Below are positions 1-64,000 of a DNA stretch of 64,000 bases, one piece after another. Made by a program: the position numbers and the translations under genes. Below the pieces are notes generated by a model that saw only the letters and a list, made by a program, of their open reading frames with translations, did no database searches and was not told the origin of the DNA. The first letter of the stretch is position 1. Every line of letters starts with the position of its first letter. This DNA is from Pseudomonas silesiensis (GTDB taxonomy: Bacteria; Pseudomonadota; Gammaproteobacteria; Pseudomonadales; Pseudomonadaceae): NCBI RefSeq assembly GCF_001661075.1, contig NZ_CP014870.1:2624501-2688500 (forward strand), in the 5' to 3' direction.

Positions 1-240
1 ATGCTCGCCGATAACTACGACAACCGTGGCGAGCTGTGGCGGACCTCGATGCTGAACTTTTTCTACGCCTATGAAAGCCAGCGGCCCCAAGCGGGCGTGG
101 GGCTGTACTACGACCTGAATGCCGGCAGTTACCTGGCGTTCAACCTGATCAACGAACAGCGCGATGGCTATCAGTTGAACAAGCCGGGCTTCAGCCCGCG
201 GGATTTCGGTCCGGAAGCTGCCCGTCGGTTTGGCCAATAG
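1..240 (+). CDS. DUF1329 family protein, C-terminal fragment
   Basis: The frame is open from the window edge and ends with TAG, so this is the last part of a longer gene; the ATG at base 1 need not be its start. The visible 79 residues have the aromatic, Asn/Asp-rich pattern that I associate with the C-terminus of DUF1329, a periplasmic or outer-membrane lipoprotein-sorting-like family. In Pseudomonas this family is often encoded beside DUF1302 and MMPL/RND genes in clusters for steroid or other hydrophobic substrates. The Rieske oxygenase downstream fits that context. The family call comes from recall of the pattern, not from a search. Confidence 0.55.
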   Translation: MLADNYDNRGELWRTSMLNFFYAYESQRPQAGVGLYYDLNAGSYLAFNLINEQRDGYQLNKPGFSPRDFGPEAARRFGQ

Positions 241-421
241 CCGACGCAGTTTTTGGAAAGCAGAGGCTGACAGGTGAACCCTTTGAGAGCGGATCTCATT
301 TGATCTAGTCCAAGTGAGGGATGAATCCCTTGTCGGGACGCTCAATGATATCCGCTATGGGTTCACCCTGTTTTTTTTGGGGGTATTACTCCCCGAAGTT
401 TCCAATCGAGGAACAGTAACA

Positions 422-1462
422 ATGACGAAACTCGCTGAAATCAGCATCGAAAACGCCCAGCGTACTCACCGTTACGCCCGTGGCTGGCACTGTCTGGGCG
501 TGGCGGAAGATTACCGCGATGGCCAGTTGCACACGTTGAATATCTTCGGCACGCGCCTGGTGGCGTTTGCCGACAGCAAGGGTGCTATCAGCATCCTCGA
601 TGCCTACTGCCCGCACATGGGGGCTGACCTGTCCAAGGGCACCATCGAAAACGACACGGTGGTGTGCCCGTTCCACCACTGGAAATACAACACCAGCGGT
701 AAATGCGTCGAGATTCCTTATTGCAAGCGCATTCCACCGAAGGCCAAGACCCGCAGCTGGTTGACCTGTGAGGAAAACAACCTGCTGTTCGTCTGGAACA
801 ACCCTGAAGGACGTCCGCCGAAAGAGGGCGTGATCATCCCGCACCTGGCGGAGATGGACGACCCGGATTGGATTCACGACTGGAACATCGACAGCATGCT
901 GATCGAAACCAACCCACGGGAGTTGGTCGATAACCTGGTGGACGCCATGCATTTTGGCCCCGTGCACGGCACGCCGACCAAGTACTTCGCCAATGTCTTC
1001 GAAGGGCACATCGGCCACCAGATCTTCCACGGTGATTCCGAGCGCCTGGGTGGCGATCTGATCGCACCGTCGGCCTACTACGGCCCGGCGACCCACTTCA
1101 CTCACATCAGCTCTATGTTCGGCGATGTGCGTATACACGCCATTTTGCTCAACAGCCATGTGCCTGTGACGGCCAACAGCTTCGACCTGCGTTTCGGCTG
1201 CATGGTCAAGCGTGTACCCGGCTGGAGCGAAGAGCAGAACATTGAAGTGGCCAAAGCCTACGTTCAGGGTAATCGCACCTCGTTCTATCAGGATGTGGAT
1301 ATCTGGAAGCATAAAATCCGCATCGACAACCCGGTGCTGGCGGAAAACGACGGCCCGGTCTACCAACTGCGCGAGTGGTACCAACAGTTCTTTACCGATG
1401 AAGACAAAGTGCCCGCGAGCATGGCTGAACGCCGTGAATTCATCACGGTCGACGAGCGTTGA
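422..1462 (+). CDS. Rieske non-heme iron oxygenase, KshA-like
   Basis: This is a 346-residue ring-hydroxylating oxygenase alpha subunit. The Rieske [2Fe-2S] ligands are visible as C63-x-H65 and C82-x2-H85. The mononuclear iron site follows as D174-x2-H177-x4-H182. Length and layout resemble 3-ketosteroid 9-alpha-hydroxylase oxygenase (KshA) and related monooxygenases, which need a separate reductase; none is visible here. The ATG at 422 is preferred because a GAGGA lies nine bases upstream; in-frame sequence further upstream looks non-coding. It follows the DUF1329 gene on the same strand after 181 bases and converges on the SDR operon. The exact substrate is not readable from sequence. Confidence 0.8.
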   Translation: MTKLAEISIENAQRTHRYARGWHCLGVAEDYRDGQLHTLNIFGTRLVAFADSKGAISILDAYCPHMGADLSKGTIENDTVVCPFHHWKYNTSGKCVEIPYCKRIPPKAKTRSWLTCEENNLLFVWNNPEGRPPKEGVIIPHLAEMDDPDWIHDWNIDSMLIETNPRELVDNLVDAMHFGPVHGTPTKYFANVFEGHIGHQIFHGDSERLGGDLIAPSAYYGPATHFTHISSMFGDVRIHAILLNSHVPVTANSFDLRFGCMVKRVPGWSEEQNIEVAKAYVQGNRTSFYQDVDIWKHKIRIDNPVLAENDGPVYQLREWYQQFFTDEDKVPASMAERREFITVDER

Positions 1463-1528
1463 AGGGTAACGCCCCTTGAGTTGTTGCGATGACGTAGGTC
1501 CGACTTGACGGTCACGAGAGCACTGACA

Positions 1529-1702
1529 ATGAAAACAAAAAGTCTTCTTGCCTATCACGTTTGCTTGTTGCTCCTGTTCCTCCTGGTGGTGACCGTGCTG
1601 GTCTCCCCGCCAGCGCAATCGCCCAGTTTTAAAGCCTGCAAGCAATACGCAGGCTGTGTCGCCATCAGCCAGAGCGTTCCGAACTGGCTGAATTTCCGCT
1701 AG
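1529..1702 (+). CDS. small single-pass membrane peptide
   Basis: A 57-residue reading frame begins ATGAAAAC and encodes a basic start followed by a strongly hydrophobic stretch (about residues 8-29), then a short polar tail with two Cys. This looks like an uncleaved signal anchor or a small secreted peptide. No family is recognised. It lies 66 bases after the Rieske gene and ends just before a strong terminator, which supports its being a real transcribed unit. Coding status rests on the hydrophobic profile and context only. Confidence 0.45.
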   Translation: MKTKSLLAYHVCLLLLFLLVVTVLVSPPAQSPSFKACKQYAGCVAISQSVPNWLNFR

Positions 1703-1720
1703 GGTCGGCGTGCGTCGAAC

Positions 1721-1766
1721 AATGCACACCACAAGGTTGACAAGACCTTGTGGTGTGCATTTTTTC
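1721..1766 (+). terminator. rho-independent terminator after the Rieske/small-peptide unit
   Basis: A perfect 17-bp stem (1721-1737 pairing with 1745-1761) encloses a 7-base loop and is followed by a run of T. It ends the plus-strand transcript immediately before the REP array. Confidence 0.85.
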
Positions 1767-1770
1767 GTGT

Positions 1771-2790
1771 GTAGGAGCCAGGCTTGCCGGCGAAGAACGA
1801 TAACGCGGTGTCACAGATACACCGCAGTGCCTGGTTCGCTTGTAGGAGCCAGGCTTGCCGGCGAAGAACGATGACGCGGTGCAACAGATACACCGCGGCG
1901 CCTGGTTCGCGGGCAAGCCTCGCTCCTACAGGCGAAGAACGATAACGCGGTGTCACAGATACACCGCAGTGCCTGGTTCGCTTGTAGGAGCCAGGCTTGC
2001 CGGCGAAGAACGATGACGCGGTGCAACAGATACACCGCAGTGCCTGATTCGCGGGCAAGCCTCGCTCCTACAGGCGAAGAACGATAACGCGGTGTCTCAG
2101 ATACACCGCAGTGCCTGGTTCGCTTGTAGGAGCCAGGCTTGCCGGCGAAGAACGATGACGCGGTGTTTCAGATAAACCGCAGTGCCTGGTTCGCGGGCAA
2201 GCCTCGCTCCTACAGGCGAAGAACGATAACGCGGTGTGTCAGATACACCGTAGTGCCTGGTTCGCTTGTAGGAGCCAGGCTTGCCGGCGAAGAACGATGA
2301 CGCGGTGCAACAGATACACCGCAGTGCCTGGTTCGCGGGCAAGCCTCGCTCCTACAGGCGAAGAACGATGACGCGGTGTTTCAGATACACCGCAGTGCCT
2401 GGTTCGCTTGTAGGAGCCAGGCTTGCCGGCGAAGAACGATAACGCGGTGTGTCAGATACACCGAAGTGCCTGGTTCGCGGGCAAGCCTCGCTCCTACAGG
2501 CGAAGAACGATGACGCGGTGTTTCAGATAAACCGCAGTGCCTGGTTCGCTTGTAGGAGCCAGGCTTGCCGGCGAAGAACGATGATGCGGTGTGTCAGATA
2601 AACCGCGGTGCCTGGTTCGCGGGCAAGCCTCGCTCCTACAGGCGAAGAACGATAACGCGGTGTCACAGATACACCGTAGTGCCTGGTTCGCTTGTAGGAG
2701 CCAGGCTTGCCGGCGAAGAACGATGACGCGGTGTTTCAGATAAACCGCAGTGCCTGGTTCGCGGGCAAGCCTCGCTCCTACAGGCGAAGA
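1771..2790. repeat. tandem REP/BIME array, 15 REPs at 71-bp spacing
   Basis: Eight forward REP cores (GTAGGAGCCAGGCTTGCCGG) begin at 1771, 1842, 1984, 2126, 2268, 2410, 2552 and 2694. From 1842 on they alternate with seven inverted cores halfway between, giving a 142-bp period. The linkers carry a second conserved hairpin (GCGGTG...CACCGC) and the motif GTGCCTGGTTCGC. The stop-free frames through the array come from repeat periodicity and are not genes. Single REP pairs are normal in Pseudomonas; an array this long and regular is not. Confidence 0.95.
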
Positions 2791-2820
2791 AGGAGGCGAC
2801 ATTGCTGTCGCCTTGAGTGT

Positions 2821-3612
2821 TTAGCAGGGCAGAAAGTGGCCGCCGTTGACATCCAGTTGCGCACCGGTAATGACCTTGGCGTAATCGCTGGCCAGGTACA
2901 GGGCGGCCATGGCGCAGTCGTTGTCTTCGGGGATTTTGCGCAACGCAATCTGCTGGGCGATCTGGTCGACCAGCGACTCCATCGGGACGCCCAGGCGCTG
3001 GGCTTCGCTCTCGAAGTAACCGATCACCGGCGCGCCCCACATCCAGCCCATGAAGGCGGAGTTGACGCGGATGCCGAACGGGCCGAGATCCTGGGCCAGG
3101 TATTGCACAGCGGTTTTCAATGCGCCCTTGGAGACGGCATAGCCGGATTCCAGTTGGTTGGGGGTGCGGGTGGCCATGGTGTTGATCATGACGATGCTGC
3201 CCGACTTCTGTTTCTTCATCTGCGGCAGCACGGCCTGGGTCATGTGCATGGTGCCAAACAGGTTGACGTCCATCGCCTTGCGCCAGTCGTCCATTGACGA
3301 CTCGGAAGAACTGCCCCAGGCGCCATGGGCGTAGGCAGAGTTGATCAATACGTCGATCTGGCCGAAGTGCTCGATCGTCAGGTCGGCGAGCGTCTGGCAC
3401 TGTTCGGCCTGGGCGATGTCGGTGGGGACTTTCAGGACCGGCGTGCTGTAGCCGGCGTCGCGGATGGCCTGTTCAGCCTGATCCAGTTTGGCGGGGGTGC
3501 GGGTGGCCAACACCACGGCCTTCGCCTGATACTCCGCGGCTCGCACGGCCAGCTTGATGCCCAGGCCCGGGCCGATACCGGAAATGATGACGACTTTATC
3601 TTTCAGCAACAT
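2821..3612 (-). CDS. SDR family oxidoreductase
   Basis: A 263-residue classical short-chain dehydrogenase/reductase. The cofactor glycine motif is SGIGPGLG near residues 11-18, the Asn of DVNLFG is near 117, and Y158-x3-K162 is present. The residue 13 before the catalytic Tyr, normally Ser, is Thr145, an uncommon substitution that can still donate a hydrogen bond. The start at 3612 (MLLKDK) is chosen because the Rossmann strand begins there; the longer upstream frame looks non-coding. It is the last gene of a six-gene minus-strand operon. It probably oxidises or reduces a hydroxyl or ketone on the pathway substrate. Confidence 0.85.
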   Translation of the reverse strand: MLLKDKVVIISGIGPGLGIKLAVRAAEYQAKAVVLATRTPAKLDQAEQAIRDAGYSTPVLKVPTDIAQAEQCQTLADLTIEHFGQIDVLINSAYAHGAWGSSSESSMDDWRKAMDVNLFGTMHMTQAVLPQMKKQKSGSIVMINTMATRTPNQLESGYAVSKGALKTAVQYLAQDLGPFGIRVNSAFMGWMWGAPVIGYFESEAQRLGVPMESLVDQIAQQIALRKIPEDNDCAMAALYLASDYAKVITGAQLDVNGGHFLPC

Positions 3613-3652
3613 GAAAATTACCTTCTTATTGTTTTGGTCGGGTACGGGTCGT

Positions 3653-4120
3653 TCAGCTGCGGCTGGCGTGCAGTTCTTCGGCACGTCGTTTCAAATCCAG
3701 GGCCATCCGGTCGAAGCCGATTTTTACCCAGGCACCGTGTTCACGCATGATCGTGTCCTGGTTCAGGCCCAGGAAAATATCAGTGGTGAAATAGCTGCAG
3801 CGGTTGGCGTCGATGGCCTTGATGTATTGATCACGGCGGGCGGCGTCCATGTTGTCCGGGACGGGACGCTGCTCCCAGGACAACAGCTGCTCGGGGTCGC
3901 AGGCCACGAGGTATTCGAAGACCGGAACGGTTTCGCCGGTATCGGGGGTAAGTACCTGCATATGCACCTCGTCGCCGATCTGCAGGCCGCACTGAATGCG
4001 CGGGCAGAAGGTGTTCCACTGGTGGTAATTGTCCAGATCAATGAGCACTTCCCAGACCACCCGGGCGGGGGCGTTAATTTCCACCGTGTGGGAGGTCACT
4101 ATGTTTTCGGCTCTGGCCAT
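3653..4120 (-). CDS. SRPBCC family protein
   Basis: A 155-residue protein with the START/polyketide-cyclase-like pattern: an N-terminal strand with INAPARVVWEVLIDLDNY, then the WN.F segment and a long C-terminal helix. SRPBCC proteins form a helix-grip fold with a deep hydrophobic pocket and act as cyclases, hydratases or lipid carriers. It sits between the SnoaL-like and SDR genes with short gaps (20 and 40 bases), so cotranscription is likely. The specific reaction cannot be told from sequence. Confidence 0.8.
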   Translation of the reverse strand: MARAENIVTSHTVEINAPARVVWEVLIDLDNYHQWNTFCPRIQCGLQIGDEVHMQVLTPDTGETVPVFEYLVACDPEQLLSWEQRPVPDNMDAARRDQYIKAIDANRCSYFTTDIFLGLNQDTIMREHGAWVKIGFDRMALDLKRRAEELHASRS

Positions 4121-4140
4121 GACTGTCTCCTGTTGTGCAT

Positions 4141-4596
4141 TCAGTTGATGGGTCTGGAGGTGATCTGCAGCTGTTCGCTCAAGGGTTGGATGGTCTCGAG
4201 CAAGGTTTCGTAGCCCGTCTCGGCGATCATCCAGCGCTCGCCGCGCTTGATGTAGCGATCCTGGTAGATCGCGCTGCCGTGCAGGTGGGTGTTGTCCTCG
4301 AGGTTGATGAACACGTAACTCAGGTACCAGAGAGCCGAAGCCTTTTCGCCATCGACTTCGATTTCCGGGGTGTGACCGTTGTGGGTGGCCAGGCGGGTCT
4401 TGGTGAACGAAGTGCGGTAGAAGTCCAGCGCATCGCCCAGGCCATTGACGTGAAATTCGTAGGCAGGGCTCTTGAACGACAGGGTGACGTCTTCGGTGAG
4501 CATGCCCTGCAGCATCTCGATGTTGCAGGTGTCGATGGCACGAAAGTAGCGCGCCTTGAGCTGCTTGATCAGCTCGATTGCTTCTAGGTCCAACAT
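4141..4596 (-). CDS. SnoaL-like / NTF2-family protein
   Basis: A 151-residue alpha+beta-barrel protein of the SnoaL-like or nuclear transport factor 2 type. An N-terminal helix (IELIKQLKARYFRAIDT) is followed by Asp-rich strands and a C-terminal W.I....Y motif. Members include ring-hydroxylating dioxygenase beta-like subunits, ketosteroid isomerase-like enzymes and polyketide cyclases. It lies in the operon between the EthD and SRPBCC genes (22- and 20-base gaps). An isomerase or hydratase role would fit, but the catalytic residues cannot be assigned. Confidence 0.8.
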   Translation of the reverse strand: MLDLEAIELIKQLKARYFRAIDTCNIEMLQGMLTEDVTLSFKSPAYEFHVNGLGDALDFYRTSFTKTRLATHNGHTPEIEVDGEKASALWYLSYVFINLEDNTHLHGSAIYQDRYIKRGERWMIAETGYETLLETIQPLSEQLQITSRPIN

Positions 4597-4618
4597 GGGA
4601 AGCCTCCTTGTGGGCTAC

Positions 4619-5335
4619 TCAGGCACTGAGCTGGTACTCGCTGGTGAGGATGCAGTCGAGCTTCTGGAAGTCGATGAACTTGCTGGTCGATTCGTACATG
4701 GCCTGCTGGCGTTGCGCGCATTTGTCCGGGTCGCCAAGGGCCGCGAAGAATCCTTGCGGATTGCCGATGGCCTCTGGCGGGAAGTTTTCTTCGACGATCC
4801 CGTGCAGCACCGGCGCACCGAAGGTGAGCGCCCGTACCACGGTGTTCTGCCGGTAGCCGAAGATCGACTGCAGAGGGTAGGCATTCGGCCCGTGGCCGTT
4901 GCGCCAGGTGTCATACCAATGCTCGTAGCTCATCCGATCCGGCTTGTGCAGCAGCGCCACCTGATTCATCCCGGGTGTGCGCTCGCCAACCGGTACCCGG
5001 TAGTGGGCTGCACGCGCCTTGCGCTCCTCGGGGTAGGGTTCGGACTCCAGCACCAGATAAGCCTCAAGGCGGCTAGTCAACGGTGTCACGAGCGCCTTGA
5101 TCGAAGGCCATTGCGAGGCACTGTCCAGCCACACCGAGAGCAAACCGTCCAGCGGGATGGCGCTGTTGGTAATGCGCTGTGCGAAAGCGGCGGCCACGCC
5201 CCCATCGACCACCATGACGCGGGCGGTGCGCGCGCCGGCGCTAACCAGATTGTCGCCCAGGTCGAGCAACGCCTGGCGCCATTGCTCGACGCTTTGCTGT
5301 GGCGGTTTCCACAGGGTCAACATGAGTTTTTCCAT
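4619..5335 (-). CDS. EthD domain-containing protein
   Basis: A 238-residue protein whose C-terminal half carries the EthD/dimeric alpha-beta-barrel signature: LLHKPDRMSYEHWYDTWRNGHGPNA near residues 128-152. The N-terminal half looks like a second, divergent ferredoxin-like barrel starting with LTLWKPP. EthD proteins accompany oxygenases in degradation clusters, and most have no proven reaction. It is 18 bases downstream of the sulfotransferase gene and 22 upstream of the SnoaL-like gene in the same operon. Confidence 0.8.
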   Translation of the reverse strand: MEKLMLTLWKPPQQSVEQWRQALLDLGDNLVSAGARTARVMVVDGGVAAAFAQRITNSAIPLDGLLSVWLDSASQWPSIKALVTPLTSRLEAYLVLESEPYPEERKARAAHYRVPVGERTPGMNQVALLHKPDRMSYEHWYDTWRNGHGPNAYPLQSIFGYRQNTVVRALTFGAPVLHGIVEENFPPEAIGNPQGFFAALGDPDKCAQRQQAMYESTSKFIDFQKLDCILTSEYQLSA

Positions 5336-5353
5336 GAATCCTCCAGCCTGGGT

Positions 5354-6541
5354 TTAATGGTTGACGCTCAAATGACGGGCGCGATATTCCTTGTAGTCCT
5401 CAGTCATCTGCGCCTCGTTCAAACCGAAGCGCTCCAGGCTGTAGTCGTGGCTGGCACGTTTTTCCCGGCTGTTTTGCGCCAGCCATCCCTGCGCGTCGGC
5501 GCGGGCCTTGTCGGTAAACGGCAGATCGGCGAAGGCGTAGACCCTTTCCAGCACGTCCATCGGCTGGGTCACGGTGTCGGCGAAGTGGATGTCGAGAAAG
5601 CGCTCGGCAGCGTGCTGGTCGCGGACCTGCATGGTGTGACGGATGCCACGCGCCATGCGGTGGTTCCACTGTTCGCCGGCGGCTTTCGGATCAGGGTTGT
5701 CGCTGTACATCTGCCACAGGGTGTGGGCCATGCTCGCCATCGACGGAATGGTCTGGGCCGGTTCGCGGTGGGTCAAAATCACCTGCGCCTTAGGGAAAAC
5801 ATCCAGCAGTAGATGCAGGGTGTGCAGGTGTTGGGGGGCTTTGAGCAACCAGCGCTGGCCTGCAGGTTCACCCCGTTGGCCTTTCTGCCATTGCAGGAAC
5901 TGCAGCATTTTTTTCAGCTGGGTATAGACCGGCCGCTGATCTTGCTGATCCAGCCAGCGGGTATAGCTGGGCACGTTGACGTAGGCGTCCATGGCGCACA
6001 TGAACGAATGTTCCATGAGCATGAACTCTTCGTCGCAGAGCATGGCATCCAGCGGGTGGATGGCGAGGATCTGCGGGATGACCTGGGCCATCAGCTCGAC
6101 CTCGGCCTTGGCCTGGGCGATGCGTTTGGCCGGCACGGCCAGGGTTTCGTCTGCCAGCGGTGCCGGGAAGCGGGTCTCCCACCAGGCCGCCGAGTAGAAG
6201 CGCGGGTCAACCGCCAGCGTGCGTTGCAGCATGGTGGTGCCGGTGCGTGGCAGGCCGACGATGACCAGCGGATCGTCGATCTGGATCTGGGTGATTTGCG
6301 GGTAGCGGACAAGGTAGTCCTCGATCACCAGGCGATTGACCAGTTGTCCCACCAGCCTTTCCTGCAGCAAATACTGGCCGGTCTGCGACAACCCGGCTTC
6401 GGCGGCCAAGGCAACCAGCAGAGCCTCCAGAGACTCGCGATAGTTGTCATCGCCAAAATTGCTCAGGCCGTCGGTGCGCGCGATGGCGCTGGCCAACAGG
6501 CGTTCGACGGTCAACTCTTCAATCAGGGTATGCGCGTTCAT
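5354..6541 (-). CDS. PAPS-dependent sulfotransferase
   Basis: A 395-residue sulfotransferase. The 5'-phosphosulfate loop is GLPRTGTT (residues 96-103), and a later HREP segment matches the 3'-phosphate-binding region. Family members move sulfate from PAPS to a hydroxyl or amine on a small molecule. The start at 6541 overlaps the stop of the upstream DUF1214 gene by four bases (ATGA), so translational coupling is likely. PAPS would come from CysD and CysNC encoded just upstream on the same strand, which suggests a sulfation pathway. The acceptor is unknown. Confidence 0.88.
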   Translation of the reverse strand: MNAHTLIEELTVERLLASAIARTDGLSNFGDDNYRESLEALLVALAAEAGLSQTGQYLLQERLVGQLVNRLVIEDYLVRYPQITQIQIDDPLVIVGLPRTGTTMLQRTLAVDPRFYSAAWWETRFPAPLADETLAVPAKRIAQAKAEVELMAQVIPQILAIHPLDAMLCDEEFMLMEHSFMCAMDAYVNVPSYTRWLDQQDQRPVYTQLKKMLQFLQWQKGQRGEPAGQRWLLKAPQHLHTLHLLLDVFPKAQVILTHREPAQTIPSMASMAHTLWQMYSDNPDPKAAGEQWNHRMARGIRHTMQVRDQHAAERFLDIHFADTVTQPMDVLERVYAFADLPFTDKARADAQGWLAQNSREKRASHDYSLERFGLNEAQMTEDYKEYRARHLSVNH

Positions 6542-7650
6542 AGGGCCTCCGCGATGGCAGACACTTTTACTACTTGGGTGGTGGGGTGGCATTGCTCCTG
6601 GGCACCGACCCAGCGCAGGCACATCGTGCCTTGGCGTACGCCGGCGGTTTGCAGCCAGTTACTCAGCCCGGGATCCAGCTCACTGAGGACCAGGGTCACG
6701 CCGCCGTTGTCGTCGTATTGGGCCTGGTGTTTGTTGAAGCAGATTTGGTGGTAGCGGTAGTCCAGCGACTCCATCCAGTAGTTGTTGATCTGCAGGTTCC
6801 AGAAGTCGCAGTCCGGTACTTTGTCGATGTGGATGACCAAGGCTTCGTCTGCAGCCAGCGCCCAGTGTGAGTGGTAGTAGAAAATGTTCGGGTCGCCGCC
6901 CACTGACTGGCACAGGGCCTGGTTGGCCGGTGGCAGTTGATTGCTGTGAGGCAGGTAGCTTTGGCTCCAGTCGGCGAACAGCCTGGCGGTGTTCTCCACG
7001 AAACTGGAGACCCGCGCCAGGCCTTGCTGGAAGGTCGCCGGATCAAGGGCCTGTGGCTTGGAATCGGTACCCATGCGCTCAATGCTCAGCTTGGCCGGCG
7101 CTTCAATCCGACGGTCGAGAAACGTCTGGCGCACGATCAGGGCGTTGGTGGCGTCTTCCATTTTCAGCCAGTTGCCCGGTTTCGGCTCGCGGCTGAGGAT
7201 GATTTCGAAGGTGCCCTGGGCATCGACCTGTAGCTGGCTGGCATCGATAAAGCCGGTCTGGATCAGCGTACCGTCGGTTTCATAACCGCCTTTCTGGGTG
7301 CCGAAACTCAGGTAGGCGACGCTGCCGCGCTGACCCTTGATGCGATAGTCCAGCGTGCCGTCCAGGCGCGAGTACTCGTAGAGATTGTCCGGGTTGTCGG
7401 CACCGATCTTCGCGGTCTCGTGGGAGGTTTTGAAGAAGCTGGGAAAGGCCGGATCGGCAAACTCGATGTGCATTTCCAGGCCGATGCGCAGCAGGCGCGT
7501 GAGGTAGCGGAAACCTTCGGCGCGGGTGGCCGCATCGGCCGGCGCTTCGGGGCGCAGAATCTGCTCGCCGCAGCGCTTGAGGTGATCGCAAAACGTGGAC
7601 CACGTCTGGCCACTCAACAGGTGTTGTTCGTCAATCGAGCTGATTGTCAT
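6538..7650 (-). CDS. DUF1214 domain-containing protein
   Basis: A 370-residue protein. The C-terminal half contains the DUF1214-type pattern, with GGDPNIFYYHSHW, the segment DCDFWNLQINNYWMESLDY and a final TMCLRW segment. DUF1214 and the linked DUF1254 occur widely in actinobacteria and proteobacteria, often near sulfotransferase and hydrophobic-compound genes. No catalytic role is established that I can cite. It is the first gene of the six-gene minus-strand operon, and its start is 165 bases from the end of cysNC, so the operon promoter should lie in that gap. Confidence 0.8.
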   Translation of the reverse strand: MTISSIDEQHLLSGQTWSTFCDHLKRCGEQILRPEAPADAATRAEGFRYLTRLLRIGLEMHIEFADPAFPSFFKTSHETAKIGADNPDNLYEYSRLDGTLDYRIKGQRGSVAYLSFGTQKGGYETDGTLIQTGFIDASQLQVDAQGTFEIILSREPKPGNWLKMEDATNALIVRQTFLDRRIEAPAKLSIERMGTDSKPQALDPATFQQGLARVSSFVENTARLFADWSQSYLPHSNQLPPANQALCQSVGGDPNIFYYHSHWALAADEALVIHIDKVPDCDFWNLQINNYWMESLDYRYHQICFNKHQAQYDDNGGVTLVLSELDPGLSNWLQTAGVRQGTMCLRWVGAQEQCHPTTQVVKVSAIAEAL

Positions 7651-7791
7651 TGTTCGACGCTCTTGATTAGTCGAACCCGGGTCGTGAACGTCTGCGTAGA
7701 GACGCCCGAACCGGATTCATCGGCCCACAACAGGGCCACTGTTTTATTCGCCTCACGTCGTCCTTTCGGACTGCTCGAAGCGATCGTTAAA

Positions 7792-7809
7792 CGCCCGGCG
7801 AACCGGGCG
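7792..7809 (-). terminator. possible terminator after cysNC
   Basis: CGCCCGG and CCGGGCG form a 7-bp GC stem with a CGAA/TTCG tetraloop. On the minus strand it is followed by TTTAA just after the cysNC stop. The T run is short, so it is only a candidate. Confidence 0.45.
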
Positions 7810-7815
7810 ACGGGG

Positions 7816-9728
7816 CTAGAACTCTTTACCGATGATGCCGCGCTCGGTCAGCACCGCGATGATGCGATCCACTGCGTTTTCCGGCGTCAGCTCGCCGGTC
7901 TTGATATGGATGTCCGGCTTGTTCGGCACCTCGTAAGGTGAGTCGATGCCGGTGAAGTTCTTCAACTCGCCACGGCGGACTTTCTTGTACAGGCCCTTGG
8001 GATCACGCGCCTCGGCCACGGCCAGCGGCGTGTCGACGAAGATCTCGATGAACTCGCCTTCCTGCAGCAGCCCGCGCGCCATCTCGCGCTCGGAACGGAA
8101 CGGCGAGATGAAGGCCGTCAATACAATCATCCCGGCATCCACGAACAACTTGGACACCTCGGCCACCCTGCGGATGTTTTCCACCCGGTCGGCATCGGTG
8201 AAGCCCAGGTCGCGGTTCAGGCCGTGGCGCACGTTGTCGCCGTCGAGCAAGTAGGTGTGCCGGCCGCGGGCGTACAGTCGGGTTTCCAGCAGGTTGGCGA
8301 TGGCCGACTTGCCGGCGCCGGACAAACCGGTGAACCACAGCAGCACGGGTTGCTGGCCCATCTGTTCGGCGCGCGCTTTCTTGTTCACATCCACGTGCTG
8401 CATATGAATGTTCTGCGAACGGCGCAGGGAGTACTCGATCAGGCCCGCGCCAACGGTGGCGTTCGACAGACGGTCGATGAGGATGAAGCTGCCGGTTTCA
8501 CGGTTGTCCTTGTAGGCATCGAACGCGATCGGCTGGCTGGTAAAGAGGTTGCATACGCCGATCTCGTTCAGCGCCAGCTCTTTGGCCGCCAGGTGCTCCA
8601 TGGTATTGACGTTGACCTTGTACTTGGGCATCGACAAGGTCACCGGCAGGGTTTTGCCGCCGATTTTCATCAGGTAGGGGCGACCGGCGAGCATGGCCTG
8701 CTCGTGCATCCAGATCAGGCTGACCTGGAACTGGTCGGCCACGCTGGTCGGGTCTTCTGCGGTGGACAGCACATCGCCGCGACTGCAATCGACTTCTTCG
8801 GTCAGGGTCAGGGTGATGGACTGTCCGGCCACGGCTTGTTGCAAGTCACCGTCGAGGGTGACGATGCGCGAGATACGGCTCTCTTGTCCGCCCGGCAACA
8901 CGCGTACCCGGTCACCAGGACGAATCACGCCGCTGGCGATGGTGCCGGTGAAGCCACGAAAATCCAGGTTGGGGCGGTTGACCCACTGCACCGGCATACG
9001 GAACGACAGTTTCTGCTGGTGCGCCTCGTCGACCTCGACGGTTTCCAGGTAACCCATCAGCGTGGTACCGCGGTACCAAGGCATGTGCTCGCTTTGTTCG
9101 GTGATGTTCTCACCCCGTAGCGCGGACATCGGAATGGCGGTGAAATCCTGTAGACCGATCTGCTTGGCGAAGGCGCGGTAGTCATCGACGATGGCGTTAT
9201 ACACTTTCTCCGAATAGTCCATCAGGTCCATCTTGTTGACCGCCAGTACCACCTTGCGAATGCCGAGCAGCGAGGCCAGATAGCTGTGACGCCTGGATTG
9301 AGTCAGGACGCCGCGTCGGGCATCGATCATCACCACGGCCACGTCGGCCGTGGAGGCACCGGTCACCATATTGCGGGTGTACTGCTCATGCCCCGGGGTG
9401 TCGGCAACGATGAACTTGCGCCGGTCGGTGGAGAAAAAACGGTAGGCCACGTCGATGGTGATGCCTTGTTCGCGCTCGGCGGCCAGGCCATCCACCAACA
9501 GGGCGAAGTCCAGTTCGCCACCCTGGGTACCGACTTTTTTCGAGTCTGCCTCCAGCGCTTCCATCTGGTCTTCGAAGAGCATTTTCGAATCGTAGAGCAG
9601 GCGCCCGATCAGGGTGCTCTTGCCATCGTCCACACTGCCGCAGGTCAGGAAGCGCAGCAGGCTCTTGTGCTCGTGGGCCTTGAGGTATTGCTCATATCCT
9701 CGGCAATCAGGTCAGATACGTGTGCCAT
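7816..9728 (-). pseudogene. cysNC: cysNC: sulfate adenylyltransferase large subunit / APS kinase, frameshifted
   Basis: CysN is the GTPase subunit of ATP sulfurylase; the fused C-terminal CysC phosphorylates APS to PAPS. The ATG at 9728 overlaps the cysD stop (TAATG) and encodes the expected [11 protein letters not shown], but then the frame breaks. Reading on requires one extra base near 9693-9696, after which ...[16 protein letters not shown] and all later motifs are intact, including DTPGHEQ, NKMD and the APS-kinase P-loop GLSGAGKS. Starting at the in-frame GTG at 9633 would remove the first part of the P-loop. This is either a recent inactivation or a one-base sequence error. Confidence 0.85.
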
Positions 9729-10627
9729 TAGAAATACCCCTCTTGTTTTTTCTTCTCCATCGATGCGGACGAGTCGTGGTCGATCATTCGCCCCTGACGC
9801 TCGGATGTGCGGGTCAGCAGCATTTCCTGAATGATCTTGGGCAGCGTATCGGCATCGGACTCGACGGCACCGGTGAGCGGGTAGCAACCCAGGGTGCGGA
9901 AGCGCACGTTGCGAATCATCGGCACTTCACCCGGGTTGAGCGGCATGCGTTCGTCATCGACCATGATCAGCATCCCGTCGCGCTCCACCACCGGACGCGG
10001 AGCGGCGAAATACAGCGGAACGATCGGGATGTTTTCCAGGTGGATGTACTGCCAGATGTCCAGCTCGGTCCAGTTGGAGAGGGGGAACACGCGGATCGAC
10101 TCACCCTTGTGTTTGCGCGTGTTGTACAGATGCCAGAGCTCCGGCCGCTGGTTCTTCGGGTCCCAGCGGTGCTGGTCGGAGCGGAAGGAGAAAATCCGTT
10201 CCTTGGCCCGGGATTTTTCTTCGTCGCGGCGTGCGCCGCCGAAAGCCGCGTCGAAGCCGTAGTGATCCAGCGCCTGCTTCAGACCTTCGGTCTTCATGAT
10301 GTCGGTGTGGATTTGCGAGCCGTGCTTGAACGGGCTGATGCCCATTTCAACGCCTTCGGGGTTGGTGTGGGTCAGCAGGTCCACGTTCAGTTTGGCCACC
10401 ATCTGATCGCGGAAGCGATACATCTCCTGGAACTTCCAGGTGGTGTCGACATGCAGCAAAGGGAAGGGCGGCTTGGCCGGGTAGAAGGCCTTCATGGCCA
10501 GGTGCAACATGACCGCGCTGTCCTTGCCGATGGAGTAGAGCATGACCGGGTTGTCGGATTCGGCGACAACCTCGCGCATGGCCTGGATGCTTTCGGCTTC
10601 CAGTCGTTGCAGGTGGGTAAGCGTCAT
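9728..10627 (-). CDS. cysD: sulfate adenylyltransferase subunit 2 (CysD)
   Basis: A 299-residue small subunit of ATP sulfurylase, an ATP pyrophosphatase-superfamily enzyme that makes APS from ATP and sulfate. The PP-loop reads [14 protein letters not shown] near residue 32. [22 protein letters not shown] and the [10 protein letters not shown] segment are typical. The ATG at 10627 is preceded by AAAGGAAG. No in-frame stop separates it from the helix-turn-helix gene upstream, so a 637-residue fusion is also possible. It is probably cotranscribed with cysNC. Confidence 0.92.
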
Positions 10628-11638
10628 AGATCTTCCTTTCGCTTTTTGTTGTTGTCGCTTATCAACGTACAACTGCCGCGGTTCGGACTTATGCGCGACT
10701 TGATGTTTTAACATCAGGCGCAACATCTGCAGCATGGGGTTGGGGGGCAGGGCGGGCGTGACACCGGTCACGTTGTCGGGCGCATCGTCATGGCTGGTGC
10801 GCGCAGCCTGGCCGATGTGGGTCGCCAACTCGAGGGCACCGCTGAGCATTTCGCTGGCTTGCGGCAGGTGAAACAGAAGCAGCCGGTCGGCGCGCTCGCC
10901 GGCCCAGGTGATGAAGGTGGCCGCGCGTTGCCAGTGCATGCCCGAGAGCAGGGCGAACACCTTGCGTTCGGCGCAGCGATGCAGGCGGTCGAAGAACTCG
11001 ACCAGATGGGGCGCGCGCAGCCCGTCTTCGTAAGGCAGCCAGAGGACCTTGCCGCGATTGCTGACAGCGCGCAGTACGCCATAACTGAGTTTGCCCTGGT
11101 CGTTGGGTGCACCGTAGTCGTCGATCCAGAGGATCTCGCCGTTCTGCGCGCGAGCCTGGTCAAGGATGTGCCCGTAGGTGTTGCGGTACCAGCGCTGCAC
11201 GGCCAGTGAAGCCTTGGCGACACGTTTGGCCGGGCGCTCGGCATTGAGCTGCCAGCGTTGCAGATAATGGGCGGCGGTGCGTTCCGGCAAGTCAATCCCA
11301 TGCAGGCGCTGGACCAGTGCCTGCATGGCCTCCAGCTGCCAGAGCAGGAACGGTAACTCGTGCCGTTCCGGCAGTGTGCTGACCAGCAGTTGGTAGATGT
11401 TCTGTTCCTGCTCGGCAGAGAGGCTGCGGCCTTCGCCTTGCTTGCGTCCGCGGTCTCGCACGGGCACGGCACTCCAGCCGCCGGCTTGCCAGGCCTTGTA
11501 GGCAGCGATGATGGTCGGCGAAGAGAGTCCTGTGTCCTGACTGATGGATTTGAGCGTGCTGCCAGCGATGCGCAACTGCACGGCGCGCAGGCGGAGCCTG
11601 TTGATCTGCGGAACGGATAACTGATTGCCGTGGGGCAC
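10628..11638 (-). CDS. IS630-like helix-turn-helix protein, in frame with cysD
   Basis: A GTG at 11638 with AGGAG upstream starts a 337-residue segment that runs into the cysD start without a stop. Residues 10-60 form a winged-helix/HTH domain ([20 protein letters not shown]). The rest resembles an IS630/Tc1-type DDE domain: WIDD at 171-174 matches the first Asp. The DN motif of the second Asp is replaced by SG at 232-233, and no NP-E motif follows the FHLP segment. It therefore looks like a transposase-derived protein without catalysis, perhaps a regulator. The terminal stop codon may have been lost. Confidence 0.65.
10701..10716. promoter_or_regulatory. inverted repeat upstream of cysD
   Basis: TGATGTT-TT-AACATCA is a perfect 7-2-7 inverted repeat about 75 bases upstream of the cysD start, inside the HTH-encoding frame. 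It could be an operator; no regulator is assigned. Confidence 0.3.
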
Positions 11639-11724
11639 AGGAACTCCTGTTAAACATCCATTTGCTGATTGGCGGTGTTGCGGATGTCTGTACTGTTCCC
11701 CGATCCGGAAAACGGCGCATAGGC

Positions 11725-11739
11725 CGTATGGACCATACG
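11725..11739. promoter_or_regulatory. palindrome in the divergent cysQ / HTH-gene promoter region
   Basis: CGTATGG-A-CCATACG is a perfect 15-bp palindrome between the divergent starts at 11638 and 11764. Its position and symmetry suit a dimeric regulator, possibly the adjacent HTH protein. Confidence 0.45.
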
Positions 11740-11763
11740 AAGAACAAAAACAGGAGAAACCCC

Positions 11764-12531
11764 ATGAACGAGTCAATGGCTGTTCTGCTCGAAGATGTCA
11801 TCGGTATTGCTCGCGCAGCGGGCGAGTTGGTGATGGAGGTGTACCGCTCGGATTTCGAGGTGCGCGGGAAAGTCGACACCTCCCCGGTGACCGAAGCTGA
11901 CGAGCGCGCCGAGACCCTGATTCTGCAGGCCCTGGCGGCGCGCACACCGCAGATTCCGGTGATTTCCGAAGAGGCCGCCGCCGCTGGCCAGGTGCCCGAA
12001 GTGGGCCGGCGTTTCTGGCTGGTGGACCCGCTGGATGGCACCAAGGAATTCATCAATCGCAACGGCGAGTTCACCGTCAATATCGCCCTGATCGATAACG
12101 GCGAACCGGTGCTGGGGGTGGTTCTGGCGCCCGCACTGGAGCGTCTGTTCGCCGGTGCCCGTGATTGCGGAGCCTTTATCGAACAGGCCGGACAGCGCCA
12201 GGCCATCCACTGTCGGGCGGTGACGGAGGAGGGAATGGACGTGGTTGCCAGCCGCTCCCATGGGGATGCCGAGGCGCTGGATGCATTCCTCGACGGGCGC
12301 AAGGTGCGCTCCCTGAAAAGTGCCGGCTCATCGCTGAAGATCTGCCTGGTGGCGGCCGGCGAGGCGGACCTTTATCCGCGTCTGGGACGCACCATGGAGT
12401 GGGATATCGCCGCGGGGCACGCGGTGCTGGTCGCCGCCGGCGGACAGGTCTGCACCCTGGCCGGCGATACGTTGCGTTATGGCAAGCCCGGCCTGGACAA
12501 TCCGCATTTCTACGCGCGTGGACTGCAGTGA
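11764..12531 (+). CDS. cysQ: 3'(2'),5'-bisphosphate nucleotidase CysQ
   Basis: A 255-residue inositol-monophosphatase-superfamily enzyme that hydrolyses PAP, the by-product of PAPS-dependent transfer, to AMP. Metal-binding motifs are visible: SEE near residues 68-70, DPLDGT at 88-93 and [10 protein letters not shown] near 215. The start at 11764 has AGGAG eight bases upstream. It is transcribed away from the HTH-cysD-cysNC genes. Together with the sulfotransferase this places PAPS synthesis, use and PAP removal within about 7 kb. Confidence 0.93.
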
Positions 12532-12600
12532 TCGAGGCGTCACCGTGCCCTGGCTGAAGTTGCGCAGGCCACGGTACCGAACAGCTTGCTCGATTCGCCC

Positions 12601-13044
12601 CTAGCCAGCGTTGATGTTGCCGCAGAAAAGAGGGCGGCTGCCATCTGCCGGGCTGCTGCGAACGAGCAAGACATAATCACCCTTGGTCAGTTCGCTCAGT
12701 GCAACCGGTGCCTGGGCCCAATGCTTGGTTCGTGGGGCGAGCGATGGATAGTCGACGCTGTTGGCCTGACGGGTCCTGTACGCAGGCTGTGCGCTGAGCT
12801 GCTGGCAGGAGCCAGCGTAGATGGCGGTGTCGAGGCGGCTGGAGACGGCCATGTCGTGGGGGACACCACCGACGGTGAGCCAGATGCTGGTTTGGTTGCC
12901 CACCGGGCTGAGGGTGGCTCGAGCGATATGCTCGGCGTTTTGCGGGGTAGCATTGAGGGGGACATCGACAATCTCGGTTCTGCTCGCGCAACTTGAAATT
13001 GCCCCTGCCGCCACTACCAACGCCAGCCAAGATGTTCTGTTCAT
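12601..13044 (-). CDS. small putative lipoprotein
   Basis: A 147-residue protein with a basic N-terminus, a hydrophobic segment and a lipobox-like ISSC at about residues 16-19, so it is probably a lipoprotein. The mature part is about 128 residues with two further Cys that could pair. No family is recognised. The ATG at 13044 has AGGAG seven bases upstream; a GTG one codon earlier is the alternative. It faces cysQ tail to tail with a 69-base gap. Confidence 0.65.
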   Translation of the reverse strand: MNRTSWLALVVAAGAISSCASRTEIVDVPLNATPQNAEHIARATLSPVGNQTSIWLTVGGVPHDMAVSSRLDTAIYAGSCQQLSAQPAYRTRQANSVDYPSLAPRTKHWAQAPVALSELTKGDYVLLVRSSPADGSRPLFCGNINAG

Positions 13045-13260
13045 CACAGATCTCCTGAGTAGAGGTACGTTGATTTCATCCCCCGTGTGAAGTCTAGTTG
13101 CCTGCGGCGGGCGTGGGATCGAGCTGATGGGTGGTTGCGCTTGTCATGCGGGACCCCTCGACATTCCATGAGTGAGTTTTTGATTATCGGGGCAGCGACT
13201 GAAAACGGCTGACCTCAAAAAATTCATTGGCATAGTCAGGACCGACTCAAAGCGATTGGA

Positions 13261-13612
13261 TTACGCAAGACTCGCGTCTGCAAGCAGTGATCGCAGCACC
13301 ATCCGTTGCACACACTTGATGAGCAATTCCGGCCGAATATCCTCGCCAAGCGGTCCCAGCACTGCGCCCACCAGTATGGCCTGCACGCCATGGCAACGCG
13401 AACCGCAGGTAAGCGCCGAGGTAGTGCCCTAATGCGGACCTTGGATCGAAGCGGGCGAGGGGAGGCTTGCCGAGGCAGTGGAGCAGGTAATACTCATGTT
13501 CCTCGATGAGTTCGAACAGCAGGCATTGTTTGCTTTCAATGTAGTGATATAGCGAACCGGCCTGTAACTCCGAGTGCTCGGCAAGCTGACGCAAACTCAC
13601 GGCCTGAAATCC
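13261..13612 (-). pseudogene. TetR/AcrR regulator remnant
   Basis: The minus strand encodes a truncated TetR HTH (NEGFQAVSLRQLAEHSEL followed by GSLYHYIESKQCLLFELI) with an in-frame stop just upstream, so the first helix is missing. After HYLGAYLRFALPW the frame shifts. The C-terminal continuation (QAILVGAVLGPLGEDI... to TAA at 13261) is in another frame. At least one deletion and one frameshift make it non-functional. It lies divergent from an MFS remnant, the usual pairing of a TetR repressor with its efflux pump. Confidence 0.7.
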
Positions 13613-13716
13613 CTCGTTAACGCACTAACCATAGTTGAGCTGAAATCGCACCTTCGGGTGTACCGAGACAGCATCATCTCAGCTCATCAATTACTTATTA
13701 AAATTTTGGATATTTC

Positions 13717-14220
13717 ATGTCCAGTCCAATTACCGATTTCCCTGCGGACACCTTCCGTGCGGAAGAACAGGCGGATGCTCCAGCTACTGGAGCGGAATCT
13801 TCGCCATGACACTCTGCGTCTTCGCCCTGATCGCCTTTGAACTCATGCCGGTCAGTTTGCTCACCCCGATCGCTACAGCACTCAATGTAAGTGAAGGATT
13901 TGGCGGGATACGGTATTGCCATATCCGGCGCTCTCGCAGTTATCACCAGCCTTACAATTTCCTCGATTGCGGGGACGATGAATCGTAAACCTTACTGCTG
14001 CTGACCGCGCTAATGTGCGTTTCTGGTTTGATCGTCGGGTTGGCTTCGAACTATTTCATTTACATCGCAGGTCGAACACTTATTGGCGTAGTGATTGGTG
14101 GTTTCGGGTCTATGTCCGCAGCGGCTGCGATGCGCCTGGTACCCGCGACGAGCGTCCCCAAAGCCCTCGCTATTTTCACATCCAGATCGGCATTGGTCAT
14201 TATTGTTTTCAAAAACCGAC
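13717..14220 (+). pseudogene. MFS efflux transporter remnant (NepI-like)
   Basis: Pieces of one major facilitator protein can be read across at least three frames. An N-terminal MSSPITDF... leader shifts near 13780 to WSGIFAMTLCVFALIAFELM. The next shift near 13905 leads to GIAISGALAVITSLTISSIAG. A third near 13988 leads to LTALMCVSGLIVGLASNYF...RLVPATSVPKALAIF. Order and motifs resemble purine/arabinose-type DHA1 exporters such as NepI. The sequence stops after about 150 residues, so the C-terminal two thirds is gone. Confidence 0.75.
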
Positions 14221-14518
14221 AGGTGGGTGTCGGTGACAAATAAGTTGTCGTTTATAGATATCTCTCGCGTATATGCTACGAATGTGCCCAGCGTTGATGA
14301 GCGCAGGCTCAAATCAAAGGGTTTTCCTTATGGCTCCCGCCCTGAAACCCTCAGCATAGAGACATTGGGAGATGTCGTTTTTGGATCCACTCAAACTTAA
14401 GCAATTGAGTATGGCCTTTGCACGTTGAATAGGAACAAACCCACCAACTTTTGGGTGGGAGAATAAAAAGAGCCTTTGCCTGAGGCCATTCACTCGCTTT
14501 GTGTGAGGAGATACCGCG
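14221..14518. other. non-coding stretch before gbdR
   Basis: About 300 bases with lower GC than the neighbours. No gene is supported. A short hairpin (CCCACC...GGTGGG, about 14439-14458) lies 60 bases upstream of gbdR and may be part of its leader. Confidence 0.4.
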
Positions 14519-15622
14519 ATGACGACGTTCAACTCCGGGCCCCAACCCCAGAACCGTGCGCCTCAATCCATCGGCTTTCTGCTGCTGGACAATTTCACGC
14601 TGATTTCTCTGGCGTCCGCAGTGGAACCCCTGCGTATGGCCAACCAATTGTCCGGTCGCGAGCTGTATCGCTGGACCACCCTCACTGTAGACGGCGGGCA
14701 GGTCTGGGCCAGTGACGGTCTGCAAATCACCCCTGACGCTTCCATGCACAAAGCCCCGCCTATGGACATGATCATCGTTTGCGGTGGCGTCGGCATTCAG
14801 CGTACTGTCACCCGCGAACACGTGTCGTGGCTGCAAAGCCAGGCCCGCAAGGCCTGCCGCCTCGGTGCGGTCTGCACCGGCAGTTGGGCTCTGGCTTGCG
14901 CCGGACTGCTCGATGGTTTCGATTGCAGCGTGCACTGGGAGTGCCTGGCGGCGATGCAGGAAGCTTTCCCGCGGATAGTAATGAGTACCCGTTTGTTCAC
15001 CCTCGACCGTAACCGCTTCACCAGCTCCGGAGGCACCGCGCCACTGGACATGATGCTGCACCTGATCAGCCGTGATCACGGGCGTGAACTGTCCGCCGCG
15101 ATCTCGGAAATGTTTGTCTACGAGCGCATCCGCAACGAGCAGGATCACCAGCGCGTGCCGCTCAAGCACATGCTTGGCACCAATCAACCGAAGTTGCAGG
15201 AAATCGTGGCGCTGATGGAAGCCAACCTGGAAGAGCCGATCGACCTGGACGAACTCGCGGTGTATGTCGCCGTGTCCCGTCGCCAGCTGGAGCGGCTGTT
15301 CCAGAAGTACCTGCACTGCTCGCCGTCGCGTTACTACCTGAAACTGCGTCTGGTCCGTGCGCGCCAGTTGCTCAAGCAAACGCCGATGTCGATCATCGAA
15401 GTGGCGTCGATCTGTGGCTTCGTGTCCACGCCGCACTTCTCCAAGTGCTACCGCGAATACTTTGGCATTCCGCCGCGTGACGAACGCGTCGGTTCCAATA
15501 CCACGCAGCAGGTGGCGATGATACCGCTACCGCAAGCATTTGTGCTCTCGCCGTTGGCCGGTTCGATTTCAGCTTTGAGCCAGGCACGTAACGAGTCAAC
15601 CTTTGCCAGCGTTCGTCTATAA
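14519..15622 (+). CDS. gbdR: AraC/GlxA-type regulator GbdR
   Basis: A 367-residue transcription factor. An N-terminal DJ-1/PfpI-like class I amidotransferase domain (IGFLLLDNFTLISLASAVEP to about residue 200, with the ...AVCTGSWALACAGLL segment) is followed by a C-terminal AraC double HTH (about 225-330, LDELAVYVAVSRRQLERLFQKY). Length and sequence match what I recall of Pseudomonas GbdR, which activates glycine betaine and dimethylglycine catabolism and choline uptake genes. The BCCT transporter encoded next is the kind of target GbdR controls. The related carnitine regulator CdhR is the alternative. Confidence 0.82.
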   Translation: MTTFNSGPQPQNRAPQSIGFLLLDNFTLISLASAVEPLRMANQLSGRELYRWTTLTVDGGQVWASDGLQITPDASMHKAPPMDMIIVCGGVGIQRTVTREHVSWLQSQARKACRLGAVCTGSWALACAGLLDGFDCSVHWECLAAMQEAFPRIVMSTRLFTLDRNRFTSSGGTAPLDMMLHLISRDHGRELSAAISEMFVYERIRNEQDHQRVPLKHMLGTNQPKLQEIVALMEANLEEPIDLDELAVYVAVSRRQLERLFQKYLHCSPSRYYLKLRLVRARQLLKQTPMSIIEVASICGFVSTPHFSKCYREYFGIPPRDERVGSNTTQQVAMIPLPQAFVLSPLAGSISALSQARNESTFASVRL

Positions 15623-15632
15623 ATCTTCACCT

Positions 15633-15660
15633 CTATCCTGCGAAAGCGTTCGCAGGATAG
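15633..15660. terminator. 12-bp perfect hairpin after gbdR
   Basis: CTATCCTGCGAA and TTCGCAGGATAG pair perfectly around AGCG, ten bases after the gbdR stop. No T run follows on the plus strand, so it may act as a terminator-like or transcript-stabilising structure. Confidence 0.6.
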
Positions 15661-16053
15661 GGGAGGGCGCTTCATTTCAGTGTTGTGCCGAGGCAAGAAT
15701 TACTCGACGGCTTTGACCATGTCCTCGATGACCTTTTTCTCCTCGCAGAACACCCGCCTCCTGCTGACTCATCCTTGTATCGCTAACCGTAAGACAAGTG
15801 ACTGTAGGCGCCAGCTGCGTTGAGTCGAAGAGCCCGCCACCCCTCTTCGTGAGGTGATAGAGCGTCCATGCCGGCCCCGGGGGATGCTGCCGAGAGTCGT
15901 TCAGAACTTGCGCCACGCCGCTCTCAGAACAGGGGGAGTGACCAGGAGCGGGATAATCGCGTCGCCTCCAGTTCGCATCGCGCCGGACTGCTTGCAGTGT
16001 TACTGATAAAACAAGAACAAAAACCTGCAAATTCAAAAAATGGGTGGCTACTC
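15661..16053. other. intergenic region with possible gene remnant
   Basis: No intact gene is visible in these 390 bases. On the minus strand, 15699-15765 encodes a stop-terminated tail (RRVFCEEKKVIEDMVKAVE) that has the look of a real protein C-terminus, perhaps of a Rieske-type oxygenase; the rest of such a gene is absent. The remainder is the leader of the BCCT gene. The remnant reading is weak. Confidence 0.3.
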
Positions 16054-17802
16054 ATGGCAACGGAAAACAACGCTGAAACATTGGCGCTCGGCGTAACCGA
16101 CCCTTCCAAAAGTGAAGAGGCAAGGCAGGATCGCCGTCTTGAAGGCAAGATCGATTGGGTCGTTTTTGGCATTACCAGCCTCACTGCAATCGCGTTCATT
16201 TTCTGGGGAATCGCCAGTCAGGCGAGTCTGGCCGCCAGCGCTTCTGCGGCGCAATCCTGGGTCATCATTCACTTCGGTTGGTTCTTTGTTCTGACATCGA
16301 CACTGTTTGTCATCTTCGTGCTATGGCTGGCGGCGAGCAGGTACGGCAGGATCCCTCTGGGGCGTGACGGCGAAGCACCCGAGTTCCGCACGGTCTCATG
16401 GGTTGCCATGATGTTCAGTGCAGGTATGGGGATCGGCCTAATGTTCTTTGGCGTAGCTGAGCCGCTGTCGCACTACACCACTCCACCTCCCGGATCGGCG
16501 ATTGCGCAATCAAACGAAGCGATGCAAGTGGCGATGGCGACCACGCTCTTCCACTGGACCCTGCACCCTTGGGCGATGTACGCCATTGTCGGCCTGGTTA
16601 TCGCCTACGGTACTTTTCGACGCGGACGTTCACAGCTTGTCTCCACCGCATTCCGCCCTTTGATAGGCAAACATGCCAATGGGCCGCTTGGTCGCGTTAT
16701 CGACATGCTGGCCATTTTTGCAACGCTGTTCGGTTCTGCCGCTTCACTTGGGCTAGGCGCCCTGCAGATTGCTGGCGGTCTCGAATACAACGGTTGGATC
16801 GACAACCCGGGAAAAGCTTTCTACCTGGCCATTATTACCGTGCTGACCATTGCCTTCGTCGCCTCTGCGGTTTCGGGCATTGGCAAAGGCATCCAGTGGC
16901 TCTCCAACATCAATATGATTCTGGCACTGACGCTGGCAGTGTTTGTCTTCTTGGTCGGGCCAACGCTCTTGATGTTGAACCTGTTGCCGACCTCTATCGG
17001 CGTCTACATAAAGCTGCTGCCAGAGATGATGGCGCGCACGAGCGCAAGTGGCGGGCCTCAGATGGATAGCTGGTTGGCTAGCTGGACAGTGTTCTACTGG
17101 GCCTGGTGGATTTCCTGGACCCCCTTCGTCGGTATGTTTATCGCCCGTATCAGTCGCGGGCGGACCATCAGGCAATTTGTCAGTGGGGTGTTGCTGGTTC
17201 CGAGCCTGGTCAGCCTGATCTGGTTCACCCTGTTCGGTGGCGCGAGTATCGATGCAGTGCGAGAGGGCAGCCTTTTGCTGGTGGACGGTGTGGTGAACAG
17301 TAACAACGCACTTTACGAACTCCTGAACGGTTATCCACTGGCTTCAATAACGTCTGTTCTGGTCATGGTGCTTGTCGCTATTTTCTTCGTGTCGGGTGCT
17401 GACGCTGCATCGCTGGTGATGGGTACGCTCTCGGAGCGTGGTACGACGGAACCGTCTCGGACCACCGTGATTTTTTGGGGGGCGCTCACAGGCACCGTTG
17501 CAGCGATCATGCTTGCGATTGGAGATCCAGCAAATCCAGGCGCGGCCCTCACAGGATTGCAGAACCTGACCATCGTTGTATCACTGCCTTTTGTGATTGT
17601 GATGGTATTTCTCTGTCTGGCGCTGTATCGGGATCTGCGCAAGGATCCCATGATGTTGCGTCACCTGCGCGGTAGCGAATTAATAGAAAAAGCGGTGCTG
17701 TATGGTGCGGTGAAACATGGTGAGGAATTCTACATCGTCATTCAGGAGACGAAGGCCGCCGGCAAGTCCGTCAGGCCGAAAGAGGAAGTATCTGGCTCTT
17801 GA
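16054..17802 (+). CDS. BCCT family choline/betaine transporter
   Basis: A 582-residue betaine/carnitine/choline transporter with 12 predicted membrane segments. The BCCT signature region is clear: MFSAGMGIGLMFFGVAEPL in TM3-4, and the Trp-rich FYWAWWISWTPFVGMFIARISRGRTIRQF of TM8. The C-terminal tail is short, unlike osmoregulated BetP or long BetT. A sodium- or proton-coupled uptake role for choline, betaine or carnitine is expected. The start at 16054 (MATENN) is chosen because upstream in-frame sequence is not protein-like, although no strong ribosome-binding site is visible. gbdR just upstream suggests control by betaine. Confidence 0.88.
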   Translation: MATENNAETLALGVTDPSKSEEARQDRRLEGKIDWVVFGITSLTAIAFIFWGIASQASLAASASAAQSWVIIHFGWFFVLTSTLFVIFVLWLAASRYGRIPLGRDGEAPEFRTVSWVAMMFSAGMGIGLMFFGVAEPLSHYTTPPPGSAIAQSNEAMQVAMATTLFHWTLHPWAMYAIVGLVIAYGTFRRGRSQLVSTAFRPLIGKHANGPLGRVIDMLAIFATLFGSAASLGLGALQIAGGLEYNGWIDNPGKAFYLAIITVLTIAFVASAVSGIGKGIQWLSNINMILALTLAVFVFLVGPTLLMLNLLPTSIGVYIKLLPEMMARTSASGGPQMDSWLASWTVFYWAWWISWTPFVGMFIARISRGRTIRQFVSGVLLVPSLVSLIWFTLFGGASIDAVREGSLLLVDGVVNSNNALYELLNGYPLASITSVLVMVLVAIFFVSGADAASLVMGTLSERGTTEPSRTTVIFWGALTGTVAAIMLAIGDPANPGAALTGLQNLTIVVSLPFVIVMVFLCLALYRDLRKDPMMLRHLRGSELIEKAVLYGAVKHGEEFYIVIQETKAAGKSVRPKEEVSGS

Positions 17803-17871
17803 CTCCTTGGTGCCACTGAGCTGGACCGTTAAGCGCGACCAGGGTCTACGGAGCATAGGTCTGCGAGGCGT

Positions 17872-18336
17872 TTAATTTGATGACTTTGAACCCCGCTTTT
17901 GCAGCAGATCGATCTGATCCGCCGGCACCAAGGTGCGCAAGGTCTTGTAGAGCACGCGGGTTTCCAGCAGGTTCCACACCCGCAGCATGGTTTCCAGAGC
18001 ATCCAGTGGTTTGCTGATGAAGTCCTTGGCCCCCAGGGCCAGGGCGCGCAGGCGGGTGTCGCGGGTGGCGTCGGCGGTGAGCACGAGGATTGGCAAGTAT
18101 TCACCGCCAGGGATACGCCGGTTGAGTTGTTCAAGGACGGCAAAGCCGTCGAACTCGGGCATGTGCAGGTCGAGAATCACCAGGTCCGGCTCGAAGCTGT
18201 TGAACAGCTCCAGAGTCCGCAGCGGCTGGGTGCTGCTCAGCACGTTGGTCAGTCCCTCGCGTACCAGCAGTTGCTCCACCAGATCGAGGTTGGGGCGTTG
18301 GTCGTCGATGATCAGAATGCGCAGGTCGGTGTTCAC
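17872..18336 (-). CDS. single-domain response regulator
   Basis: A 154-residue receiver protein: LRILIIDDQRPN at the N-terminus, the phospho-acceptor in LVILDLHMPEFDG (about D54), and the switch Thr and Lys in LVLTADAT and FISKPLD. A short C-terminal helical tail follows. The GTG start overlaps the stop of the hybrid kinase gene by four bases, so it is coupled to it. With no output domain it probably works by protein contact or phosphorelay. Confidence 0.85.
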   Translation of the reverse strand: MNTDLRILIIDDQRPNLDLVEQLLVREGLTNVLSSTQPLRTLELFNSFEPDLVILDLHMPEFDGFAVLEQLNRRIPGGEYLPILVLTADATRDTRLRALALGAKDFISKPLDALETMLRVWNLLETRVLYKTLRTLVPADQIDLLQKRGSKSSN

Positions 18337-20660
18337 ACGGGCTCCGGAAAGTACTGGTCGAGGTGGGCGAGGAACGAAGGAATGTGAATCGGTTTGGTTA
18401 GCACGGCTGTCGCACCCGCGTCGCTCAAGGCCAGACGGGTGAGGTCGCTGGCGTCGGCGGTGATCATCAGCACCGGGGTGGTTCGGGTGATTGCGGACTG
18501 GCGCAAGCGCTGCAGAACGTTCAGCCCGTCGATGTCCGGCAGCGAGACATCCAGCAGGATAAGCTGTGGCGCATGTTGAGCGGCCAGATCCAGCCCCAGT
18601 TGCCCTTGCATGCTTGAGAGCAGTTTTATCCCGGGTCGCCGTTGCAGCACGGTTTCGATGAGTGCCAGGCTGGAGAGGTTGTCTTCGATGCACAACACCT
18701 TGCCCTGAACATCAGGGCCGGCGAGTGCTGGGATTAGCGGTCGGTTATCGATGGGTGCAGCGGCTGTCCCGGCGGTTTCCTGCAAGCGTACAAACGGTAA
18801 CTCCAGGGTAAATCGGGAACCGGCGCCGGTTTGGCTTTGCACGGTCAGGCTGCCGTTCATCATTTCCAGCAGGCTCTTGCTCAGCGCCAGGCCAAGGCCG
18901 CTGCCTTCCACATTCGGGTTGGTCTCCAGGCGCTCGAACGGCTTGAACAGTTGACCCAGGCGATCAGCCGCAATGCCCTTGCCGTTATCGCTGACCGACA
19001 CGGCGATTCGCTGCTGATCAACCTTGACCTCGATGCTCACCTGACCCTCAGGCCGGTTGTACTTGATGGCGTTTGACAGCAGGTTCAGCAGCACTTGAGT
19101 CAGGCGTTGTCGATCGGCGACGATCCCGCTGTCAGCGGCCAGCGTTGGCAATGGCGCCAGATGGATGCCGGCGTCGGCGGCCATCGGCGAGACCAGCGTC
19201 AGGGCTTCTTGCAGGGCGATCGCCAAGGGCACGGATTCGATGTTCAGCGGCAGGCGTCCGGCTTCGATCTTGGCAATGTCCAGCACTTCGTTGATCAGGG
19301 TCAGCAGGTGCTGGCCGGCACGCAGGATGTGACCGATCTGCGCCTTTTGCCCGGGGTGCGAGTCCATGTCCAGCAGTTGCGCAAAGCCCAGGATCGAGTT
19401 GAGCGGGGTACGCAGTTCGTGGCTCATGCGCGACAGGAATTCGCTTTTGGCCCGGCTGGCGCGCTCCGCTTCTTCGCGGGCGGTGCGCAACGCAATCTCG
19501 GCCGCGCGGCGATCGGTAATGTCCCGGGTGATCTTCGAGAACCCGCGCAACGCGCCGCTGCTGTCGTATTGCGCGGTGATCACCACGCTGGCCCAGAAGC
19601 GGCTGCCATTCTTGCGAACGCGCCATGCCTCTTCCATATAGTGCCCGTTGCGAGTGGCCTCACGCAGGGCCATCTCGGGATGCTGCGGGCACTCTTGCGC
19701 CAGATAAAACACCGAGAAGTGTTGGCCGATGATTTCCTGTTCCGTGTAGCCCTTGATCCGCTCGGCACCGGCGTTCCAACTAGTGACATAACCCCGGGTG
19801 TCGAGGGCAAAGATCCCGTAGTCCTTCACACCGTCGATGATCAGCCGCAAGCGCTCTTCATTGTCGCGCAGCGCTCGCTCGCGTTCAGCCAGCAGTAGGC
19901 CGGCCTCCACCAGACGAGTGCCCAACTGGCCTATCTCATCGTTCTCCGGCGGTTGCGGCCGCAACGGCTGCCCGAGGGCCAGGCGTTGGGCATTGCCCTG
20001 GACTTGCTGCACCCTGGCCACGATCCCTTTGGACAAAAACAGCACCGCCACGATGGCACCGAATAGCCCGCAAAGGGCGGCCAGCAAGGTTGAGAACAAC
20101 AGCCGCTGGCGGGTCGCGTATGCCGCCGCAGTACGCTCGGCCAGCAACGTGTCCTCAAGGGTGAGCATGGTGCTGATGTGCTCGCGCAATTCATCGAGGA
20201 TGTACTTGTTGTTGATCAGGATGGTGGTGATCGACTCGGGTTTCGCCTCGCGATCGCTGAGCATTTGCTCCAGGCCATCGACTTTGCTGTTGATCAGCGG
20301 CGTGATGGCGGTGAGTTGTGCACGCACCCGTTCATCACGAACGTTGCTATCGAGCCGGCGCAGGGCAGATTCGATCAGGGGCTTGGCTTTCAGATAACCC
20401 GGCAGGAAATCCTCCCGACGTGTCAGCAGATAACCGCGCACGCTGGCGGCCGCTTCGGCGAGCAAGGTGTGCACGGTCTGGATATCGCCTTGCACCAGCA
20501 ATACCCGGCGCACGTCTTCTTCGGCACGGGCGGTCTGGCGCTCGGTGATGTAGATCAACACCAGTGACAGCAGCAGGACCACCAATGGCAGGGAAATGAC
20601 CACCAGGGCCTTGCCCCGTAGCGGCAGGTCGGCCCAGCGTCTGGCGTAAAACACCCTCAT
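18333..20660 (-). CDS. hybrid sensor histidine kinase (CHASE3-HAMP-PAS-HK-REC)
   Basis: A 775-residue membrane kinase. TM1 is at about residues 18-38, followed by a CHASE3-like periplasmic helical domain and TM2 near 190-213. A HAMP segment, a PAS domain (about 265-385), HisKA with MSHELRTPLNS, HATPase (DNGKGIAAD, GSGLGLALS) and a C-terminal receiver with LILLDVSLPD complete it. Its start overlaps the upstream LuxR regulator stop by four bases, and its stop overlaps the downstream receiver gene. The signal is unknown. Confidence 0.9.
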   Translation of the reverse strand: MRVFYARRWADLPLRGKALVVISLPLVVLLLSLVLIYITERQTARAEEDVRRVLLVQGDIQTVHTLLAEAAASVRGYLLTRREDFLPGYLKAKPLIESALRRLDSNVRDERVRAQLTAITPLINSKVDGLEQMLSDREAKPESITTILINNKYILDELREHISTMLTLEDTLLAERTAAAYATRQRLLFSTLLAALCGLFGAIVAVLFLSKGIVARVQQVQGNAQRLALGQPLRPQPPENDEIGQLGTRLVEAGLLLAERERALRDNEERLRLIIDGVKDYGIFALDTRGYVTSWNAGAERIKGYTEQEIIGQHFSVFYLAQECPQHPEMALREATRNGHYMEEAWRVRKNGSRFWASVVITAQYDSSGALRGFSKITRDITDRRAAEIALRTAREEAERASRAKSEFLSRMSHELRTPLNSILGFAQLLDMDSHPGQKAQIGHILRAGQHLLTLINEVLDIAKIEAGRLPLNIESVPLAIALQEALTLVSPMAADAGIHLAPLPTLAADSGIVADRQRLTQVLLNLLSNAIKYNRPEGQVSIEVKVDQQRIAVSVSDNGKGIAADRLGQLFKPFERLETNPNVEGSGLGLALSKSLLEMMNGSLTVQSQTGAGSRFTLELPFVRLQETAGTAAAPIDNRPLIPALAGPDVQGKVLCIEDNLSSLALIETVLQRRPGIKLLSSMQGQLGLDLAAQHAPQLILLDVSLPDIDGLNVLQRLRQSAITRTTPVLMITADASDLTRLALSDAGATAVLTKPIHIPSFLAHLDQYFPEPV

Positions 20661-21310
20661 GGTTGAGTCACCAGGCCCAGAGCAATGCCACGGACCGCAG
20701 CCTGGGTTCGATCAGCCGCCCCGAGTTTTCCGATGACCCGTTCGACGTGGGCTTTTGCCGTGCCGGTGGTAATCCCCAGTGTCTCGCCGATCAGACGGTT
20801 GCTCATGCCGTTGGCCACCAGCCCAAGCACCTGGCGTTCTCGGGTCGTGAGGTTTTCGGTGGGTGTGGCGCCACTCGTATTACGCTCGGTCATGCGTCGT
20901 AGCAGGCGGGCGCTGACGGAGCTATTGAGGGCTTCTTCACCGGCGGCGACTCGCTGCAGGGCGTCGATCACTTCGTCACGGTTGGCGTCTTTGAGCAGGT
21001 AACCGACGGCGCCGGCACTCATGGCCGCTTCCAGGTGATCGGGGCTGTCGTCCATGGTGAAGATCACCACTTTCAGGGCAGGCAGGCGTTGCTGAAGCAG
21101 GCGTGCGGCGCCCAGGCCGTTGAGCAACGGCATGCGGATGTCGAGGATCACGATGTCCGGAAGCAACCGTTCGCACAGCTCGACTGCTTCCTGACCATCG
21201 CGGGCCTGACCGACCACTTCGAATTGCGGGTGACCCGCCAGCAAGGCGACGAAACCGGTGCGCGTGACTTCATGATCATCAGCGAGCACGAGACGTAAGA
21301 CGTGGGTCAT
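20657..21310 (-). CDS. NarL/FixJ-type response regulator
   Basis: A 217-residue regulator with an N-terminal receiver (LRLVLADDHEVTRTG; phospho-acceptor in DIVILDIRMP, about D55) and a C-terminal LuxR HTH (LTTRERQVLGLVANGMSN to AAVRG). It overlaps by four bases with both the HisKA_3 kinase gene upstream and the hybrid kinase gene downstream. The kinase upstream is the likely cognate partner. Confidence 0.9.
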   Translation of the reverse strand: MTHVLRLVLADDHEVTRTGFVALLAGHPQFEVVGQARDGQEAVELCERLLPDIVILDIRMPLLNGLGAARLLQQRLPALKVVIFTMDDSPDHLEAAMSAGAVGYLLKDANRDEVIDALQRVAAGEEALNSSVSARLLRRMTERNTSGATPTENLTTRERQVLGLVANGMSNRLIGETLGITTGTAKAHVERVIGKLGAADRTQAAVRGIALGLVTQP

Positions 21311-22494
21311 TGGGGTGTTCCATCCAGGTTCGCGGGCACGCCGATGTGCAGTCGGGTGCCGCAGTTGATTGCGCTGACGCAGGTGAGGCGTCCACCCAAC
21401 AGGCTGGCGCGTTCCTGCATGGTGGCGAGGCCCAATTGTCGAGCGTTGTCGGTATCGAGTTGTTGTTCGGTGGCAGCAAAGCCTTTACCGTTATCGTCCA
21501 CCCCCAGCAAGGCCTGTCCTTCGTGCAGTTGCAGCGCCAGTTGTACCTGGTTGGCCTGAGAATGTTTAAGGATGTTGTTGATCGCTTCCTGGGCGATCCT
21601 GAACAAGCCGATCTCCACCTGACTGGGAAAACGCGCCTCGCAACGTGCGATCCAGTGCACGCTGATTCCGGCTTCGCGCAGTCGATCGGCTTCTTTATCG
21701 ACTGCCTTGAGCAAACCGAAATCGTCGAGCACCGTCGGGCGCAGGCCGCCGATCAGTTGCCGGCCTTCAACCACGCAATGCTGGGCCAGCGCCAGAATCG
21801 TCTGCAAGTCCGCCCCGAGGGTCTCCGGCAGTATCGGGCAGCGGCCGGCAAAACCTTGCAGACGCTGGTGCAATCCAGCGAGGGTTTGGGCCAGGCCGTC
21901 GTGCAGGTCATAAGCGACGCGTTTACGCTCGTCTTCTTGCGCGCGAAACAGCCGGTTGACCAGGTCCGACAGGGTGCGATCCCGGGCTTTGAGCGCCATC
22001 AGCAATCGGTCGTTTTCAAGGTGAGCTGCCAGCAGAGTGGCGAGCAGTTGCAAGGATTCGCTGTCTTCGTTGTCCGGCACCCGCAGACTCACGCTGTTGG
22101 CCAGCACCAGGGCGCCAAAGGCATTCCCGTCGCCACCGCGTAATGGCACTCGCAGCACATTGGGCAAGGATTCCCCCGGACGGTCCTGCCAGTACGGCGT
22201 GCGCATTGTGCGGTCGGCGACGACCTCCAGGCTGTTCAGTCGATCACGACTGCCATGCCGGGCGGTGGTGCTGACGCGCCCATCGGCGTCCCACTCCAGC
22301 AGCAACCCGTGGTCCATCGCGAGGAAGGCGCAAGCCCGCGCCAACACCCGCTCGCGCATGGCATCCGGGGCCAGGCGGGTCAACTCCTGCCCGGTGTCCA
22401 CCAACAGCCGCAGGCGCGCCGCGCGACTCTCGGATTGTCGATATTGGGTGCGGATGGCCAAGGCGCTACCGGGGTCATGGGGCGGGTTTTGCAT
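21307..22494 (-). CDS. GAF sensor histidine kinase, NarX/DegS type
   Basis: A soluble kinase of 395 residues. A GAF domain spans about residues 35-175. The HisKA_3 dimerisation motif is ERKRVAYDLHDGLAQTLAGL, and the HATPase N- and G-boxes are EAINNILKHS and LLGVDDNGKGF. The ATG at 22494 has GGAG seven bases upstream; a TTG eight codons earlier is a weaker alternative. It heads a four-gene overlapping minus-strand operon and probably phosphorylates the adjacent LuxR-type regulator. Confidence 0.88.
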   Translation of the reverse strand: MQNPPHDPGSALAIRTQYRQSESRAARLRLLVDTGQELTRLAPDAMRERVLARACAFLAMDHGLLLEWDADGRVSTTARHGSRDRLNSLEVVADRTMRTPYWQDRPGESLPNVLRVPLRGGDGNAFGALVLANSVSLRVPDNEDSESLQLLATLLAAHLENDRLLMALKARDRTLSDLVNRLFRAQEDERKRVAYDLHDGLAQTLAGLHQRLQGFAGRCPILPETLGADLQTILALAQHCVVEGRQLIGGLRPTVLDDFGLLKAVDKEADRLREAGISVHWIARCEARFPSQVEIGLFRIAQEAINNILKHSQANQVQLALQLHEGQALLGVDDNGKGFAATEQQLDTDNARQLGLATMQERASLLGGRLTCVSAINCGTRLHIGVPANLDGTPQ

Positions 22495-22668
22495 GCTTCG
22501 GCTCCGGCGTCGAGACAAGCGCCGCGGGCGCAGGGGAGGCCATTAAACCTTGTTAACAGTACCGGGCGCCATCTGCCAAATGGCATAGATAAATGACTCC
22601 GGTTGGCCGATGTCGGGTGGCTGGCGGATTGGCAAAGTGTGCTCAACGACCACCACTGGAGCATCGCA

Positions 22669-23187
22669 ATGAAATTCAGAACCCCGGCCATCGCCCTGCT
22701 TTTCGCCTTGAGCGCACCCTTTGTTCAAGCAGCGGAGACGGCCCCGTATGTCTACCGCACTTTGGCCCAAGCGCCTGCCAACGTGAAGGACCGTGAGATT
22801 GCCGGTTTGTTTGACCGTTGGAACAGCGCGTTGCAGACCGGTAACGTTCAATCGGTGGTCGACCTCTATGCGCCGGGCGCCGTGTTGCAGCCAACGGTGT
22901 CCAATCAAGTGCGCACTACGCCGGATCAGATCAAGGACTACTTTGATCACTTCATGGCGCTCAAGCCGGTGGGCCAAGTCAACTACCGCGAAATCCGCCA
23001 ACTGGGCAGCAATGTGGCCATGGACAGCGGCGTCTACACCTTCACCCTGACCGAGGCGACCGGCAAGATTCGTCAGGTGCAGGCACGCTATACCTTCGTC
23101 TACGAACAGGTCGACGGTCAGTGGAAGATTCTCAATCACCATTCTTCGGCGATGCCTGAAGCACAGGTGCAACACGCCAAGCAGTAA
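22669..23187 (+). CDS. secreted SgcJ/EcaC-like (NTF2-fold) protein
   Basis: A 172-residue protein with a clear signal peptide (MKFRTPAIALLFALSAPFVQA) and a mature NTF2-like domain of the SgcJ/EcaC or CaMKII-association type: a FDRWNSALQTGNVQSVVDLYAPGAVL segment and a C-terminal YTFVYEQVDGQWKILNHHSS. Such domains occur as periplasmic small-ligand binders of unclear activity. It is transcribed divergently from the kinase operon. The start at 22669 follows GGAG by seven bases and is supported by the signal peptide. Confidence 0.8.
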   Translation: MKFRTPAIALLFALSAPFVQAAETAPYVYRTLAQAPANVKDREIAGLFDRWNSALQTGNVQSVVDLYAPGAVLQPTVSNQVRTTPDQIKDYFDHFMALKPVGQVNYREIRQLGSNVAMDSGVYTFTLTEATGKIRQVQARYTFVYEQVDGQWKILNHHSSAMPEAQVQHAKQ

Positions 23188-23384
23188 ACGGGTCGGTAGA
23201 GGGTTTATGCGAAAATGTAGACGCCCCTGCGGGTGTGGACATTCAGCCCTTCGACCCCGTCACGCGAGCTTGAAGGGCAACTGACGTAACGGTTTGCCCG
23301 TGAGGCTCGCAATGGCATTCGCCGAACAGTGTGCCGGTCATGCCCAGCGTGTCGCGCAAGGGTAAGTTTTTCCAAAAGCCAGAA

Positions 23385-23418
23385 ACGACAAAGCCCTGAA
23401 TAATCAGGGCTTTGTCGT
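23385..23418 (-). terminator. terminator next to tRNA-Ser
   Basis: A perfect 15-bp stem (ACGACAAAGCCCTGA / TCAGGGCTTTGTCGT) around ATAA lies seven bases beyond the tRNA 3' end. On the minus strand it is followed by TTTCTGG. It probably ends the tRNA transcript. Confidence 0.75.
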
Positions 23419-23425
23419 ATAAAGA

Positions 23426-23513
23426 TGGCGGAGGCGATGGGATTCGAACTCATGGACCTGTTACAGTCGACGGTTTTCAAGACCGTTGCCTTAAACCACT
23501 CGGCCACACCTCC
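23426..23513 (-). tRNA. tRNA-Ser (UGA)
   Basis: The minus strand starts GGAGGTGTGGCCGAGTGG and ends CGCCTCCGCCA with encoded CCA. The anticodon loop reads CTTGAAA, giving anticodon UGA. A long variable arm and the GTTCGAATC T-loop identify a serine tRNA. The 88-base length fits the class II tRNA. Confidence 0.97.
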
Positions 23514-23636
23514 GTTTGCGTTGCGGGCGCCATAATACCTGAATGAAACACACTGTCAAACTCTCTCCGTAGCTTGTTACAGAGTGTCTGTTATGATCTT
23601 TGCGACTGAACGTTTCAAACCAACAGGAGTGTCGCC

Positions 23637-24308
23637 ATGCGCGAACAGGATTACGCAGTTAATAACAGCGTGCAGGCTGAGCAGCTAGAGGTTAGCCGCG
23701 TCCTGCGCAACACTTACGGCTTACTGGCCCTCACTCTCGCATTCAGCGGCGTGATGGCGTATGTCGCCCAGCAGATGCGGGTCGGCTACCCGAACATTTT
23801 CGTGGTGCTGATCGGTTTCTACGGCCTTTTCTTCCTGACCAACAAGCTCCGTGATTCCGCCTGGGGCCTGGTGTCGGCATTTGCCCTGACCGGTTTCATG
23901 GGTTTCCTGCTCGGCCCGATCCTCAACCGTTACCTGGGCATGCAGGGCGGGGCGGAAGTCGTCAGCTCGGCCTTCGCGATGACCGCGCTGGTGTTCGGCG
24001 GCCTGTCGGCCTATGTGCTGATCTCCCGCAAGGACATGAGTTTCCTCAGTGGCTTCATCACTGCGGGGTTCTTCGTGTTGCTGGGTGCGGTGGTGGCCAG
24101 CTTCTTCTTCCAGATCAGCGGCCTGCAACTGGCGATCAGCGCAGGTTTCGTGCTGTTCTCCTCGGTCTGCATTCTGTTCCAGACCAGCGCCATCATCCAT
24201 GGCGGCGAGCGTAACTACATCATGGCGACCATCAGCCTGTATGTATCGATCTACAACCTGTTTATCAGCTTGTTGCAGATCTTCGGCATCATGAGCCGCG
24301 ATGATTGA
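23637..24308 (+). CDS. Bax inhibitor-1/YccA family membrane protein
   Basis: A 223-residue protein with seven predicted membrane segments and a short soluble N-terminus. The pattern matches bacterial YccA/BI-1 proteins, which modulate FtsH proteolysis or calcium leak. It is monocistronic: an AGGAG lies nine bases before the start, and a strong terminator follows. Confidence 0.92.
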   Translation: MREQDYAVNNSVQAEQLEVSRVLRNTYGLLALTLAFSGVMAYVAQQMRVGYPNIFVVLIGFYGLFFLTNKLRDSAWGLVSAFALTGFMGFLLGPILNRYLGMQGGAEVVSSAFAMTALVFGGLSAYVLISRKDMSFLSGFITAGFFVLLGAVVASFFFQISGLQLAISAGFVLFSSVCILFQTSAIIHGGERNYIMATISLYVSIYNLFISLLQIFGIMSRDD

Positions 24309-24323
24309 TCGCTGGGCTTGAGT

Positions 24324-24350
24324 AAAAAACCCGCTTCGGCGGGTTTTTTT
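24324..24350 (+). terminator. terminator after the BI-1/YccA gene
   Basis: AAAAAACCCGC-TTCG-GCGGGTTTTTTT is a classic rho-independent hairpin with a flanking A and T run. Confidence 0.93.
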
Positions 24351-24494
24351 ATTGGGTTTTTATGGAGCGACACGGTGGTCAGGGCGATAGGTCGTACTGA
24401 GGAACGGCAACGGTAAGGTCAAAAGATCGCAGCCTGCGGCAGCTCCTGCAGAGGGGATTGAGTACGGTCGAAATGGATGGGGCGCACTTCAGGG

Positions 24495-24527
24495 CGCCTT
24501 CGCCGGCAAGCCGGGCTCCTACAGGGG
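24495..24527 (-). repeat. single REP element
   Basis: CGCCTTCGCCGGCAAGCCGGGCTCCTACAGGGG matches the inverted REP form found elsewhere in the window. A GATCGCAGCCTGCGGCAGCTCCTGCAG palindromic sequence typical of Pseudomonas intergenic regions lies 40-70 bases before it. Confidence 0.8.
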
Positions 24528-24877
24528 ATACGCGTGCGCTTGAGGGATAGGCCGGCCGGTAGGCCGCCTCGGTTCGGCTCTTGATTTTGCTTTTGCGGTG
24601 CACGCCCCCTCGAGAGGCCGAGTGGAGGTTCTGCGTAGTGGGCAACCCGGCATGGATGCCGGGTTAGCCGCGCACGGCCATGGATGGCCGATCGCGGCGG
24701 GCCCACGGAGCAGGACCGGAGCGAGGGCATGCCGAGCACTAGCGAGGCACCGAACGACAGGGGCAAGAGCGCTTGGTTACTTGGCGCTTCTCCAAGTGAC
24801 CCGCTGTAAGAGCGGAACCCTAAGTAGCCGTGACCGCAGCAACGGATATGTACACGATCAAACAAACCCGCCACGCA
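24528..24877. repeat. GC-rich structured intergenic element, probably dispersed
   Basis: No gene is supported here. The stretch contains CCCGGCATGGATGCCGGG, GGCCATGGATGGCC and other palindromes, then a segment ending GAGCGGAACCCTAAGTAGCC. I recall similar sequence recurring between genes in fluorescens-group genomes, where it is often misannotated as small proteins. The reading frames across it have compositions unlike real proteins. Confidence 0.5.
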
Positions 24878-25318
24878 TCAGAACGCCATCGGAGGCAACC
24901 GCCGCTTGACCGGGGTCTTCTTGACGATCGCAGTGTTGGTTTCAGCATGGGTATTAAGCCGGTCAAGCAGGGTGTCCAGTTGCTCCATCGACCGCACATG
25001 CAACCGCGCAATAAAACAATCGTCCCCAGTCACCTTGTCGCATTCGGTGAATTCCGGAATCGCCTGAATCTGCCGCTCCACCTCCTGCAACTGCCCCGGC
25101 AGTGGGCGAATGCGGACGATGGCCTGCAGCTGATAGCCGAAGCACCGTGGATCGATCTCGACCGTATAACCCTTGAGCACACCCCGTTCCTCAAGGCGGC
25201 GCAGACGCTCGGCGACACTGGGCGAAGACAGTCCGCTGATATTGGCCAGGGCCTTGAGCGAGCGTCGCGAGTCCTCCATCAAGGCCGTGATCAGCACCTG
25301 GTCGATGTCATCGGTCAT
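24878..25318 (-). CDS. Lrp/AsnC family regulator
   Basis: A 146-residue protein with an N-terminal AsnC-type HTH (VLITALMEDSRRSLKALANISGLSSPSVAERLRRLEERGVLKGYT) and a C-terminal RAM ligand-binding domain (about residues 65-140). It is divergent from a DMT-family exporter gene 133 bases away, the common arrangement in which an Lrp-like protein controls an amino-acid exporter. The start at 25318 is the first residue of a standard Lrp N-terminus. Confidence 0.9.
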   Translation of the reverse strand: MTDDIDQVLITALMEDSRRSLKALANISGLSSPSVAERLRRLEERGVLKGYTVEIDPRCFGYQLQAIVRIRPLPGQLQEVERQIQAIPEFTECDKVTGDDCFIARLHVRSMEQLDTLLDRLNTHAETNTAIVKKTPVKRRLPPMAF

Positions 25319-25451
25319 GGCAAAATCCTCGATTAGGCAATTAATCGGAACTGCCTTGATAAAAAAGGCAGAAACCGAGTTTAGCCTGATTTTTGCGCTG
25401 GAGAAGCCCCCGGGCGGATTGGCATACTTTGGGCTCAAACACAGGAGTCTG

Positions 25452-26348
25452 ATGATGGACAAGTCAATTCGTCACGGGTCATTCGAAATGACCGCCGCCA
25501 TGCTGATTTCCGGGACCATCGGCTGGTTCGTGCTGGTGTCCGGGCAACCGGTGCTGGACGTGGTGTTCTGGCGCTGCGTGTTCGGTGCCGGCACCTTGCT
25601 GCTGATTTGCGCGGCATTCGGCTTCCTGCGCCCCGGCATCCTGACCCGCACCACCTTCCTGCTGGCCGTGCTCAGCGGCGTGGCGATTGTCGGTAATTGG
25701 GTCTTGCTGTTCGCGTCTTACTCCCGCGCCTCGATTGCCATCGGCACCGCGGTGTACAACGTTCAGCCGTTCATGCTGGTGGGGTTGGCGGCGTTATTTC
25801 TCAACGAGAAAATCACCCTGCAGAAACTGTTCTGGCTGGGCATCTCGTTTCTCGGGATGTTGGCGATTGTCAGCGCCCATGGCGACCAGAATGAAAGCGG
25901 CAATGATTACCTGGTTGGCATCGCCCTGGCGCTGGGCGCTGCATTCCTTTATGCGATTGCCGCGCTGATCATCAAGCGCCTGACCGGTACGCCGCCGCAC
26001 CTGATCGCGCTGGTCCAGGTCAGCACCGGCGTGCTGCTGCTCGCGCCGTTCGCGCACTTCTCGGCGCTGCCGCAAGCACCGAGCGCTTGGGCCAGCCTGG
26101 TGACCCTGGGCATCGTTCATACCGGCGTGATGTATGTGCTGCTGTACGGCGCGATTCAGAAACTGCCGACGGCACTGACCGGTGCGTTGTCGTTCATCTA
26201 TCCGATTGCGGCGATTTTCGTCGACTGGTTTGCCTTCGGCCATCGCCTGGAGCCCCTGCAATGGCTGGGTGTCGCCGCGATTCTGCTGGCGGCTGCCGGC
26301 ATGCAGCAGGGCTGGACCCTGAAATGGCGGCGCACGGTCACGCCCTGA
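25452..26348 (+). CDS. DMT/EamA family transporter
   Basis: A 298-residue protein with ten predicted membrane segments in two EamA repeats (about 10-140 and 155-290). AGGAG precedes tandem ATGs; the second, at 25455, has the better 7-base spacing. Small-molecule export, possibly of an amino acid, is inferred from the divergent Lrp-type regulator. Confidence 0.88.
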   Translation: MMDKSIRHGSFEMTAAMLISGTIGWFVLVSGQPVLDVVFWRCVFGAGTLLLICAAFGFLRPGILTRTTFLLAVLSGVAIVGNWVLLFASYSRASIAIGTAVYNVQPFMLVGLAALFLNEKITLQKLFWLGISFLGMLAIVSAHGDQNESGNDYLVGIALALGAAFLYAIAALIIKRLTGTPPHLIALVQVSTGVLLLAPFAHFSALPQAPSAWASLVTLGIVHTGVMYVLLYGAIQKLPTALTGALSFIYPIAAIFVDWFAFGHRLEPLQWLGVAAILLAAAGMQQGWTLKWRRTVTP

Positions 26349-26355
26349 ACTGGCG

Positions 26356-27432
26356 TCAGATGTTCCAGCGCGGTGCGGTCTTGGCCAGGCGCTGGCGCAT
26401 CTGGCCGATGTTGGCGGCCAGCTGGCGGTTCAGCAACCGGTAGCCGTCCAGGGCGTTGTAGACCGGGGCATCCAGGCTGACATCGGTCGGCAGTTCGGCG
26501 GGGCGACTGAGGCGCTGGGTGGCGCCGGATTTCAACGCCCGGGCCATGCCGATCAACTGCACCCGAATCAGCCGATGCTCGGCTTTGAGCGTCGATTGCA
26601 GATTGGCCATGGCCACGGGATCGTTGGCATCCGGCCGGGTATTGCCGAGGATCTCCAGGGTGCTGATACACAGGCGCAGATGGCGCTGGATGGCATCGAG
26701 TTCGGTCATGGAAATCTTCACTTCCTTGGACACCGACGGCATCAGCGAGCGCAGTTGCAGCATCACCGTGTTCAGACGGCCCATGATTTTGTGATATTCG
26801 TCATCGCTGACCGACTGGCCATTGATGATGCGTGCGTGGATCGCCGCGCAGTCGCGCAAGGCATCGGCCAGGTTGTAGCGCCAGGAGTAGACCGCGTACA
26901 GCGGCAGGGCGAAGGAAAAGGCCAGGGCCAGGGCAATGCCGATCAGGATGTCGACCCCGCGCCACAACCCGTCGGTGACTGGATTGTCGCCATGCCCGGC
27001 GACGATGAACACGGTGATCGCCGACAGCAACGCGGTGTAACCGCCCTTGCCGATGGCGTGGTACGAGAAAAACCCGCACACCACGGCCATCTCGAAATAG
27101 GTCAGCCAAGGCATGCCGAGCCAGGCCTCTTGCGCCACCAGCGCCAGACCGACAGCGGCGCCGATCAAGGTGCCGATGGCGCGTTCGGCAGCCTTTTTGC
27201 CGATATTGCCGTGATGCTGCAAGCCGCCGATTACCACCAGCATCGTCACCGATGCCCACTCGCCATGGGGCAGGTTGATGCCGGTGGTCAGCAGGATCGT
27301 GGCCAGCAACCCAAGCGATACGCGCACCGCGTGGATCAGTCTGGCGTGGCGATAGCGCCGGTACGGGTCCAGTAACGGACGCAGCAGCCGGCGCAGCAGT
27401 GGTGGCAGTCGGTTGGCTCTGAATGTGCTCAG
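26356..27432 (-). CDS. FUSC family inner-membrane protein, apparent CTG start
   Basis: An FUSC/aromatic-acid-exporter-like protein. Six hydrophobic segments lie in the first half (LLATILLTTGINLPHGEWASVTMLV...), followed by a helical cytoplasmic half. The only ribosome-binding site, AGGAG, is seven bases before a CTG at 27432, giving 358 residues that begin STFRANRLPPLLRRLLRPLL. That basic amphipathic leader fits the family. The next GTG, at 27327, would start at the first membrane helix and has no good ribosome-binding site. It follows gapN after 11 bases and converges on the DMT gene. Confidence 0.75.
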   Translation of the reverse strand: MSTFRANRLPPLLRRLLRPLLDPYRRYRHARLIHAVRVSLGLLATILLTTGINLPHGEWASVTMLVVIGGLQHHGNIGKKAAERAIGTLIGAAVGLALVAQEAWLGMPWLTYFEMAVVCGFFSYHAIGKGGYTALLSAITVFIVAGHGDNPVTDGLWRGVDILIGIALALAFSFALPLYAVYSWRYNLADALRDCAAIHARIINGQSVSDDEYHKIMGRLNTVMLQLRSLMPSVSKEVKISMTELDAIQRHLRLCISTLEILGNTRPDANDPVAMANLQSTLKAEHRLIRVQLIGMARALKSGATQRLSRPAELPTDVSLDAPVYNALDGYRLLNRQLAANIGQMRQRLAKTAPRWNI

Positions 27433-27443
27433 GCTTGATCTCC

Positions 27444-29069
27444 TCAGAAGATGTAATCGGTGGTCAGGAAACTCGAACTGCGTCCGCTGATGATGTCGCT
27501 GATGAGTTCCTTGTTGGTTTCCTGGAATTTGGTCGCCACCAGGGTACGAATCGAAAACACCCGCAACGCATCATGTACCGACAGCGTGCCCTCGGCGGAG
27601 TTCTTGCGCCCGTTGAACGGGTAGGTGTCCGGCCCGCGCTGGCACTGGGCGTTGAGGTTGATCCGCCCGACCTGGTTGGCGAAGGTGTCCACCAGCCGGC
27701 CGACCGCCACCGGGTTGGTGCCGAAGATGCTCAACTGTTGGCCGAAGTCCGACTCCAGGACGTAATCGATCACCGTGTCCAGATGCCGGTAAGGCACGAT
27801 CGGCACCACCGGGCCGAACTGTTCTTCCTGGTAGACGCGCATCTGCGGCGTCACCGGGTACAACACGGCGGGGTAGAAGAACGAAGCGCGGGCTTCACCG
27901 CCATTGGGGTTGACCACGGCGGCGCCTTTGCTCACCGCATCGGCCACCAGCGAGTGCAGGTAATCGACCTTGCTTGCCTCCGGCAACGGGGTAAGCGCCA
28001 CGCCGTTTTCCCACGGCATGCCGGGTTTGAGCGTGGCGAGTTTGGCGTTGAATTTATCGATGAAGGCCTCGACCACATCTTCGTGGACGAAGAGGATTTT
28101 CAGCGCGGTGCAGCGCTGGCCGTTGAAGGACAGGGAGCCGGTGACGGCTTCGTTCACGGCGTTGTCCAGATCCACCTCGGGCAGGATGATGCCGGGGTTC
28201 TTTGCATCCAGACCCAGCGCCGCGCGCAGGCGGTGAGGTCTTGGGTGCAGTTTTTTCAGGTCGCTGGCGGCCTTGTTGGTGCCGATGAACGCAAAGATGT
28301 CGATCTTGCCGCTGGCCATCAGCGCGCTGACGGTCTCGCGGCCGCTGCCGTAGATCACGTTGATCACCCCGGCCGGGAAGCTGTCGCGGAAGGCTTCCAG
28401 CAGTGGACGGATCAGCAGCACGCCGAGTTTGGCCGGTTTGAACACCACGGTGTTGCCCATGATCAGTGCCGGAATCAGCGTGGTGAAGGTTTCGTTCAAC
28501 GGGTAGTTGTAAGGCCCCATGCACAACGCCACGCCCATGGGCACGCGCCGGATCTGGCCGAGGGTGTCCTGTTCCAGCTCGAAGCGGCTGGAGCGGCGGT
28601 CGAGTTCCTTCAGGGCGTTGATGGTGTCGACGATGTAGTCGCAGGTGCGGTCGAACTCTTTTTCCGAGTCCTTGAGGTTCTTGCCGATCTCCCACATCAG
28701 CAACTTGACCACCGCTTCACGCTGTTCACGCATGCGGCCAAGGAAGGTCTCGACGTGCTGGATGCGCTCGGCCACGCGCATGGTCGGCCACAACCCCTGA
28801 CCCCGATCATAGGCGCGGACGGCGGCGTCGAGGGCCGTCAGTGCAGTGTCGGCGTCGAGCAATGGCGTACTGCCGAGGATGACTTGTTCGTCGCCGTTCG
28901 CACCGGCCAGGTACACCGGGCTGCGGACCTGGGCGAGGGGGCCTGGCCAGGTTTTCAGCTCACCGTCGACCAGGTATTCACGCTGCTCGGTCTGGCCGTC
29001 GAGGCGGTATTTTTCCGGGATGTCGCCGGCAGAGGGAAACAGGTTGCCAAGGATCTGTGCTGTGGTCAT
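27444..29069 (-). CDS. gapN: NADP-dependent glyceraldehyde-3-phosphate dehydrogenase (aldehyde dehydrogenase family)
   Basis: A 541-residue aldehyde dehydrogenase-superfamily protein. The catalytic Cys lies in FNGQRCTALK. The glutamate loop, usually ELGGKNP, reads LGLDAKNPGIIL here, so the general base is not obvious. The cofactor region includes GPYNYPLNE and FKPAK. Non-phosphorylating GAPDH oxidises G3P directly to 3-phosphoglycerate with NADP. I assign it by overall sequence pattern; another aldehyde substrate is possible. The FUSC gene follows in the same orientation. Confidence 0.75.
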   Translation of the reverse strand: MTTAQILGNLFPSAGDIPEKYRLDGQTEQREYLVDGELKTWPGPLAQVRSPVYLAGANGDEQVILGSTPLLDADTALTALDAAVRAYDRGQGLWPTMRVAERIQHVETFLGRMREQREAVVKLLMWEIGKNLKDSEKEFDRTCDYIVDTINALKELDRRSSRFELEQDTLGQIRRVPMGVALCMGPYNYPLNETFTTLIPALIMGNTVVFKPAKLGVLLIRPLLEAFRDSFPAGVINVIYGSGRETVSALMASGKIDIFAFIGTNKAASDLKKLHPRPHRLRAALGLDAKNPGIILPEVDLDNAVNEAVTGSLSFNGQRCTALKILFVHEDVVEAFIDKFNAKLATLKPGMPWENGVALTPLPEASKVDYLHSLVADAVSKGAAVVNPNGGEARASFFYPAVLYPVTPQMRVYQEEQFGPVVPIVPYRHLDTVIDYVLESDFGQQLSIFGTNPVAVGRLVDTFANQVGRINLNAQCQRGPDTYPFNGRKNSAEGTLSVHDALRVFSIRTLVATKFQETNKELISDIISGRSSSFLTTDYIF

Positions 29070-29385
29070 GTCGCTACCCCGTCTGGATTGGGTGATGCGG
29101 ATAAGGTCTGTTATCGCTATGCACTGTGATCAGGTCAAGGCCTGATCACGACGCGACTGTCGAAAGTAGTGGCGACAGGCCGTAAACCGTCGCGCAGTGG
29201 TTTGAAATGCGCGTTCGATCAGCATAGCTGAAACGTTTTACCAGATCGCTGCACCGATTGTCATGACCCACGGTCTTGATCGTTTAAAACCCCTGTGCCT
29301 GCATTCAGGTAGCAATCTTTTACCCCGGGAACACACAACGGCCAACGCTGCGGGTAAACTTCATGCTCTTTGCGAAGGAGTTCAT
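29070..29385. promoter_or_regulatory. divergent promoter region between gapN and the DyP peroxidase gene
   Basis: A 316-base gap between divergent starts. I see no repeat, RNA gene or clear operator. An AAGGAG ribosome-binding site for the peroxidase lies at its right edge. Confidence 0.4.
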
Positions 29386-30273
29386 ATGAGTCACTACCAG
29401 CCGGGCATTCTCGCCACCCCCGTTCCACCTCAAGCCCGTCATATGTTCTTTGCACTGGAGTCTGCCGCTGCACTCCCGGCCGCGCTCGACAACTTGATGC
29501 GGCTGGTGGACGGTCAGTCGGCGGTGGTCGGTTTCGGTGAATCCCTGGTCAAGGCACTTCATGGCCAGATCGAGGGCCTGCGTCCCTTCCCGGCGTTGAC
29601 CGGAGTAGGGGTCGACAACCCGTCGACCCAGCACGCGCTGTGGTGCTGGTTGCATGGCGTCGACCGTGGCGAATTGCTCAACCGCAGCAACGCCATCGAA
29701 GCGGCCCTGGCACCGGCCTTGCGCCTGGTGCAGATGAACGAAACCTTCCGCCACCTCACCGGCCACGACCTGACCGGTTACGAAGACGGCACTGAAAATC
29801 CCCACGACGAAGCCGCCGTGGCCGCCGCGCTGGTGGGTGAGGGCGCTGAAGGCCAGGTGGGTGGCAGCTTCGCCGCGATTCAGCAGTGGCAGCACGACCT
29901 GAAAGGCTTCAATGCGATGCCGTCCCATGAGAAGGACAACATCATGGGCCGGCGCTTGAGCGACAACGAAGAACTCGACGACGCGCCGATCTCCGCCCAC
30001 GTCAAACGCACCGCCCAGGAAAGCTTCGCCCCCGAAGCGTTCGTGGTACGCCGTTCGATGCCGTGGATCGAAGGCGACCGCGCCGGCCTGATGTTCCTTG
30101 CCTTCGGTTTCTCCCTCGATGCGTTCGAAGCCCAACTGCGGCGCATGAGCGGTCTGGAAGATGGCATCACCGATGGTCTGTACCGCATGAGTCGGCCGAT
30201 CACGGGCGGCTACTACTGGTGCCCGCCGCTCAAGGACGGTCGTCTGGACCTGCGTGCATTGCGCGTCGGCTGA
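29386..30273 (+). CDS. DyP-type heme peroxidase
   Basis: A 295-residue dye-decolorising peroxidase. The GxxDG motif is GYEDGTEN with Asp134. The proximal heme His is probably H205 (ISAHVKRTAQ), and a distal Arg lies in VVRRSMPW. The length suits the YfeX-like class without a Tat signal, so the enzyme should be cytoplasmic. AAGGAG is seven bases before the start. Confidence 0.92.
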   Translation: MSHYQPGILATPVPPQARHMFFALESAAALPAALDNLMRLVDGQSAVVGFGESLVKALHGQIEGLRPFPALTGVGVDNPSTQHALWCWLHGVDRGELLNRSNAIEAALAPALRLVQMNETFRHLTGHDLTGYEDGTENPHDEAAVAAALVGEGAEGQVGGSFAAIQQWQHDLKGFNAMPSHEKDNIMGRRLSDNEELDDAPISAHVKRTAQESFAPEAFVVRRSMPWIEGDRAGLMFLAFGFSLDAFEAQLRRMSGLEDGITDGLYRMSRPITGGYYWCPPLKDGRLDLRALRVG

Positions 30274-30294
30274 TTCGCGAGCGCGGCTTTAACC

Positions 30295-30387
30295 CCTGTA
30301 GGAGCCGGCTTGCCGGCGAAGGCGGTGGCACATTCAGTAGAGGTGTTGACTGACAGACCGCCTTCGCCAGCAAGCCGGCTCCTACAC
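30295..30387. repeat. BIME: inverted REP pair
   Basis: A forward REP (30295-30325) and an inverted REP (30357-30387) flank a 31-base linker just after the peroxidase gene. Confidence 0.9.
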
Positions 30388-30505
30388 GAGATCGGCGTCG
30401 TTCGCCCAATGTCGTGTTCGCTGAAGCTCTCCTGAGCTGCCGGCGAAATCTAACCTTATTCCCAATCAGTATTTCTCAGCCATCCGTTAGAACTTTAAGA
30501 TCACA

Positions 30506-30521
30506 TCATAACTCGTTATGA
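30506..30521. promoter_or_regulatory. candidate operator of the GntR/HutC regulator
   Basis: TCATAAC-TC-GTTATGA is a perfect 7-2-7 palindrome twelve bases before the start codon of the GntR gene. Size and position suit autorepression of the regulator and its downstream operon. Confidence 0.6.
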
Positions 30522-30533
30522 CAAGTGACCTTC

Positions 30534-31286
30534 ATGACCGATAACGTTCTATCCCTGAGCAGTGTTCCGCTCCACACCCAACTTCGGGATGTACTGCGCG
30601 CCCGCATTCTCGACGGCGAATACCCGCAAGACAGCCAGATGCCCTCCGAAAGCGAGCTTGGCGCGCTGTTCAAGGTCAGCCGCATCACCGTGCGCCAGGC
30701 CCTGGGAGACCTGCAGAAAGAAGGGCTGATCTTCAAGATTCACGGCAAGGGCACTTTCGTCGCCAAACCGAAAACCTTTCAGAACGTCAGCACCTTGCAA
30801 GGCCTGGCCGAGTCCATGACCGGTCGCGGCTACGAGGTGATCAACCGCCTGCGCAGCTTCAAATTCATACCGGCCGACAAACTCGTCGCCGAGCGGTTGC
30901 AGGTCGCCGAAGGTGAGACCGTGGCGCAGATCAAGCGGGTGCGGCTGATCAATCGCGAACCGATCTCGCTGGAAATCACCTACCTGCCCAAGGCCATCGG
31001 CGAGCGGCTGGAGAAGGCTGATCTGGTCACCCGCGACATTTTCCTGATCCTCGAGAACGACTGCGGCCTGGCCCTCGGTCACGCCGACCTGGCCATCGAC
31101 GCCGTACTGGCCGACAGCGACCTGACCCAGGCGCTGAACGTCGAAGCCGGCTCGCCGATCATGCGCATCGAGCGCCTGACCCACGACGCCAGCGGCCAGC
31201 CCCTGGACTTCGAACACCTTTACTACCGCGGCGATGCCTTCCAGTACCGCCTGCGGATCGACCGGCAAAAAGGGGATCAGGCATGA
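30534..31286 (+). CDS. GntR family regulator, HutC subfamily
   Basis: A 250-residue regulator. The N-terminal winged HTH spans about residues 10-78 (PSESELGALFKVSRITVRQALGDLQKEG), with the wing ending KGTFVA. A C-terminal UTRA effector domain (about 95-240) is of the HutC type. It overlaps the flavoprotein start by four bases (ATGA), so it is the first gene of the redox/transport operon and probably controls it. ATG at 30534 is preferred over the GTG at 30525. Confidence 0.88.
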   Translation: MTDNVLSLSSVPLHTQLRDVLRARILDGEYPQDSQMPSESELGALFKVSRITVRQALGDLQKEGLIFKIHGKGTFVAKPKTFQNVSTLQGLAESMTGRGYEVINRLRSFKFIPADKLVAERLQVAEGETVAQIKRVRLINREPISLEITYLPKAIGERLEKADLVTRDIFLILENDCGLALGHADLAIDAVLADSDLTQALNVEAGSPIMRIERLTHDASGQPLDFEHLYYRGDAFQYRLRIDRQKGDQA

Positions 31287-33028
31287 CCCACAGCGCTATG
31301 AACAGAAGTACGCTTGAGCAGGAATACGACATCGTCGTGATCGGCGGCGGCACGGCCGGGCCCATGGCGGCGATCAAGGCCAAGGAGCGCAACCGCGACC
31401 TGCGGGTGCTGCTGATCGACAAGGCCAACGTCAAGCGCAGCGGCGCGATCAGCATGGGCATGGACGGCCTGAACAACGCGATCATTCCCGGTCACTCGAC
31501 GCCGGAGCAGTACACCAAGGAAATCACCATCGCCAATGACGGCATCGTCAATCAGGCGGCGGTCTATGCCTACGCGACCCACAGCTTCGAGACCATCGAG
31601 CAACTGGACCGCTGGGGCGTGAAATTCGAGAAGGACGAAACCGGCGACTACGCGGTGAAGAAGGTCCACCACATGGGCGCCTACGTGCTACCGATGCCGG
31701 AAGGGCATGACATCAAGAAAGTCCTGTACCGCCAATTGAAACGGGCACGGGTCAGCATCACCAATCGCGTCGTGTGCACGCGCTTGCTGACCGACGAAGA
31801 AGGCGCGGTCAACGGCCTGATGGGCTTCGATTGTCGCACCGCCGATTTCCACGTGATCAAGGCCAAGGCCGTGATCCTCGCGTGCGGTGCCGCTGGGCGT
31901 TTGGGCCTGCCGTCCTCCGGCTACCTGATGGGCACCTATGAAAACCCGACCAACGCCGGCGACGGCTACGCCATGGCTTATCACGCAGGTGCGGAACTGG
32001 CGAACCTGGAATGCTTCCAGATCAACCCGCTGATCAAGGACTACAACGGCCCGGCCTGTGCCTACGTCACCGGCCCATTGGGCGGCTACACCGCCAACAA
32101 CAAGGGCGAACGCTTCATCGAGTGCGACTACTGGAGCGGGCAGATGATGTGGGAGTTTCATCAGGAACTCGAAAGCGGCAACGGCCCGGTGTTCCTCAAG
32201 CTCGATCACCTGGCCGAGGAAACCATCCAGAACATCGAAGAGATCCTGCACAGCAACGAACGTCCGAGTCGCGGCCAGTTCCACGCCAACCGCGGCACCG
32301 ATTACCGCACGCAAATGGTCGAGATGCACATCTCGGAAATCGGTTTTTGCAGCGGACACTCGGCGTCGGGGGTGTGGGTCAACGAGAAGGCCGAGACGTC
32401 GGTCAAGGGTTTGTATTCGGCAGGGGACATGGCGGCAGTGCCGCATAACTACATGCTCGGTGCATTCACTTATGGCTGGTTTGCCGGCAACAACGCGGCG
32501 GATTTTGTCGCCGGGCGTGAGTTTTCAGCGGTCGATGCGCGGCAGATCGAAACGGAAAAGGCACGGGTCTACGCGCCACTGGATCGCGAACACGGTCTGC
32601 CGCCGGCCCAGGTCGAGTACAAGCTGCGGCGTTTTGTGAACGACTACCTGCAGCCGCCGAAAGTGACCAGGAAGATGCAGATCGGTCTGCAACGCTTCAG
32701 TGACATCCAGCGCGATCTCGATCAGATCAAGGCCCATAACGCCCACGAGCTGATGCGTGCCATGGAAGTCAGCATGATCCGCGACTGCGCCGAAATGGCC
32801 GCCCGCGCTTCGCTGTTTCGCGCCGAGAGTCGCTGGGGGCTTTACCACTATCGAGTCGATCACCCGCAACGCAACGACAGCGACTGGTTCTGCCATTGCC
32901 ACCTGAAGAAGGATGAAAACGGGCTGATGAGCAGTTTCAAGAAAGCCGTCGAGCCTTACATCATCCCGCTGGATGCCGAGGAAATGCAGGCCTACGACCG
33001 GCTGCGAGTCGGTGCCTTTGCTGCTTGA
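31283..33028 (+). CDS. AprA-like / fumarate reductase-type flavoprotein
   Basis: A 581-residue FAD enzyme. The dinucleotide-binding motif is VVIGGGTAGPMAA (residues 18-30), and a KANVKRSGAISMG segment (48-59) resembles AprA of adenylylsulfate reductase more than SdhA. The FAD domain closes with YSAGDMAAVPHNYMLGAFTYGWFAGNNAADFVAG, and the C-terminal helical domain is also AprA/SdhA-like. The small ferredoxin gene directly downstream would supply the electron partner, as AprB does. Genuine dissimilatory APS reduction is not expected in Pseudomonas, so the substrate is open. Confidence 0.8.
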   Translation: MTHSAMNRSTLEQEYDIVVIGGGTAGPMAAIKAKERNRDLRVLLIDKANVKRSGAISMGMDGLNNAIIPGHSTPEQYTKEITIANDGIVNQAAVYAYATHSFETIEQLDRWGVKFEKDETGDYAVKKVHHMGAYVLPMPEGHDIKKVLYRQLKRARVSITNRVVCTRLLTDEEGAVNGLMGFDCRTADFHVIKAKAVILACGAAGRLGLPSSGYLMGTYENPTNAGDGYAMAYHAGAELANLECFQINPLIKDYNGPACAYVTGPLGGYTANNKGERFIECDYWSGQMMWEFHQELESGNGPVFLKLDHLAEETIQNIEEILHSNERPSRGQFHANRGTDYRTQMVEMHISEIGFCSGHSASGVWVNEKAETSVKGLYSAGDMAAVPHNYMLGAFTYGWFAGNNAADFVAGREFSAVDARQIETEKARVYAPLDREHGLPPAQVEYKLRRFVNDYLQPPKVTRKMQIGLQRFSDIQRDLDQIKAHNAHELMRAMEVSMIRDCAEMAARASLFRAESRWGLYHYRVDHPQRNDSDWFCHCHLKKDENGLMSSFKKAVEPYIIPLDAEEMQAYDRLRVGAFAA

Positions 33029-33053
33029 GCCTCACCACAAGAGAGACCGTGAA

Positions 33054-33299
33054 ATGGCCTATCAACCCCAGGAAATCTTCTTTCGCTCGAACGCGCCGGT
33101 CACGGTCGATGAGGACCTGTGCATCGCCCATAAAGGCTGCACCGTGTGCGTCGATGTTTGCCCGATGGACCTGCTGGCGATCAACCCGGCCACGCAAAAG
33201 GCCTACATGGCCTTCGATGAATGCTGGTACTGCATGCCCTGTGAAAAGGACTGCCCGACCGGGGCGGTGAAAGTGGAAATACCGTATTTGTTGCGCTGA
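33054..33299 (+). CDS. AprB-like 2x[4Fe-4S] ferredoxin
   Basis: An 81-residue protein with two cysteine clusters: C-x5-C-x2-C-x3-CP (CIAHKGCTVCVDVCP) and C-x2-C-x2-C-x3-CP (CWYCMPCEKDCP). This matches the ferredoxin core of AprB but without its C-terminal wrap-around tail. It lies 25 bases after the flavoprotein and probably passes electrons to or from its FAD. Confidence 0.88.
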   Translation: MAYQPQEIFFRSNAPVTVDEDLCIAHKGCTVCVDVCPMDLLAINPATQKAYMAFDECWYCMPCEKDCPTGAVKVEIPYLLR

Positions 33300-33331
33300 C
33301 TCACAGGACGCCATCGTCGGAATGCCGCCCA

Positions 33332-33420
33332 GACCAAGCCCGGCTCCCACAGGTTTCTTTGGTGTCTGCAAAATTTTGGATTCAGCACAAATCACTGCGG
33401 GCTTGCCCGCGAAGAGGCCG
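33332..33420. repeat. degenerate REP pair
   Basis: AAGCCCGGCTCCCACAGG and GCGGGCTTGCCCGCGAAG are diverged REP halves between the ferredoxin and the binding-protein gene. Confidence 0.6.
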
Positions 33421-33544
33421 CCACAGACAATAAAAAAGCCATCCGGCAACCACCGGACGCCTGTTTCAAAACACCCCTCGTTTCCCACCACGCCCTGATC
33501 GTGGCGGAGACGAACATCCTATAAATGATTCGAGGGGATTCACC

Positions 33545-34963
33545 ATGTCTTTGCCAATATTGCTGCGTACAGCGTTAGCCGGTCTGGTACTGGCTTCATT
33601 CACCCTGTCGGCTTGCGCCGAAACCATCCGCATCGCCATCGGCACCCAGGACACCACCATCAACTGCGCCGCCGGCGGTCTGTTGATTCGCGAGTTGGGT
33701 CTGCTGGACAAATACCTGCCCCACGACGGCCCCTACAAGGACGCCAGGTACGAGGTGCAGTGGAAGAACTTCACCAGCGGGGCGCCCCTGACCAACGAGA
33801 TGGTTGCCGGCAAACTCGATTTCGGCGCCATGGCTGATTTCCCGGGTTCGTTCAACGGTGTGGCATTCGAAACCGCGGGCAAGCACAGCCTGTTCATCAG
33901 CGTTCTGTCGGGCAGCATCAAGGGCAGCGGCAACGGCATCGTGGTGCCGAGCGCTTCGCCGGTGCAGTCATTGGCCGAGCTCAAGGGCAAGACCATTTCC
34001 GTGCCTTTTGCCTCCACCGCCCATGGCATGTTGCTGCGAGCCGTGGCCGCCCAGGGTTGGGACCCGCTCAAGGACGTGAACATCATCGCCCAGCCGCCTG
34101 AGGTCGCAGGCTCGGCGTTGCAGGCCGGGAAGATCGACGCCCACGCCGACTTTGTGCCCTTCGCCGAACTGTTCCCGAGCCGTGGTTTTGCACGCAAGAT
34201 CTATGACGGTTCCCAGGCGAATGCCCCGACGTTCCATGGTGCATTGGTCGATCAGGCGTACGCGAAAAAGTACCCGGAAATTGTCGTCGCCTACCTGCGC
34301 GCCAGTATCGAAGCCAACCAGTTGCTGACGGCCGAGCCCGAGAAGTACAGCGAGTTGATCGCCAAGGTCACCGGGGTCGATGCCGAGGTCAACTACCTGT
34401 TCTACGGTCCGCTCGGGGTGCAGACCCGCGACCTGAGCTGGAAGCCGGAATACCGCCAGGCCGTCGGCACCGCCATCGATACCCTCAAGCTGCTGAAGAA
34501 GGCTGACCGCGGTCTCGATCTGAATACCTTCATCGACGATCAATACATCCGCGCCGCCTTCAAGGCCTCGAACCTGGATTACAGCGCACAGCTTGCCAAT
34601 TACAAGCCGACGCCGCTGACAGCGGTGGATGCGTTGAGCGGCAAGGCCATCACCGACTTCAGCCATGTGGCCGAAATCTGGGTGCGCGGGGAGGCGAAAG
34701 TCCGTCAATACGCCTCGGCGGAATCGGCGTTCACCGCGCTGGCGAGCTTGAAGCAGGAGGGCAAGAACATCCGTGCGGTGTATGCCCAGGCGAGTGACAG
34801 CGGGATCAAGTTGCTGGCGGATCAGGCGTGGTTTGCCAGTGATGCGCAAGGGCATCTGAGCGCCTTCCTGCTCAAAGGCCAGGCCCAGCAGTTCGCTACG
34901 GCCCAGGGCGGCAAGGTGTTCGATTTTACCGATGCCACGACCCAGGCTGTTGCCGTGCGCTGA
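33545..34963 (+). CDS. ABC substrate-binding protein with NosL-like C-terminal domain
   Basis: A 472-residue exported protein. The N-terminus has a signal with a possible lipobox (LSAC, Cys24). Residues about 26-340 form a NitT/TauT/SsuA-type periplasmic binding domain (IRIAIGTQDTTINCAAGG..., DFGAMADFPGS). The last ~98 residues have the pattern of NosL: a conserved-length alpha/beta unit ending ...HLSAFLLKGQAQQFATAQGGKVFDF. Ordinary members of this binding family are about 330 residues, so the extension is unusual. AGGGG seven bases upstream supports the start. It feeds the permease and ATPase encoded next. Confidence 0.8.
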   Translation: MSLPILLRTALAGLVLASFTLSACAETIRIAIGTQDTTINCAAGGLLIRELGLLDKYLPHDGPYKDARYEVQWKNFTSGAPLTNEMVAGKLDFGAMADFPGSFNGVAFETAGKHSLFISVLSGSIKGSGNGIVVPSASPVQSLAELKGKTISVPFASTAHGMLLRAVAAQGWDPLKDVNIIAQPPEVAGSALQAGKIDAHADFVPFAELFPSRGFARKIYDGSQANAPTFHGALVDQAYAKKYPEIVVAYLRASIEANQLLTAEPEKYSELIAKVTGVDAEVNYLFYGPLGVQTRDLSWKPEYRQAVGTAIDTLKLLKKADRGLDLNTFIDDQYIRAAFKASNLDYSAQLANYKPTPLTAVDALSGKAITDFSHVAEIWVRGEAKVRQYASAESAFTALASLKQEGKNIRAVYAQASDSGIKLLADQAWFASDAQGHLSAFLLKGQAQQFATAQGGKVFDFTDATTQAVAVR

Positions 34964-34976
34964 CCCCGCGGCCCTC

Positions 34977-35206
34977 TGTAGGAGCCGGCTTGCCGGCGAA
35001 TGCGTACTGGCATTCAACATTGTTGCTGGCTGGTCCGGCGCCTTCGCCGGCAAGCCGGGCTCCTACAGGGGAGCGACGTTGTATGAAGATATTGAGTTCA
35101 CCAACGATCAACTGTGGGAGCGGGCTTGCCCGCGAATGCGGTCTGGCATTCAACATTGATGCCGGCTGGTCCGACGCCTTCGCCGGCAAGCCGGGCTCCT
35201 ACAGGG
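34977..35206. repeat. duplicated BIME unit
   Basis: Two ~94-bp BIMEs (34977-35070 and 35113-35206) have nearly the same linker (CTGGCATTCAACATTG...GGCTGGTCCG), so one arose from the other. They separate the binding-protein and permease genes. Confidence 0.9.
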
Positions 35207-35228
35207 ACCAGGGTTGAGAGGAATAATT

Positions 35229-36011
35229 GTGTACCGATCTTATGCACGCTGGATCCCCAGATCAGCCTCGCTGTTGCTCTGCCTCCTGTTCTGGCAACTC
35301 GCCGCCAGTGGCCACTGGAACCTTGGCCTGGTGACCTTCGCCAACGTTCCGACGCCGCTGGCGGTGGTCGAAGCCGCCTTCGGTCTCGGCGATTCCGGCA
35401 AGCTCGGCCAGCACCTGAGCAGCAGTCTCGGCCGGGTGTTCGCCGGTTACCTTGCGGCGCTGGTCATCGGCGTCGCCCTCGGCCTGGCCATCGGTCGCTC
35501 GAAATGGGCGGAAGACTTGCTGCTGCCCCCCCTGGAAGTCCTGCGCCCGATTCCGGCGGTGGCCTGGATTCCACTGGCGATCCTGATGTTCCCGTCGTCA
35601 GAGCTGTCGATGGTGTTCATCACCTTCACCGGCGCGCTGTTCCCGATCCTGCTCAATACCGTGCACGGCGTCGAAGGCGTCGACCCGCGGCTGATCGCCT
35701 CGGCGAAAAGCCTCGGGGCAGGGCGGCGGGCGATTCTTTTGGAAGTGATCCTGCCGGGCGCCGCACCGAGCATCATCACTGGCCTCGCCATCGGCATGGG
35801 CACTTCGTGGTTCTGCCTGGTGACCGCGGAAATGATCTCCGGCCAGTACGGCATCGGTTATTACACCTGGGAGTCCTACACCATCCAGAACTACGCCGAC
35901 ATCGTGGTCGGCATGTTGCTGATCGGTGTACTCGGGATGGGCAGCAGTCTGCTGATCAAACGGCTGGGCGGGTTGTTCACGCCCTGGCACCGACCACGAG
36001 GAAAAGCCTGA
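35229..36011 (+). CDS. ABC transporter permease, NitT/TauT type
   Basis: A 260-residue BPD_transp_1 permease with about six membrane segments. The EAA loop reads ASAKSLGAGRRAILLEVILPGAAPSIITGLAIGMG. The GTG at 35229 is chosen because AGAGGA lies six bases upstream. It overlaps the ATPase gene by one base (TGATG). It probably forms the membrane channel for the substrate captured by the NosL-tailed binding protein. Confidence 0.88.
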   Translation: MYRSYARWIPRSASLLLCLLFWQLAASGHWNLGLVTFANVPTPLAVVEAAFGLGDSGKLGQHLSSSLGRVFAGYLAALVIGVALGLAIGRSKWAEDLLLPPLEVLRPIPAVAWIPLAILMFPSSELSMVFITFTGALFPILLNTVHGVEGVDPRLIASAKSLGAGRRAILLEVILPGAAPSIITGLAIGMGTSWFCLVTAEMISGQYGIGYYTWESYTIQNYADIVVGMLLIGVLGMGSSLLIKRLGGLFTPWHRPRGKA

Positions 36012-36859
36012 TGAGCGCGGTGCAAACCCCTGAAGGGCGGATCGACATCCGCCAGTTGTCCATTGTCCTCGGCGAAGACAAACACGCCTTCGAAGCCGTG
36101 CAAGGTCTGGACTGCCAGATCGAGCCGGGGCAGTTCGTGTGCATTCTCGGACCGTCCGGTTGCGGCAAATCCACCTTGCTCGGCGCGCTGGCCGGGCATC
36201 TGCAAAGCCATACCGGCACCCTGAACGTCGACGGCGCGCCAGTCTCGGGCCCATCGCCCCAGCGCGGCATGGTCTTTCAGCACCACACGCTGTTCCCCTG
36301 GCGCACGGTGCGCGACAACGTCGCCTTCGGCCTGAAAATGCGTGGCATCGGCAAAGCCGAACGACACCGGGCCGCCGACGAAATCCTCGCTCTGGTGGGC
36401 CTCGAAGGTTTTGCCGAACGCTGGCCCGATCAGCTGTCCGGCGGCATGCAGCAGCGGGTGGAAATCGCCCGGGTGCTGATCAATCGTCCTCGGCTGTTGC
36501 TGATGGACGAGCCGTTCGGCGCCCTCGATGCCCTGACCCGGTTGAACATGCAGGAACTGCTGCTGGACATCTGGACGCGCATCCGCACCACGGTGGTGTT
36601 CGTCACCCATGACATCGACGAAGCGCTGTTCCTCGCCGATCGGCTGCTGGTGATGAGTTCGCGCCCTGGCCGGATCATCGAAGACCTGCGCCTCGACTTC
36701 CCCCGGCCACGCACCACCGAACGGGTGACGAGCCACGCGTTCTCCCGCTTGAAGCGTCATTGCCTCGAGTTGCTGCGTCACGAAGACGGTCGGCAGCTGC
36801 CGCGCCTGAACCCTCTCGGACTTCCCCCTGAAAATAAACTGCCGCGGTTTGCCCTATGA
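36011..36859 (+). CDS. ABC transporter ATPase, NitT/TauT type
   Basis: A 282-residue ATPase with Walker A GPSGCGKST (47-55), signature LSGGMQQR, Walker B LLLMDEPFGALDA and the switch His in FVTHDIDEA. The family is TauB/SsuB-like. It overlaps the HEAT-repeat gene start by four bases (ATGA), so expression of the two is coupled. Confidence 0.92.
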   Translation: MSAVQTPEGRIDIRQLSIVLGEDKHAFEAVQGLDCQIEPGQFVCILGPSGCGKSTLLGALAGHLQSHTGTLNVDGAPVSGPSPQRGMVFQHHTLFPWRTVRDNVAFGLKMRGIGKAERHRAADEILALVGLEGFAERWPDQLSGGMQQRVEIARVLINRPRLLLMDEPFGALDALTRLNMQELLLDIWTRIRTTVVFVTHDIDEALFLADRLLVMSSRPGRIIEDLRLDFPRPRTTERVTSHAFSRLKRHCLELLRHEDGRQLPRLNPLGLPPENKLPRFAL

Positions 36860-37818
36860 CCTCTCTATTCGATGTAACCGATAACGATGACATTCTCGCC
36901 CTGCAACCGCGCCTGACCGATGAAGATCCCGGCGTGCGGCGGATAGCCCTGATCGAACTGGCGGATCTCGAGGAACCGGATGGCTTGCTGTGGCTGGTCG
37001 ACCGGTTGACGCAAGACCCGACCGAAGAGGTCCGCGCCGAAGCGGCACGGCTGCTGGAAGCCTGGGAGGACGAGCCCGTGGTCGAAGCACTGTGCCAGGC
37101 ATTGACCGATCCCGCTCAGGCGGTGCAGGCCGCTGCCGCGCAAAGCCTCAGCCTGCTCAAGAGCGAAGCGGCGGGCCGGGTGATTCTGCCGTGGACCGGG
37201 CATGCCGACATCAGCGTACGCATTGCCGCGTTCAGGGCCTTGCGCGAGTTGCGGTTTCCCGCTGCTGCCCAAGCGGCTGTGGAAGCGCTGAATGATGAAG
37301 ACGCCAGCGTTCGCCGCGAAGCCGTCGGCGTACTCGGCTGGCTCAAGCAGCTCGATGCCTTGCCGGCGCTGGCCCGATTGGCCAGTGACGATCCGGACAC
37401 CGAAGTGCGCCGCGCCGCCACCGGGGCCTTGGGCCTGGCCTGCGATGCACTGGTGCTGCCGGCCCTGCGCCAGGCCCTGCAGGACCAGGCCTGGCAAGTG
37501 CGCGAAGAGGCCGCCACCACCCTGGGCAAGGTCGGACATGCCGACGCCGCGCCGGCACTGGTCGACGCCCTGGGCGACGATTACTGGCAAGTGCGTCTGC
37601 GCGCCACCCGCAGCCTCGGCCGCTTGCGCTACGTCCCGGCTCTGGACGCGCTGATCGAAACCCTTGGCCACCGCATCAGCAACCTGCGCAAGGAAGCCGC
37701 GCTGGCCCTCGGCGAGTTGAACGACAAAGGCGCCATCGCGCCCTTGCAGGCGGCACAGGACGACGGCGATCCGGAAGTGCGCAAGGCCGTGCGCATTGCG
37801 TTGAGTCAACTGCAATGA
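36856..37818 (+). CDS. HEAT-repeat protein
   Basis: A 320-residue protein made almost entirely of about nine PBS-lyase-type HEAT repeats of ~31 residues with the pattern D.d..VR..A...LG. Such solenoids act as scaffolds or chaperones, for example in phycobilin attachment and metalloenzyme assembly. No catalytic motif is present. It overlaps both neighbours by four bases, so it is integral to the operon. A maturation or assembly role for the flavoprotein/ferredoxin pair is inferred from context. Confidence 0.85.
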   Translation: MTSLFDVTDNDDILALQPRLTDEDPGVRRIALIELADLEEPDGLLWLVDRLTQDPTEEVRAEAARLLEAWEDEPVVEALCQALTDPAQAVQAAAAQSLSLLKSEAAGRVILPWTGHADISVRIAAFRALRELRFPAAAQAAVEALNDEDASVRREAVGVLGWLKQLDALPALARLASDDPDTEVRRAATGALGLACDALVLPALRQALQDQAWQVREEAATTLGKVGHADAAPALVDALGDDYWQVRLRATRSLGRLRYVPALDALIETLGHRISNLRKEAALALGELNDKGAIAPLQAAQDDGDPEVRKAVRIALSQLQ

Positions 37819-38090
37819 ACCCGGTTGCGATTGGCAATTCCCGAAGCCGGCAGCAACTGCGCCTGAACTGGCCGGATGGTCGTGAGCAAGTGTTGGATCA
37901 TGCCGAGTTGCGCCGGCAATGCCCGTGTTCGCAGTGCCGGGCGTTTCGGTTGCAAGGGCTGGCAGTGAAAGTCGACGGGCGCATCCGTGTGATTGAGCTC
38001 AATCAACAGGGCTACGGCCTGCAACTGATCTTCAGTGACGGCCACGAACGCGGCATTTACCCCTGGCCCTACCTCTCAGGACTCACCTGA
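37815..38090 (+). CDS. DUF971 / GBBH-like N-terminal domain protein
   Basis: A 91-residue protein with the C-x-C-x2-C motif CPCSQC near residues 36-41 and a later SDGHERGIYPWPYL. Together these form the Cys3-His zinc site known from the N-terminal domain of gamma-butyrobetaine hydroxylase. Stand-alone members occur near Fe-S assembly genes. It is the last gene of the operon, followed by a BIME. Confidence 0.85.
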   Translation: MNPVAIGNSRSRQQLRLNWPDGREQVLDHAELRRQCPCSQCRAFRLQGLAVKVDGRIRVIELNQQGYGLQLIFSDGHERGIYPWPYLSGLT

Positions 38091-38092
38091 AA

Positions 38093-38169
38093 CCCGTAGG
38101 AGCGAGGCTTGCCCGCGAAGGCGGTGTGTCAGGTGCGCAGCCTTCGCGGGCAAGCCTCGCTCCTACGGG
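38093..38169. repeat. BIME with near-perfect inverted REPs
   Basis: CCCGTAGGAGCGAGGCTTGC... and its exact complement form about 29-bp arms with a short loop, between the DUF971 gene and lexA2. It could also act as a transcript end. Confidence 0.92.
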
Positions 38170-38214
38170 GGGCAGATTCGCGGACTGATGGTTCTTGTCA
38201 GGGAAGCCTGGAAA

Positions 38215-38230
38215 GAGTACAAATGTACTC
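38215..38230. promoter_or_regulatory. LexA2 operator
   Basis: GAGTAC-AAAT-GTACTC is a perfect palindrome containing GTAC-N4-GTAC, close to the GTAC-N4-GTGC motif I recall for LexA2 of P. putida. It overlaps the first ATG of lexA2, so bound repressor would block its own transcript. Confidence 0.8.
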
Positions 38231-38840
38231 CATGACGACTCTCACTCCCCGCCGTACCGCCATCCTGACCTTTATCCGCGAGCGAATCGCCGAGCACGGC
38301 CAGTCCCCGAGCCTCGCTGAAATCAGCGAGGCGTTCGGCTTCGCCTCCCGCAGCGTGGCGCGCAAGCATGTGCTGGCGCTGACCGAAGCCGGTTTCATCG
38401 AGGTCAATGCGCATCAGGCCCGGGGCATTCGTTTGCCCGGACAACCGGCCCGGCCCGAGCTGCTGGACATTGCGGTGCTCGGTCGGGTGGCGGCGGGTGC
38501 GCCGATCGGTGCCGATGCCGAGGTGCACAGCCGCTTGCTGCTCGACCCGTCGATGTTCTCCCGGGTGCCGGACTACATGCTGCGGGTCCGGGGCGACTCG
38601 ATGATCGAGGACGGCATTCTCGACGGTGACCTGGTGGGTGTGCATCGCAATCCGGAGGCCGTCAACGGCCAGATCGTCGTGGCCCGGCTGGACGGGGAAG
38701 TCACCATCAAGCGTTTCGAGCGGGTCGGCGATGCCGTGCGCCTGTTGCCGCGCAACCCGGCGTATCAGCCGATCATCGTTCGCGCGGACCAGGACCTGGC
38801 CATCGAAGGGGTGTTCTGCGGTCTGGTGAGGCAAGGGTGA
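38223..38840 (+). CDS. lexA2: LexA2-type SOS repressor
   Basis: A 205-residue LexA paralogue. The N-terminal winged HTH is at about 10-70, the self-cleavage site Ala91-Gly92 lies in VAAGAP, the nucleophile is Ser126 (VRGDSM) and the base Lys163 (VTIKRF). It is the first gene of the lexA2-imuA-imuB-dnaE2 operon and should autorepress it until RecA-stimulated cleavage. The ATG at 38223 lies inside the operator and has GAAAGAG upstream; the ATG at 38232 is the alternative. Its stop overlaps the imuA start. Confidence 0.93.
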   Translation: MYSMTTLTPRRTAILTFIRERIAEHGQSPSLAEISEAFGFASRSVARKHVLALTEAGFIEVNAHQARGIRLPGQPARPELLDIAVLGRVAAGAPIGADAEVHSRLLLDPSMFSRVPDYMLRVRGDSMIEDGILDGDLVGVHRNPEAVNGQIVVARLDGEVTIKRFERVGDAVRLLPRNPAYQPIIVRADQDLAIEGVFCGLVRQG

Positions 38841-39457
38841 TGGGCGCCGTCGTTGCGTTGGATACGCTGTTCAATGGCGGCCAGGTCTGGCGCGGGCGAC
38901 CTGCGCCACCGGCCGCCAGCCCGCAACCCACCGGGCATGCCGCGCTGGATGCGGCGTTGCCCACGGGCGGCTGGCCGGAAGCGGCGTTGACGGAGATCCT
39001 GCTGGCCGGGCAGGGCGTCGGCGAGTTGCGACTGGTGTGGCCAGCGCTGGCGCGGTTGTCGGCGGCGGGTGAACGCATCGTGCTGGTGGCGCCGCCCTAC
39101 GTGCCGTATCCCCAGGCGTGGCAGAACGCCGGGGTCGATCTGCGCCAGTTGTCGATCATCCAGGCCAGCGAGCGCGATGCCCTGTGGGCGGCGGAACAAT
39201 GTTTGCGTTCGGGCAGTTGCGGCGCGGTGTTGTGCTGGCCGCACAAGGCCGATGACCGCACCTTGCGCCGCTTGCAGGTGGCGGCGGAAACCGGCTCGAC
39301 CCTGGCATTCGCCTACCGCTCGATCCATGAAGCCATCAACCCTTCGCCCGCGGCCCTGCGCATCGCCATCGACGCCAGGCCCGCGCAGTTGCGTGTGCTC
39401 AAGTGCCGGGGCGGGTTGGCGCGTTCGGCACCGATTGCCTTCCCGGTGGGGCATTGA
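38840..39457 (+). CDS. imuA: translesion DNA synthesis-associated protein ImuA
   Basis: A 205-residue RecA/SulA-like protein that pairs with ImuB and DnaE2 in damage-induced mutagenesis. It begins MMGAVVALDTLFNGGQVWRG, and PTGGWPEAALTEIL is the degenerate P-loop region, so ATP binding is doubtful. It overlaps the lexA2 stop (TGATG) and is seven bases from imuB. Confidence 0.92.
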   Translation: MGAVVALDTLFNGGQVWRGRPAPPAASPQPTGHAALDAALPTGGWPEAALTEILLAGQGVGELRLVWPALARLSAAGERIVLVAPPYVPYPQAWQNAGVDLRQLSIIQASERDALWAAEQCLRSGSCGAVLCWPHKADDRTLRRLQVAAETGSTLAFAYRSIHEAINPSPAALRIAIDARPAQLRVLKCRGGLARSAPIAFPVGH

Positions 39458-39464
39458 GGTTGCC

Positions 39465-40880
39465 ATGCGCTGGGTGTGCATTCTCTTCCCGCAATTGGCG
39501 CTGGACGCGGTCCTGCGTCAGCGCGCCGATCCCGACGAGCCGCTGGCGCTGCTGACCGGCCCGGCCCAGCGTCGGGTGTTGCAGGCGGTCAACGCTTCGG
39601 CGCGGGCACTGGGCTTGCGTCCGGGGCAGTCGATGACGGCTGCGCAGGCCCTGAGCAAGGGCTTCGTCACGGCGGAATATGACGCTGCCGAGATCGAGCA
39701 CTGGCAGCAGTTTCTCGCCGCCTGGGCCTATCGGTTCAGCTCCCAGGTCAGCGTGCATTACCCGCGGGCGGTGGTGTTTGAAATCGAATCCAGCCTGGGC
39801 CTGTTCGGACCCTGGCCGCACTTCGAAGCACGCTTGCGGACCGAACTCGGCGAGCTGGGGTTTCGCCACCGCATCGTTGCCGCGCCCAACCCGGTGGCGG
39901 CGCGGGTATTGGCCAATGCCTATGACGGTCTGGTGGTGCCCGACGATCAAGCCTTGCAGTATCACCTGGGGCAGTTGCCCATTGACCGCATCGGGTTGGA
40001 GGCGGGTGTCGCCACGGCGTTATCGCGCATGGGGTTGCGCACCCTGAGCCAGGTGCAGGCGTTGCCCCGGCAGAGTCTGGCCCGGCGTTTCGAGGCCCAG
40101 GTGCTCAAGCACCTGGATGCCTTGCTGGGTACCCGTCGGCTGGCGCTGGCGTTCTACTTGCCGCCGGACCGCTTCGATGTGCGCATCGAGCTCAATTTCG
40201 ATGTGCAGTCCCATCAGGCGCTGCTGTTTCCGTTACGCCGCCTGACCGGCGATCTTGCTGCTTTCCTGTGTGGCCGGGACAGCGGCGTGCAGCGCTTTGA
40301 CCTGCACCTGGAGCACGCCGGGTTGCCGGACAGCGTGATCAAGGTCGGCCTGCTCAGCGCCGAGCGCGATCCGGCCATGCTCTTCGAACTGGCCCGGGGC
40401 CGGCTGGAACAGGTCCAGGTCGAGGCCCCGGTGCGCGGTTTTCGCTTGCGCGCCGAAGACTTGCCGGCCTTCGTTCCCCAGTACCAGGAACTGTTCGACG
40501 ACCGCCCGCAGCAGTCCTTGCCCTGGGAGCAACTGCGCGAACGCCTGCGCGCCCGGCTCGGGGATGACGCGGTGCAAGGCTTGCGATTCCAGGCCGATCA
40601 CCGGCCGGAGTGCGCGTGGCAGGCCAGTGTCGACAGCCAGCCCTGTGCGGCGTTGTCGGACGTGCAGCGCCCGGGCTGGTTGCTGACCGACCCCATGGCA
40701 GTCCACGAAAGCTCGACGCGCATCCTCATGGGGCCGGAACGCATCGAGTCCGGTTGGTGGGACGGCGCCGACGTGCGCCGGGATTACTACCTGATCGAAA
40801 CCCGTTCCGGCCAGCAGGGCTGGGCCTGGCGGGCGGTGGGTGAGGACGGCCCGTTGTGGCTGCAGGGCTGGTTCGCATGA
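39465..40880 (+). CDS. imuB: Y-family polymerase-like protein ImuB
   Basis: A 471-residue protein with Y-family polymerase architecture. The acidic residues that bind catalytic metals in true DinB are not in place (start reads [19 protein letters not shown]), as is known for ImuB, which acts as a bridge between DnaE2, ImuA and the beta clamp. The ATGA overlap with dnaE2 indicates coupled translation. Confidence 0.92.
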
Positions 40881-43800
40881 CCATCGAATATGCAGAGCTG
40901 CACTGCCTGTCGAACTTCAGTTTCCAGCGCGGAGCCTCCAGTGCCCTTGAGCTCTTTCAGCGGGCGAAAAAGCAGGGCTATCAAGCCCTGGCAATCACCG
41001 ACGAGTGCACCCTGTCAGGCATTGTCCGCGCCTGGCAAGCAGCCAGATCCGTGGAACTGCCGCTGATCATCGGCAACGAAATCCGCATTGAGAACGGTCC
41101 GAAACTGGTTCTGCTGGTCGAAAACCTCGAGGGCTACCAGACCCTGTGCCGACTGATTACCCGAGCCCGACGCCGCACGCAAAAAGGCCAGTATCGGGTG
41201 CTGCGGGAAGACTTCAGCGAACCGCTGCCGGGACTGCTGGTGTTGTGGGTGCCGGACGCGGTCGATGACGTTGAGCCCGGTCGCTGGCTGAAACAGACCT
41301 TCGCCGAACGGCTGTGGCTGGCGGTCCAGTTGCATCGCGGTCAGGACGATAGCCGCCGGCTGAACCGGCTGCTGACGCTGGCAAGTGAGCTGGGCATCCC
41401 GGCTGTGGCCAGCGGCGATGTACATATGCACGCGCGCGGGCGGCGCGCCTTGCAGGACACCATGACCGCGATCCGCCATCACCTGCCGGTGGCCGAGGCC
41501 GGCTTGCGCCTGCACCCCAATGGCGAGCGCCATTTGCGCAGCCTCGAGGCCTTGGGCGATCTGTATCCGCAAGCATTGCTCGACGAAACGCTGAACATCG
41601 CCCGGCGCTGCACGTTCGACCTCGGCCAGTTGCGTTATCAGTACCCTCGGGAGCTGGTGCCCGAGGGGCACACGGCCACCTCCTGGCTGCGGGTGCTGAC
41701 GGAACAGGGCATCGCGTGGCGCTGGCCACAAGGCCAGGCCAAGGTGCTGCTGCAGATCGACAAGGAACTGCAGCTGATCGCCGAGCTGGGTTACGAAAGC
41801 TATTTCCTCACGGTTCACGACATTGTGCGTTTCGCCCGCGAGCAGAAGATTCTTTGCCAGGGCCGTGGGTCGGCCGCCAACTCGGCGGTGTGCTTTGCCC
41901 TGGGGATCACCGAAATCGATCCGGATCGCACCACGCTGTTGTTTGAACGCTTTCTCTCCAGGGAGCGCAACGAACCACCGGACATCGACGTCGATTTCGA
42001 ACACGAGCGGCGTGAAGAAGTCCTGCAGTACGTGTTCCGGCGCTATGGCCGAGCCCGCGCGGCGCTGACCGCGGTGGTCAGCACCTATCACTCGGCCGGC
42101 GCGGTGCGCGACGTGGCCAAGGCCTTGGGGTTGCCGCCGGACCAGGTCAATGCCCTGGCCGATTGCTACGGTCACTGGAGCGATGACACACCTCCCGTGG
42201 AGCGCCTGCGCGAAGGCGGTTTCGACCCCGACAGCCCGGTGTTGCGCCGGGTGCTGAGCCTGACCGGGCAGTTGATCGGCTTTCCCCGGCACCTGTCCCA
42301 GCACCCCGGCGGCTTCGTGATTTCCGAGCAGCCCCTGGACAGCCTGGTGCCGGTGGAAAACGCCGCCATGGCCGATCGCACCATCATCCAGTGGGACAAG
42401 GACGACCTGGACGCGGTCGGGCTGCTCAAAGTCGACATTCTGGCCCTCGGCATGCTCAGCGCGATTCGCCGCTGCTTTGATCTTTTGCGTCGGCACCGCC
42501 ACCTTGACCTGAGCCTGGCGACGATCCCGGCCGAGGATTCGCAGACCTACGACATGATCGGCCATGCGGACACCGTCGGCGTGTTCCAGATCGAGTCCCG
42601 GGCGCAGATGTCGATGCTGCCGAGGCTCAAGCCCCGGACCTTCTATGACCTGGTGATCGAGGTAGCGATCGTGCGGCCGGGGCCGATTCAGGGCGGCATG
42701 GTTCACCCTTATCTGCGGCGGCGAAACAAGGAAGAGCCCGAGACCTATCCCTCCCCGGAACTGGAAGCCGTGCTCAAACGCACCCTGGGCGTGCCACTGT
42801 TCCAGGAACAGGTAATGCAGATCGCTATCGTCGCCGCCGACTACAGCCCCGGCGAAGCCGATCAATTGCGCCGTTCCATGGCCGCCTGGAAGCGCCACGG
42901 CGGACTGGAGCCGCACAAGGATCGCCTGGCCGCCGGGATGAAGAAAAATGGCTATACGCCCGAGTTCGCGGCACTGATCTTCGAACAGATCAAAGGCTTT
43001 GGCAGCTACGGTTTCCCCGAGTCCCATGCCGCCAGTTTTGCCTTGCTGACCTACGCCAGTTGCTGGTTGAAATGCCACGAACCGGCGGCCTTCGCCTGTG
43101 CGCTGATCAACAGTTGGCCCATGGGTTTCTACAGCCCGGATCAGATTCTGCAGGACGCGCGCCGGCACCACTTGCAGATCCGCCCGGTGGACGTGCGGGC
43201 CAGCGACTGGGATTGCAGCCTGGAACCGATCACCGGTGCGCAGCCGGCGATTCGCATGGGATTGCGGATGATCAAGGGGTTTCGCGAGGAAGATGCCCGG
43301 CGTATCGAAGCGGCACGGTCAAAGGGGGTGTTCATCGATATCGCCGACCTTGGCGAACGGGCGCGACTCGATGCCCGTGCCCAGGAACAACTGGCCGATG
43401 CCGGGGCGCTGCGCGGGCTGGCCGGCGACCGGCATCGGGCGCGCTGGGAGGTGGCGGGGGTGCAGAAACAGCTCGGTTTGTTTGCCGGGCTGCCGCGCCA
43501 GGAGGAAGAGGCGGTGTCGTTGCCCAAACCCACCGTGGGCGAGGACCTGCTGGCCGATTACAGCAGTGTCGGCACCACCCTCGGGCCGCATCCGCTGGCG
43601 TTGCTGCGGGGTGAATTGAAAGCCCGGCGTTGTCGCAGTTCGAAAGAGCTCATGGATGTCGAGCACGGCCGACCGGTCAGCGTCGCCGGACTGGTAACCG
43701 GCCGACAACGCCCGGGCACCGCCAGTGGCGTGACCTTCGTCACCCTGGAAGACGAGTTCGGCAACGTCAATGTGGTGGTCTGGCGCGACCTGGCCGACCG

Positions 43801-43951
43801 GCAGCGACAGGTGCTGGTCGGCTCGCAGTTGCTCAAGGTCGACGGGCGCTGGGAAAAGGAAGGCGAGGTGCGCCACCTGATTGCCGGACGCTTGAGCGAC
43901 CTGAGCCCGTTGCTCGACGGCATCAGCGTGCGCAGCCGGGATTTCCGTTGA
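40877..43951 (+). CDS. dnaE2: error-prone DNA polymerase DnaE2 (ImuC)
   Basis: A 1024-residue C-family polymerase. The PHP domain opens with [22 protein letters not shown]. The catalytic aspartates lie in [20 protein letters not shown], and palm/fingers motifs continue through HPGGFVIS and [20 protein letters not shown]-terminal OB-fold ([34 protein letters not shown]) ends it. It is shorter than replicative DnaE and lacks the clamp-loader-binding tail, as expected. It performs SOS-induced lesion bypass with ImuA and ImuB. Confidence 0.95.
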
Positions 43952-43961
43952 TCCCGCACAT

Positions 43962-44083
43962 CCCCTGTAGGAGCGAGCTTGCTCGCGAAGGACTCAAGAG
44001 CGCCGCGTTTATCCTGCAACCCCGCGTTATCGTTAACGACCATCGTCGGAACGCCGCCCGGAGCAAGCTCGCTCCTACAAGGT
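43962..44083. repeat. BIME: inverted REP pair
   Basis: CCCTGTAGGAGCGAGCTTGCTCGCGAAGG and CGGAGCAAGCTCGCTCCTACAAGG flank a ~70-base linker between the dnaE2 and flavin-reductase genes, which converge. Confidence 0.9.
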
Positions 44084-44097
44084 ACGTCCGAAGCTTC

Positions 44098-44760
44098 TTA
44101 TCTGCCCTCAGGCCAGAACCGCTGCCCACCTCCCGGCGCATCCGTCCATGCCTGCAACGACCGGGTAGGCAAATCGAAATAATCCCGGGTGCGTGCATAC
44201 CCATGCCCACCCATCCGGCCAATCGCATCGAGCCCCAACTGGTCGATGTACAAGGTTTTCGGATCGATCAATTCATCCCGCACATGGGCCATCAGCACTT
44301 CGCCAAAGATGATCTCCCGCGACTGCCCGATGGACAGCGCCATCATCCTGCGGCATTCCAGCGCCACGGGTGCTTCGCCGATCCTCGGGCATTTGACCGT
44401 GGTGCCCGGGATAGCGGTAAGGCCCGCGGCCGTCAGTTCGTCGAAACCCGGGGCGAAGGGCACGGCGCAGACGTTCATGGCTTCCACCAGGGCATCGCTG
44501 ACGATGTTCACGGTGAATTCCTGATTGAGCTGGATGTTGCGGGTGGTGTCCTTGGGGCTCTGGTCGCCGTAGTTTTCCACGCCCAGCGCGAGGATCGGCG
44601 GGTCGGCGGAGAGGGCATTGAAGAAACTGAACGGCGCGGCGTTGATCCGGCCTTCGCCGTCGATGGTGGTGACCAGGGCAATCGGCCGTGGCACCACGCT
44701 GCCGATCAGGATCTTGTATTTGTCCCGCGCACTCAATGTGCTGAAGTCGAAGCTTTGCAT
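44098..44760 (-). CDS. flavin reductase family protein
   Basis: A 220-residue FMN-binding split-barrel protein of the DIM6/flavin reductase type: LIGSVVPRPIALVTTIDGEGRINAAPFSFFNALSADPPILALGV at the N-terminus and RDELIDPKTLYIDQLGLDAIGRMGGHGYARTRDYF near the C-terminus. It may supply reduced flavin or act itself as an oxidoreductase. The ATG at 44760 (MQSFDFS) is preferred over a TTG three codons upstream. It follows the amidohydrolase gene after 12 bases and is the last gene of that operon. Confidence 0.87.
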   Translation of the reverse strand: MQSFDFSTLSARDKYKILIGSVVPRPIALVTTIDGEGRINAAPFSFFNALSADPPILALGVENYGDQSPKDTTRNIQLNQEFTVNIVSDALVEAMNVCAVPFAPGFDELTAAGLTAIPGTTVKCPRIGEAPVALECRRMMALSIGQSREIIFGEVLMAHVRDELIDPKTLYIDQLGLDAIGRMGGHGYARTRDYFDLPTRSLQAWTDAPGGGQRFWPEGR

Positions 44761-44772
44761 GGGCAGCAATCT

Positions 44773-46260
44773 CTAGGGAAGTGGATCGATGGTGCTCAAC
44801 GGCACCTGTGCGCTGTAGTCGTCGGCAAACGGGATGGCCGGCTGGAACAGGCTTTTCCAGTCCGGTTGGGCAAAAGCCCTTTCACTGTGGCTGCGCATCA
44901 GTTTTTCGAATTGGCGTTGCGCCTGGCGTTGCAGCGCGGGGTAGTCGACCCCTTGCACCTGGCCGTCCTGCATGACGCAGCGGCCGTCGATGTAGCTGGC
45001 GATGCAGTCGTCACCGCGCCCCGCGAGCACCAGGTTTTTCAGCGGATCGAACAGCGGTCCCAGGTGCAGGCCGCGCAGGCTGAACACCGTGATATCGGCC
45101 TTGGCGCCCGGTGCCAGCCGCCCGAGATCGTCGCGGCCCAAGGCCTTGGCACCGCCGAGGGTCGCGGCGTTGTACAGGTCCAGCGTGCCGGTCAGCGAGT
45201 TGCCGCCCTCCATCAGGCGGGCGATGTTCAGGCCCTGGCGTATGTTCTCCAGCAGGTCCGCCGGCCAGGTGTCGGTGCCCAGCGCGAAATTGATACCCTT
45301 GGCCCGATAGCGCCCGAAGGAATTCAGCGCCTCGCCATCCCGGGCAAACACCACAGGGCAATGCACCAGGCTCGCGCCGCCATCCACCACCCGCTGCAGG
45401 TCGTCGTCGCCCTGGGTGTAGAGGCCGTGGGGCAGCAGGCTGCGCGGGGTCAACAGATCCAGTTGCTGCAGCCAAGCCAGAGGCGAGACGCCGCGCAGTT
45501 GCTCGACCATCGCCACCTCGCCGAGCCCCTGGCAGCAATGCAGGCGCATCGGTGCATTGAGTTCCCGGCTCAGCGCGGCAGTGCGTTGCAGCAGCGCCGG
45601 GGTGCAGGTCTGGATGCGATCCGGCAGCAGCGCGCCGCGAATCAGGCCTCCCTGTGCGCCGTCGAAGTCATAAAAGAACCGTGCGGCGGCCTCAAGTCCG
45701 GCCATCCCCCGAGCCTCGTCCCAGTGATGCCCGAGACTGCCATCGGCGCGCCAGTAACCCATGCCGCTCATATAGCAGGGACCGAGGTATGTGCGCAGCC
45801 CGAGTTCACCGGCGATACCGGCCACCGCGGCAAATTCGTCGTAGGTCTCGGCCCACTCGCGGTAATACATCGAGGTAATCGGCATGGCGGTAGTGATGCC
45901 GTTGCGGATCAGCTGCGTGAAGGCGTAGCGGTATTTGAAAACCTCTTCATCCGCCGTGTAGCTCTCCCGCGGACCGGCCGCCAGGTAGTCCTCGGACCAC
46001 ATCCGGCCCATGGCCCGCTCATCGCCGTTGTCGAGTGTCAGCACCGTGGAGTCCAGGTCCCCGAGCGCATCGAGATCGATGAAGCCGGGCCCGATCAAGG
46101 CATTGCCGTAATCAATCCACTGATCCACCGGCCCCGGATAATCACGCCCGACAAACAGGATGCGCGAGCCTTCAAACACCACTTCGCCGTCGCGCCACAG
46201 TACATGTCGCTGGCCATCGAAGCCGACGACACAGCTCGCTTTCAGGCCGATGCGCTTCAC
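44773..46260 (-). CDS. amidohydrolase-superfamily protein lacking the N-terminal HxH
   Basis: A 495-residue TIM-barrel amidohydrolase similar in layout to SsnA/AtzA-type deaminases. Where the metal-binding HxH should follow PGFID, it reads LDALGDLD (residues 63-70). Later residues remain: MRLHCCQGLGE, LLPHGLYTQGDDD and LGTDTWPADLLENIR. The GTG at 46260 overlaps the upstream stop by four bases (GTGA) and is the natural start. The enzyme may use another metal arrangement. Substrate unknown; a heterocycle or amidine is plausible from context. Confidence 0.75.
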   Translation of the reverse strand: MKRIGLKASCVVGFDGQRHVLWRDGEVVFEGSRILFVGRDYPGPVDQWIDYGNALIGPGFIDLDALGDLDSTVLTLDNGDERAMGRMWSEDYLAAGPRESYTADEEVFKYRYAFTQLIRNGITTAMPITSMYYREWAETYDEFAAVAGIAGELGLRTYLGPCYMSGMGYWRADGSLGHHWDEARGMAGLEAAARFFYDFDGAQGGLIRGALLPDRIQTCTPALLQRTAALSRELNAPMRLHCCQGLGEVAMVEQLRGVSPLAWLQQLDLLTPRSLLPHGLYTQGDDDLQRVVDGGASLVHCPVVFARDGEALNSFGRYRAKGINFALGTDTWPADLLENIRQGLNIARLMEGGNSLTGTLDLYNAATLGGAKALGRDDLGRLAPGAKADITVFSLRGLHLGPLFDPLKNLVLAGRGDDCIASYIDGRCVMQDGQVQGVDYPALQRQAQRQFEKLMRSHSERAFAQPDWKSLFQPAIPFADDYSAQVPLSTIDPLP

Positions 46261-47453
46261 AGGCGACTGTCCAATAAAGCCCCATTGGCGGCGATCAGCC
46301 TGCCTGCCCGATACACCTGGCGCACCGGTCGCGAGACCACGGCCTCGCCCAAGGTCTGCACCGGCATCAGCAGGAAGTCCGCCGCCTGGCCGATCTCCAG
46401 CCCATAACCCTTGCAGCCCAACGCCCGAGCGCCATTGACCGTGGCCGCTTCGAATGCCGCCGCCAGTTCCTCGTCCTTGTTCAAGTCGAAACGAAACGCC
46501 AGCAGCATCGCCCGTTCCAGCATGTCGCCGTTGCCCATGGGCGACCAGGCGTCGCGAATGCCGTCCGAACCCAGGCAGACATTGACCCCTGCTTCGCGCA
46601 GGGCGAGGAAGGGTGGCACCGCGCAGTCGGCGGGGGCCGAACTCATCAGCGAAATGTCCAGCACCGCCAGCCGCTCCGCCAAGGGTTTGACCTGACCCCA
46701 GGGCAACATCCCCAGGCAATACGCATGGCTGATCATCACCCGACCCTGACGCGCGAAACGCTCGGTGTAGTCGGCGATCAGCGCGATCTGCCACAGGCCC
46801 AGTTCGCCTTTGTCATGCAGGTGAATGTCCACACCGCGATCGAACTCGCTGGCCAGCTTGAAGACGAAATCGAGTTGGGCGATCGGGTCGTTGTCGATGC
46901 CGCAGGGGTCGAGGCCACCGACGTTCTCCACGCCCAGGGCCATGGCTTCACGCATCAGTTCGGCGGTGCCCGGGCGGGAGATCAGGCCGGTTTGCGGGAA
47001 CACCACCAGTTGCAGGTCGATCAGGTCGCGGTAGTTGTCGCGCAGTTGCTGCATGGCTTCGACATGGCGCAGGCCGAAGTCGGGGTCGATATCGACGTGG
47101 CAGCGCAGGGTCAGCGAACCGCGGGCAATGCAGTTTTCCAGCAGGGCGCCGGCTCGTTGGGCGATGGGGGCGTCGATTTCCCGCAGTACACGGCGTTCGT
47201 TGGCGATGTAGTCCTTGAGGGTCGGGCCGGCGCTGTTCGGGCGCCAGGGTTGGCCCCAGAGGGTTTTGTCGAGGTGGACGTGGCTTTCCACCAGGGCGGG
47301 GGTGAGGAGCTGGTGTTGGCCGTCGATGTCGGTGGCGGTCAGCGGTGCATTGGTGGCCGGGCGCCGGGCTTTGAACTGGCCGTTTTCCAGAAGCAGGTCT
47401 TCGGCGGGGGCGCCGTAGGGGTGCACGTTGCGTAGCCAGCGGGGTTGGGTCAT
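46257..47453 (-). CDS. cytosine deaminase-like amidohydrolase
   Basis: A 398-residue metal-dependent hydrolase with the CodA-like pattern: ESHVHLDKT (HxH at 58-60), DIHLHDKGE, RVMISHAYCLG and VCLGSDGIRDAWSP. This supports deamination or hydrolysis of a small N-heterocycle. The ATG at 47453 is chosen because upstream in-frame codons lie in REP sequence. It is the first enzyme gene after the transporter genes, and its stop overlaps the next amidohydrolase start. Confidence 0.83.
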   Translation of the reverse strand: MTQPRWLRNVHPYGAPAEDLLLENGQFKARRPATNAPLTATDIDGQHQLLTPALVESHVHLDKTLWGQPWRPNSAGPTLKDYIANERRVLREIDAPIAQRAGALLENCIARGSLTLRCHVDIDPDFGLRHVEAMQQLRDNYRDLIDLQLVVFPQTGLISRPGTAELMREAMALGVENVGGLDPCGIDNDPIAQLDFVFKLASEFDRGVDIHLHDKGELGLWQIALIADYTERFARQGRVMISHAYCLGMLPWGQVKPLAERLAVLDISLMSSAPADCAVPPFLALREAGVNVCLGSDGIRDAWSPMGNGDMLERAMLLAFRFDLNKDEELAAAFEAATVNGARALGCKGYGLEIGQAADFLLMPVQTLGEAVVSRPVRQVYRAGRLIAANGALLDSRL

Positions 47454-47480
47454 TTCATACCTCAGTTTTATGTTGTTCAG

Positions 47481-47693
47481 GCGGGCCTCATCGCGGGCAA
47501 GCCCGCTCACACAGGGATCTGGGTTGGCACTCCATTTTTGTTCCAACACAAAACCCTGTGGGAGCGGGCTTGCCCGCGATGGCCGCGACTCAGTTTCAAG
47601 CCAGGCCGTTAACCCACCCACCGGGTTTTGAGTTGGCACACCATTTTTGTTTCAACACAAAATCCTGTGGGAGCCGGGCTTGCCCGCGATGGA
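47481..47693. repeat. REP cluster with duplicated linker
   Basis: One inverted REP (47481-47514) and two forward REPs (47554-47583, 47665-47693). The ~60-bp stretch GTTGGCAC.CCATTTTTGTT.CAACACAAAA.CCTGTGGGAG is duplicated 110 bp apart. Confidence 0.88.
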
Positions 47694-47718
47694 CGCGCCA
47701 CGGTCTCGAGCCAGGCAC

Positions 47719-48786
47719 TTAACCCTTGAGCTTCGCCCAAATCCGGTCCTGCAGCTCCCGCGCCTTGTTGCTGCACTCTTTCTCCGGGCGCAGGCGCGAG
47801 GCGAATTCATCCGGCATGTTGATGGCGTCCATCACCCGCCATTTGGCGTCGATCAAGGTGTCGCTCTGGATGCCGTTGGCGTAGGCGATGGCATTGGACA
47901 CGGCGGCGGCGTTTTCCGGTTTCATCATCCAGTCGATGAAGACCTTGGCGTTGCCAGGGTGCGGTGCGCTTTTGGGCACGGCGAAGTTATCCTGGAACAT
48001 CGCCAGGCCTTCACGGGGATACACGTACTTGATCGTGCTCTTCTGCAACGTGGCCCGGGCCGTGGAGCCGTTCCAGTTCTGCATCATGATCACTTCACCG
48101 GAGGCCATGCGGTCGACGGTGTTGTCGGAGCTGTACATCTTCAGGAAGGGTTTCTGTTTTTGCAGCAGCTCCAGGATGCGCTTGGCGTCCTGCGGGTTTT
48201 CGCTGCATTCATCGACGTTCAGGTAATGGCTGGCGGCGTTGATCACACTGCTCGAGGTGTCGAGGGCGGCTAGTTGGCCTTGCAGTTCCTTGCGCGGTTC
48301 GAAGAACTCTTTCCACGAGTCGTCCAGCTTGCCACCGGGCACCCGCGCGCTGTCATAGGAAAACCCGGTGGTGCCCCACAGGTACGGCGCCGAGTACTTG
48401 CGGCCGGGGTCGAAGCTCGGGTTGCGGAACGGTGGTTTGACGTACTGGAAATTGGGCAGGCTCGAGGCGTCGAACGCCAGCAGCAAGTCCTGCTTGATCA
48501 GGGTTTGCATGATCGACTGCGACGGCACGATCACGTCATACGCCGCGCCGCCGGCCTGCAACTTGGCCAGCAGGGTTTCGTTGCTGTCGTAGCCATCCAT
48601 GGTGACCTTGATCCCGGTCTCCTTTTCGAACTTGGCCAGCAATTCGACCGGGTAGTAGTCGGTCCAGTTGTAGAAGAACAATTGCTTGGGCTCGGCGGCC
48701 TGTGCGTTGAACGCGGTAAAGCAACTCAGGGCAAGACCGGCGACAGCGAAACGCATGCTTTTTGTTTTCATCGGCTTTCTTTTCAT
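47719..48786 (-). CDS. polyamine-type ABC substrate-binding protein (PotD-like)
   Basis: A 355-residue periplasmic binding protein. A signal peptide ends ...CFTAFNAQA, and the mature start LFFYNWTDYYPVELLAKFEKETGIKVT is typical of PotD/PotF-family spermidine, putrescine or other cation binders. A later segment GEVIMMQNWNGS is also family-like. The acidic ligand residues of true polyamine binders cannot be checked by eye. Start 48786 or 48771. It follows the second permease gene after 17 bases. Confidence 0.88.
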   Translation of the reverse strand: MKRKPMKTKSMRFAVAGLALSCFTAFNAQAAEPKQLFFYNWTDYYPVELLAKFEKETGIKVTMDGYDSNETLLAKLQAGGAAYDVIVPSQSIMQTLIKQDLLLAFDASSLPNFQYVKPPFRNPSFDPGRKYSAPYLWGTTGFSYDSARVPGGKLDDSWKEFFEPRKELQGQLAALDTSSSVINAASHYLNVDECSENPQDAKRILELLQKQKPFLKMYSSDNTVDRMASGEVIMMQNWNGSTARATLQKSTIKYVYPREGLAMFQDNFAVPKSAPHPGNAKVFIDWMMKPENAAAVSNAIAYANGIQSDTLIDAKWRVMDAINMPDEFASRLRPEKECSNKARELQDRIWAKLKG

Positions 48787-48803
48787 GACTGCAGGCTCCA
48801 GGC

Positions 48804-49592
48804 TTATTGTTGTTTGCCGCGCTGTCCCAGCCAGAAGGCCAGCACCACCAGCACGATGGAAATCACCAGCATCAGGGTCGAGATCGCGTTGATCTCCGGG
48901 GTCACACCGGCCTTGATCGCCGAGAAGATGTACACCGGCAAGGTCGTGGAACCCGGGCCGGCGACGAAGAAGGTCATGATGAAATCATCGAGACTGACCA
49001 CGAACGCCAGCACCGAACCCGACAGCACCGCCGGCCACAGCAGCGGCAAGGTCACCCGGCGAAACACCTGCCACGGATTGGCGTACAGATCGTTCGCGGC
49101 CTCCAGCAGACTCTTGTCCAGGTCGTTCAGTCGTGCGCGAATCGGCAGGTAGGCGAAGGGAATGCAGAAGCCGATGTGCGCGACGATCACCGTCAGCAAA
49201 CCCAGCTTGATCCCCAGCGCCATGAACAGCAGCAGGGTCGCCACGGCGGTGACGATCTCCGGCAGGATCAGGGGCAGGTTGATGCCGCCCTCGACCATTT
49301 TCTGTCCGTAGAACGGCCGGTAGGTGGCCAACGCCGCCAGCAAGGCAATGGTCGTGGCGCAGACCGTGGCGATGCTGGCGACGATGATCGAGTTCAGCGC
49401 TGCGGTCTGGATCGACGGGTTTGCCAGAATCCGCCCGTACCAGGCGAACGAGAACTCGGTCCACACCGTCGCCGAGCGGTTGGCGTTGAAGCTATAGGCA
49501 ATCAACACCAGGATCGGCAGGTACAGATAGGCCAGGATCAGCAGGCTGACTTCCCGGGTCAGGGGCAGTTTTTTCAAGTGCAGGGCGATCAT
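48804..49592 (-). CDS. ABC permease, PotC-like
   Basis: A 262-residue permease with about six membrane segments. The EAA motif reads SLLEAANDLYANPWQVFRRVTLPLLWPAVLSG. It overlaps the PotB-like gene by four bases (ATGA). One of two channel subunits of the polyamine-type importer. Confidence 0.9.
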   Translation of the reverse strand: MIALHLKKLPLTREVSLLILAYLYLPILVLIAYSFNANRSATVWTEFSFAWYGRILANPSIQTAALNSIIVASIATVCATTIALLAALATYRPFYGQKMVEGGINLPLILPEIVTAVATLLLFMALGIKLGLLTVIVAHIGFCIPFAYLPIRARLNDLDKSLLEAANDLYANPWQVFRRVTLPLLWPAVLSGSVLAFVVSLDDFIMTFFVAGPGSTTLPVYIFSAIKAGVTPEINAISTLMLVISIVLVVLAFWLGQRGKQQ

Positions 49593-50506
49593 GCGGTGGC
49601 TCCCCGGCGAAGTGTTTTGGCGGCGCTGCGGCTATAGAGGGCGTACAACACCAGCGACAGCAGCAGAATCCCCAGCAGCAGGAACGACAGCGAACTGCCC
49701 AGCGGCCAGTTGCGCGCGGTGCCGAACTGCTGCTGGATCAGGTTGCCGATCATCAGGGTCTTGCCGCCGCCGAGAATCGCCGGGGTGATGAAGGCGCCAA
49801 GACTCGGCACGAACACCAGCAGCGCGCCAGCAATTACCCCGGGCATCGACAGCGGCAGGATGATCCGCTTCAGTGCATGCCAGCGATTGGCGCCCAGGTC
49901 GTAGGCGGCTTCCACCAGGCGCCAGTCGAGTTTTTCCAGGGTCGAGTAGATCGGCAAAATCATGAACGGCAAAAAGCTGTAGACCAGCCCGACGCTGACC
50001 GCGAAGTCGTTGTAGAGCAGGGTGATGCCACCGGCTTGAGGGAACAGCGCATTGAGACTCTGGGCGACCCAGCCATGCTCGCGCAGGATGATCAGCCAGG
50101 CGTAGTTGCGGATCAGCAGGTTGGTCCAGAACGGGATGGTGATCAGCAACACCATGAGGTTGCGCCGACGCGGGGTCAGGCTCGACATCCACAGGGCCAC
50201 CGGGAAGCCGAACAGGAAGCACAACACCGTGGTGCCGCCGGCCTGGAACACCGAGCGCAACAGCGCCTGGGCATACACCCAGTTCAGCTCCAGTTCACCG
50301 TCGAAACCTTCCTGGAAAAACAGTTGCACGTAGCTGTGCAATTGCCAGTCGGCCTGCCAGTCGACACCGCCATAGACGTTGCGCGGCAGCAGGCTGATGT
50401 AGCCCATGATGCCCAGCGGAATGGCAATCAGGGCCAGCAGGGTCAAAACCACCGGGCTGAGCAACAGCGCGCGGTTGAGGGCGGGAGAAGTGCTGCTGAC
50501 GCTCAT
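49589..50506 (-). CDS. ABC permease, PotB-like
   Basis: A 305-residue permease with about six membrane segments. The EAA loop reads LVEAAYDLGANRWHALKRIILPLSMPGVIAG. It starts one base after the ATPase gene stop, so the genes form a single transcript. Confidence 0.9.
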   Translation of the reverse strand: MSVSSTSPALNRALLLSPVVLTLLALIAIPLGIMGYISLLPRNVYGGVDWQADWQLHSYVQLFFQEGFDGELELNWVYAQALLRSVFQAGGTTVLCFLFGFPVALWMSSLTPRRRNLMVLLITIPFWTNLLIRNYAWLIILREHGWVAQSLNALFPQAGGITLLYNDFAVSVGLVYSFLPFMILPIYSTLEKLDWRLVEAAYDLGANRWHALKRIILPLSMPGVIAGALLVFVPSLGAFITPAILGGGKTLMIGNLIQQQFGTARNWPLGSSLSFLLLGILLLSLVLYALYSRSAAKTLRRGATA

Positions 50507-50507
50507 C

Positions 50508-51593
50508 TCAGGCCTCCATCAACAGGCAGGCGTGGGGCGGCAGGTTGACCGCGACGCGATCGCCGACCACCCGGCCGCGGTTGAGGCCTTCGTTGTTCTC
50601 GCGCAGCATGACCTTGATGTCGTTGTTCAGGCGGCACTGATACAGGGTGGCGGTGCCGACGTACAGCACCGCCTCGATCACGCCGCGCAGGTGGTGCGGT
50701 TGCGCCACGTCGACCAGTTGTGAACGTTCCGGACGAAACGCCAGTTGCACCTTGGTCCCGTCGAAACCCGGGGCCGGGCAGGGGATTTCCACTGGCATGC
50801 CGCTGGGCACGAACAGGTTTTCATCGTGCTGGCCGCGCTTGATATGGCCAGGCAGGAAATTGATGTCGCCGATGAACTGAGCGACGAACCGATGCTGCGG
50901 GCGTTCGTAGATTTCATTGGGCGTACCGATCTGCAGGATCTTGCCGGCGGACATCACGGCAATGCGATCGGACAGGGTCAGGGCTTCTTCCTGATCGTGG
51001 GTGACGAAAATGAAGGTGATCCCGGCTTCCTTTTGCACGCGCTTGAGTTCGACCTGCATTTCCTTGCGCAGCTTGAGGTCGAGGGCCGACAGCGGTTCGT
51101 CGAGCAGCAACACCCTGGGTTTTGGCGCCAAAGCCCGGGCCAGCGCCACACGTTGCTGTTGACCACCGGACAACTCGGCCGGTTTGCGCTTGGCCAGGTG
51201 TTGCATTTGCACCAGCGCCAGCATCTCGTCGACACGTTGCGCAATCTGCTCGCGATCAAGACCCTGCATCTCGAGGCCGAAGGCGATATTCTGCGCGACA
51301 CTCATGTGCGGAAACAGCGCGTAGCTCTGGAACACCGTGTTGACCCGACGCTTGAATGGCGGCAGGTCGTTGACCGGCTCGCCGGCGAGACGGATCTCCC
51401 CCGCGCTGACATGCTCGAAGCCGGCGATAGTGCGCAGCAGGGTAGTCTTGCCACAGCCGGAAGGACCGAGCAGGGTGAAGAACTCGTTGTCGGCGATGTC
51501 CACCGACACGTTGTCGAGGGCTGGAGCCAGCCCGGGATCGTCGGAATACCGTTTGGAGACGTTACGCACTTCAATTGCTACTGGATGACCCAT
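50508..51593 (-). CDS. ABC ATPase, PotA-like
   Basis: A 361-residue ATPase with Walker [10 protein letters not shown] (43-51), signature [15 protein letters not shown], Walker [14 protein letters not shown] and [21 protein letters not shown]-terminal TOBE-like domain (about 275-355) is typical of PotA. It heads the minus-strand operon that continues to the flavin reductase gene, and it is divergent from the FCD regulator. Confidence 0.92.
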
Positions 51594-51613
51594 AATGGTG
51601 CATTCCTCTAATT

Positions 51614-51644
51614 ATTGTATGCAATATCTGGATGCAATCTACAA
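51614..51644. promoter_or_regulatory. candidate FCD-GntR operator
   Basis: ATTGTATGCAAT (51614-51625) resembles the ATTG-N4-CAAT/TTGTATACAA boxes of GntR/FCD regulators. A second ATGCAAT...TACAA half-site follows within 20 bases. It lies between the ATPase gene and the divergent regulator. Confidence 0.55.
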
Positions 51645-51733
51645 ATAACCGGATTAATCTGCTCGTGCAACCCCCTTTTTCAATGGCTGCTCTTCGCCAG
51701 GGGCCGGTTGTTTCATGCAAAGGGAGTGTTCTG

Positions 51734-52426
51734 ATGACAGAGAAAAAACTGGAGACCACGGTCGACCGCGTCTACCAAGGGGTTTACGAGGCGATCAGCA
51801 AGCGTTCGTTGCGTCCGGGGATGAAGCTGGGCGAGGCGTCGCTGGCCGAACTTTTCAATGTCAGCCGGACGTCGGTTCGTGCCGCGCTCAAGCAACTGGA
51901 AGCCGATGGACTGGTGACCACCGAACCCAACAAGGGGGCGTCGGTGTCATTGCCCAGTGACGAGGAAATCCGTTCGTTGTTCGAAACCCGGCGCCTGATC
52001 GAGATCGGCATCGTCAGCGAGCTGTGCCGTCGACGCGACACCGCAGTGACCCGGGACCTGCGCGATCATTTGTTGCTCGAGGACCAGGCGCACCAGAGCG
52101 GCGACCATGAACGGCTGATTCATCTGCTCGGCGAGTTCCACATCAAGCTCGCGCAAAGCCTGAACAACCCGGTGTTGCTGGACTGGTTCCGCAAACTGAT
52201 TTCCCGTGCCTCGCTCTACGCCGCCGCACTGGATGACGACAGCCACCAGGCCTGCCGCGACGATGAACACCTGCGCCTGATCGAATACATAGAAGCCGGC
52301 AACCAGAGCGCGGCCATCGAGCTGACCTGCATGCATTTGAACGGCATCGAGAAGGCGATTCTCGACGTCGCCGCCACCTTGAAAACCGGCTACCACCCGC
52401 TCAAGCATTTGATCGAGGTCCTGTAG
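51734..52426 (+). CDS. GntR family regulator, FCD subfamily
   Basis: A 230-residue regulator with an N-terminal winged HTH (LRPGMKLGEASLAELFNVSRTSVRAALKQLEADGLVTTEPNKGASV) and a C-terminal all-helical FCD domain with metal-site histidines (GEFHIKLAQ, DDEHLRLIEYIEAG). AGGGAG is eight bases before the ATG. It is divergent from the polyamine-type transporter and amidohydrolase operon, which it probably controls. Its stop codon lies inside a REP. Confidence 0.88.
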   Translation: MTEKKLETTVDRVYQGVYEAISKRSLRPGMKLGEASLAELFNVSRTSVRAALKQLEADGLVTTEPNKGASVSLPSDEEIRSLFETRRLIEIGIVSELCRRRDTAVTRDLRDHLLLEDQAHQSGDHERLIHLLGEFHIKLAQSLNNPVLLDWFRKLISRASLYAAALDDDSHQACRDDEHLRLIEYIEAGNQSAAIELTCMHLNGIEKAILDVAATLKTGYHPLKHLIEVL

Positions 52427-52543
52427 GAGCGAGCTTGCTCCGGCGGCGTTCCGACGATGGGCGTCAACGATGACGAGTCCTGCCTGTATAAACGCGGTGC
52501 CCTTACGTCCATCGCGAACGAGCTCGCTCCTACAGGGGTGAGT
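52422..52543. repeat. BIME overlapping the end of the FCD regulator gene
   Basis: TCCTGTAGGAGCGAGCTTGCTCCGG begins inside the last codons, so the REP supplies the TAG stop. An inverted REP ends at 52543. Confidence 0.9.
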
Positions 52544-52656
52544 CAGTGAGTCGTGGGTGTACCAGGACGGGATGAATCAGTGTTACTTCAGTGAACCATT
52601 GGCCTCCCCAGTGCTCGAAGCAAACAGGTGCCATTCAGGGACAAAAGAGTCAGCCG

Positions 52657-54768
52657 ATGCAGTTTCTAGACGATAGCCACGGATGTGCCGGCTGGAGCGG
52701 TGAAATGGCCGGGCGCATTCGTGCGTTCGACTGGAGCCTGACCGAGCTTGGGAAAATGGACGCCTGGCCCGCAAGCCTGTGCAGTGCGGTGCAGTTGATG
52801 CTCGCTTCACCGCTGCCGATGGTGATGCTCTGGGGCCGTCCCGGCTACATGATCTATAACGATGCGTACTCGAAATTCGCCGGTGGCCGCCATCCTTACC
52901 TGTTGGGTTCCCCGGTGGAGCTGGGCTGGCCGGAAGTGGCCGAGTTCAACCGACACGTGGTCGACACCTGCCTGGCGGGCGGCACGCTGTCCTACCGTAA
53001 TAAAGAGCTGGTGCTGCTGCGGGACGGGATTCCCGAAGACGTCTGGCTGGACCTGTATTACAGCCCGGTGGCCAATGATGACGGCAAACCGGCCGGGGTC
53101 ATGGCGATGGTGGTCGAGACCACGGATCACGTGATTTCCGAACGTCGCCGCCGGGCCGCCGAAGACGCCTATCGCGCCGATAATGAACGGGTGCGCCTGG
53201 CGCTCAATGCCGGCGCCTTGCTCGGCTCGTTCGTCTGGGACATCAAGGGCAATGTGCTGTCTGGTGACGAACGCTTTGCCCGCACCTTTTCCTACCCGGC
53301 CGAACAGGATCTGGCCGACCTGCCAACGGACATCGCCCAGGCACGGATCCATCCGGACGACCGCAGTTGGGTTCAGGAACAGGTCAACCGATCGGTGGAA
53401 ACCGGCGAACCCTTCAACGCCGAATACCGGGTCCTGCGTGCCGATGGCAATTATCTGTGGGCGCAGGCGAGCGGTTGCTGCGAGTTCAACGAACAGGGCG
53501 AACCGTTCCGCTTCCCGGGGGTGTTGATCGACATCCACGAACGCAAGACGGCCGAGGAGTCGTTGCTCAGGTTCACCCGCAACCTGGAGCAGCGTGTCGC
53601 CGATGAAGTGGAAGCACGGCTGACGGCTGAAGAGCAACTGCGCCAATCACAGAAACTCGAAGCCATCGGCGGCCTCACCGGCGGCGTGGCCCATGACTTC
53701 AACAACCTGTTGCAGGTGATCGCCGGCAACCTGCATCTGCTGGCGCGGCATGAACCGGACAACGCCAATGTGCAGCGCCGGGTCAGCGCCTCGATTGCCG
53801 CGGTCGAGCGCGGCGCCAAGCTGTCCTCGCAACTGCTGGCGTTCGCCCGCCGTCAGCCCTTGTCGCCGGCAGTCTGCGACCCCCGACAAATTTTCGACGG
53901 CCTGGCTGAGCTGTTGCAGCGGGCCCTGGGGGAAACCATCCAGATCAGTGTGGCGGCACCTGCAGATGCCTGGCATCTGCATGTGGATCGCAATCAACTG
54001 GAAAACGCCATCCTCAACCTGGCGATCAATGCCCGTGACGCCATGCAGGGCGAAGGCACGATCGAGTTCAGTGCGAGCAATGTTGCACTCGATGCGCGGT
54101 TCTGTGCGGGCAAGGGCATTGTGCCCGGCGATTTCGTCTGCGTTGCGGTGGCGGACAGCGGCGTCGGCATGTCCCCCGACGTGCTCGGGCACGCGTTCGA
54201 ACCGTTTTTCACCACCAAGGCCGATGGCCAGGGCACGGGGCTGGGCCTGAGCATGGTGTTCGGGTTCGTCAAGCAAAGCGGCGGGCATATCGAGATGTCC
54301 AGTGTCCCGGGACAGGGCACCCGGGTGCAGCTGTATTTCCCCCGCAGCCTGCGTCCGCTGCCCAGTGAATCGCCCCCGCATGATCCGCAACAGCCAGGCG
54401 GCAACGAAACCGTGCTGGTGGTCGAGGATAACGAGGCGGTGCGCAGCGCGGCGGTCGAGTTGCTGCGCGAAGAAGGCTATCAAGTCTTGACCGCCGGGAA
54501 CGGCGACATGGCCATGCAGATGTTGCTGGAAGGCGTGGCGGTGGACCTGATTTTCACCGATGTGGTCATGCCGGGCCTGATCAAGAGTTCGGACCTGGCC
54601 GCCTGGGCCAAGGTGCAGACGCCGCCGGTGCCGATCCTGTTCACCTCCGGCCACACCCGTGACATTATTTCGCGCAATCACCAGCTCAGCCCCGATACGC
54701 ATCTGCTGAGCAAACCTTATGGTCCCGAGGCGCTCACCCAAATGGTCCGCGCGGTGCTCAATGGCTGA
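52657..54768 (+). CDS. PAS hybrid histidine kinase (HK-REC), soluble
   Basis: A 703-residue kinase without clear membrane segments. Two PAS-like domains occupy about 30-175 and 185-320. HisKA has [17 protein letters not shown], HATPase has [22 protein letters not shown] and [12 protein letters not shown], and a C-terminal receiver carries [10 protein letters not shown]. The N-terminal [18 protein letters not shown] is common in bacteriophytochrome-like PAS kinases. It is 14 bases from uvrA2 and could share its transcript. Confidence 0.87.
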
Positions 54769-54782
54769 ACAAAGGCTGCCCC

Positions 54783-57419
54783 ATGACTGACAAGCGCACC
54801 TCCAACCCTCCCTCCGGCATGGTCAGGGTGCGCGGCGCCCGGGAACACAACCTCAAGAACGTCGATGTCGATATTCCCCGGGATGCCCTGGTGGTATTCA
54901 CCGGGGTCTCCGGATCGGGCAAGTCTTCGCTGGCGTTCTCGACCCTCTACGCCGAAGCGCAACGCCGCTATTTCGAATCCGTGGCGCCTTATGCGCGGCG
55001 CCTGATCGATCAGGTCGGGGTGCCGGACGTCGACTCGATCGACGGCTTGCCGCCCGCCGTGGCGTTGCAGCAACAGCGGGGCACGCCGAGCACGCGGTCG
55101 TCGGTGGGCAGCGTGACCACGTTGTCGAGCCTGATCCGCATGCTGTATTCCCGGGCCGGCAGCTATCCGCCGGGACAGCCGATGCTGTACGCCGAAGACT
55201 TCTCGCCCAACACGCCGCAGGGGGCGTGCGCCGAATGTCATGGACTGGGCCGGGTCTATGAAGTCACCGAAGCCTTGATGGTCCCGGACCCGAGCCTGAC
55301 CATCCGCCAGCGCGCCGTCGCCTCCTGGCCCATGGCCTGGCAGGGGCAGAACCTGCGGGACATCCTGGTGACCCTGGGCTACGACGTCGATATACCCTGG
55401 CGCGATCTGCCGAAAAAACAGCGCGACTGGATTCTGTTCACCGAAGAAACACCGACCGTGCCGGTGTATGCCGGGCTGACTCCGGCAGAAACGAAAGTTG
55501 CGCTCAAACGCAAAATGGAACCCAGTTACCAGGGCACGTTTACCGGCGCCCGGCGCTACATCCTGCACACCTTTACCCATTCCCAGAGTGCACTGATGAA
55601 GAAGCGCGTTTCACGCTACATGCTCGGCAGTCCTTGCCCGGTGTGTGACGGCAAACGGCTCAAGCAAGAAGCGTTGTCGGTGACCTTCGCCGGTTACGAC
55701 ATCGGCGAGCTGTCGCAGATGCCGTTGCTGCAAGTGGCTGAAGTCTTGAAGCCGGTGGCGGCTCACAGTTACCTCGAACTGGCCGATGAAGCGGGCGAGG
55801 TGTTGACGCATCTGCAGACCCGCGAAGCCCGTGAGCAGCGAGTGGCCCATGGCGCCAGCGGTCACGCCAACGCGCCGGACGTGCGCCACACGCCCAACCT
55901 GTCGGTGGAAAAACGCCTGGCCGCGCAACGGATCGCCCAGGACTTGCTGGAGCGGGTCAGCACCTTGACCGACCTGGGCCTCGGTTACCTCGCCCTGGAA
56001 CGCAGCACGCCGACCTTGTCCTCCGGCGAGTTGCAGCGTCTGCGCCTGGCGACGCAATTGGGTTCGCAGTTGTTCGGCGTGATCTACGTGCTGGACGAGC
56101 CGTCGGCCGGTCTGCACCCGGCGGATGGCGAGGCACTGTTCGAATCCCTGCAACGGCTTAAGGCCGCCGGCAATACCTTGTTCGTGGTCGAGCATGACCT
56201 GGAAACCATGCGCCGTGCCGACTGGCTGATCGACGTTGGCCCGGAAGCGGGCGAGCATGGCGGCCGGATCCTCTACAGCGGACCGCCGCCAGGGTTGGCC
56301 GACGTCACTCACTCCCAGACTCGCGCCTACCTGTTCGCCGAGCAGGTCGCCCAGCCCCGGGTTGGCCGCCAGGCGACCGACTGGCTGCGGCTGGAAGGCA
56401 TCACCCGCAATAACCTGAACAACCTCGGCGTCGAGTTTCCGCTGGGCTGTTTCACGGCGGTGACCGGTGTATCGGGGTCCGGCAAATCGAGCCTGGTCAG
56501 TCAGGCGCTGCTGGAACTGGTGGGCGCACATCTGGGGCGCGCCGCCAGTGACAGCGAGGCTGAAGAGTTGAGCCTGGAGGACGATGCGCCACAGGTCAGC
56601 GGCGGCCAGGTCACCAGTGGCCTGGCGTCGATCAAGCGTCTGGTGCAGGTCGATCAGAAACCCATCGGCCGCACACCCCGTTCGAACCTGGCGACCTACA
56701 CCGGGCTGTTCGACAACGTGCGCAAGCTCTACGCCGCCACGCCCCAAGCCCGGGACAACGGCTATGACGCCGGCCAGTTTTCTTTCAACGTGGCCAAGGG
56801 ACGGTGTGCGACCTGCGAAGGCGAAGGCTTTGTCAGCGTCGAATTGCTGTTCATGCCCAGCGTCTACGCCCCGTGCCCGACCTGCCACGGTGCGCGCTAC
56901 AACCCCGAGACCCTGTCGATCACTTGGCAGGGTTTGAATATCGCCCAAGTGTTGCAGTTGACGGTGGACGAAGCGGTCGAGGTGTTCGCCGGGCAGCCGG
57001 GGATCCGCCGCTCGCTGGAGGTCCTGCGCGATATCGGCCTGGGCTATCTGCGTCTCGGCCAGCCGGCGACCGAATTGTCGGGTGGCGAGGCCCAGCGGAT
57101 CAAACTGGCCACCGAACTGCAACGCAACCAGCGTGGGGCGACCTTGTATGTACTCGATGAGCCGACTACCGGCTTGCATCCACGGGATGTCGATCGCTTG
57201 CTCGAACAGTTGAATACGCTGGTGGCGGCGGGGCATACGGTGATCGTCGTCGAACATGAAATGCGCGTGGTGGCGCAGAGCGACTGGGTGATCGATATCG
57301 GCCCGGGGGCGGGGGATCAGGGCGGGAAGATCGTGGTGGCGGGGACGCCGCAGAAAGTGGCTAAAAGCAGGAAGAGCAAAACGGCACCGTTTCTGGCCAG
57401 GACCCTTGGTATGGCTTGA
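54783..57419 (+). CDS. UvrA2: excinuclease UvrA paralogue
   Basis: An 878-residue UvrA-like ABC ATPase, shorter than the ~940-residue UvrA of nucleotide-excision repair. Walker A motifs are GVSGSGKSS (41-49) and again near residue 562. Signatures [13 protein letters not shown] and [13 protein letters not shown] and zinc motifs [20 protein letters not shown]...CPTCHG are present. The UvrB-binding region appears reduced, as in class II/III UvrA2. A role in drug or DNA-adduct tolerance is known for some homologues. Confidence 0.9.
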
Positions 57420-57440
57420 ATGGGGGGTGTTTCTGCTGAC

Positions 57441-57537
57441 GCCATCGCGAGCAAGCTCGCTCCCACAGGGATCTGAGTCGTACACAAATGATGTGAGCAA
57501 CTGGTCCACTGTGGGAGCGAGCTTGCTCGCGAAGGCG
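57441..57537. repeat. BIME: inverted REP pair
   Basis: CCATCGCGAGCAAGCTCGCTCCCACAGG and GTGGGAGCGAGCTTGCTCGCGAAGG flank a 38-base linker between converging uvrA2 and the hybrid kinase gene. Confidence 0.9.
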
Positions 57538-57539
57538 AT

Positions 57540-59486
57540 CTATCGGGCGCCGTCCAAAGTGCGCCTAACCTTGTCCAGCAATTCATTGATCTGGAACGGC
57601 TTGACCAGCATCTCCATGCCATCCCCCAGAAACACCTGGCGGTTGATCGCGGTTTCGGCGTAACCGGTCATGAACAGGATCGGCAACTTGTCCCGCCAGC
57701 CCCGCGCCACATCGGCCAGTTCGCGACCGCTCATGCGCGGCAGGCCGACGTCGGTCAGCAGCAGATCGATGGACTCGTCGTTCTGCAACCGCTCCAGAGC
57801 GCCTTCGATGTCGCCCACTTGCGTGCAGCGGTAGCCGGCATCCACCAGCACTTCGGCGACGAACATCCGCACCGATGGCATGTCCTCGACAATCAGCACA
57901 TGTTCACCGCAACCCTGCGGATCCACGCTGGACGGCTGGTTTTCGCTGGCCAGGAGGTCGGCACTGGCGGGCAACATGATGGTGACTTCGGTGCCGCGCC
58001 GGGCCACGCTGCGGATGTGCGCGTCGCCGCCCGATTGCCGGGCGAAACCGTAGATGGTCGACAACCCGAGGCCGGTGCCCTGACCCAGCGGCTTGGTGGT
58101 GAAGAACGGATCGAACACCTTGCCGATCACACTGTGATCGATACCGGTGCCGTCATCGCGTACCGCCAGGGCCACATACGCACCATCGGCCAGATTGGGA
58201 TCGCCGTGAGAATAGGCGGCATAGGTGCTGATCCATACATTGCCGCCCTGGGGCAACGCATCGCGGGCGTTGATCACCAGGTTGAGCACGGCGCTTTCGA
58301 GCTGGATCGGGTCGACCAGGGCGATCGCGGGCTTGGTGGTCAATTCCAGTTTCAGGGCGATGCGCTCGCCGATGGTACGCACCAACAGTTCCTCGAGCGA
58401 ACGCACGTGCTCGTTGATGTCCACGGGGCGGGTGTCGAGGGGTTGCTGGCGCGCGAACGCGAGCAGGCGATGAGTCAGGGACGCGGCGCTCATGGCCGAA
58501 TTCAAGGCCGCTTCGGCGTAGAACTGAACCTTGTCGGTGCGCGAGGCGGCGACCCGCTTCTGGATCAGCTCCAGGCTGGTGATGATGCCGGTGAGCAAGT
58601 TGTTGAAGTCATGGGCGATGCCGCCAGTCAGCTTGCCCAACGCATCCATCTTCTGCACTTGCAGCAGCTGGGCTTCGGTGCGTGCGCGTTCGGCGACTTC
58701 CTTGGCCAATTGGGTGGTGGCGTCGTCCAGCCGGGCCAGGTGCGAGCGTTCGCGGTGCCGGTGTTCGGTGACATCCTCGACGAACACCAGGCTCAGTTCC
58801 GGCGTGCGGTAGGGCGAAATCTGCCACTCGGTATCGCGCACTTTGCCCTGGACCCGCATGGTCAGGGTGCCTTTCCAGCGCTCGCCATAGGCCAGGCGCA
58901 GGCGCAGTTCGTCGATGATCGCGTCCTGGTCTTCGGCAAAGCATTCGCGCAGGGCGTCCGGATTGCGGTTGTCCTGGATCATCTGCGCGAAAGCATGGTT
59001 GCATTCGTGAATTTTCAGCTCGGCGTCCAGCACGGCGATGGGGGCCGACACGTTGACAAAAATTTCCCTGAACCGCGCCTCGCTGTCACGCAGGGCATTT
59101 TCGGTTTCCCGCACGCGCAGCAAGGTGCGCAGGGTGGCCAGCAACACATCCGGGTCCACCGGGTGAATCAGGTAGGCATCGGCACCGGCGTTCAGGCCAG
59201 TGATGATGTCGCCGGTCTGGATCGAGGCCGCCGACACGTGAATCACCGGCAGCAGGGCGGTCACCGCCTCGGCGCGCAGTTTGCGCACGATGTCGAAACC
59301 GCTCATGTCCGGCAGATTGACGTCGAGGATCAAGGCGTCGATGTTGACGCTGTCGATCAGCTCCAGGCCTTCGCCGCCGGTGCCGGCTTCCAGCACTTCA
59401 TAGCCGTGGCTTTCCAGGCGCCGTCGCAGGGCGTAGCGGGTCGCTACGTTGTCGTCGACGATCAACAGGCGAATGTCACGTTTCAT
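57540..59486 (-). CDS. hybrid histidine kinase (REC-PAS-HK-REC)
   Basis: A 648-residue soluble protein. An N-terminal receiver (IRLLIVDDNVATRYALRRRLE; phospho-acceptor in ALILDVNLPDMSG) is followed by a PAS domain (about 130-250). HisKA has [14 protein letters not shown], HATPase has RDDGTGIDHSVIGKVFDPFFTTK, and a C-terminal receiver has DLLLTDVGLPRMSG. Its start overlaps the upstream kinase stop by 11 bases. It is the last gene of the stressosome-type operon and may carry the output signal. Confidence 0.88.
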   Translation of the reverse strand: MKRDIRLLIVDDNVATRYALRRRLESHGYEVLEAGTGGEGLELIDSVNIDALILDVNLPDMSGFDIVRKLRAEAVTALLPVIHVSAASIQTGDIITGLNAGADAYLIHPVDPDVLLATLRTLLRVRETENALRDSEARFREIFVNVSAPIAVLDAELKIHECNHAFAQMIQDNRNPDALRECFAEDQDAIIDELRLRLAYGERWKGTLTMRVQGKVRDTEWQISPYRTPELSLVFVEDVTEHRHRERSHLARLDDATTQLAKEVAERARTEAQLLQVQKMDALGKLTGGIAHDFNNLLTGIITSLELIQKRVAASRTDKVQFYAEAALNSAMSAASLTHRLLAFARQQPLDTRPVDINEHVRSLEELLVRTIGERIALKLELTTKPAIALVDPIQLESAVLNLVINARDALPQGGNVWISTYAAYSHGDPNLADGAYVALAVRDDGTGIDHSVIGKVFDPFFTTKPLGQGTGLGLSTIYGFARQSGGDAHIRSVARRGTEVTIMLPASADLLASENQPSSVDPQGCGEHVLIVEDMPSVRMFVAEVLVDAGYRCTQVGDIEGALERLQNDESIDLLLTDVGLPRMSGRELADVARGWRDKLPILFMTGYAETAINRQVFLGDGMEMLVKPFQINELLDKVRRTLDGAR

Positions 59487-60351
59487 CGGCGGGCTCCATG
59501 GCGATGGCCAGCGGGATGATCACGAAAAAGGTCGAGCCCTTGCCCGGCGTACTCTGAACCCCGACTTCGCCACCGAGCAACGCTGCGAAGCGTTTGCACA
59601 GAGACAGTCCAAGTCCGGTTCCGCGAAGGCGTTTCTGCAAGGGTGAGTCGACCTGAGAGAAGTCTTCGAACAATGCGCCATGTAGCGCCGGGGCGATACC
59701 TATTCCGGTGTCGCTGACGGCAAAGCGCACGCGGTCGCTGCCTTCCAGCCGGGCCGAGACGCGGACTTCGCCGCGGGTGGTGAACTTCAATGAATTGGCA
59801 ATGAAGTTGCGCAGGATTTGCCCGAGCTTCTTGTCATCGGTGTAGAGCCTTGGCAAGCCCACCGGCTCTTCGAAAATCAGGTCCACCGCACTGGCGTCGA
59901 CAATGGGCCGGAACATGCCGCGCAGGGCGGCGAACAGGTCGAACATGTCGAACCAGGCCGGGGAAATGGTGATGCGCCCGGCTTCGATCTTGGCCAGGTC
60001 CAGCAAGTCGTCGACCATGTCGCTCAGCTCGCGGGCAGCGACGCTGACGAAGGCCACTTGCTTGTGTTGCTCGGGGCTCAGGGGGCCGTCGAGTTCGTCG
60101 CTCAGCAGACCGGTGATGCTCAGGATCGAGCCCAGTGGCGTGCGGAACTCATGGCTCATGTACGACAGGAAACGGCTCTTGAGGTCCGAGGCCTGGCGCA
60201 ACTGATCGGCCTGGGTGTCCAGTTCGGCGTACAACGCCAGCACCCCCTGGTTGGTTTCATCCAGCTCCTCGCGCAAGGCATTGGCTTCACCCTGTAATTG
60301 CGCGATCAGGGCGGCTTGTTCGTCAACCTGACTCATCGGAATCTCAGCCAT
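59476..60351 (-). CDS. soluble histidine kinase of the stressosome operon
   Basis: A 291-residue kinase. An N-terminal coiled coil (EQAALIAQLQGEANALREELDETNQG) is followed by HisKA with SYMSHEFRTPLGSILSITGLL and HATPase with NFIANSLKFTTRGEVRV and GTGLGLSLCKRFAALLGG. It has no own sensor domain, so it probably senses through another protein. The start overlaps the phosphatase gene stop by eight bases (ATGGCTGA). Confidence 0.88.
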   Translation of the reverse strand: MAEIPMSQVDEQAALIAQLQGEANALREELDETNQGVLALYAELDTQADQLRQASDLKSRFLSYMSHEFRTPLGSILSITGLLSDELDGPLSPEQHKQVAFVSVAARELSDMVDDLLDLAKIEAGRITISPAWFDMFDLFAALRGMFRPIVDASAVDLIFEEPVGLPRLYTDDKKLGQILRNFIANSLKFTTRGEVRVSARLEGSDRVRFAVSDTGIGIAPALHGALFEDFSQVDSPLQKRLRGTGLGLSLCKRFAALLGGEVGVQSTPGKGSTFFVIIPLAIAMEPADET

Positions 60352-61348
60352 GGGTTGCCTCCAGAGCAATGACCAACACCGTCACATCGTCCCGTCCACG
60401 GCAGAAGTCGCGGTGCAGGATGGCGGCAATCACGGCCGGATGGCGGTGCACCAGGCCGGGGTAATCCTGCAGGTTCCATCGGGACTGCAGGCCGTCGCTG
60501 TACAGGATCAAAAGCTGACCGTTCACCTGAGCATAGTCAAAGGGTTGGGCCTTCCGATACTGGCCACCGACGATGCCGGGGTGGGAGGCCAGGCCGCGGG
60601 ATTTGTCCGGTGCGATCAGGCTGCCGCCGATGTTGCCGATACCGACGAATCGCAGGGCATCGGTGTTGCCGTCGAACTGGGCAATGGCCAAGGCGCCGCC
60701 GCGGGTGCCGATCATGGCGTGGTGGATGTCCTCGAGCAGCAACAGCGGCGAAGCGAACGGCGACAGGGCGAATACGCGCTCGCCGGCGCGGGCGGCGCGC
60801 TCGGCTTCTTCGCCGTGACCGAGGCCGTCGATCACCAGGGCGCTGATGCGCGGGCCGTCAAATGCCAGGTGCCAGACATCGCCACAGGCTGGATCGTGGT
60901 GCAACGCATGCTGGCTGATGCCGAAGCGTCGATCCGGTGTCTTGTCGCTGCGCGGATACAACCGCGTCAGCAGCACAGCGCCCCGGGCGTCGGCATAGGC
61001 ATCGAACACTTCGGCCTGGCGCGACACCGCCCCAAGACCGATGCCCTGGGTGCCGCCGGTGGAGAACCCGTCGGTCAGGCACGCGTGCAGATCGAAGCCC
61101 TGAGCGCGATCGACGGCGAGTATTTCGATCCCGGCACCTGAAGCGCGCGGCAGGACCCTCAGTTGCAGTTCGCCCCGGGTGGCATGCTTGAGAATGTTGC
61201 TGGCCAGCTCTGTGGTCACCAGCGCCACACGGCCGGCATCGGTGGCGTCGAAACCGTGTTTTTCCGCCAGTTGCTGCGCGGTGCGTCGCGCGTGGCCGAT
61301 CTGGCTGCTGTCTTCGATTGGCAACACTTGGGTCATTGACCCGCCCAT
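60344..61348 (-). CDS. RsbW-type ATPase / SpoIIE-RsbX phosphatase fusion
   Basis: A two-domain protein of about 334 residues. The N-terminal half is a GHKL ATPase of the RsbW/RsbT type (VTTELASNILKHATRGELQLRVLP). The C-terminal half is a PP2C/SpoIIE domain of the RsbX type, with SALVIDGLGHGEEAERAA and ILYSDGLQSRW. In stressosomes RsbX resets RsbR and RsbS by dephosphorylation. The start is uncertain: ATGs at 61360, 61348 and 61336 are all in frame. Confidence 0.82.
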   Translation of the reverse strand: MGGSMTQVLPIEDSSQIGHARRTAQQLAEKHGFDATDAGRVALVTTELASNILKHATRGELQLRVLPRASGAGIEILAVDRAQGFDLHACLTDGFSTGGTQGIGLGAVSRQAEVFDAYADARGAVLLTRLYPRSDKTPDRRFGISQHALHHDPACGDVWHLAFDGPRISALVIDGLGHGEEAERAARAGERVFALSPFASPLLLLEDIHHAMIGTRGGALAIAQFDGNTDALRFVGIGNIGGSLIAPDKSRGLASHPGIVGGQYRKAQPFDYAQVNGQLLILYSDGLQSRWNLQDYPGLVHRHPAVIAAILHRDFCRGRDDVTVLVIALEATHG

Positions 61349-61350
61349 GT

Positions 61351-61755
61351 TCACGTCCATCGTGTGATCGTTATGCGAGTGCCTTTGCCGGGCGTGGTTT
61401 CCAGTTCGAATTCTTCCACCAGGCGCTTGGCGCCGGTCAGGCCCAGCCCCAGGCCGCTGCCGGAAGTCCAGCCATCGGTCATTGCCAGTTTGATGTCGGG
61501 GATGCCCGGACCTTCGTCGCGGAAGACCAGGCGCAAGCCGGTGCGTGCATTCTCGTCGAGAATTTGCCAGTCCATGTCGCCACCGCCGCCATAGACCATG
61601 GTGTTGCGCGCCAGCTCGCTGACAGCGGTTACCAGTTTGGTCAGGTCGATCAGGCGCATGCCGCACTCCTGGGCGAGCTTGCGCGCCAGTTGCCGGGCCA
61701 GCACCACGTCTTGCTCGATGTGAATCGGGTGAGTGCCGCTGCTACGCGCGGTCAT
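61351..61755 (-). CDS. rsbT: RsbT-like switch kinase
   Basis: A 134-residue GHKL serine/threonine kinase. The N-box is SELARNTMVYGGGG, the G-boxes are DEGPGIPD and SGLGLGLTGAKRLVEEF. RsbT phosphorylates RsbR and RsbS and then leaves the stressosome to activate a partner. The four-base overlap with the rsbS-like gene and the order R-S-T match the classical module. Confidence 0.9.
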   Translation of the reverse strand: MTARSSGTHPIHIEQDVVLARQLARKLAQECGMRLIDLTKLVTAVSELARNTMVYGGGGDMDWQILDENARTGLRLVFRDEGPGIPDIKLAMTDGWTSGSGLGLGLTGAKRLVEEFELETTPGKGTRITITRWT

Positions 61756-62114
61756 TGCTCGCGTACTCGCGCCTGCAGCAGTTTCATCCCGCGCTCGACG
61801 TTCAGCGCCGTGCTGACGCCGGGCAGCGTCAGGCCGAGCTCGACCAGGGTGATGGCCACCGCCGGCTGCATGCCGACCAGCACGGTCTGGGCGTCCATGA
61901 TTTTCGACAGCCCGGAGATAGTGCCGATCATTCGGCCGATGAACGAGTCGACCATGTCCAGCGCCGAGATATCGATCAGCACGCCGCGGGCCGAGGTCCG
62001 GCTGATGCGCTCGGAGAGATCGTCCTGAAGGGTCAGGGCCAACTGGTCATGCATGTCGACCTGGATGGTCACCAGCAGGAAGTCGCCCATTTGCAAGATC
62101 GGAATGCGCTCCAT
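61752..62114 (-). CDS. rsbS: RsbS-like stressosome scaffold (STAS)
   Basis: A 120-residue single STAS domain: MERIPILQMGDFLLVTIQVDMHD, then SARGVLIDISALDMVDSFIGRMI. Ser57 in VDSF corresponds to the RsbT target Ser59 of Bacillus subtilis RsbS. It lies four bases after the rsbR-like gene. Confidence 0.9.
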   Translation of the reverse strand: MERIPILQMGDFLLVTIQVDMHDQLALTLQDDLSERISRTSARGVLIDISALDMVDSFIGRMIGTISGLSKIMDAQTVLVGMQPAVAITLVELGLTLPGVSTALNVERGMKLLQARVREQ

Positions 62115-62118
62115 CGGC

Positions 62119-62970
62119 TCAGTCCGCCTTGCTGACAGTGATTCCCAAACGGGTCAGGGCCAGTTTCAGGGCGTCGGCCAGGTTGGCCTTGGTGACCACG
62201 CCTTGCAGGTCCAGCCCCAGGTGGACGATGGTCTGGGCGATCTGCGGCCGTACGCCACTGATGATGCAATCGGCACCCATCAGGCGAATCGCGGTGACGG
62301 TCTTGAGCAGGTGTTGGGCCACCAGGGTGTCGACGGTCGGCACGCCGGTGATGTCGATGATGGCGATTTCCGAGCCGGTATCGACGATGCGCTGCAACAG
62401 CGATTCCATCACCACCTGGGTACGTTGCGAGTCGAGGGTGCCGATCATCGGCAGCGCCAGCACGCCGTCCCAGAGCTTCACCACCGGAGTCGACAATTCC
62501 AGCAGCTCTTCCTGCTGGCGCTTGATCACCGCCTCGCGGGATTTCTGGAAGGTGCGGATGGTATGCATGCCCAGGGCGTCGAGCAGTTCGGACACCTCCC
62601 AGAGCTGCTCGGCCAGCAGCGCAGGACTGTCCTGGTAATGGTTTTGCAGCATCGCAAACATCGGGCCCTTGAGGGCGAAGATGAAGCTGGCGGTCTGGTG
62701 CGAATCCTGGCCGAGGAGGGCACGGCTATGGGAGAGTTTTTCGAGAAACTGGCGAATATCGTCCCAGCCGGAGGATGCGACGTTCTGGTCGTTGCCCCGT
62801 TCGAGGCCGGCAATGACCAGGTGCAGGAAATCCGACGTTTCCTGTTTCAGGTCCTGTTCCTTGAGATTGCGGGAGGCGCCTTTGGTTTCGAGGTTTTTCG
62901 ACCAGTCGCCCAGTAGTTGGGTCCGGTTCGTTTTCATCGCATCGAGTGTGCTGGTTTGCAGTGCCGCCAT
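62119..62970 (-). CDS. rsbR: RsbR-like stressosome sensor
   Basis: A 283-residue protein. The N-terminal ~150 residues are helical and unlike a heme globin at first reading; a second helical stretch leads to a C-terminal STAS domain (about 165-280, IIDITGVPTVDTLVAQHLLKT). The Thr in VDT matches a known RsbT target site in RsbR. The start at 62970 has AAGGAG ten bases upstream. It is the first gene of a six-gene minus-strand operon. Confidence 0.88.
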   Translation of the reverse strand: MAALQTSTLDAMKTNRTQLLGDWSKNLETKGASRNLKEQDLKQETSDFLHLVIAGLERGNDQNVASSGWDDIRQFLEKLSHSRALLGQDSHQTASFIFALKGPMFAMLQNHYQDSPALLAEQLWEVSELLDALGMHTIRTFQKSREAVIKRQQEELLELSTPVVKLWDGVLALPMIGTLDSQRTQVVMESLLQRIVDTGSEIAIIDITGVPTVDTLVAQHLLKTVTAIRLMGADCIISGVRPQIAQTIVHLGLDLQGVVTKANLADALKLALTRLGITVSKAD

Positions 62971-63280
62971 GGGACTTTGACTCCTTGGAAAGTGTGGCCG
63001 ATTCTCCAAATATTGATCGGCACAAATCAGTGACATTTGCCGCACGCAATAGTTTTCGATCCTGACAGGTTTTTGCGATTGGCTGCATCTGAGGCCAAGG
63101 CTGGTTGAGCGAAGGCGGCCTTGAGCCTGGCAGTGCCCATGCAAACAAGGGGTGGCGTTGACCGAAATCCATCGGTACACCGGTGCGGTGCTCCATCCGA
63201 TTGAACGTTGCAGGCTGGAACGCCTCGAAACTACAGGGCCGACTGTTTAAACCGCACTTGCAGTGACGAACGAGGTACTT
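62971..63280. promoter_or_regulatory. divergent promoter region of the stressosome operon
   Basis: A 310-base gap between the rsbR-like gene and a small plus-strand gene. I see no repeat or RNA gene; the promoters of both units should lie here. Confidence 0.4.
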
Positions 63281-63550
63281 ATGAAAGACGACGCGATGAC
63301 ACAGGAACAGGATCAAACGGGGGCACCGGTCAACCGTAATGATCCGGCGATTGACCCGCAGACGCCGATCGAACCGGGTGGGCAGCACCAGGGGCAGACC
63401 CCGAAACCGGAAAGCGCCGACCAGGCGGTCGACCAGAAGAACCGCCATACCGATAACGACAATGAATTCAGCCCCGGTTTCAAGCCGAATCCGGACCGGC
63501 CGAAGCCCAGTGATGACACCGATGCGGATATCGATACCGACGGCGGCTAG
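63281..63550 (+). CDS. small acidic, disordered protein
   Basis: An 89-residue protein dominated by Asp, Glu, Gln, Pro and Asn with no hydrophobic core: DAMTQEQDQTGAPVNRND and a final SDDTDADIDTDGG. It is probably intrinsically disordered. GAGG lies five bases before the ATG. No family is recognised. It could be a stress-related hydrophilic protein given its neighbours. Confidence 0.55.
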   Translation: MKDDAMTQEQDQTGAPVNRNDPAIDPQTPIEPGGQHQGQTPKPESADQAVDQKNRHTDNDNEFSPGFKPNPDRPKPSDDTDADIDTDGG

Positions 63551-63594
63551 ATCGAAACGAGCACACAAAAAAGGCCCCATCCACGGATCGTTAA

Positions 63595-63696
63595 TGTAGG
63601 AGCGAGCTTGCTCGCGATGGTCGTCAACGATAACGCGTGATTACTGATTAAACGCGTCGCTCTTGAGTCCATCGCGAGCAAGCTCGCTCCTACATA
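63595..63696. repeat. BIME: inverted REP pair
   Basis: ATGTAGGAGCGAGCTTGCTCGCGATGG and its complement (ending 63696) flank a ~50-base linker containing GTCAACGATAACGCG. Confidence 0.9.
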
Positions 63697-63705
63697 CAAT
63701 TGGCG

Positions 63706-64000
63706 TTACTTGCTTGGATGAGCCGCCTGCAGTTTTTTCGCCATGCCCAGATGCTTCTCCAGCGCCGGCAGCATTTTTTGCGCAAACGCTTTCAGCTCGG
63801 TTCCACCTTTGACTTTGTCGTCCGTCACTGTGTTGGCTTCTTTCTTGAACAGCTCAATGGTGTCTTCATGCGCCTTGACCTGATTGTTGGCATAGGCCGC
63901 GTCGAAGGATTCATCGCGCACTTCAAGGATTTTTTCCTTGGCCTGTTTCACCAGTGTCGTGGTGTCCGGCACCTCGATGTCATTCTTTTTCGCCAGTGCC
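63706..64000 (-). CDS. DUF4142-like protein, C-terminal part
   Basis: The frame enters from the right edge and ends with TAA. The 97 visible residues are helical and Lys/Glu-rich (KEKILEVRDESFDAAYANNQVKAHEDTIELFKKEA and LPALEKHLGMAKKLQ), the pattern of the DUF4142 four-helix ferritin-like domain of exported stress proteins. The GTG near 63972 is internal, not a start. Confidence 0.75.
   Translation of the reverse strand, partial: ALAKKNDIEVPDTTTLVKQAKEKILEVRDESFDAAYANNQVKAHEDTIELFKKEANTVTDDKVKGGTELKAFAQKMLPALEKHLGMAKKLQAAHPSK

Follow-up and report, generated by a model that had tools for sequence, protein, structure and literature searches.

The window, the 64,000-nucleotide stretch of Pseudomonas silesiensis DNA analysed here, carries eight genes between positions 30534 and 38090, all on the + strand (Table 1). 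This is the gene set, and the single direction, that an initial annotation had described. The few-base overlaps it had pointed out are also present: 4 bp between regulator and flavoprotein, 1 bp between permease and ATPase, and 4 bp at both the ATPase/HEAT and HEAT/DUF971 junctions. The further claim of one operon-like block holds as far as the shared strand and these overlaps go; however, the block is looser than claimed, with gaps of 25 bp before the ferredoxin, 245 bp before the binding protein and 250 bp before the permease. Two REP-like palindromic repeats sit inside the last of these gaps. A simple promoter scan found no promoters at the locus, and the count of terminator-like sites there was not above chance.

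Table 1. Genes and repeats of the locus, in window coordinates.
Feature	Position	Strand	Profile match
GntR/HutC-type regulator, UTRA ligand-binding domain, 250 aa	30534..31286	+	PF07702 133 bits, PF00392 66 bits
AprA-like FAD flavoprotein, 581 aa, family NF006131/PRK08275	31283..33028	+	NF006131 profile
AprB-like two-[4Fe-4S]-type ferredoxin, 81 aa	33054..33299	+	PF12838 39 bits
NitT/TauT-type substrate-binding protein, NosL-like C-terminal domain, 472 aa	33545..34963	+	PF13379 46 bits
REP-like palindromic repeats, two (D1, I10, I12), binding protein/permease gap	34976..35206	.	
ABC permease, 265 aa	35214..36011	+	PF00528 86 bits
TauB/NrtCD-like ABC ATPase, 282 aa	36011..36859	+	PF00005 118 bits
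HEAT-repeat protein, 320 aa	36856..37818	+	PF13646 181 bits
DUF971 / GBBH-like_N protein, 91 aa	37815..38090	+	PF06155 73 bits, cut-off 22.8

We sampled 123 loci, left out 12 with less than 7 kb on either side, and in the remaining 111 scored a gene as present by author-chosen bit thresholds within 9 kb of the flavoprotein. The initial annotation had called for such a neighbourhood analysis and had named scattering of the genes in other genomes as the outcome that would speak against it. We looked for scattering and found co-localisation instead: the ferredoxin lies beside the flavoprotein in 111/111 loci, which are not independent because they are mostly Pseudomonas, and the HEAT gene does so in 110, flavoprotein and HEAT being fused in the remaining locus (Tsukamurella, L146). 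Clustering at this frequency, 110-111 of 111 loci, exceeds chance. The DUF971 gene was near the flavoprotein in 101 loci (that of L138, at 35 bits, fell narrowly under threshold), the binding protein in 99, and a relative of the regulator was present in 86. Since 12 of the 111 loci have no binding protein within 9 kb, the importer is separable from the flavoprotein, ferredoxin and HEAT protein and is accessory. In three loci (L067, L069 and L072) an ATPase was counted although the binding protein and permease of the cluster are missing, and there it is on the opposite strand.

The cluster occurs in Pseudomonadota, Cyanobacteriota and Actinomycetota. NF006131 was passed by 21 of 398 Pseudomonadota genomes, all with at least 1058 bits, while the next best match scored 218. 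Among the matches listed, our homology search returned close relatives, 94-97% identical, from Pseudomonas except for one labelled Bacillus. Samples for alignment were hand-picked for diversity and combined the window protein with 24 relatives for the flavoprotein and 20 for the binding protein; for the ferredoxin and DUF971, 24 relatives were tried, and 25 and 17 sequences, respectively, were aligned. Annotation was read in 23 of 51 locus records, picked for gene tables and spread, and some records in the plasmid collection are chromosome-sized.

The flavoprotein is a member of NF006131 (1137.9 bits, curated cut-off 587) and contains FAD_binding_2 and Succ_DH_flav_C domains; its predicted structure was poor (mean pLDDT 43). 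The closest solved structure by sequence is PAPS reductase alpha 8a8o (E 1.5e-62), and the protein scored under the cut-offs of both the aprA profile (193.3 bits, cut-off 641.75) and the sdhA/frdA subfamily profile (169.9 bits, cut-off 567.3). We compared the pockets of 25 family members with those of six AprA references scoring 1076-1097 bits with aprA, numbering AprA residues as in A. fulgidus. The AprA active site comprises Asn74, Trp234, Arg265 and His398, R265 holding sulfite/APS. Equivalents of the FAD-loop SGA, N74, K267/D268 and H398 are kept in 25/25 members, and W234 is replaced by Y219 and R265 by L250, again in 25/25. As the AprA arginine is absent, the chemistry may differ from that of AprA. 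At the positions of SDH R286, H242 and H45 the flavoprotein has Q287, N248 and G; Arg286 and His242 are catalytic in fumarate reductase/succinate dehydrogenase. Both Q287 and N248 are invariant in the 25 aligned sequences, as is a family-specific set, VH[HR].G.YVLPMP, QINP and DYWSGQM. Such invariant residues in the substrate pocket suggest a catalytic site. On the curated cut-offs and replaced pocket residues we reject both a true APS/PAPS reductase and a true fumarate reductase/SDH, and the current "fumarate reductase" label is very probably wrong. The earlier description of an AprA-like flavoprotein with an AprB-like ferredoxin, rather than a true fumarate reductase, is supported.

The ferredoxin keeps its 8 cysteines in 25/25 aligned sequences, scores 35.9 bits with aprB (under the cut-off of 135.65) and also has the 8a8o PAPS reductase system among its solved sequence matches. 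PP_0206 of P. putida KT2440 may be the cluster ferredoxin. Zinc raises this annotated "ferredoxin" 7.5- to 8.5-fold (PMC6066579). Against NF010374, which models a flavoprotein-HEAT fusion, the HEAT protein scored 89 bits in the HEAT segment, below the whole-protein cut-off of 1196. The DUF971 protein carries the motif CPCSQC in the window, and the zinc site proposed for it was not borne out as a conserved feature: CxCxxC is absent in 6 of the 17 aligned cluster proteins (L131, L138, L147, L148, L149, L151), four of them rhizobial. Additionally, DUF971 is not universal in the cluster. In the four cyanobacterial loci read, a Mrp-type ATPase adjoins HEAT with no annotated DUF971 gene, and that of Pseudanabaena L143 has DUF59 and no DUF971 domain. 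HCF101 is described as DUF59, a Mrp-type NTPase and DUF971 in a single chain (PMC5890173), and the HEAT protein IaiH as acting together with IscA (PMC7058544). By analogy, HEAT and DUF971 are plausibly Fe-S assembly helpers; the suggestion that the last two proteins aid assembly keeps its plausibility from the Mrp/DUF971 exchange and HCF101.

Among solved chains, the best relatives of the binding protein by sequence are SsuA 2x26 and TauA 6ssy, and the four chains matched in this way are named as sulfonate, taurine or nitrate/alkanesulfonate (SsuA) binders. The protein scored under the cut-offs of SsuA TIGR01728 (126 bits, cut-off 163.5) and TauA TIGR01729 (86.5 bits, cut-off 304.25), and the ATPase under that of a taurine ATPase model (264 bits, cut-off 357). 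With a predicted structure of moderate quality (mean pLDDT 62.7), Foldseek placed TauA/SsuA at the top; other fold matches were Thi5, ThiY-type, CmpA and NrtA chains, the first three within 2 Z of SsuA/TauA. Similarity of the modelled fold does not fix the ligand. The initial annotation did not mention the NosL-like C-terminal domain. NosL (PF05573, cut-off 24) matches residues 375-468 at 23.4 bits as a cut-out piece and 18.8 in the whole protein, passes in relatives L145 (29.2 bits) and L150 (28.1 bits), and matches at E<=1 in 8 of 9 relatives, the exception being L146. No NosL folds were among the structural matches listed, almost every one of them being confined to the first domain. Regulators vary as well: instead of the GntR/UTRA regulator, Pseudanabaena L143 has a fusion of LysR with a binding-protein domain, and Crp/Fnr regulators occur in several rhizobial loci.

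In 6 of 21 genomes, a YeiH-family transporter is encoded no more than 10 kb from the flavoprotein (0.099 expected). Five of the six come from one genus, and a further genome of that genus has YeiH 176 kb off. PF03601 was passed by 6/6 YeiH-type neighbours scanned; the stricter TIGR00698 cut-off of 232.6 was not reached, the six genome matches scoring 115-152 bits and L143 218.6. In Salmonella, YeiH is described as the main driver of sulfite resistance (PMC12880088). YeiH-type and TauE genes, both confirmed as to family, adjoin 3 of 4 cyanobacterial clusters. TauE/TSUP is a broad family, and among the matches listed 0/21 genomes had a TauE-family gene within 10 kb of the flavoprotein. Of the 23 annotated loci, 12 had genes for sulfite export or for organosulfur/sulfate uptake nearby, and the other 11 had no annotated sulfur neighbour; the controls, four 50-kb stretches all from plasmids of the sulfur-positive group and judged by eye, held one such gene pair. 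No sulfur gene was seen beside the cluster in the window. A ferredoxin-NADP reductase was near the cluster in 10 of 116 loci, adjoining the flavoprotein in the six loci of one genus. The proposal had been import of a small anion or organosulfur/nitrogen compound followed by flavin/Fe-S redox chemistry. Import and redox are both supported, and the substrate is narrowed toward sulfur, because the gene neighbourhood makes a sulfur compound more likely.

We tentatively favour a module that may scavenge sulfur by sulfonate-like import followed by ferredoxin-driven, reductive release of sulfite, a reading that we consider plausible rather than probable. The binding protein would take a small oxidised organosulfur anion, probably sulfonate-like, which the ABC transporter would carry into the cell. 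Electrons would pass from NADPH through ferredoxin-NADP reductase and ferredoxin to the 8-Cys ferredoxin subunit, which would reduce the FAD of the AprA-like subunit. As in APS reductase, N5 of the reduced FAD could then attack the sulfur of a sulfo group with a good leaving group; an FAD-sulfite adduct would form in this reductive scheme, losing the leaving group first and sulfite second, and the freed sulfite would be assimilated or exported. HEAT may act in maturation or as a subunit, loading of the [4Fe-4S] clusters may be aided by DUF971 or, in cyanobacteria, by the Mrp ATPase, and the regulator would respond to the imported ligand. It is rather doubtful, in our estimate, that flavoprotein and ferredoxin together represent a new class of desulfonating enzyme, one that needs no oxygen and is driven by ferredoxin, with a retooled APS-reductase fold and an N5-sulfite adduct. 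The imported substrates of such an enzyme would be activated sulfonates or S-, N- or O-sulfonates. A literature search that excluded bioRxiv and most subscription journals found no published function for the cluster, the other outcome that the initial annotation had named as refuting it, and this is in keeping with the earlier statement that no named pathway with this exact set was known; passages of PMC9694294, PMC8557817 and PMC10708946 have no bearing on its function.

The target of the flavoprotein might instead be the carbon or nitrogen moiety of an imported organosulfur compound, through C=C reduction or alcohol or amine oxidation, while a separate monooxygenase or dioxygenase cuts the C-S bond. 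The flavoprotein fold is that of the succinate dehydrogenase/fumarate reductase superfamily, the residues catalytic in AprA and those catalytic in SDH are both altered, and LLM monooxygenases, NtaA/DmoA or TauD-type enzymes adjoin some clusters. However, the FAD surroundings are AprA-type rather than SDH-type, the conserved genes tracked include no oxygenase, and sulfite-type exporters stand at cyanobacterial clusters without an annotated oxygenase; we find this account somewhat unlikely. A non-sulfur anion (nitro, arsonate, cyanate-type or a thiamine precursor), detoxified or assimilated by the reductase, would fit with nitrate, bicarbonate and pyrimidines also being ligands of NitT/TauT-type binding proteins, with the Thi5, ThiY-type and CmpA chains near in fold, with thiC-thiO-thiS adjoining two Rhizobium clusters and with the 11 of 23 annotated loci that lack an annotated sulfur neighbour. 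Against these stand the sulfur neighbours of several lineages and the sulfonate, taurine and nitrate/alkanesulfonate names of the chains matched by sequence, and we judge such a substrate improbable.

Equally improbable to us is an electron-transfer pair that, rather than being the desulfonating enzyme, feeds electrons to a sulfonate monooxygenase, as in asfRABC of P. putida S-313. The asf genes, which according to PMC4267179 comprise a reductase/ferredoxin, binding protein, ABC transporter and LysR and are required for aromatic desulfonation, resemble the cluster in the first three elements, and LysR, flavoprotein, ferredoxin and binding protein occur together in three cyanobacterial loci. 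Yet the window regulator is GntR/UTRA, the invariance of the substrate-pocket residues points to a catalytic site, and on the C. metallidurans replicon reported to bear asfAB the two matches show 29% and 26% identity, neither of them a close relative. AsfA/AsfB of that species are named Rmet_4334/5 (PMC2864759); by eye, the 770-819 kb region expected from this gene numbering holds a TcuA-like flavoprotein with a TcuB-like neighbour. The replicon has another flavoprotein/ferredoxin pair at 929 kb (L091) and a third flavoprotein with a 212-aa Fe-S-like neighbour at 896 kb (L090), and none of these three candidates is a close relative of the window flavoprotein.

Oxygenases carry out the familiar aerobic routes by which sulfur is obtained from sulfonates. 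If the pair is indeed a new class of desulfonating enzyme, it would be a reductive counterpart of the oxygenases SsuD/TauD, with its own importer, ligand sensor and Fe-S maturation proteins, accompanied in some lineages by sulfite exporters. With a reductive route, the sulfur cycle would gain a branch in bacteria common in soil and on plants, on rhizobial plasmids and in cyanobacteria, the "fumarate reductase" name that NCBIfam gives the NF006131 family would need correcting, and the roles of DUF971 and HEAT would become testable within one defined operon. More than 95% of soil sulfur is organic (PMC4267179).

Like AprBA and the assimilatory PAPS reductase 8a8o of Methanothermococcus thermolithotrophicus (PMC10322725), the window pair combines an FAD subunit with a small two-cluster ferredoxin, and it keeps the FAD-proximal residues and two pocket residues. 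It differs in that the equivalents of R265 and W234 are replaced (25/25), the NF006131 family has its own invariant loop, and the cluster also encodes HEAT, DUF971 and an importer. None of the 23 annotated loci showed an ATP sulfurylase gene. With fumarate reductase/succinate dehydrogenase the flavoprotein shares FAD_binding_2 and Succ_DH_flav_C, whereas the cluster in the window lacks a membrane or heme subunit gene. As for HCF101, Mrp and IaiH, the slot after HEAT is filled here by DUF971 or a Mrp ATPase, by lineage; in contrast, HEAT and DUF971 are here tied to one operon. The printed description of asfRABC (PMC4267179) likewise has a flavoprotein/reductase, ferredoxin, binding protein and ABC transporter, but its regulator AsfR is a LysR (annotation places a large LysR gene next to three relatives in cyanobacteria), where the window has GntR/UTRA together with HEAT and DUF971. 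Finally, SsuABC/TauABC share the importer type and the closest binding-protein relatives, whereas the window binding protein scores under the SsuA/TauA cut-offs, carries an extra NosL-like domain and is partnered with a flavin/Fe-S enzyme rather than the oxygenase SsuD or TauD.

The window flavoprotein scores 1138 bits against NF006131/PRK08275, and its closest relatives, 96–99% identical, come from Pseudomonas. This family has a sharp boundary and a patchy distribution, since it exceeded its cut-off in 21 of 398 Pseudomonadota genomes, every time with at least 1058 bits, and the next best match reached 218. A tblastn search of a plasmid collection, some records of which are chromosome-sized, returned 51 records at E≤1e-100 with full-length matches of 57–82% identity. 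These records include Paraburkholderia, Caballeronia, Cupriavidus, Acinetobacter, rhizobia, Methylobacterium, Methylocystis, Acidithiobacillus, Pseudanabaena, Nostoc, Leptolyngbya, Nonomuraea and Tsukamurella.

Gene content was counted in the 111 of 123 loci whose flavoprotein gene had 7 kb or more of flanking sequence on either side; the remaining 12 were dropped. The ferredoxin occurred in all 111, the HEAT protein in 110, an ABC ATPase in 102, DUF971 in 101, the binding protein and the permease in 99 each and the regulator in 86, counts that are not independent because Pseudomonas is the majority. Outside Pseudomonas the gene order is reshuffled, yet the set stays together. The initial annotation had described a joined gene block, and this co-occurrence across 111 loci confirms it. 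The flavoprotein and ferredoxin genes of Nostoc edaphicum are separated by five others (two HAD hydrolases, a methyltransferase, GNAT and VOC).

The window's genome is a single contig of 6.8 Mb. Its eight cluster genes share one strand, with the overlaps first described. Three gaps of 25, 245 and 250 bp, together with two REP-like palindromes between the binding protein and the permease, indicate that the cluster may not be a single transcription unit but two or three. Among the REP-like repeats are perfect 30-nt inverted arms at 38093/38140. The downstream SOS cassette comprises lexA, imuA (NF033429, 227 bits), a frame whose only matches are weak ones to polymerase IV and which would be imuB by position, and an error-prone DnaE-type polymerase (NF004225, 1539 bits). 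In 80 genome loci with fetched flanks, a Dyp-type peroxidase gene lay near the flavoprotein only in close Pseudomonas relatives.

Coordinates of the cluster, its surroundings and features of related loci
Feature	Locus	Coordinates	Position
Gene cluster, eight genes, + strand	Window	30534-38090	
Binding protein gene	Window	33545-34963	
Dyp-type peroxidase gene	Window	29380-30273	Directly upstream of cluster
REP-like palindromic repeats, GTAGGAGCCGGCTTGCCGGCGAA type	Window	30297-30386, 34976-35206, 38093-38169	Intergenic gaps
SOS mutagenesis cassette	Window	38229-43951	Directly downstream of cluster
LysR regulator, ~670 aa	L143, Pseudanabaena	6637-8652	
LysR regulator, ~670 aa	L145	6379-8415	
fdxA and 1153-aa protein	L004, Acidithiobacillus caldus pTcM1	10102-14035	After cluster
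thiC-thiO-thiS-thiazole synthase	L148, Rhizobium	4577-8349	Upstream of cluster
thiC-thiO-thiS-thiazole synthase	L169, Rhizobium	4011-7782	Upstream of cluster
Flavoprotein-ferredoxin separation	L144, Nostoc edaphicum	9013-14167	

The best solved match of the flavoprotein is the alpha chain of M. thermolithotrophicus PAPS reductase (E 1.5e-62), followed by A. fulgidus AprA. We compared 25 family members with six references scoring 1076–1097 bits with the aprA model, assuming the numbering and roles of AprA N74, W234, R265, K267/D268 and H398. The family members retain the FAD-loop SGA together with the equivalents of N74, K267/D268 and H398; W234 is replaced by Tyr and R265 by Leu in 25 of 25. 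New invariant stretches (VH[HR].G.YVLPMP, QINP and DYWSGQM) take the place of the AprA sequence there, and 196 positions are invariant across the 25. Where SDH has R286, H242 and H45, whose numbering and roles we likewise presume, the flavoprotein has Gln, Asn and Gly. On these comparisons, fumarate reductase is very probably a wrong database name, and by neither the model nor the residues is the family an APS reductase. We interpret it as a putative enzyme of the AprA type, acting on a distinct and strongly constrained substrate. Its 81-aa ferredoxin partner carries eight cysteines in two motifs in all 25.

Of 116 loci, 10 carry a ferredoxin-NADP reductase relative and 6 carry FdxA. One of the ten is from Methylobacterium, and the other nine share its phylum but belong to a different class; in the six loci that come from one genus, the reductase directly adjoins the flavoprotein. 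This linkage favors substrate reduction that would be driven by NADPH in those lineages. The 1153-aa protein of Acidithiobacillus caldus has Pyr_redox_2 (residues 372–576) as its sole Pfam match.

In Tsukamurella the flavoprotein and HEAT form one 893-aa protein (matches at 15–569 and 685–858), and the first part of NF010374 (NCBIfam) matches the window flavoprotein and a later part the window HEAT protein, which argues that HEAT belongs with the enzyme, not the importer. The Synechocystis HEAT protein IaiH is reported to act together with IscA (PMC7058544). In the four cyanobacterial loci read, the slot after HEAT holds an annotated Mrp-type ATPase gene and no DUF971 gene is annotated; the Pseudanabaena ATPase has DUF59 (FeS_assembly_P) and lacks DUF971. 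The [4Fe-4S] scaffold HCF101 is described as combining DUF59, a P-loop NTPase and DUF971 in a single chain (PMC5890173). This replacement supports a role for DUF971 as a putative cluster carrier. The DUF971 cysteine motif is not required, since it is absent in 6 of 17 aligned proteins. The interpretation first offered, import followed by a redox step with assembly helpers, is partly supported. The importer is not universal: the binding protein is missing within 9 kb in 12 of 111 loci, including the P. putida locus L069. In the window this protein has a NosL-like domain (residues 375–468) fused to its NitT/TauT substrate-binding part, for which metal or extra ligand binding are candidate roles. 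The Pseudanabaena LysR regulator, which is 48% identical to that of L145, ends in a periplasmic-binding-protein domain, a relative of the transporter protein encoded in the cluster itself.

Some neighboring genes point to sulfur. In 6 of 21 genomes the flavoprotein has a YeiH-family gene less than 10 kb away (gaps of 1.1–7.8 kb; 0.099 expected from 26 copies), five of the six being from one genus, a further genome of which has its copy 176 kb away. These six score 115–152 bits, under the TIGR00698 cut-off of 232.6; the three of them that were scanned, and three cyanobacterial ones, pass PF03601 well above cut-off. YeiH-type and TauE genes together adjoin three of four cyanobacterial clusters. 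One study names YeiH the primary driver of Salmonella sulfite resistance (PMC12880088). In 23 annotated loci, judged by eye with a few annotations checked, TauE and/or YeiH occurred in five and sulfonate, organosulfur or sulfate genes in seven more (SsuA-type proteins, NtaA/DmoA or LLM monooxygenases, a TauD-type dioxygenase, 3-mercaptopropionate dioxygenase and sulfate importers); 11 had no sulfur neighbors. Four control stretches of 50 kb, taken from four of the same plasmids and all in the sulfur-positive group, together held a single such gene pair, hpsN/hpsO. Against a sulfur role, no TauE (PF01925) lay within 10 kb of the flavoprotein among the matches listed for the 21 genomes, and no sulfur neighbor was seen beside the cluster in the window.

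No published function for the cluster was found in the literature searched, whose coverage left out most subscription journals. It is possible, if somewhat short of probable, that a sulfonate-like compound is imported and that sulfite would then be released in a ferredoxin-driven flavin step of the APS-reductase type, acting on a sulfo group attached to a good leaving group. The leaving group of a simple alkyl sulfonate is poor, which would make thiosulfonates, sulfamates, sulfate esters or activated aryl sulfonates likelier substrates. For PAPS reductase, it is reported that a few substrate-loop substitutions probably switch specificity with the catalytic residues unchanged (PMC10322725).
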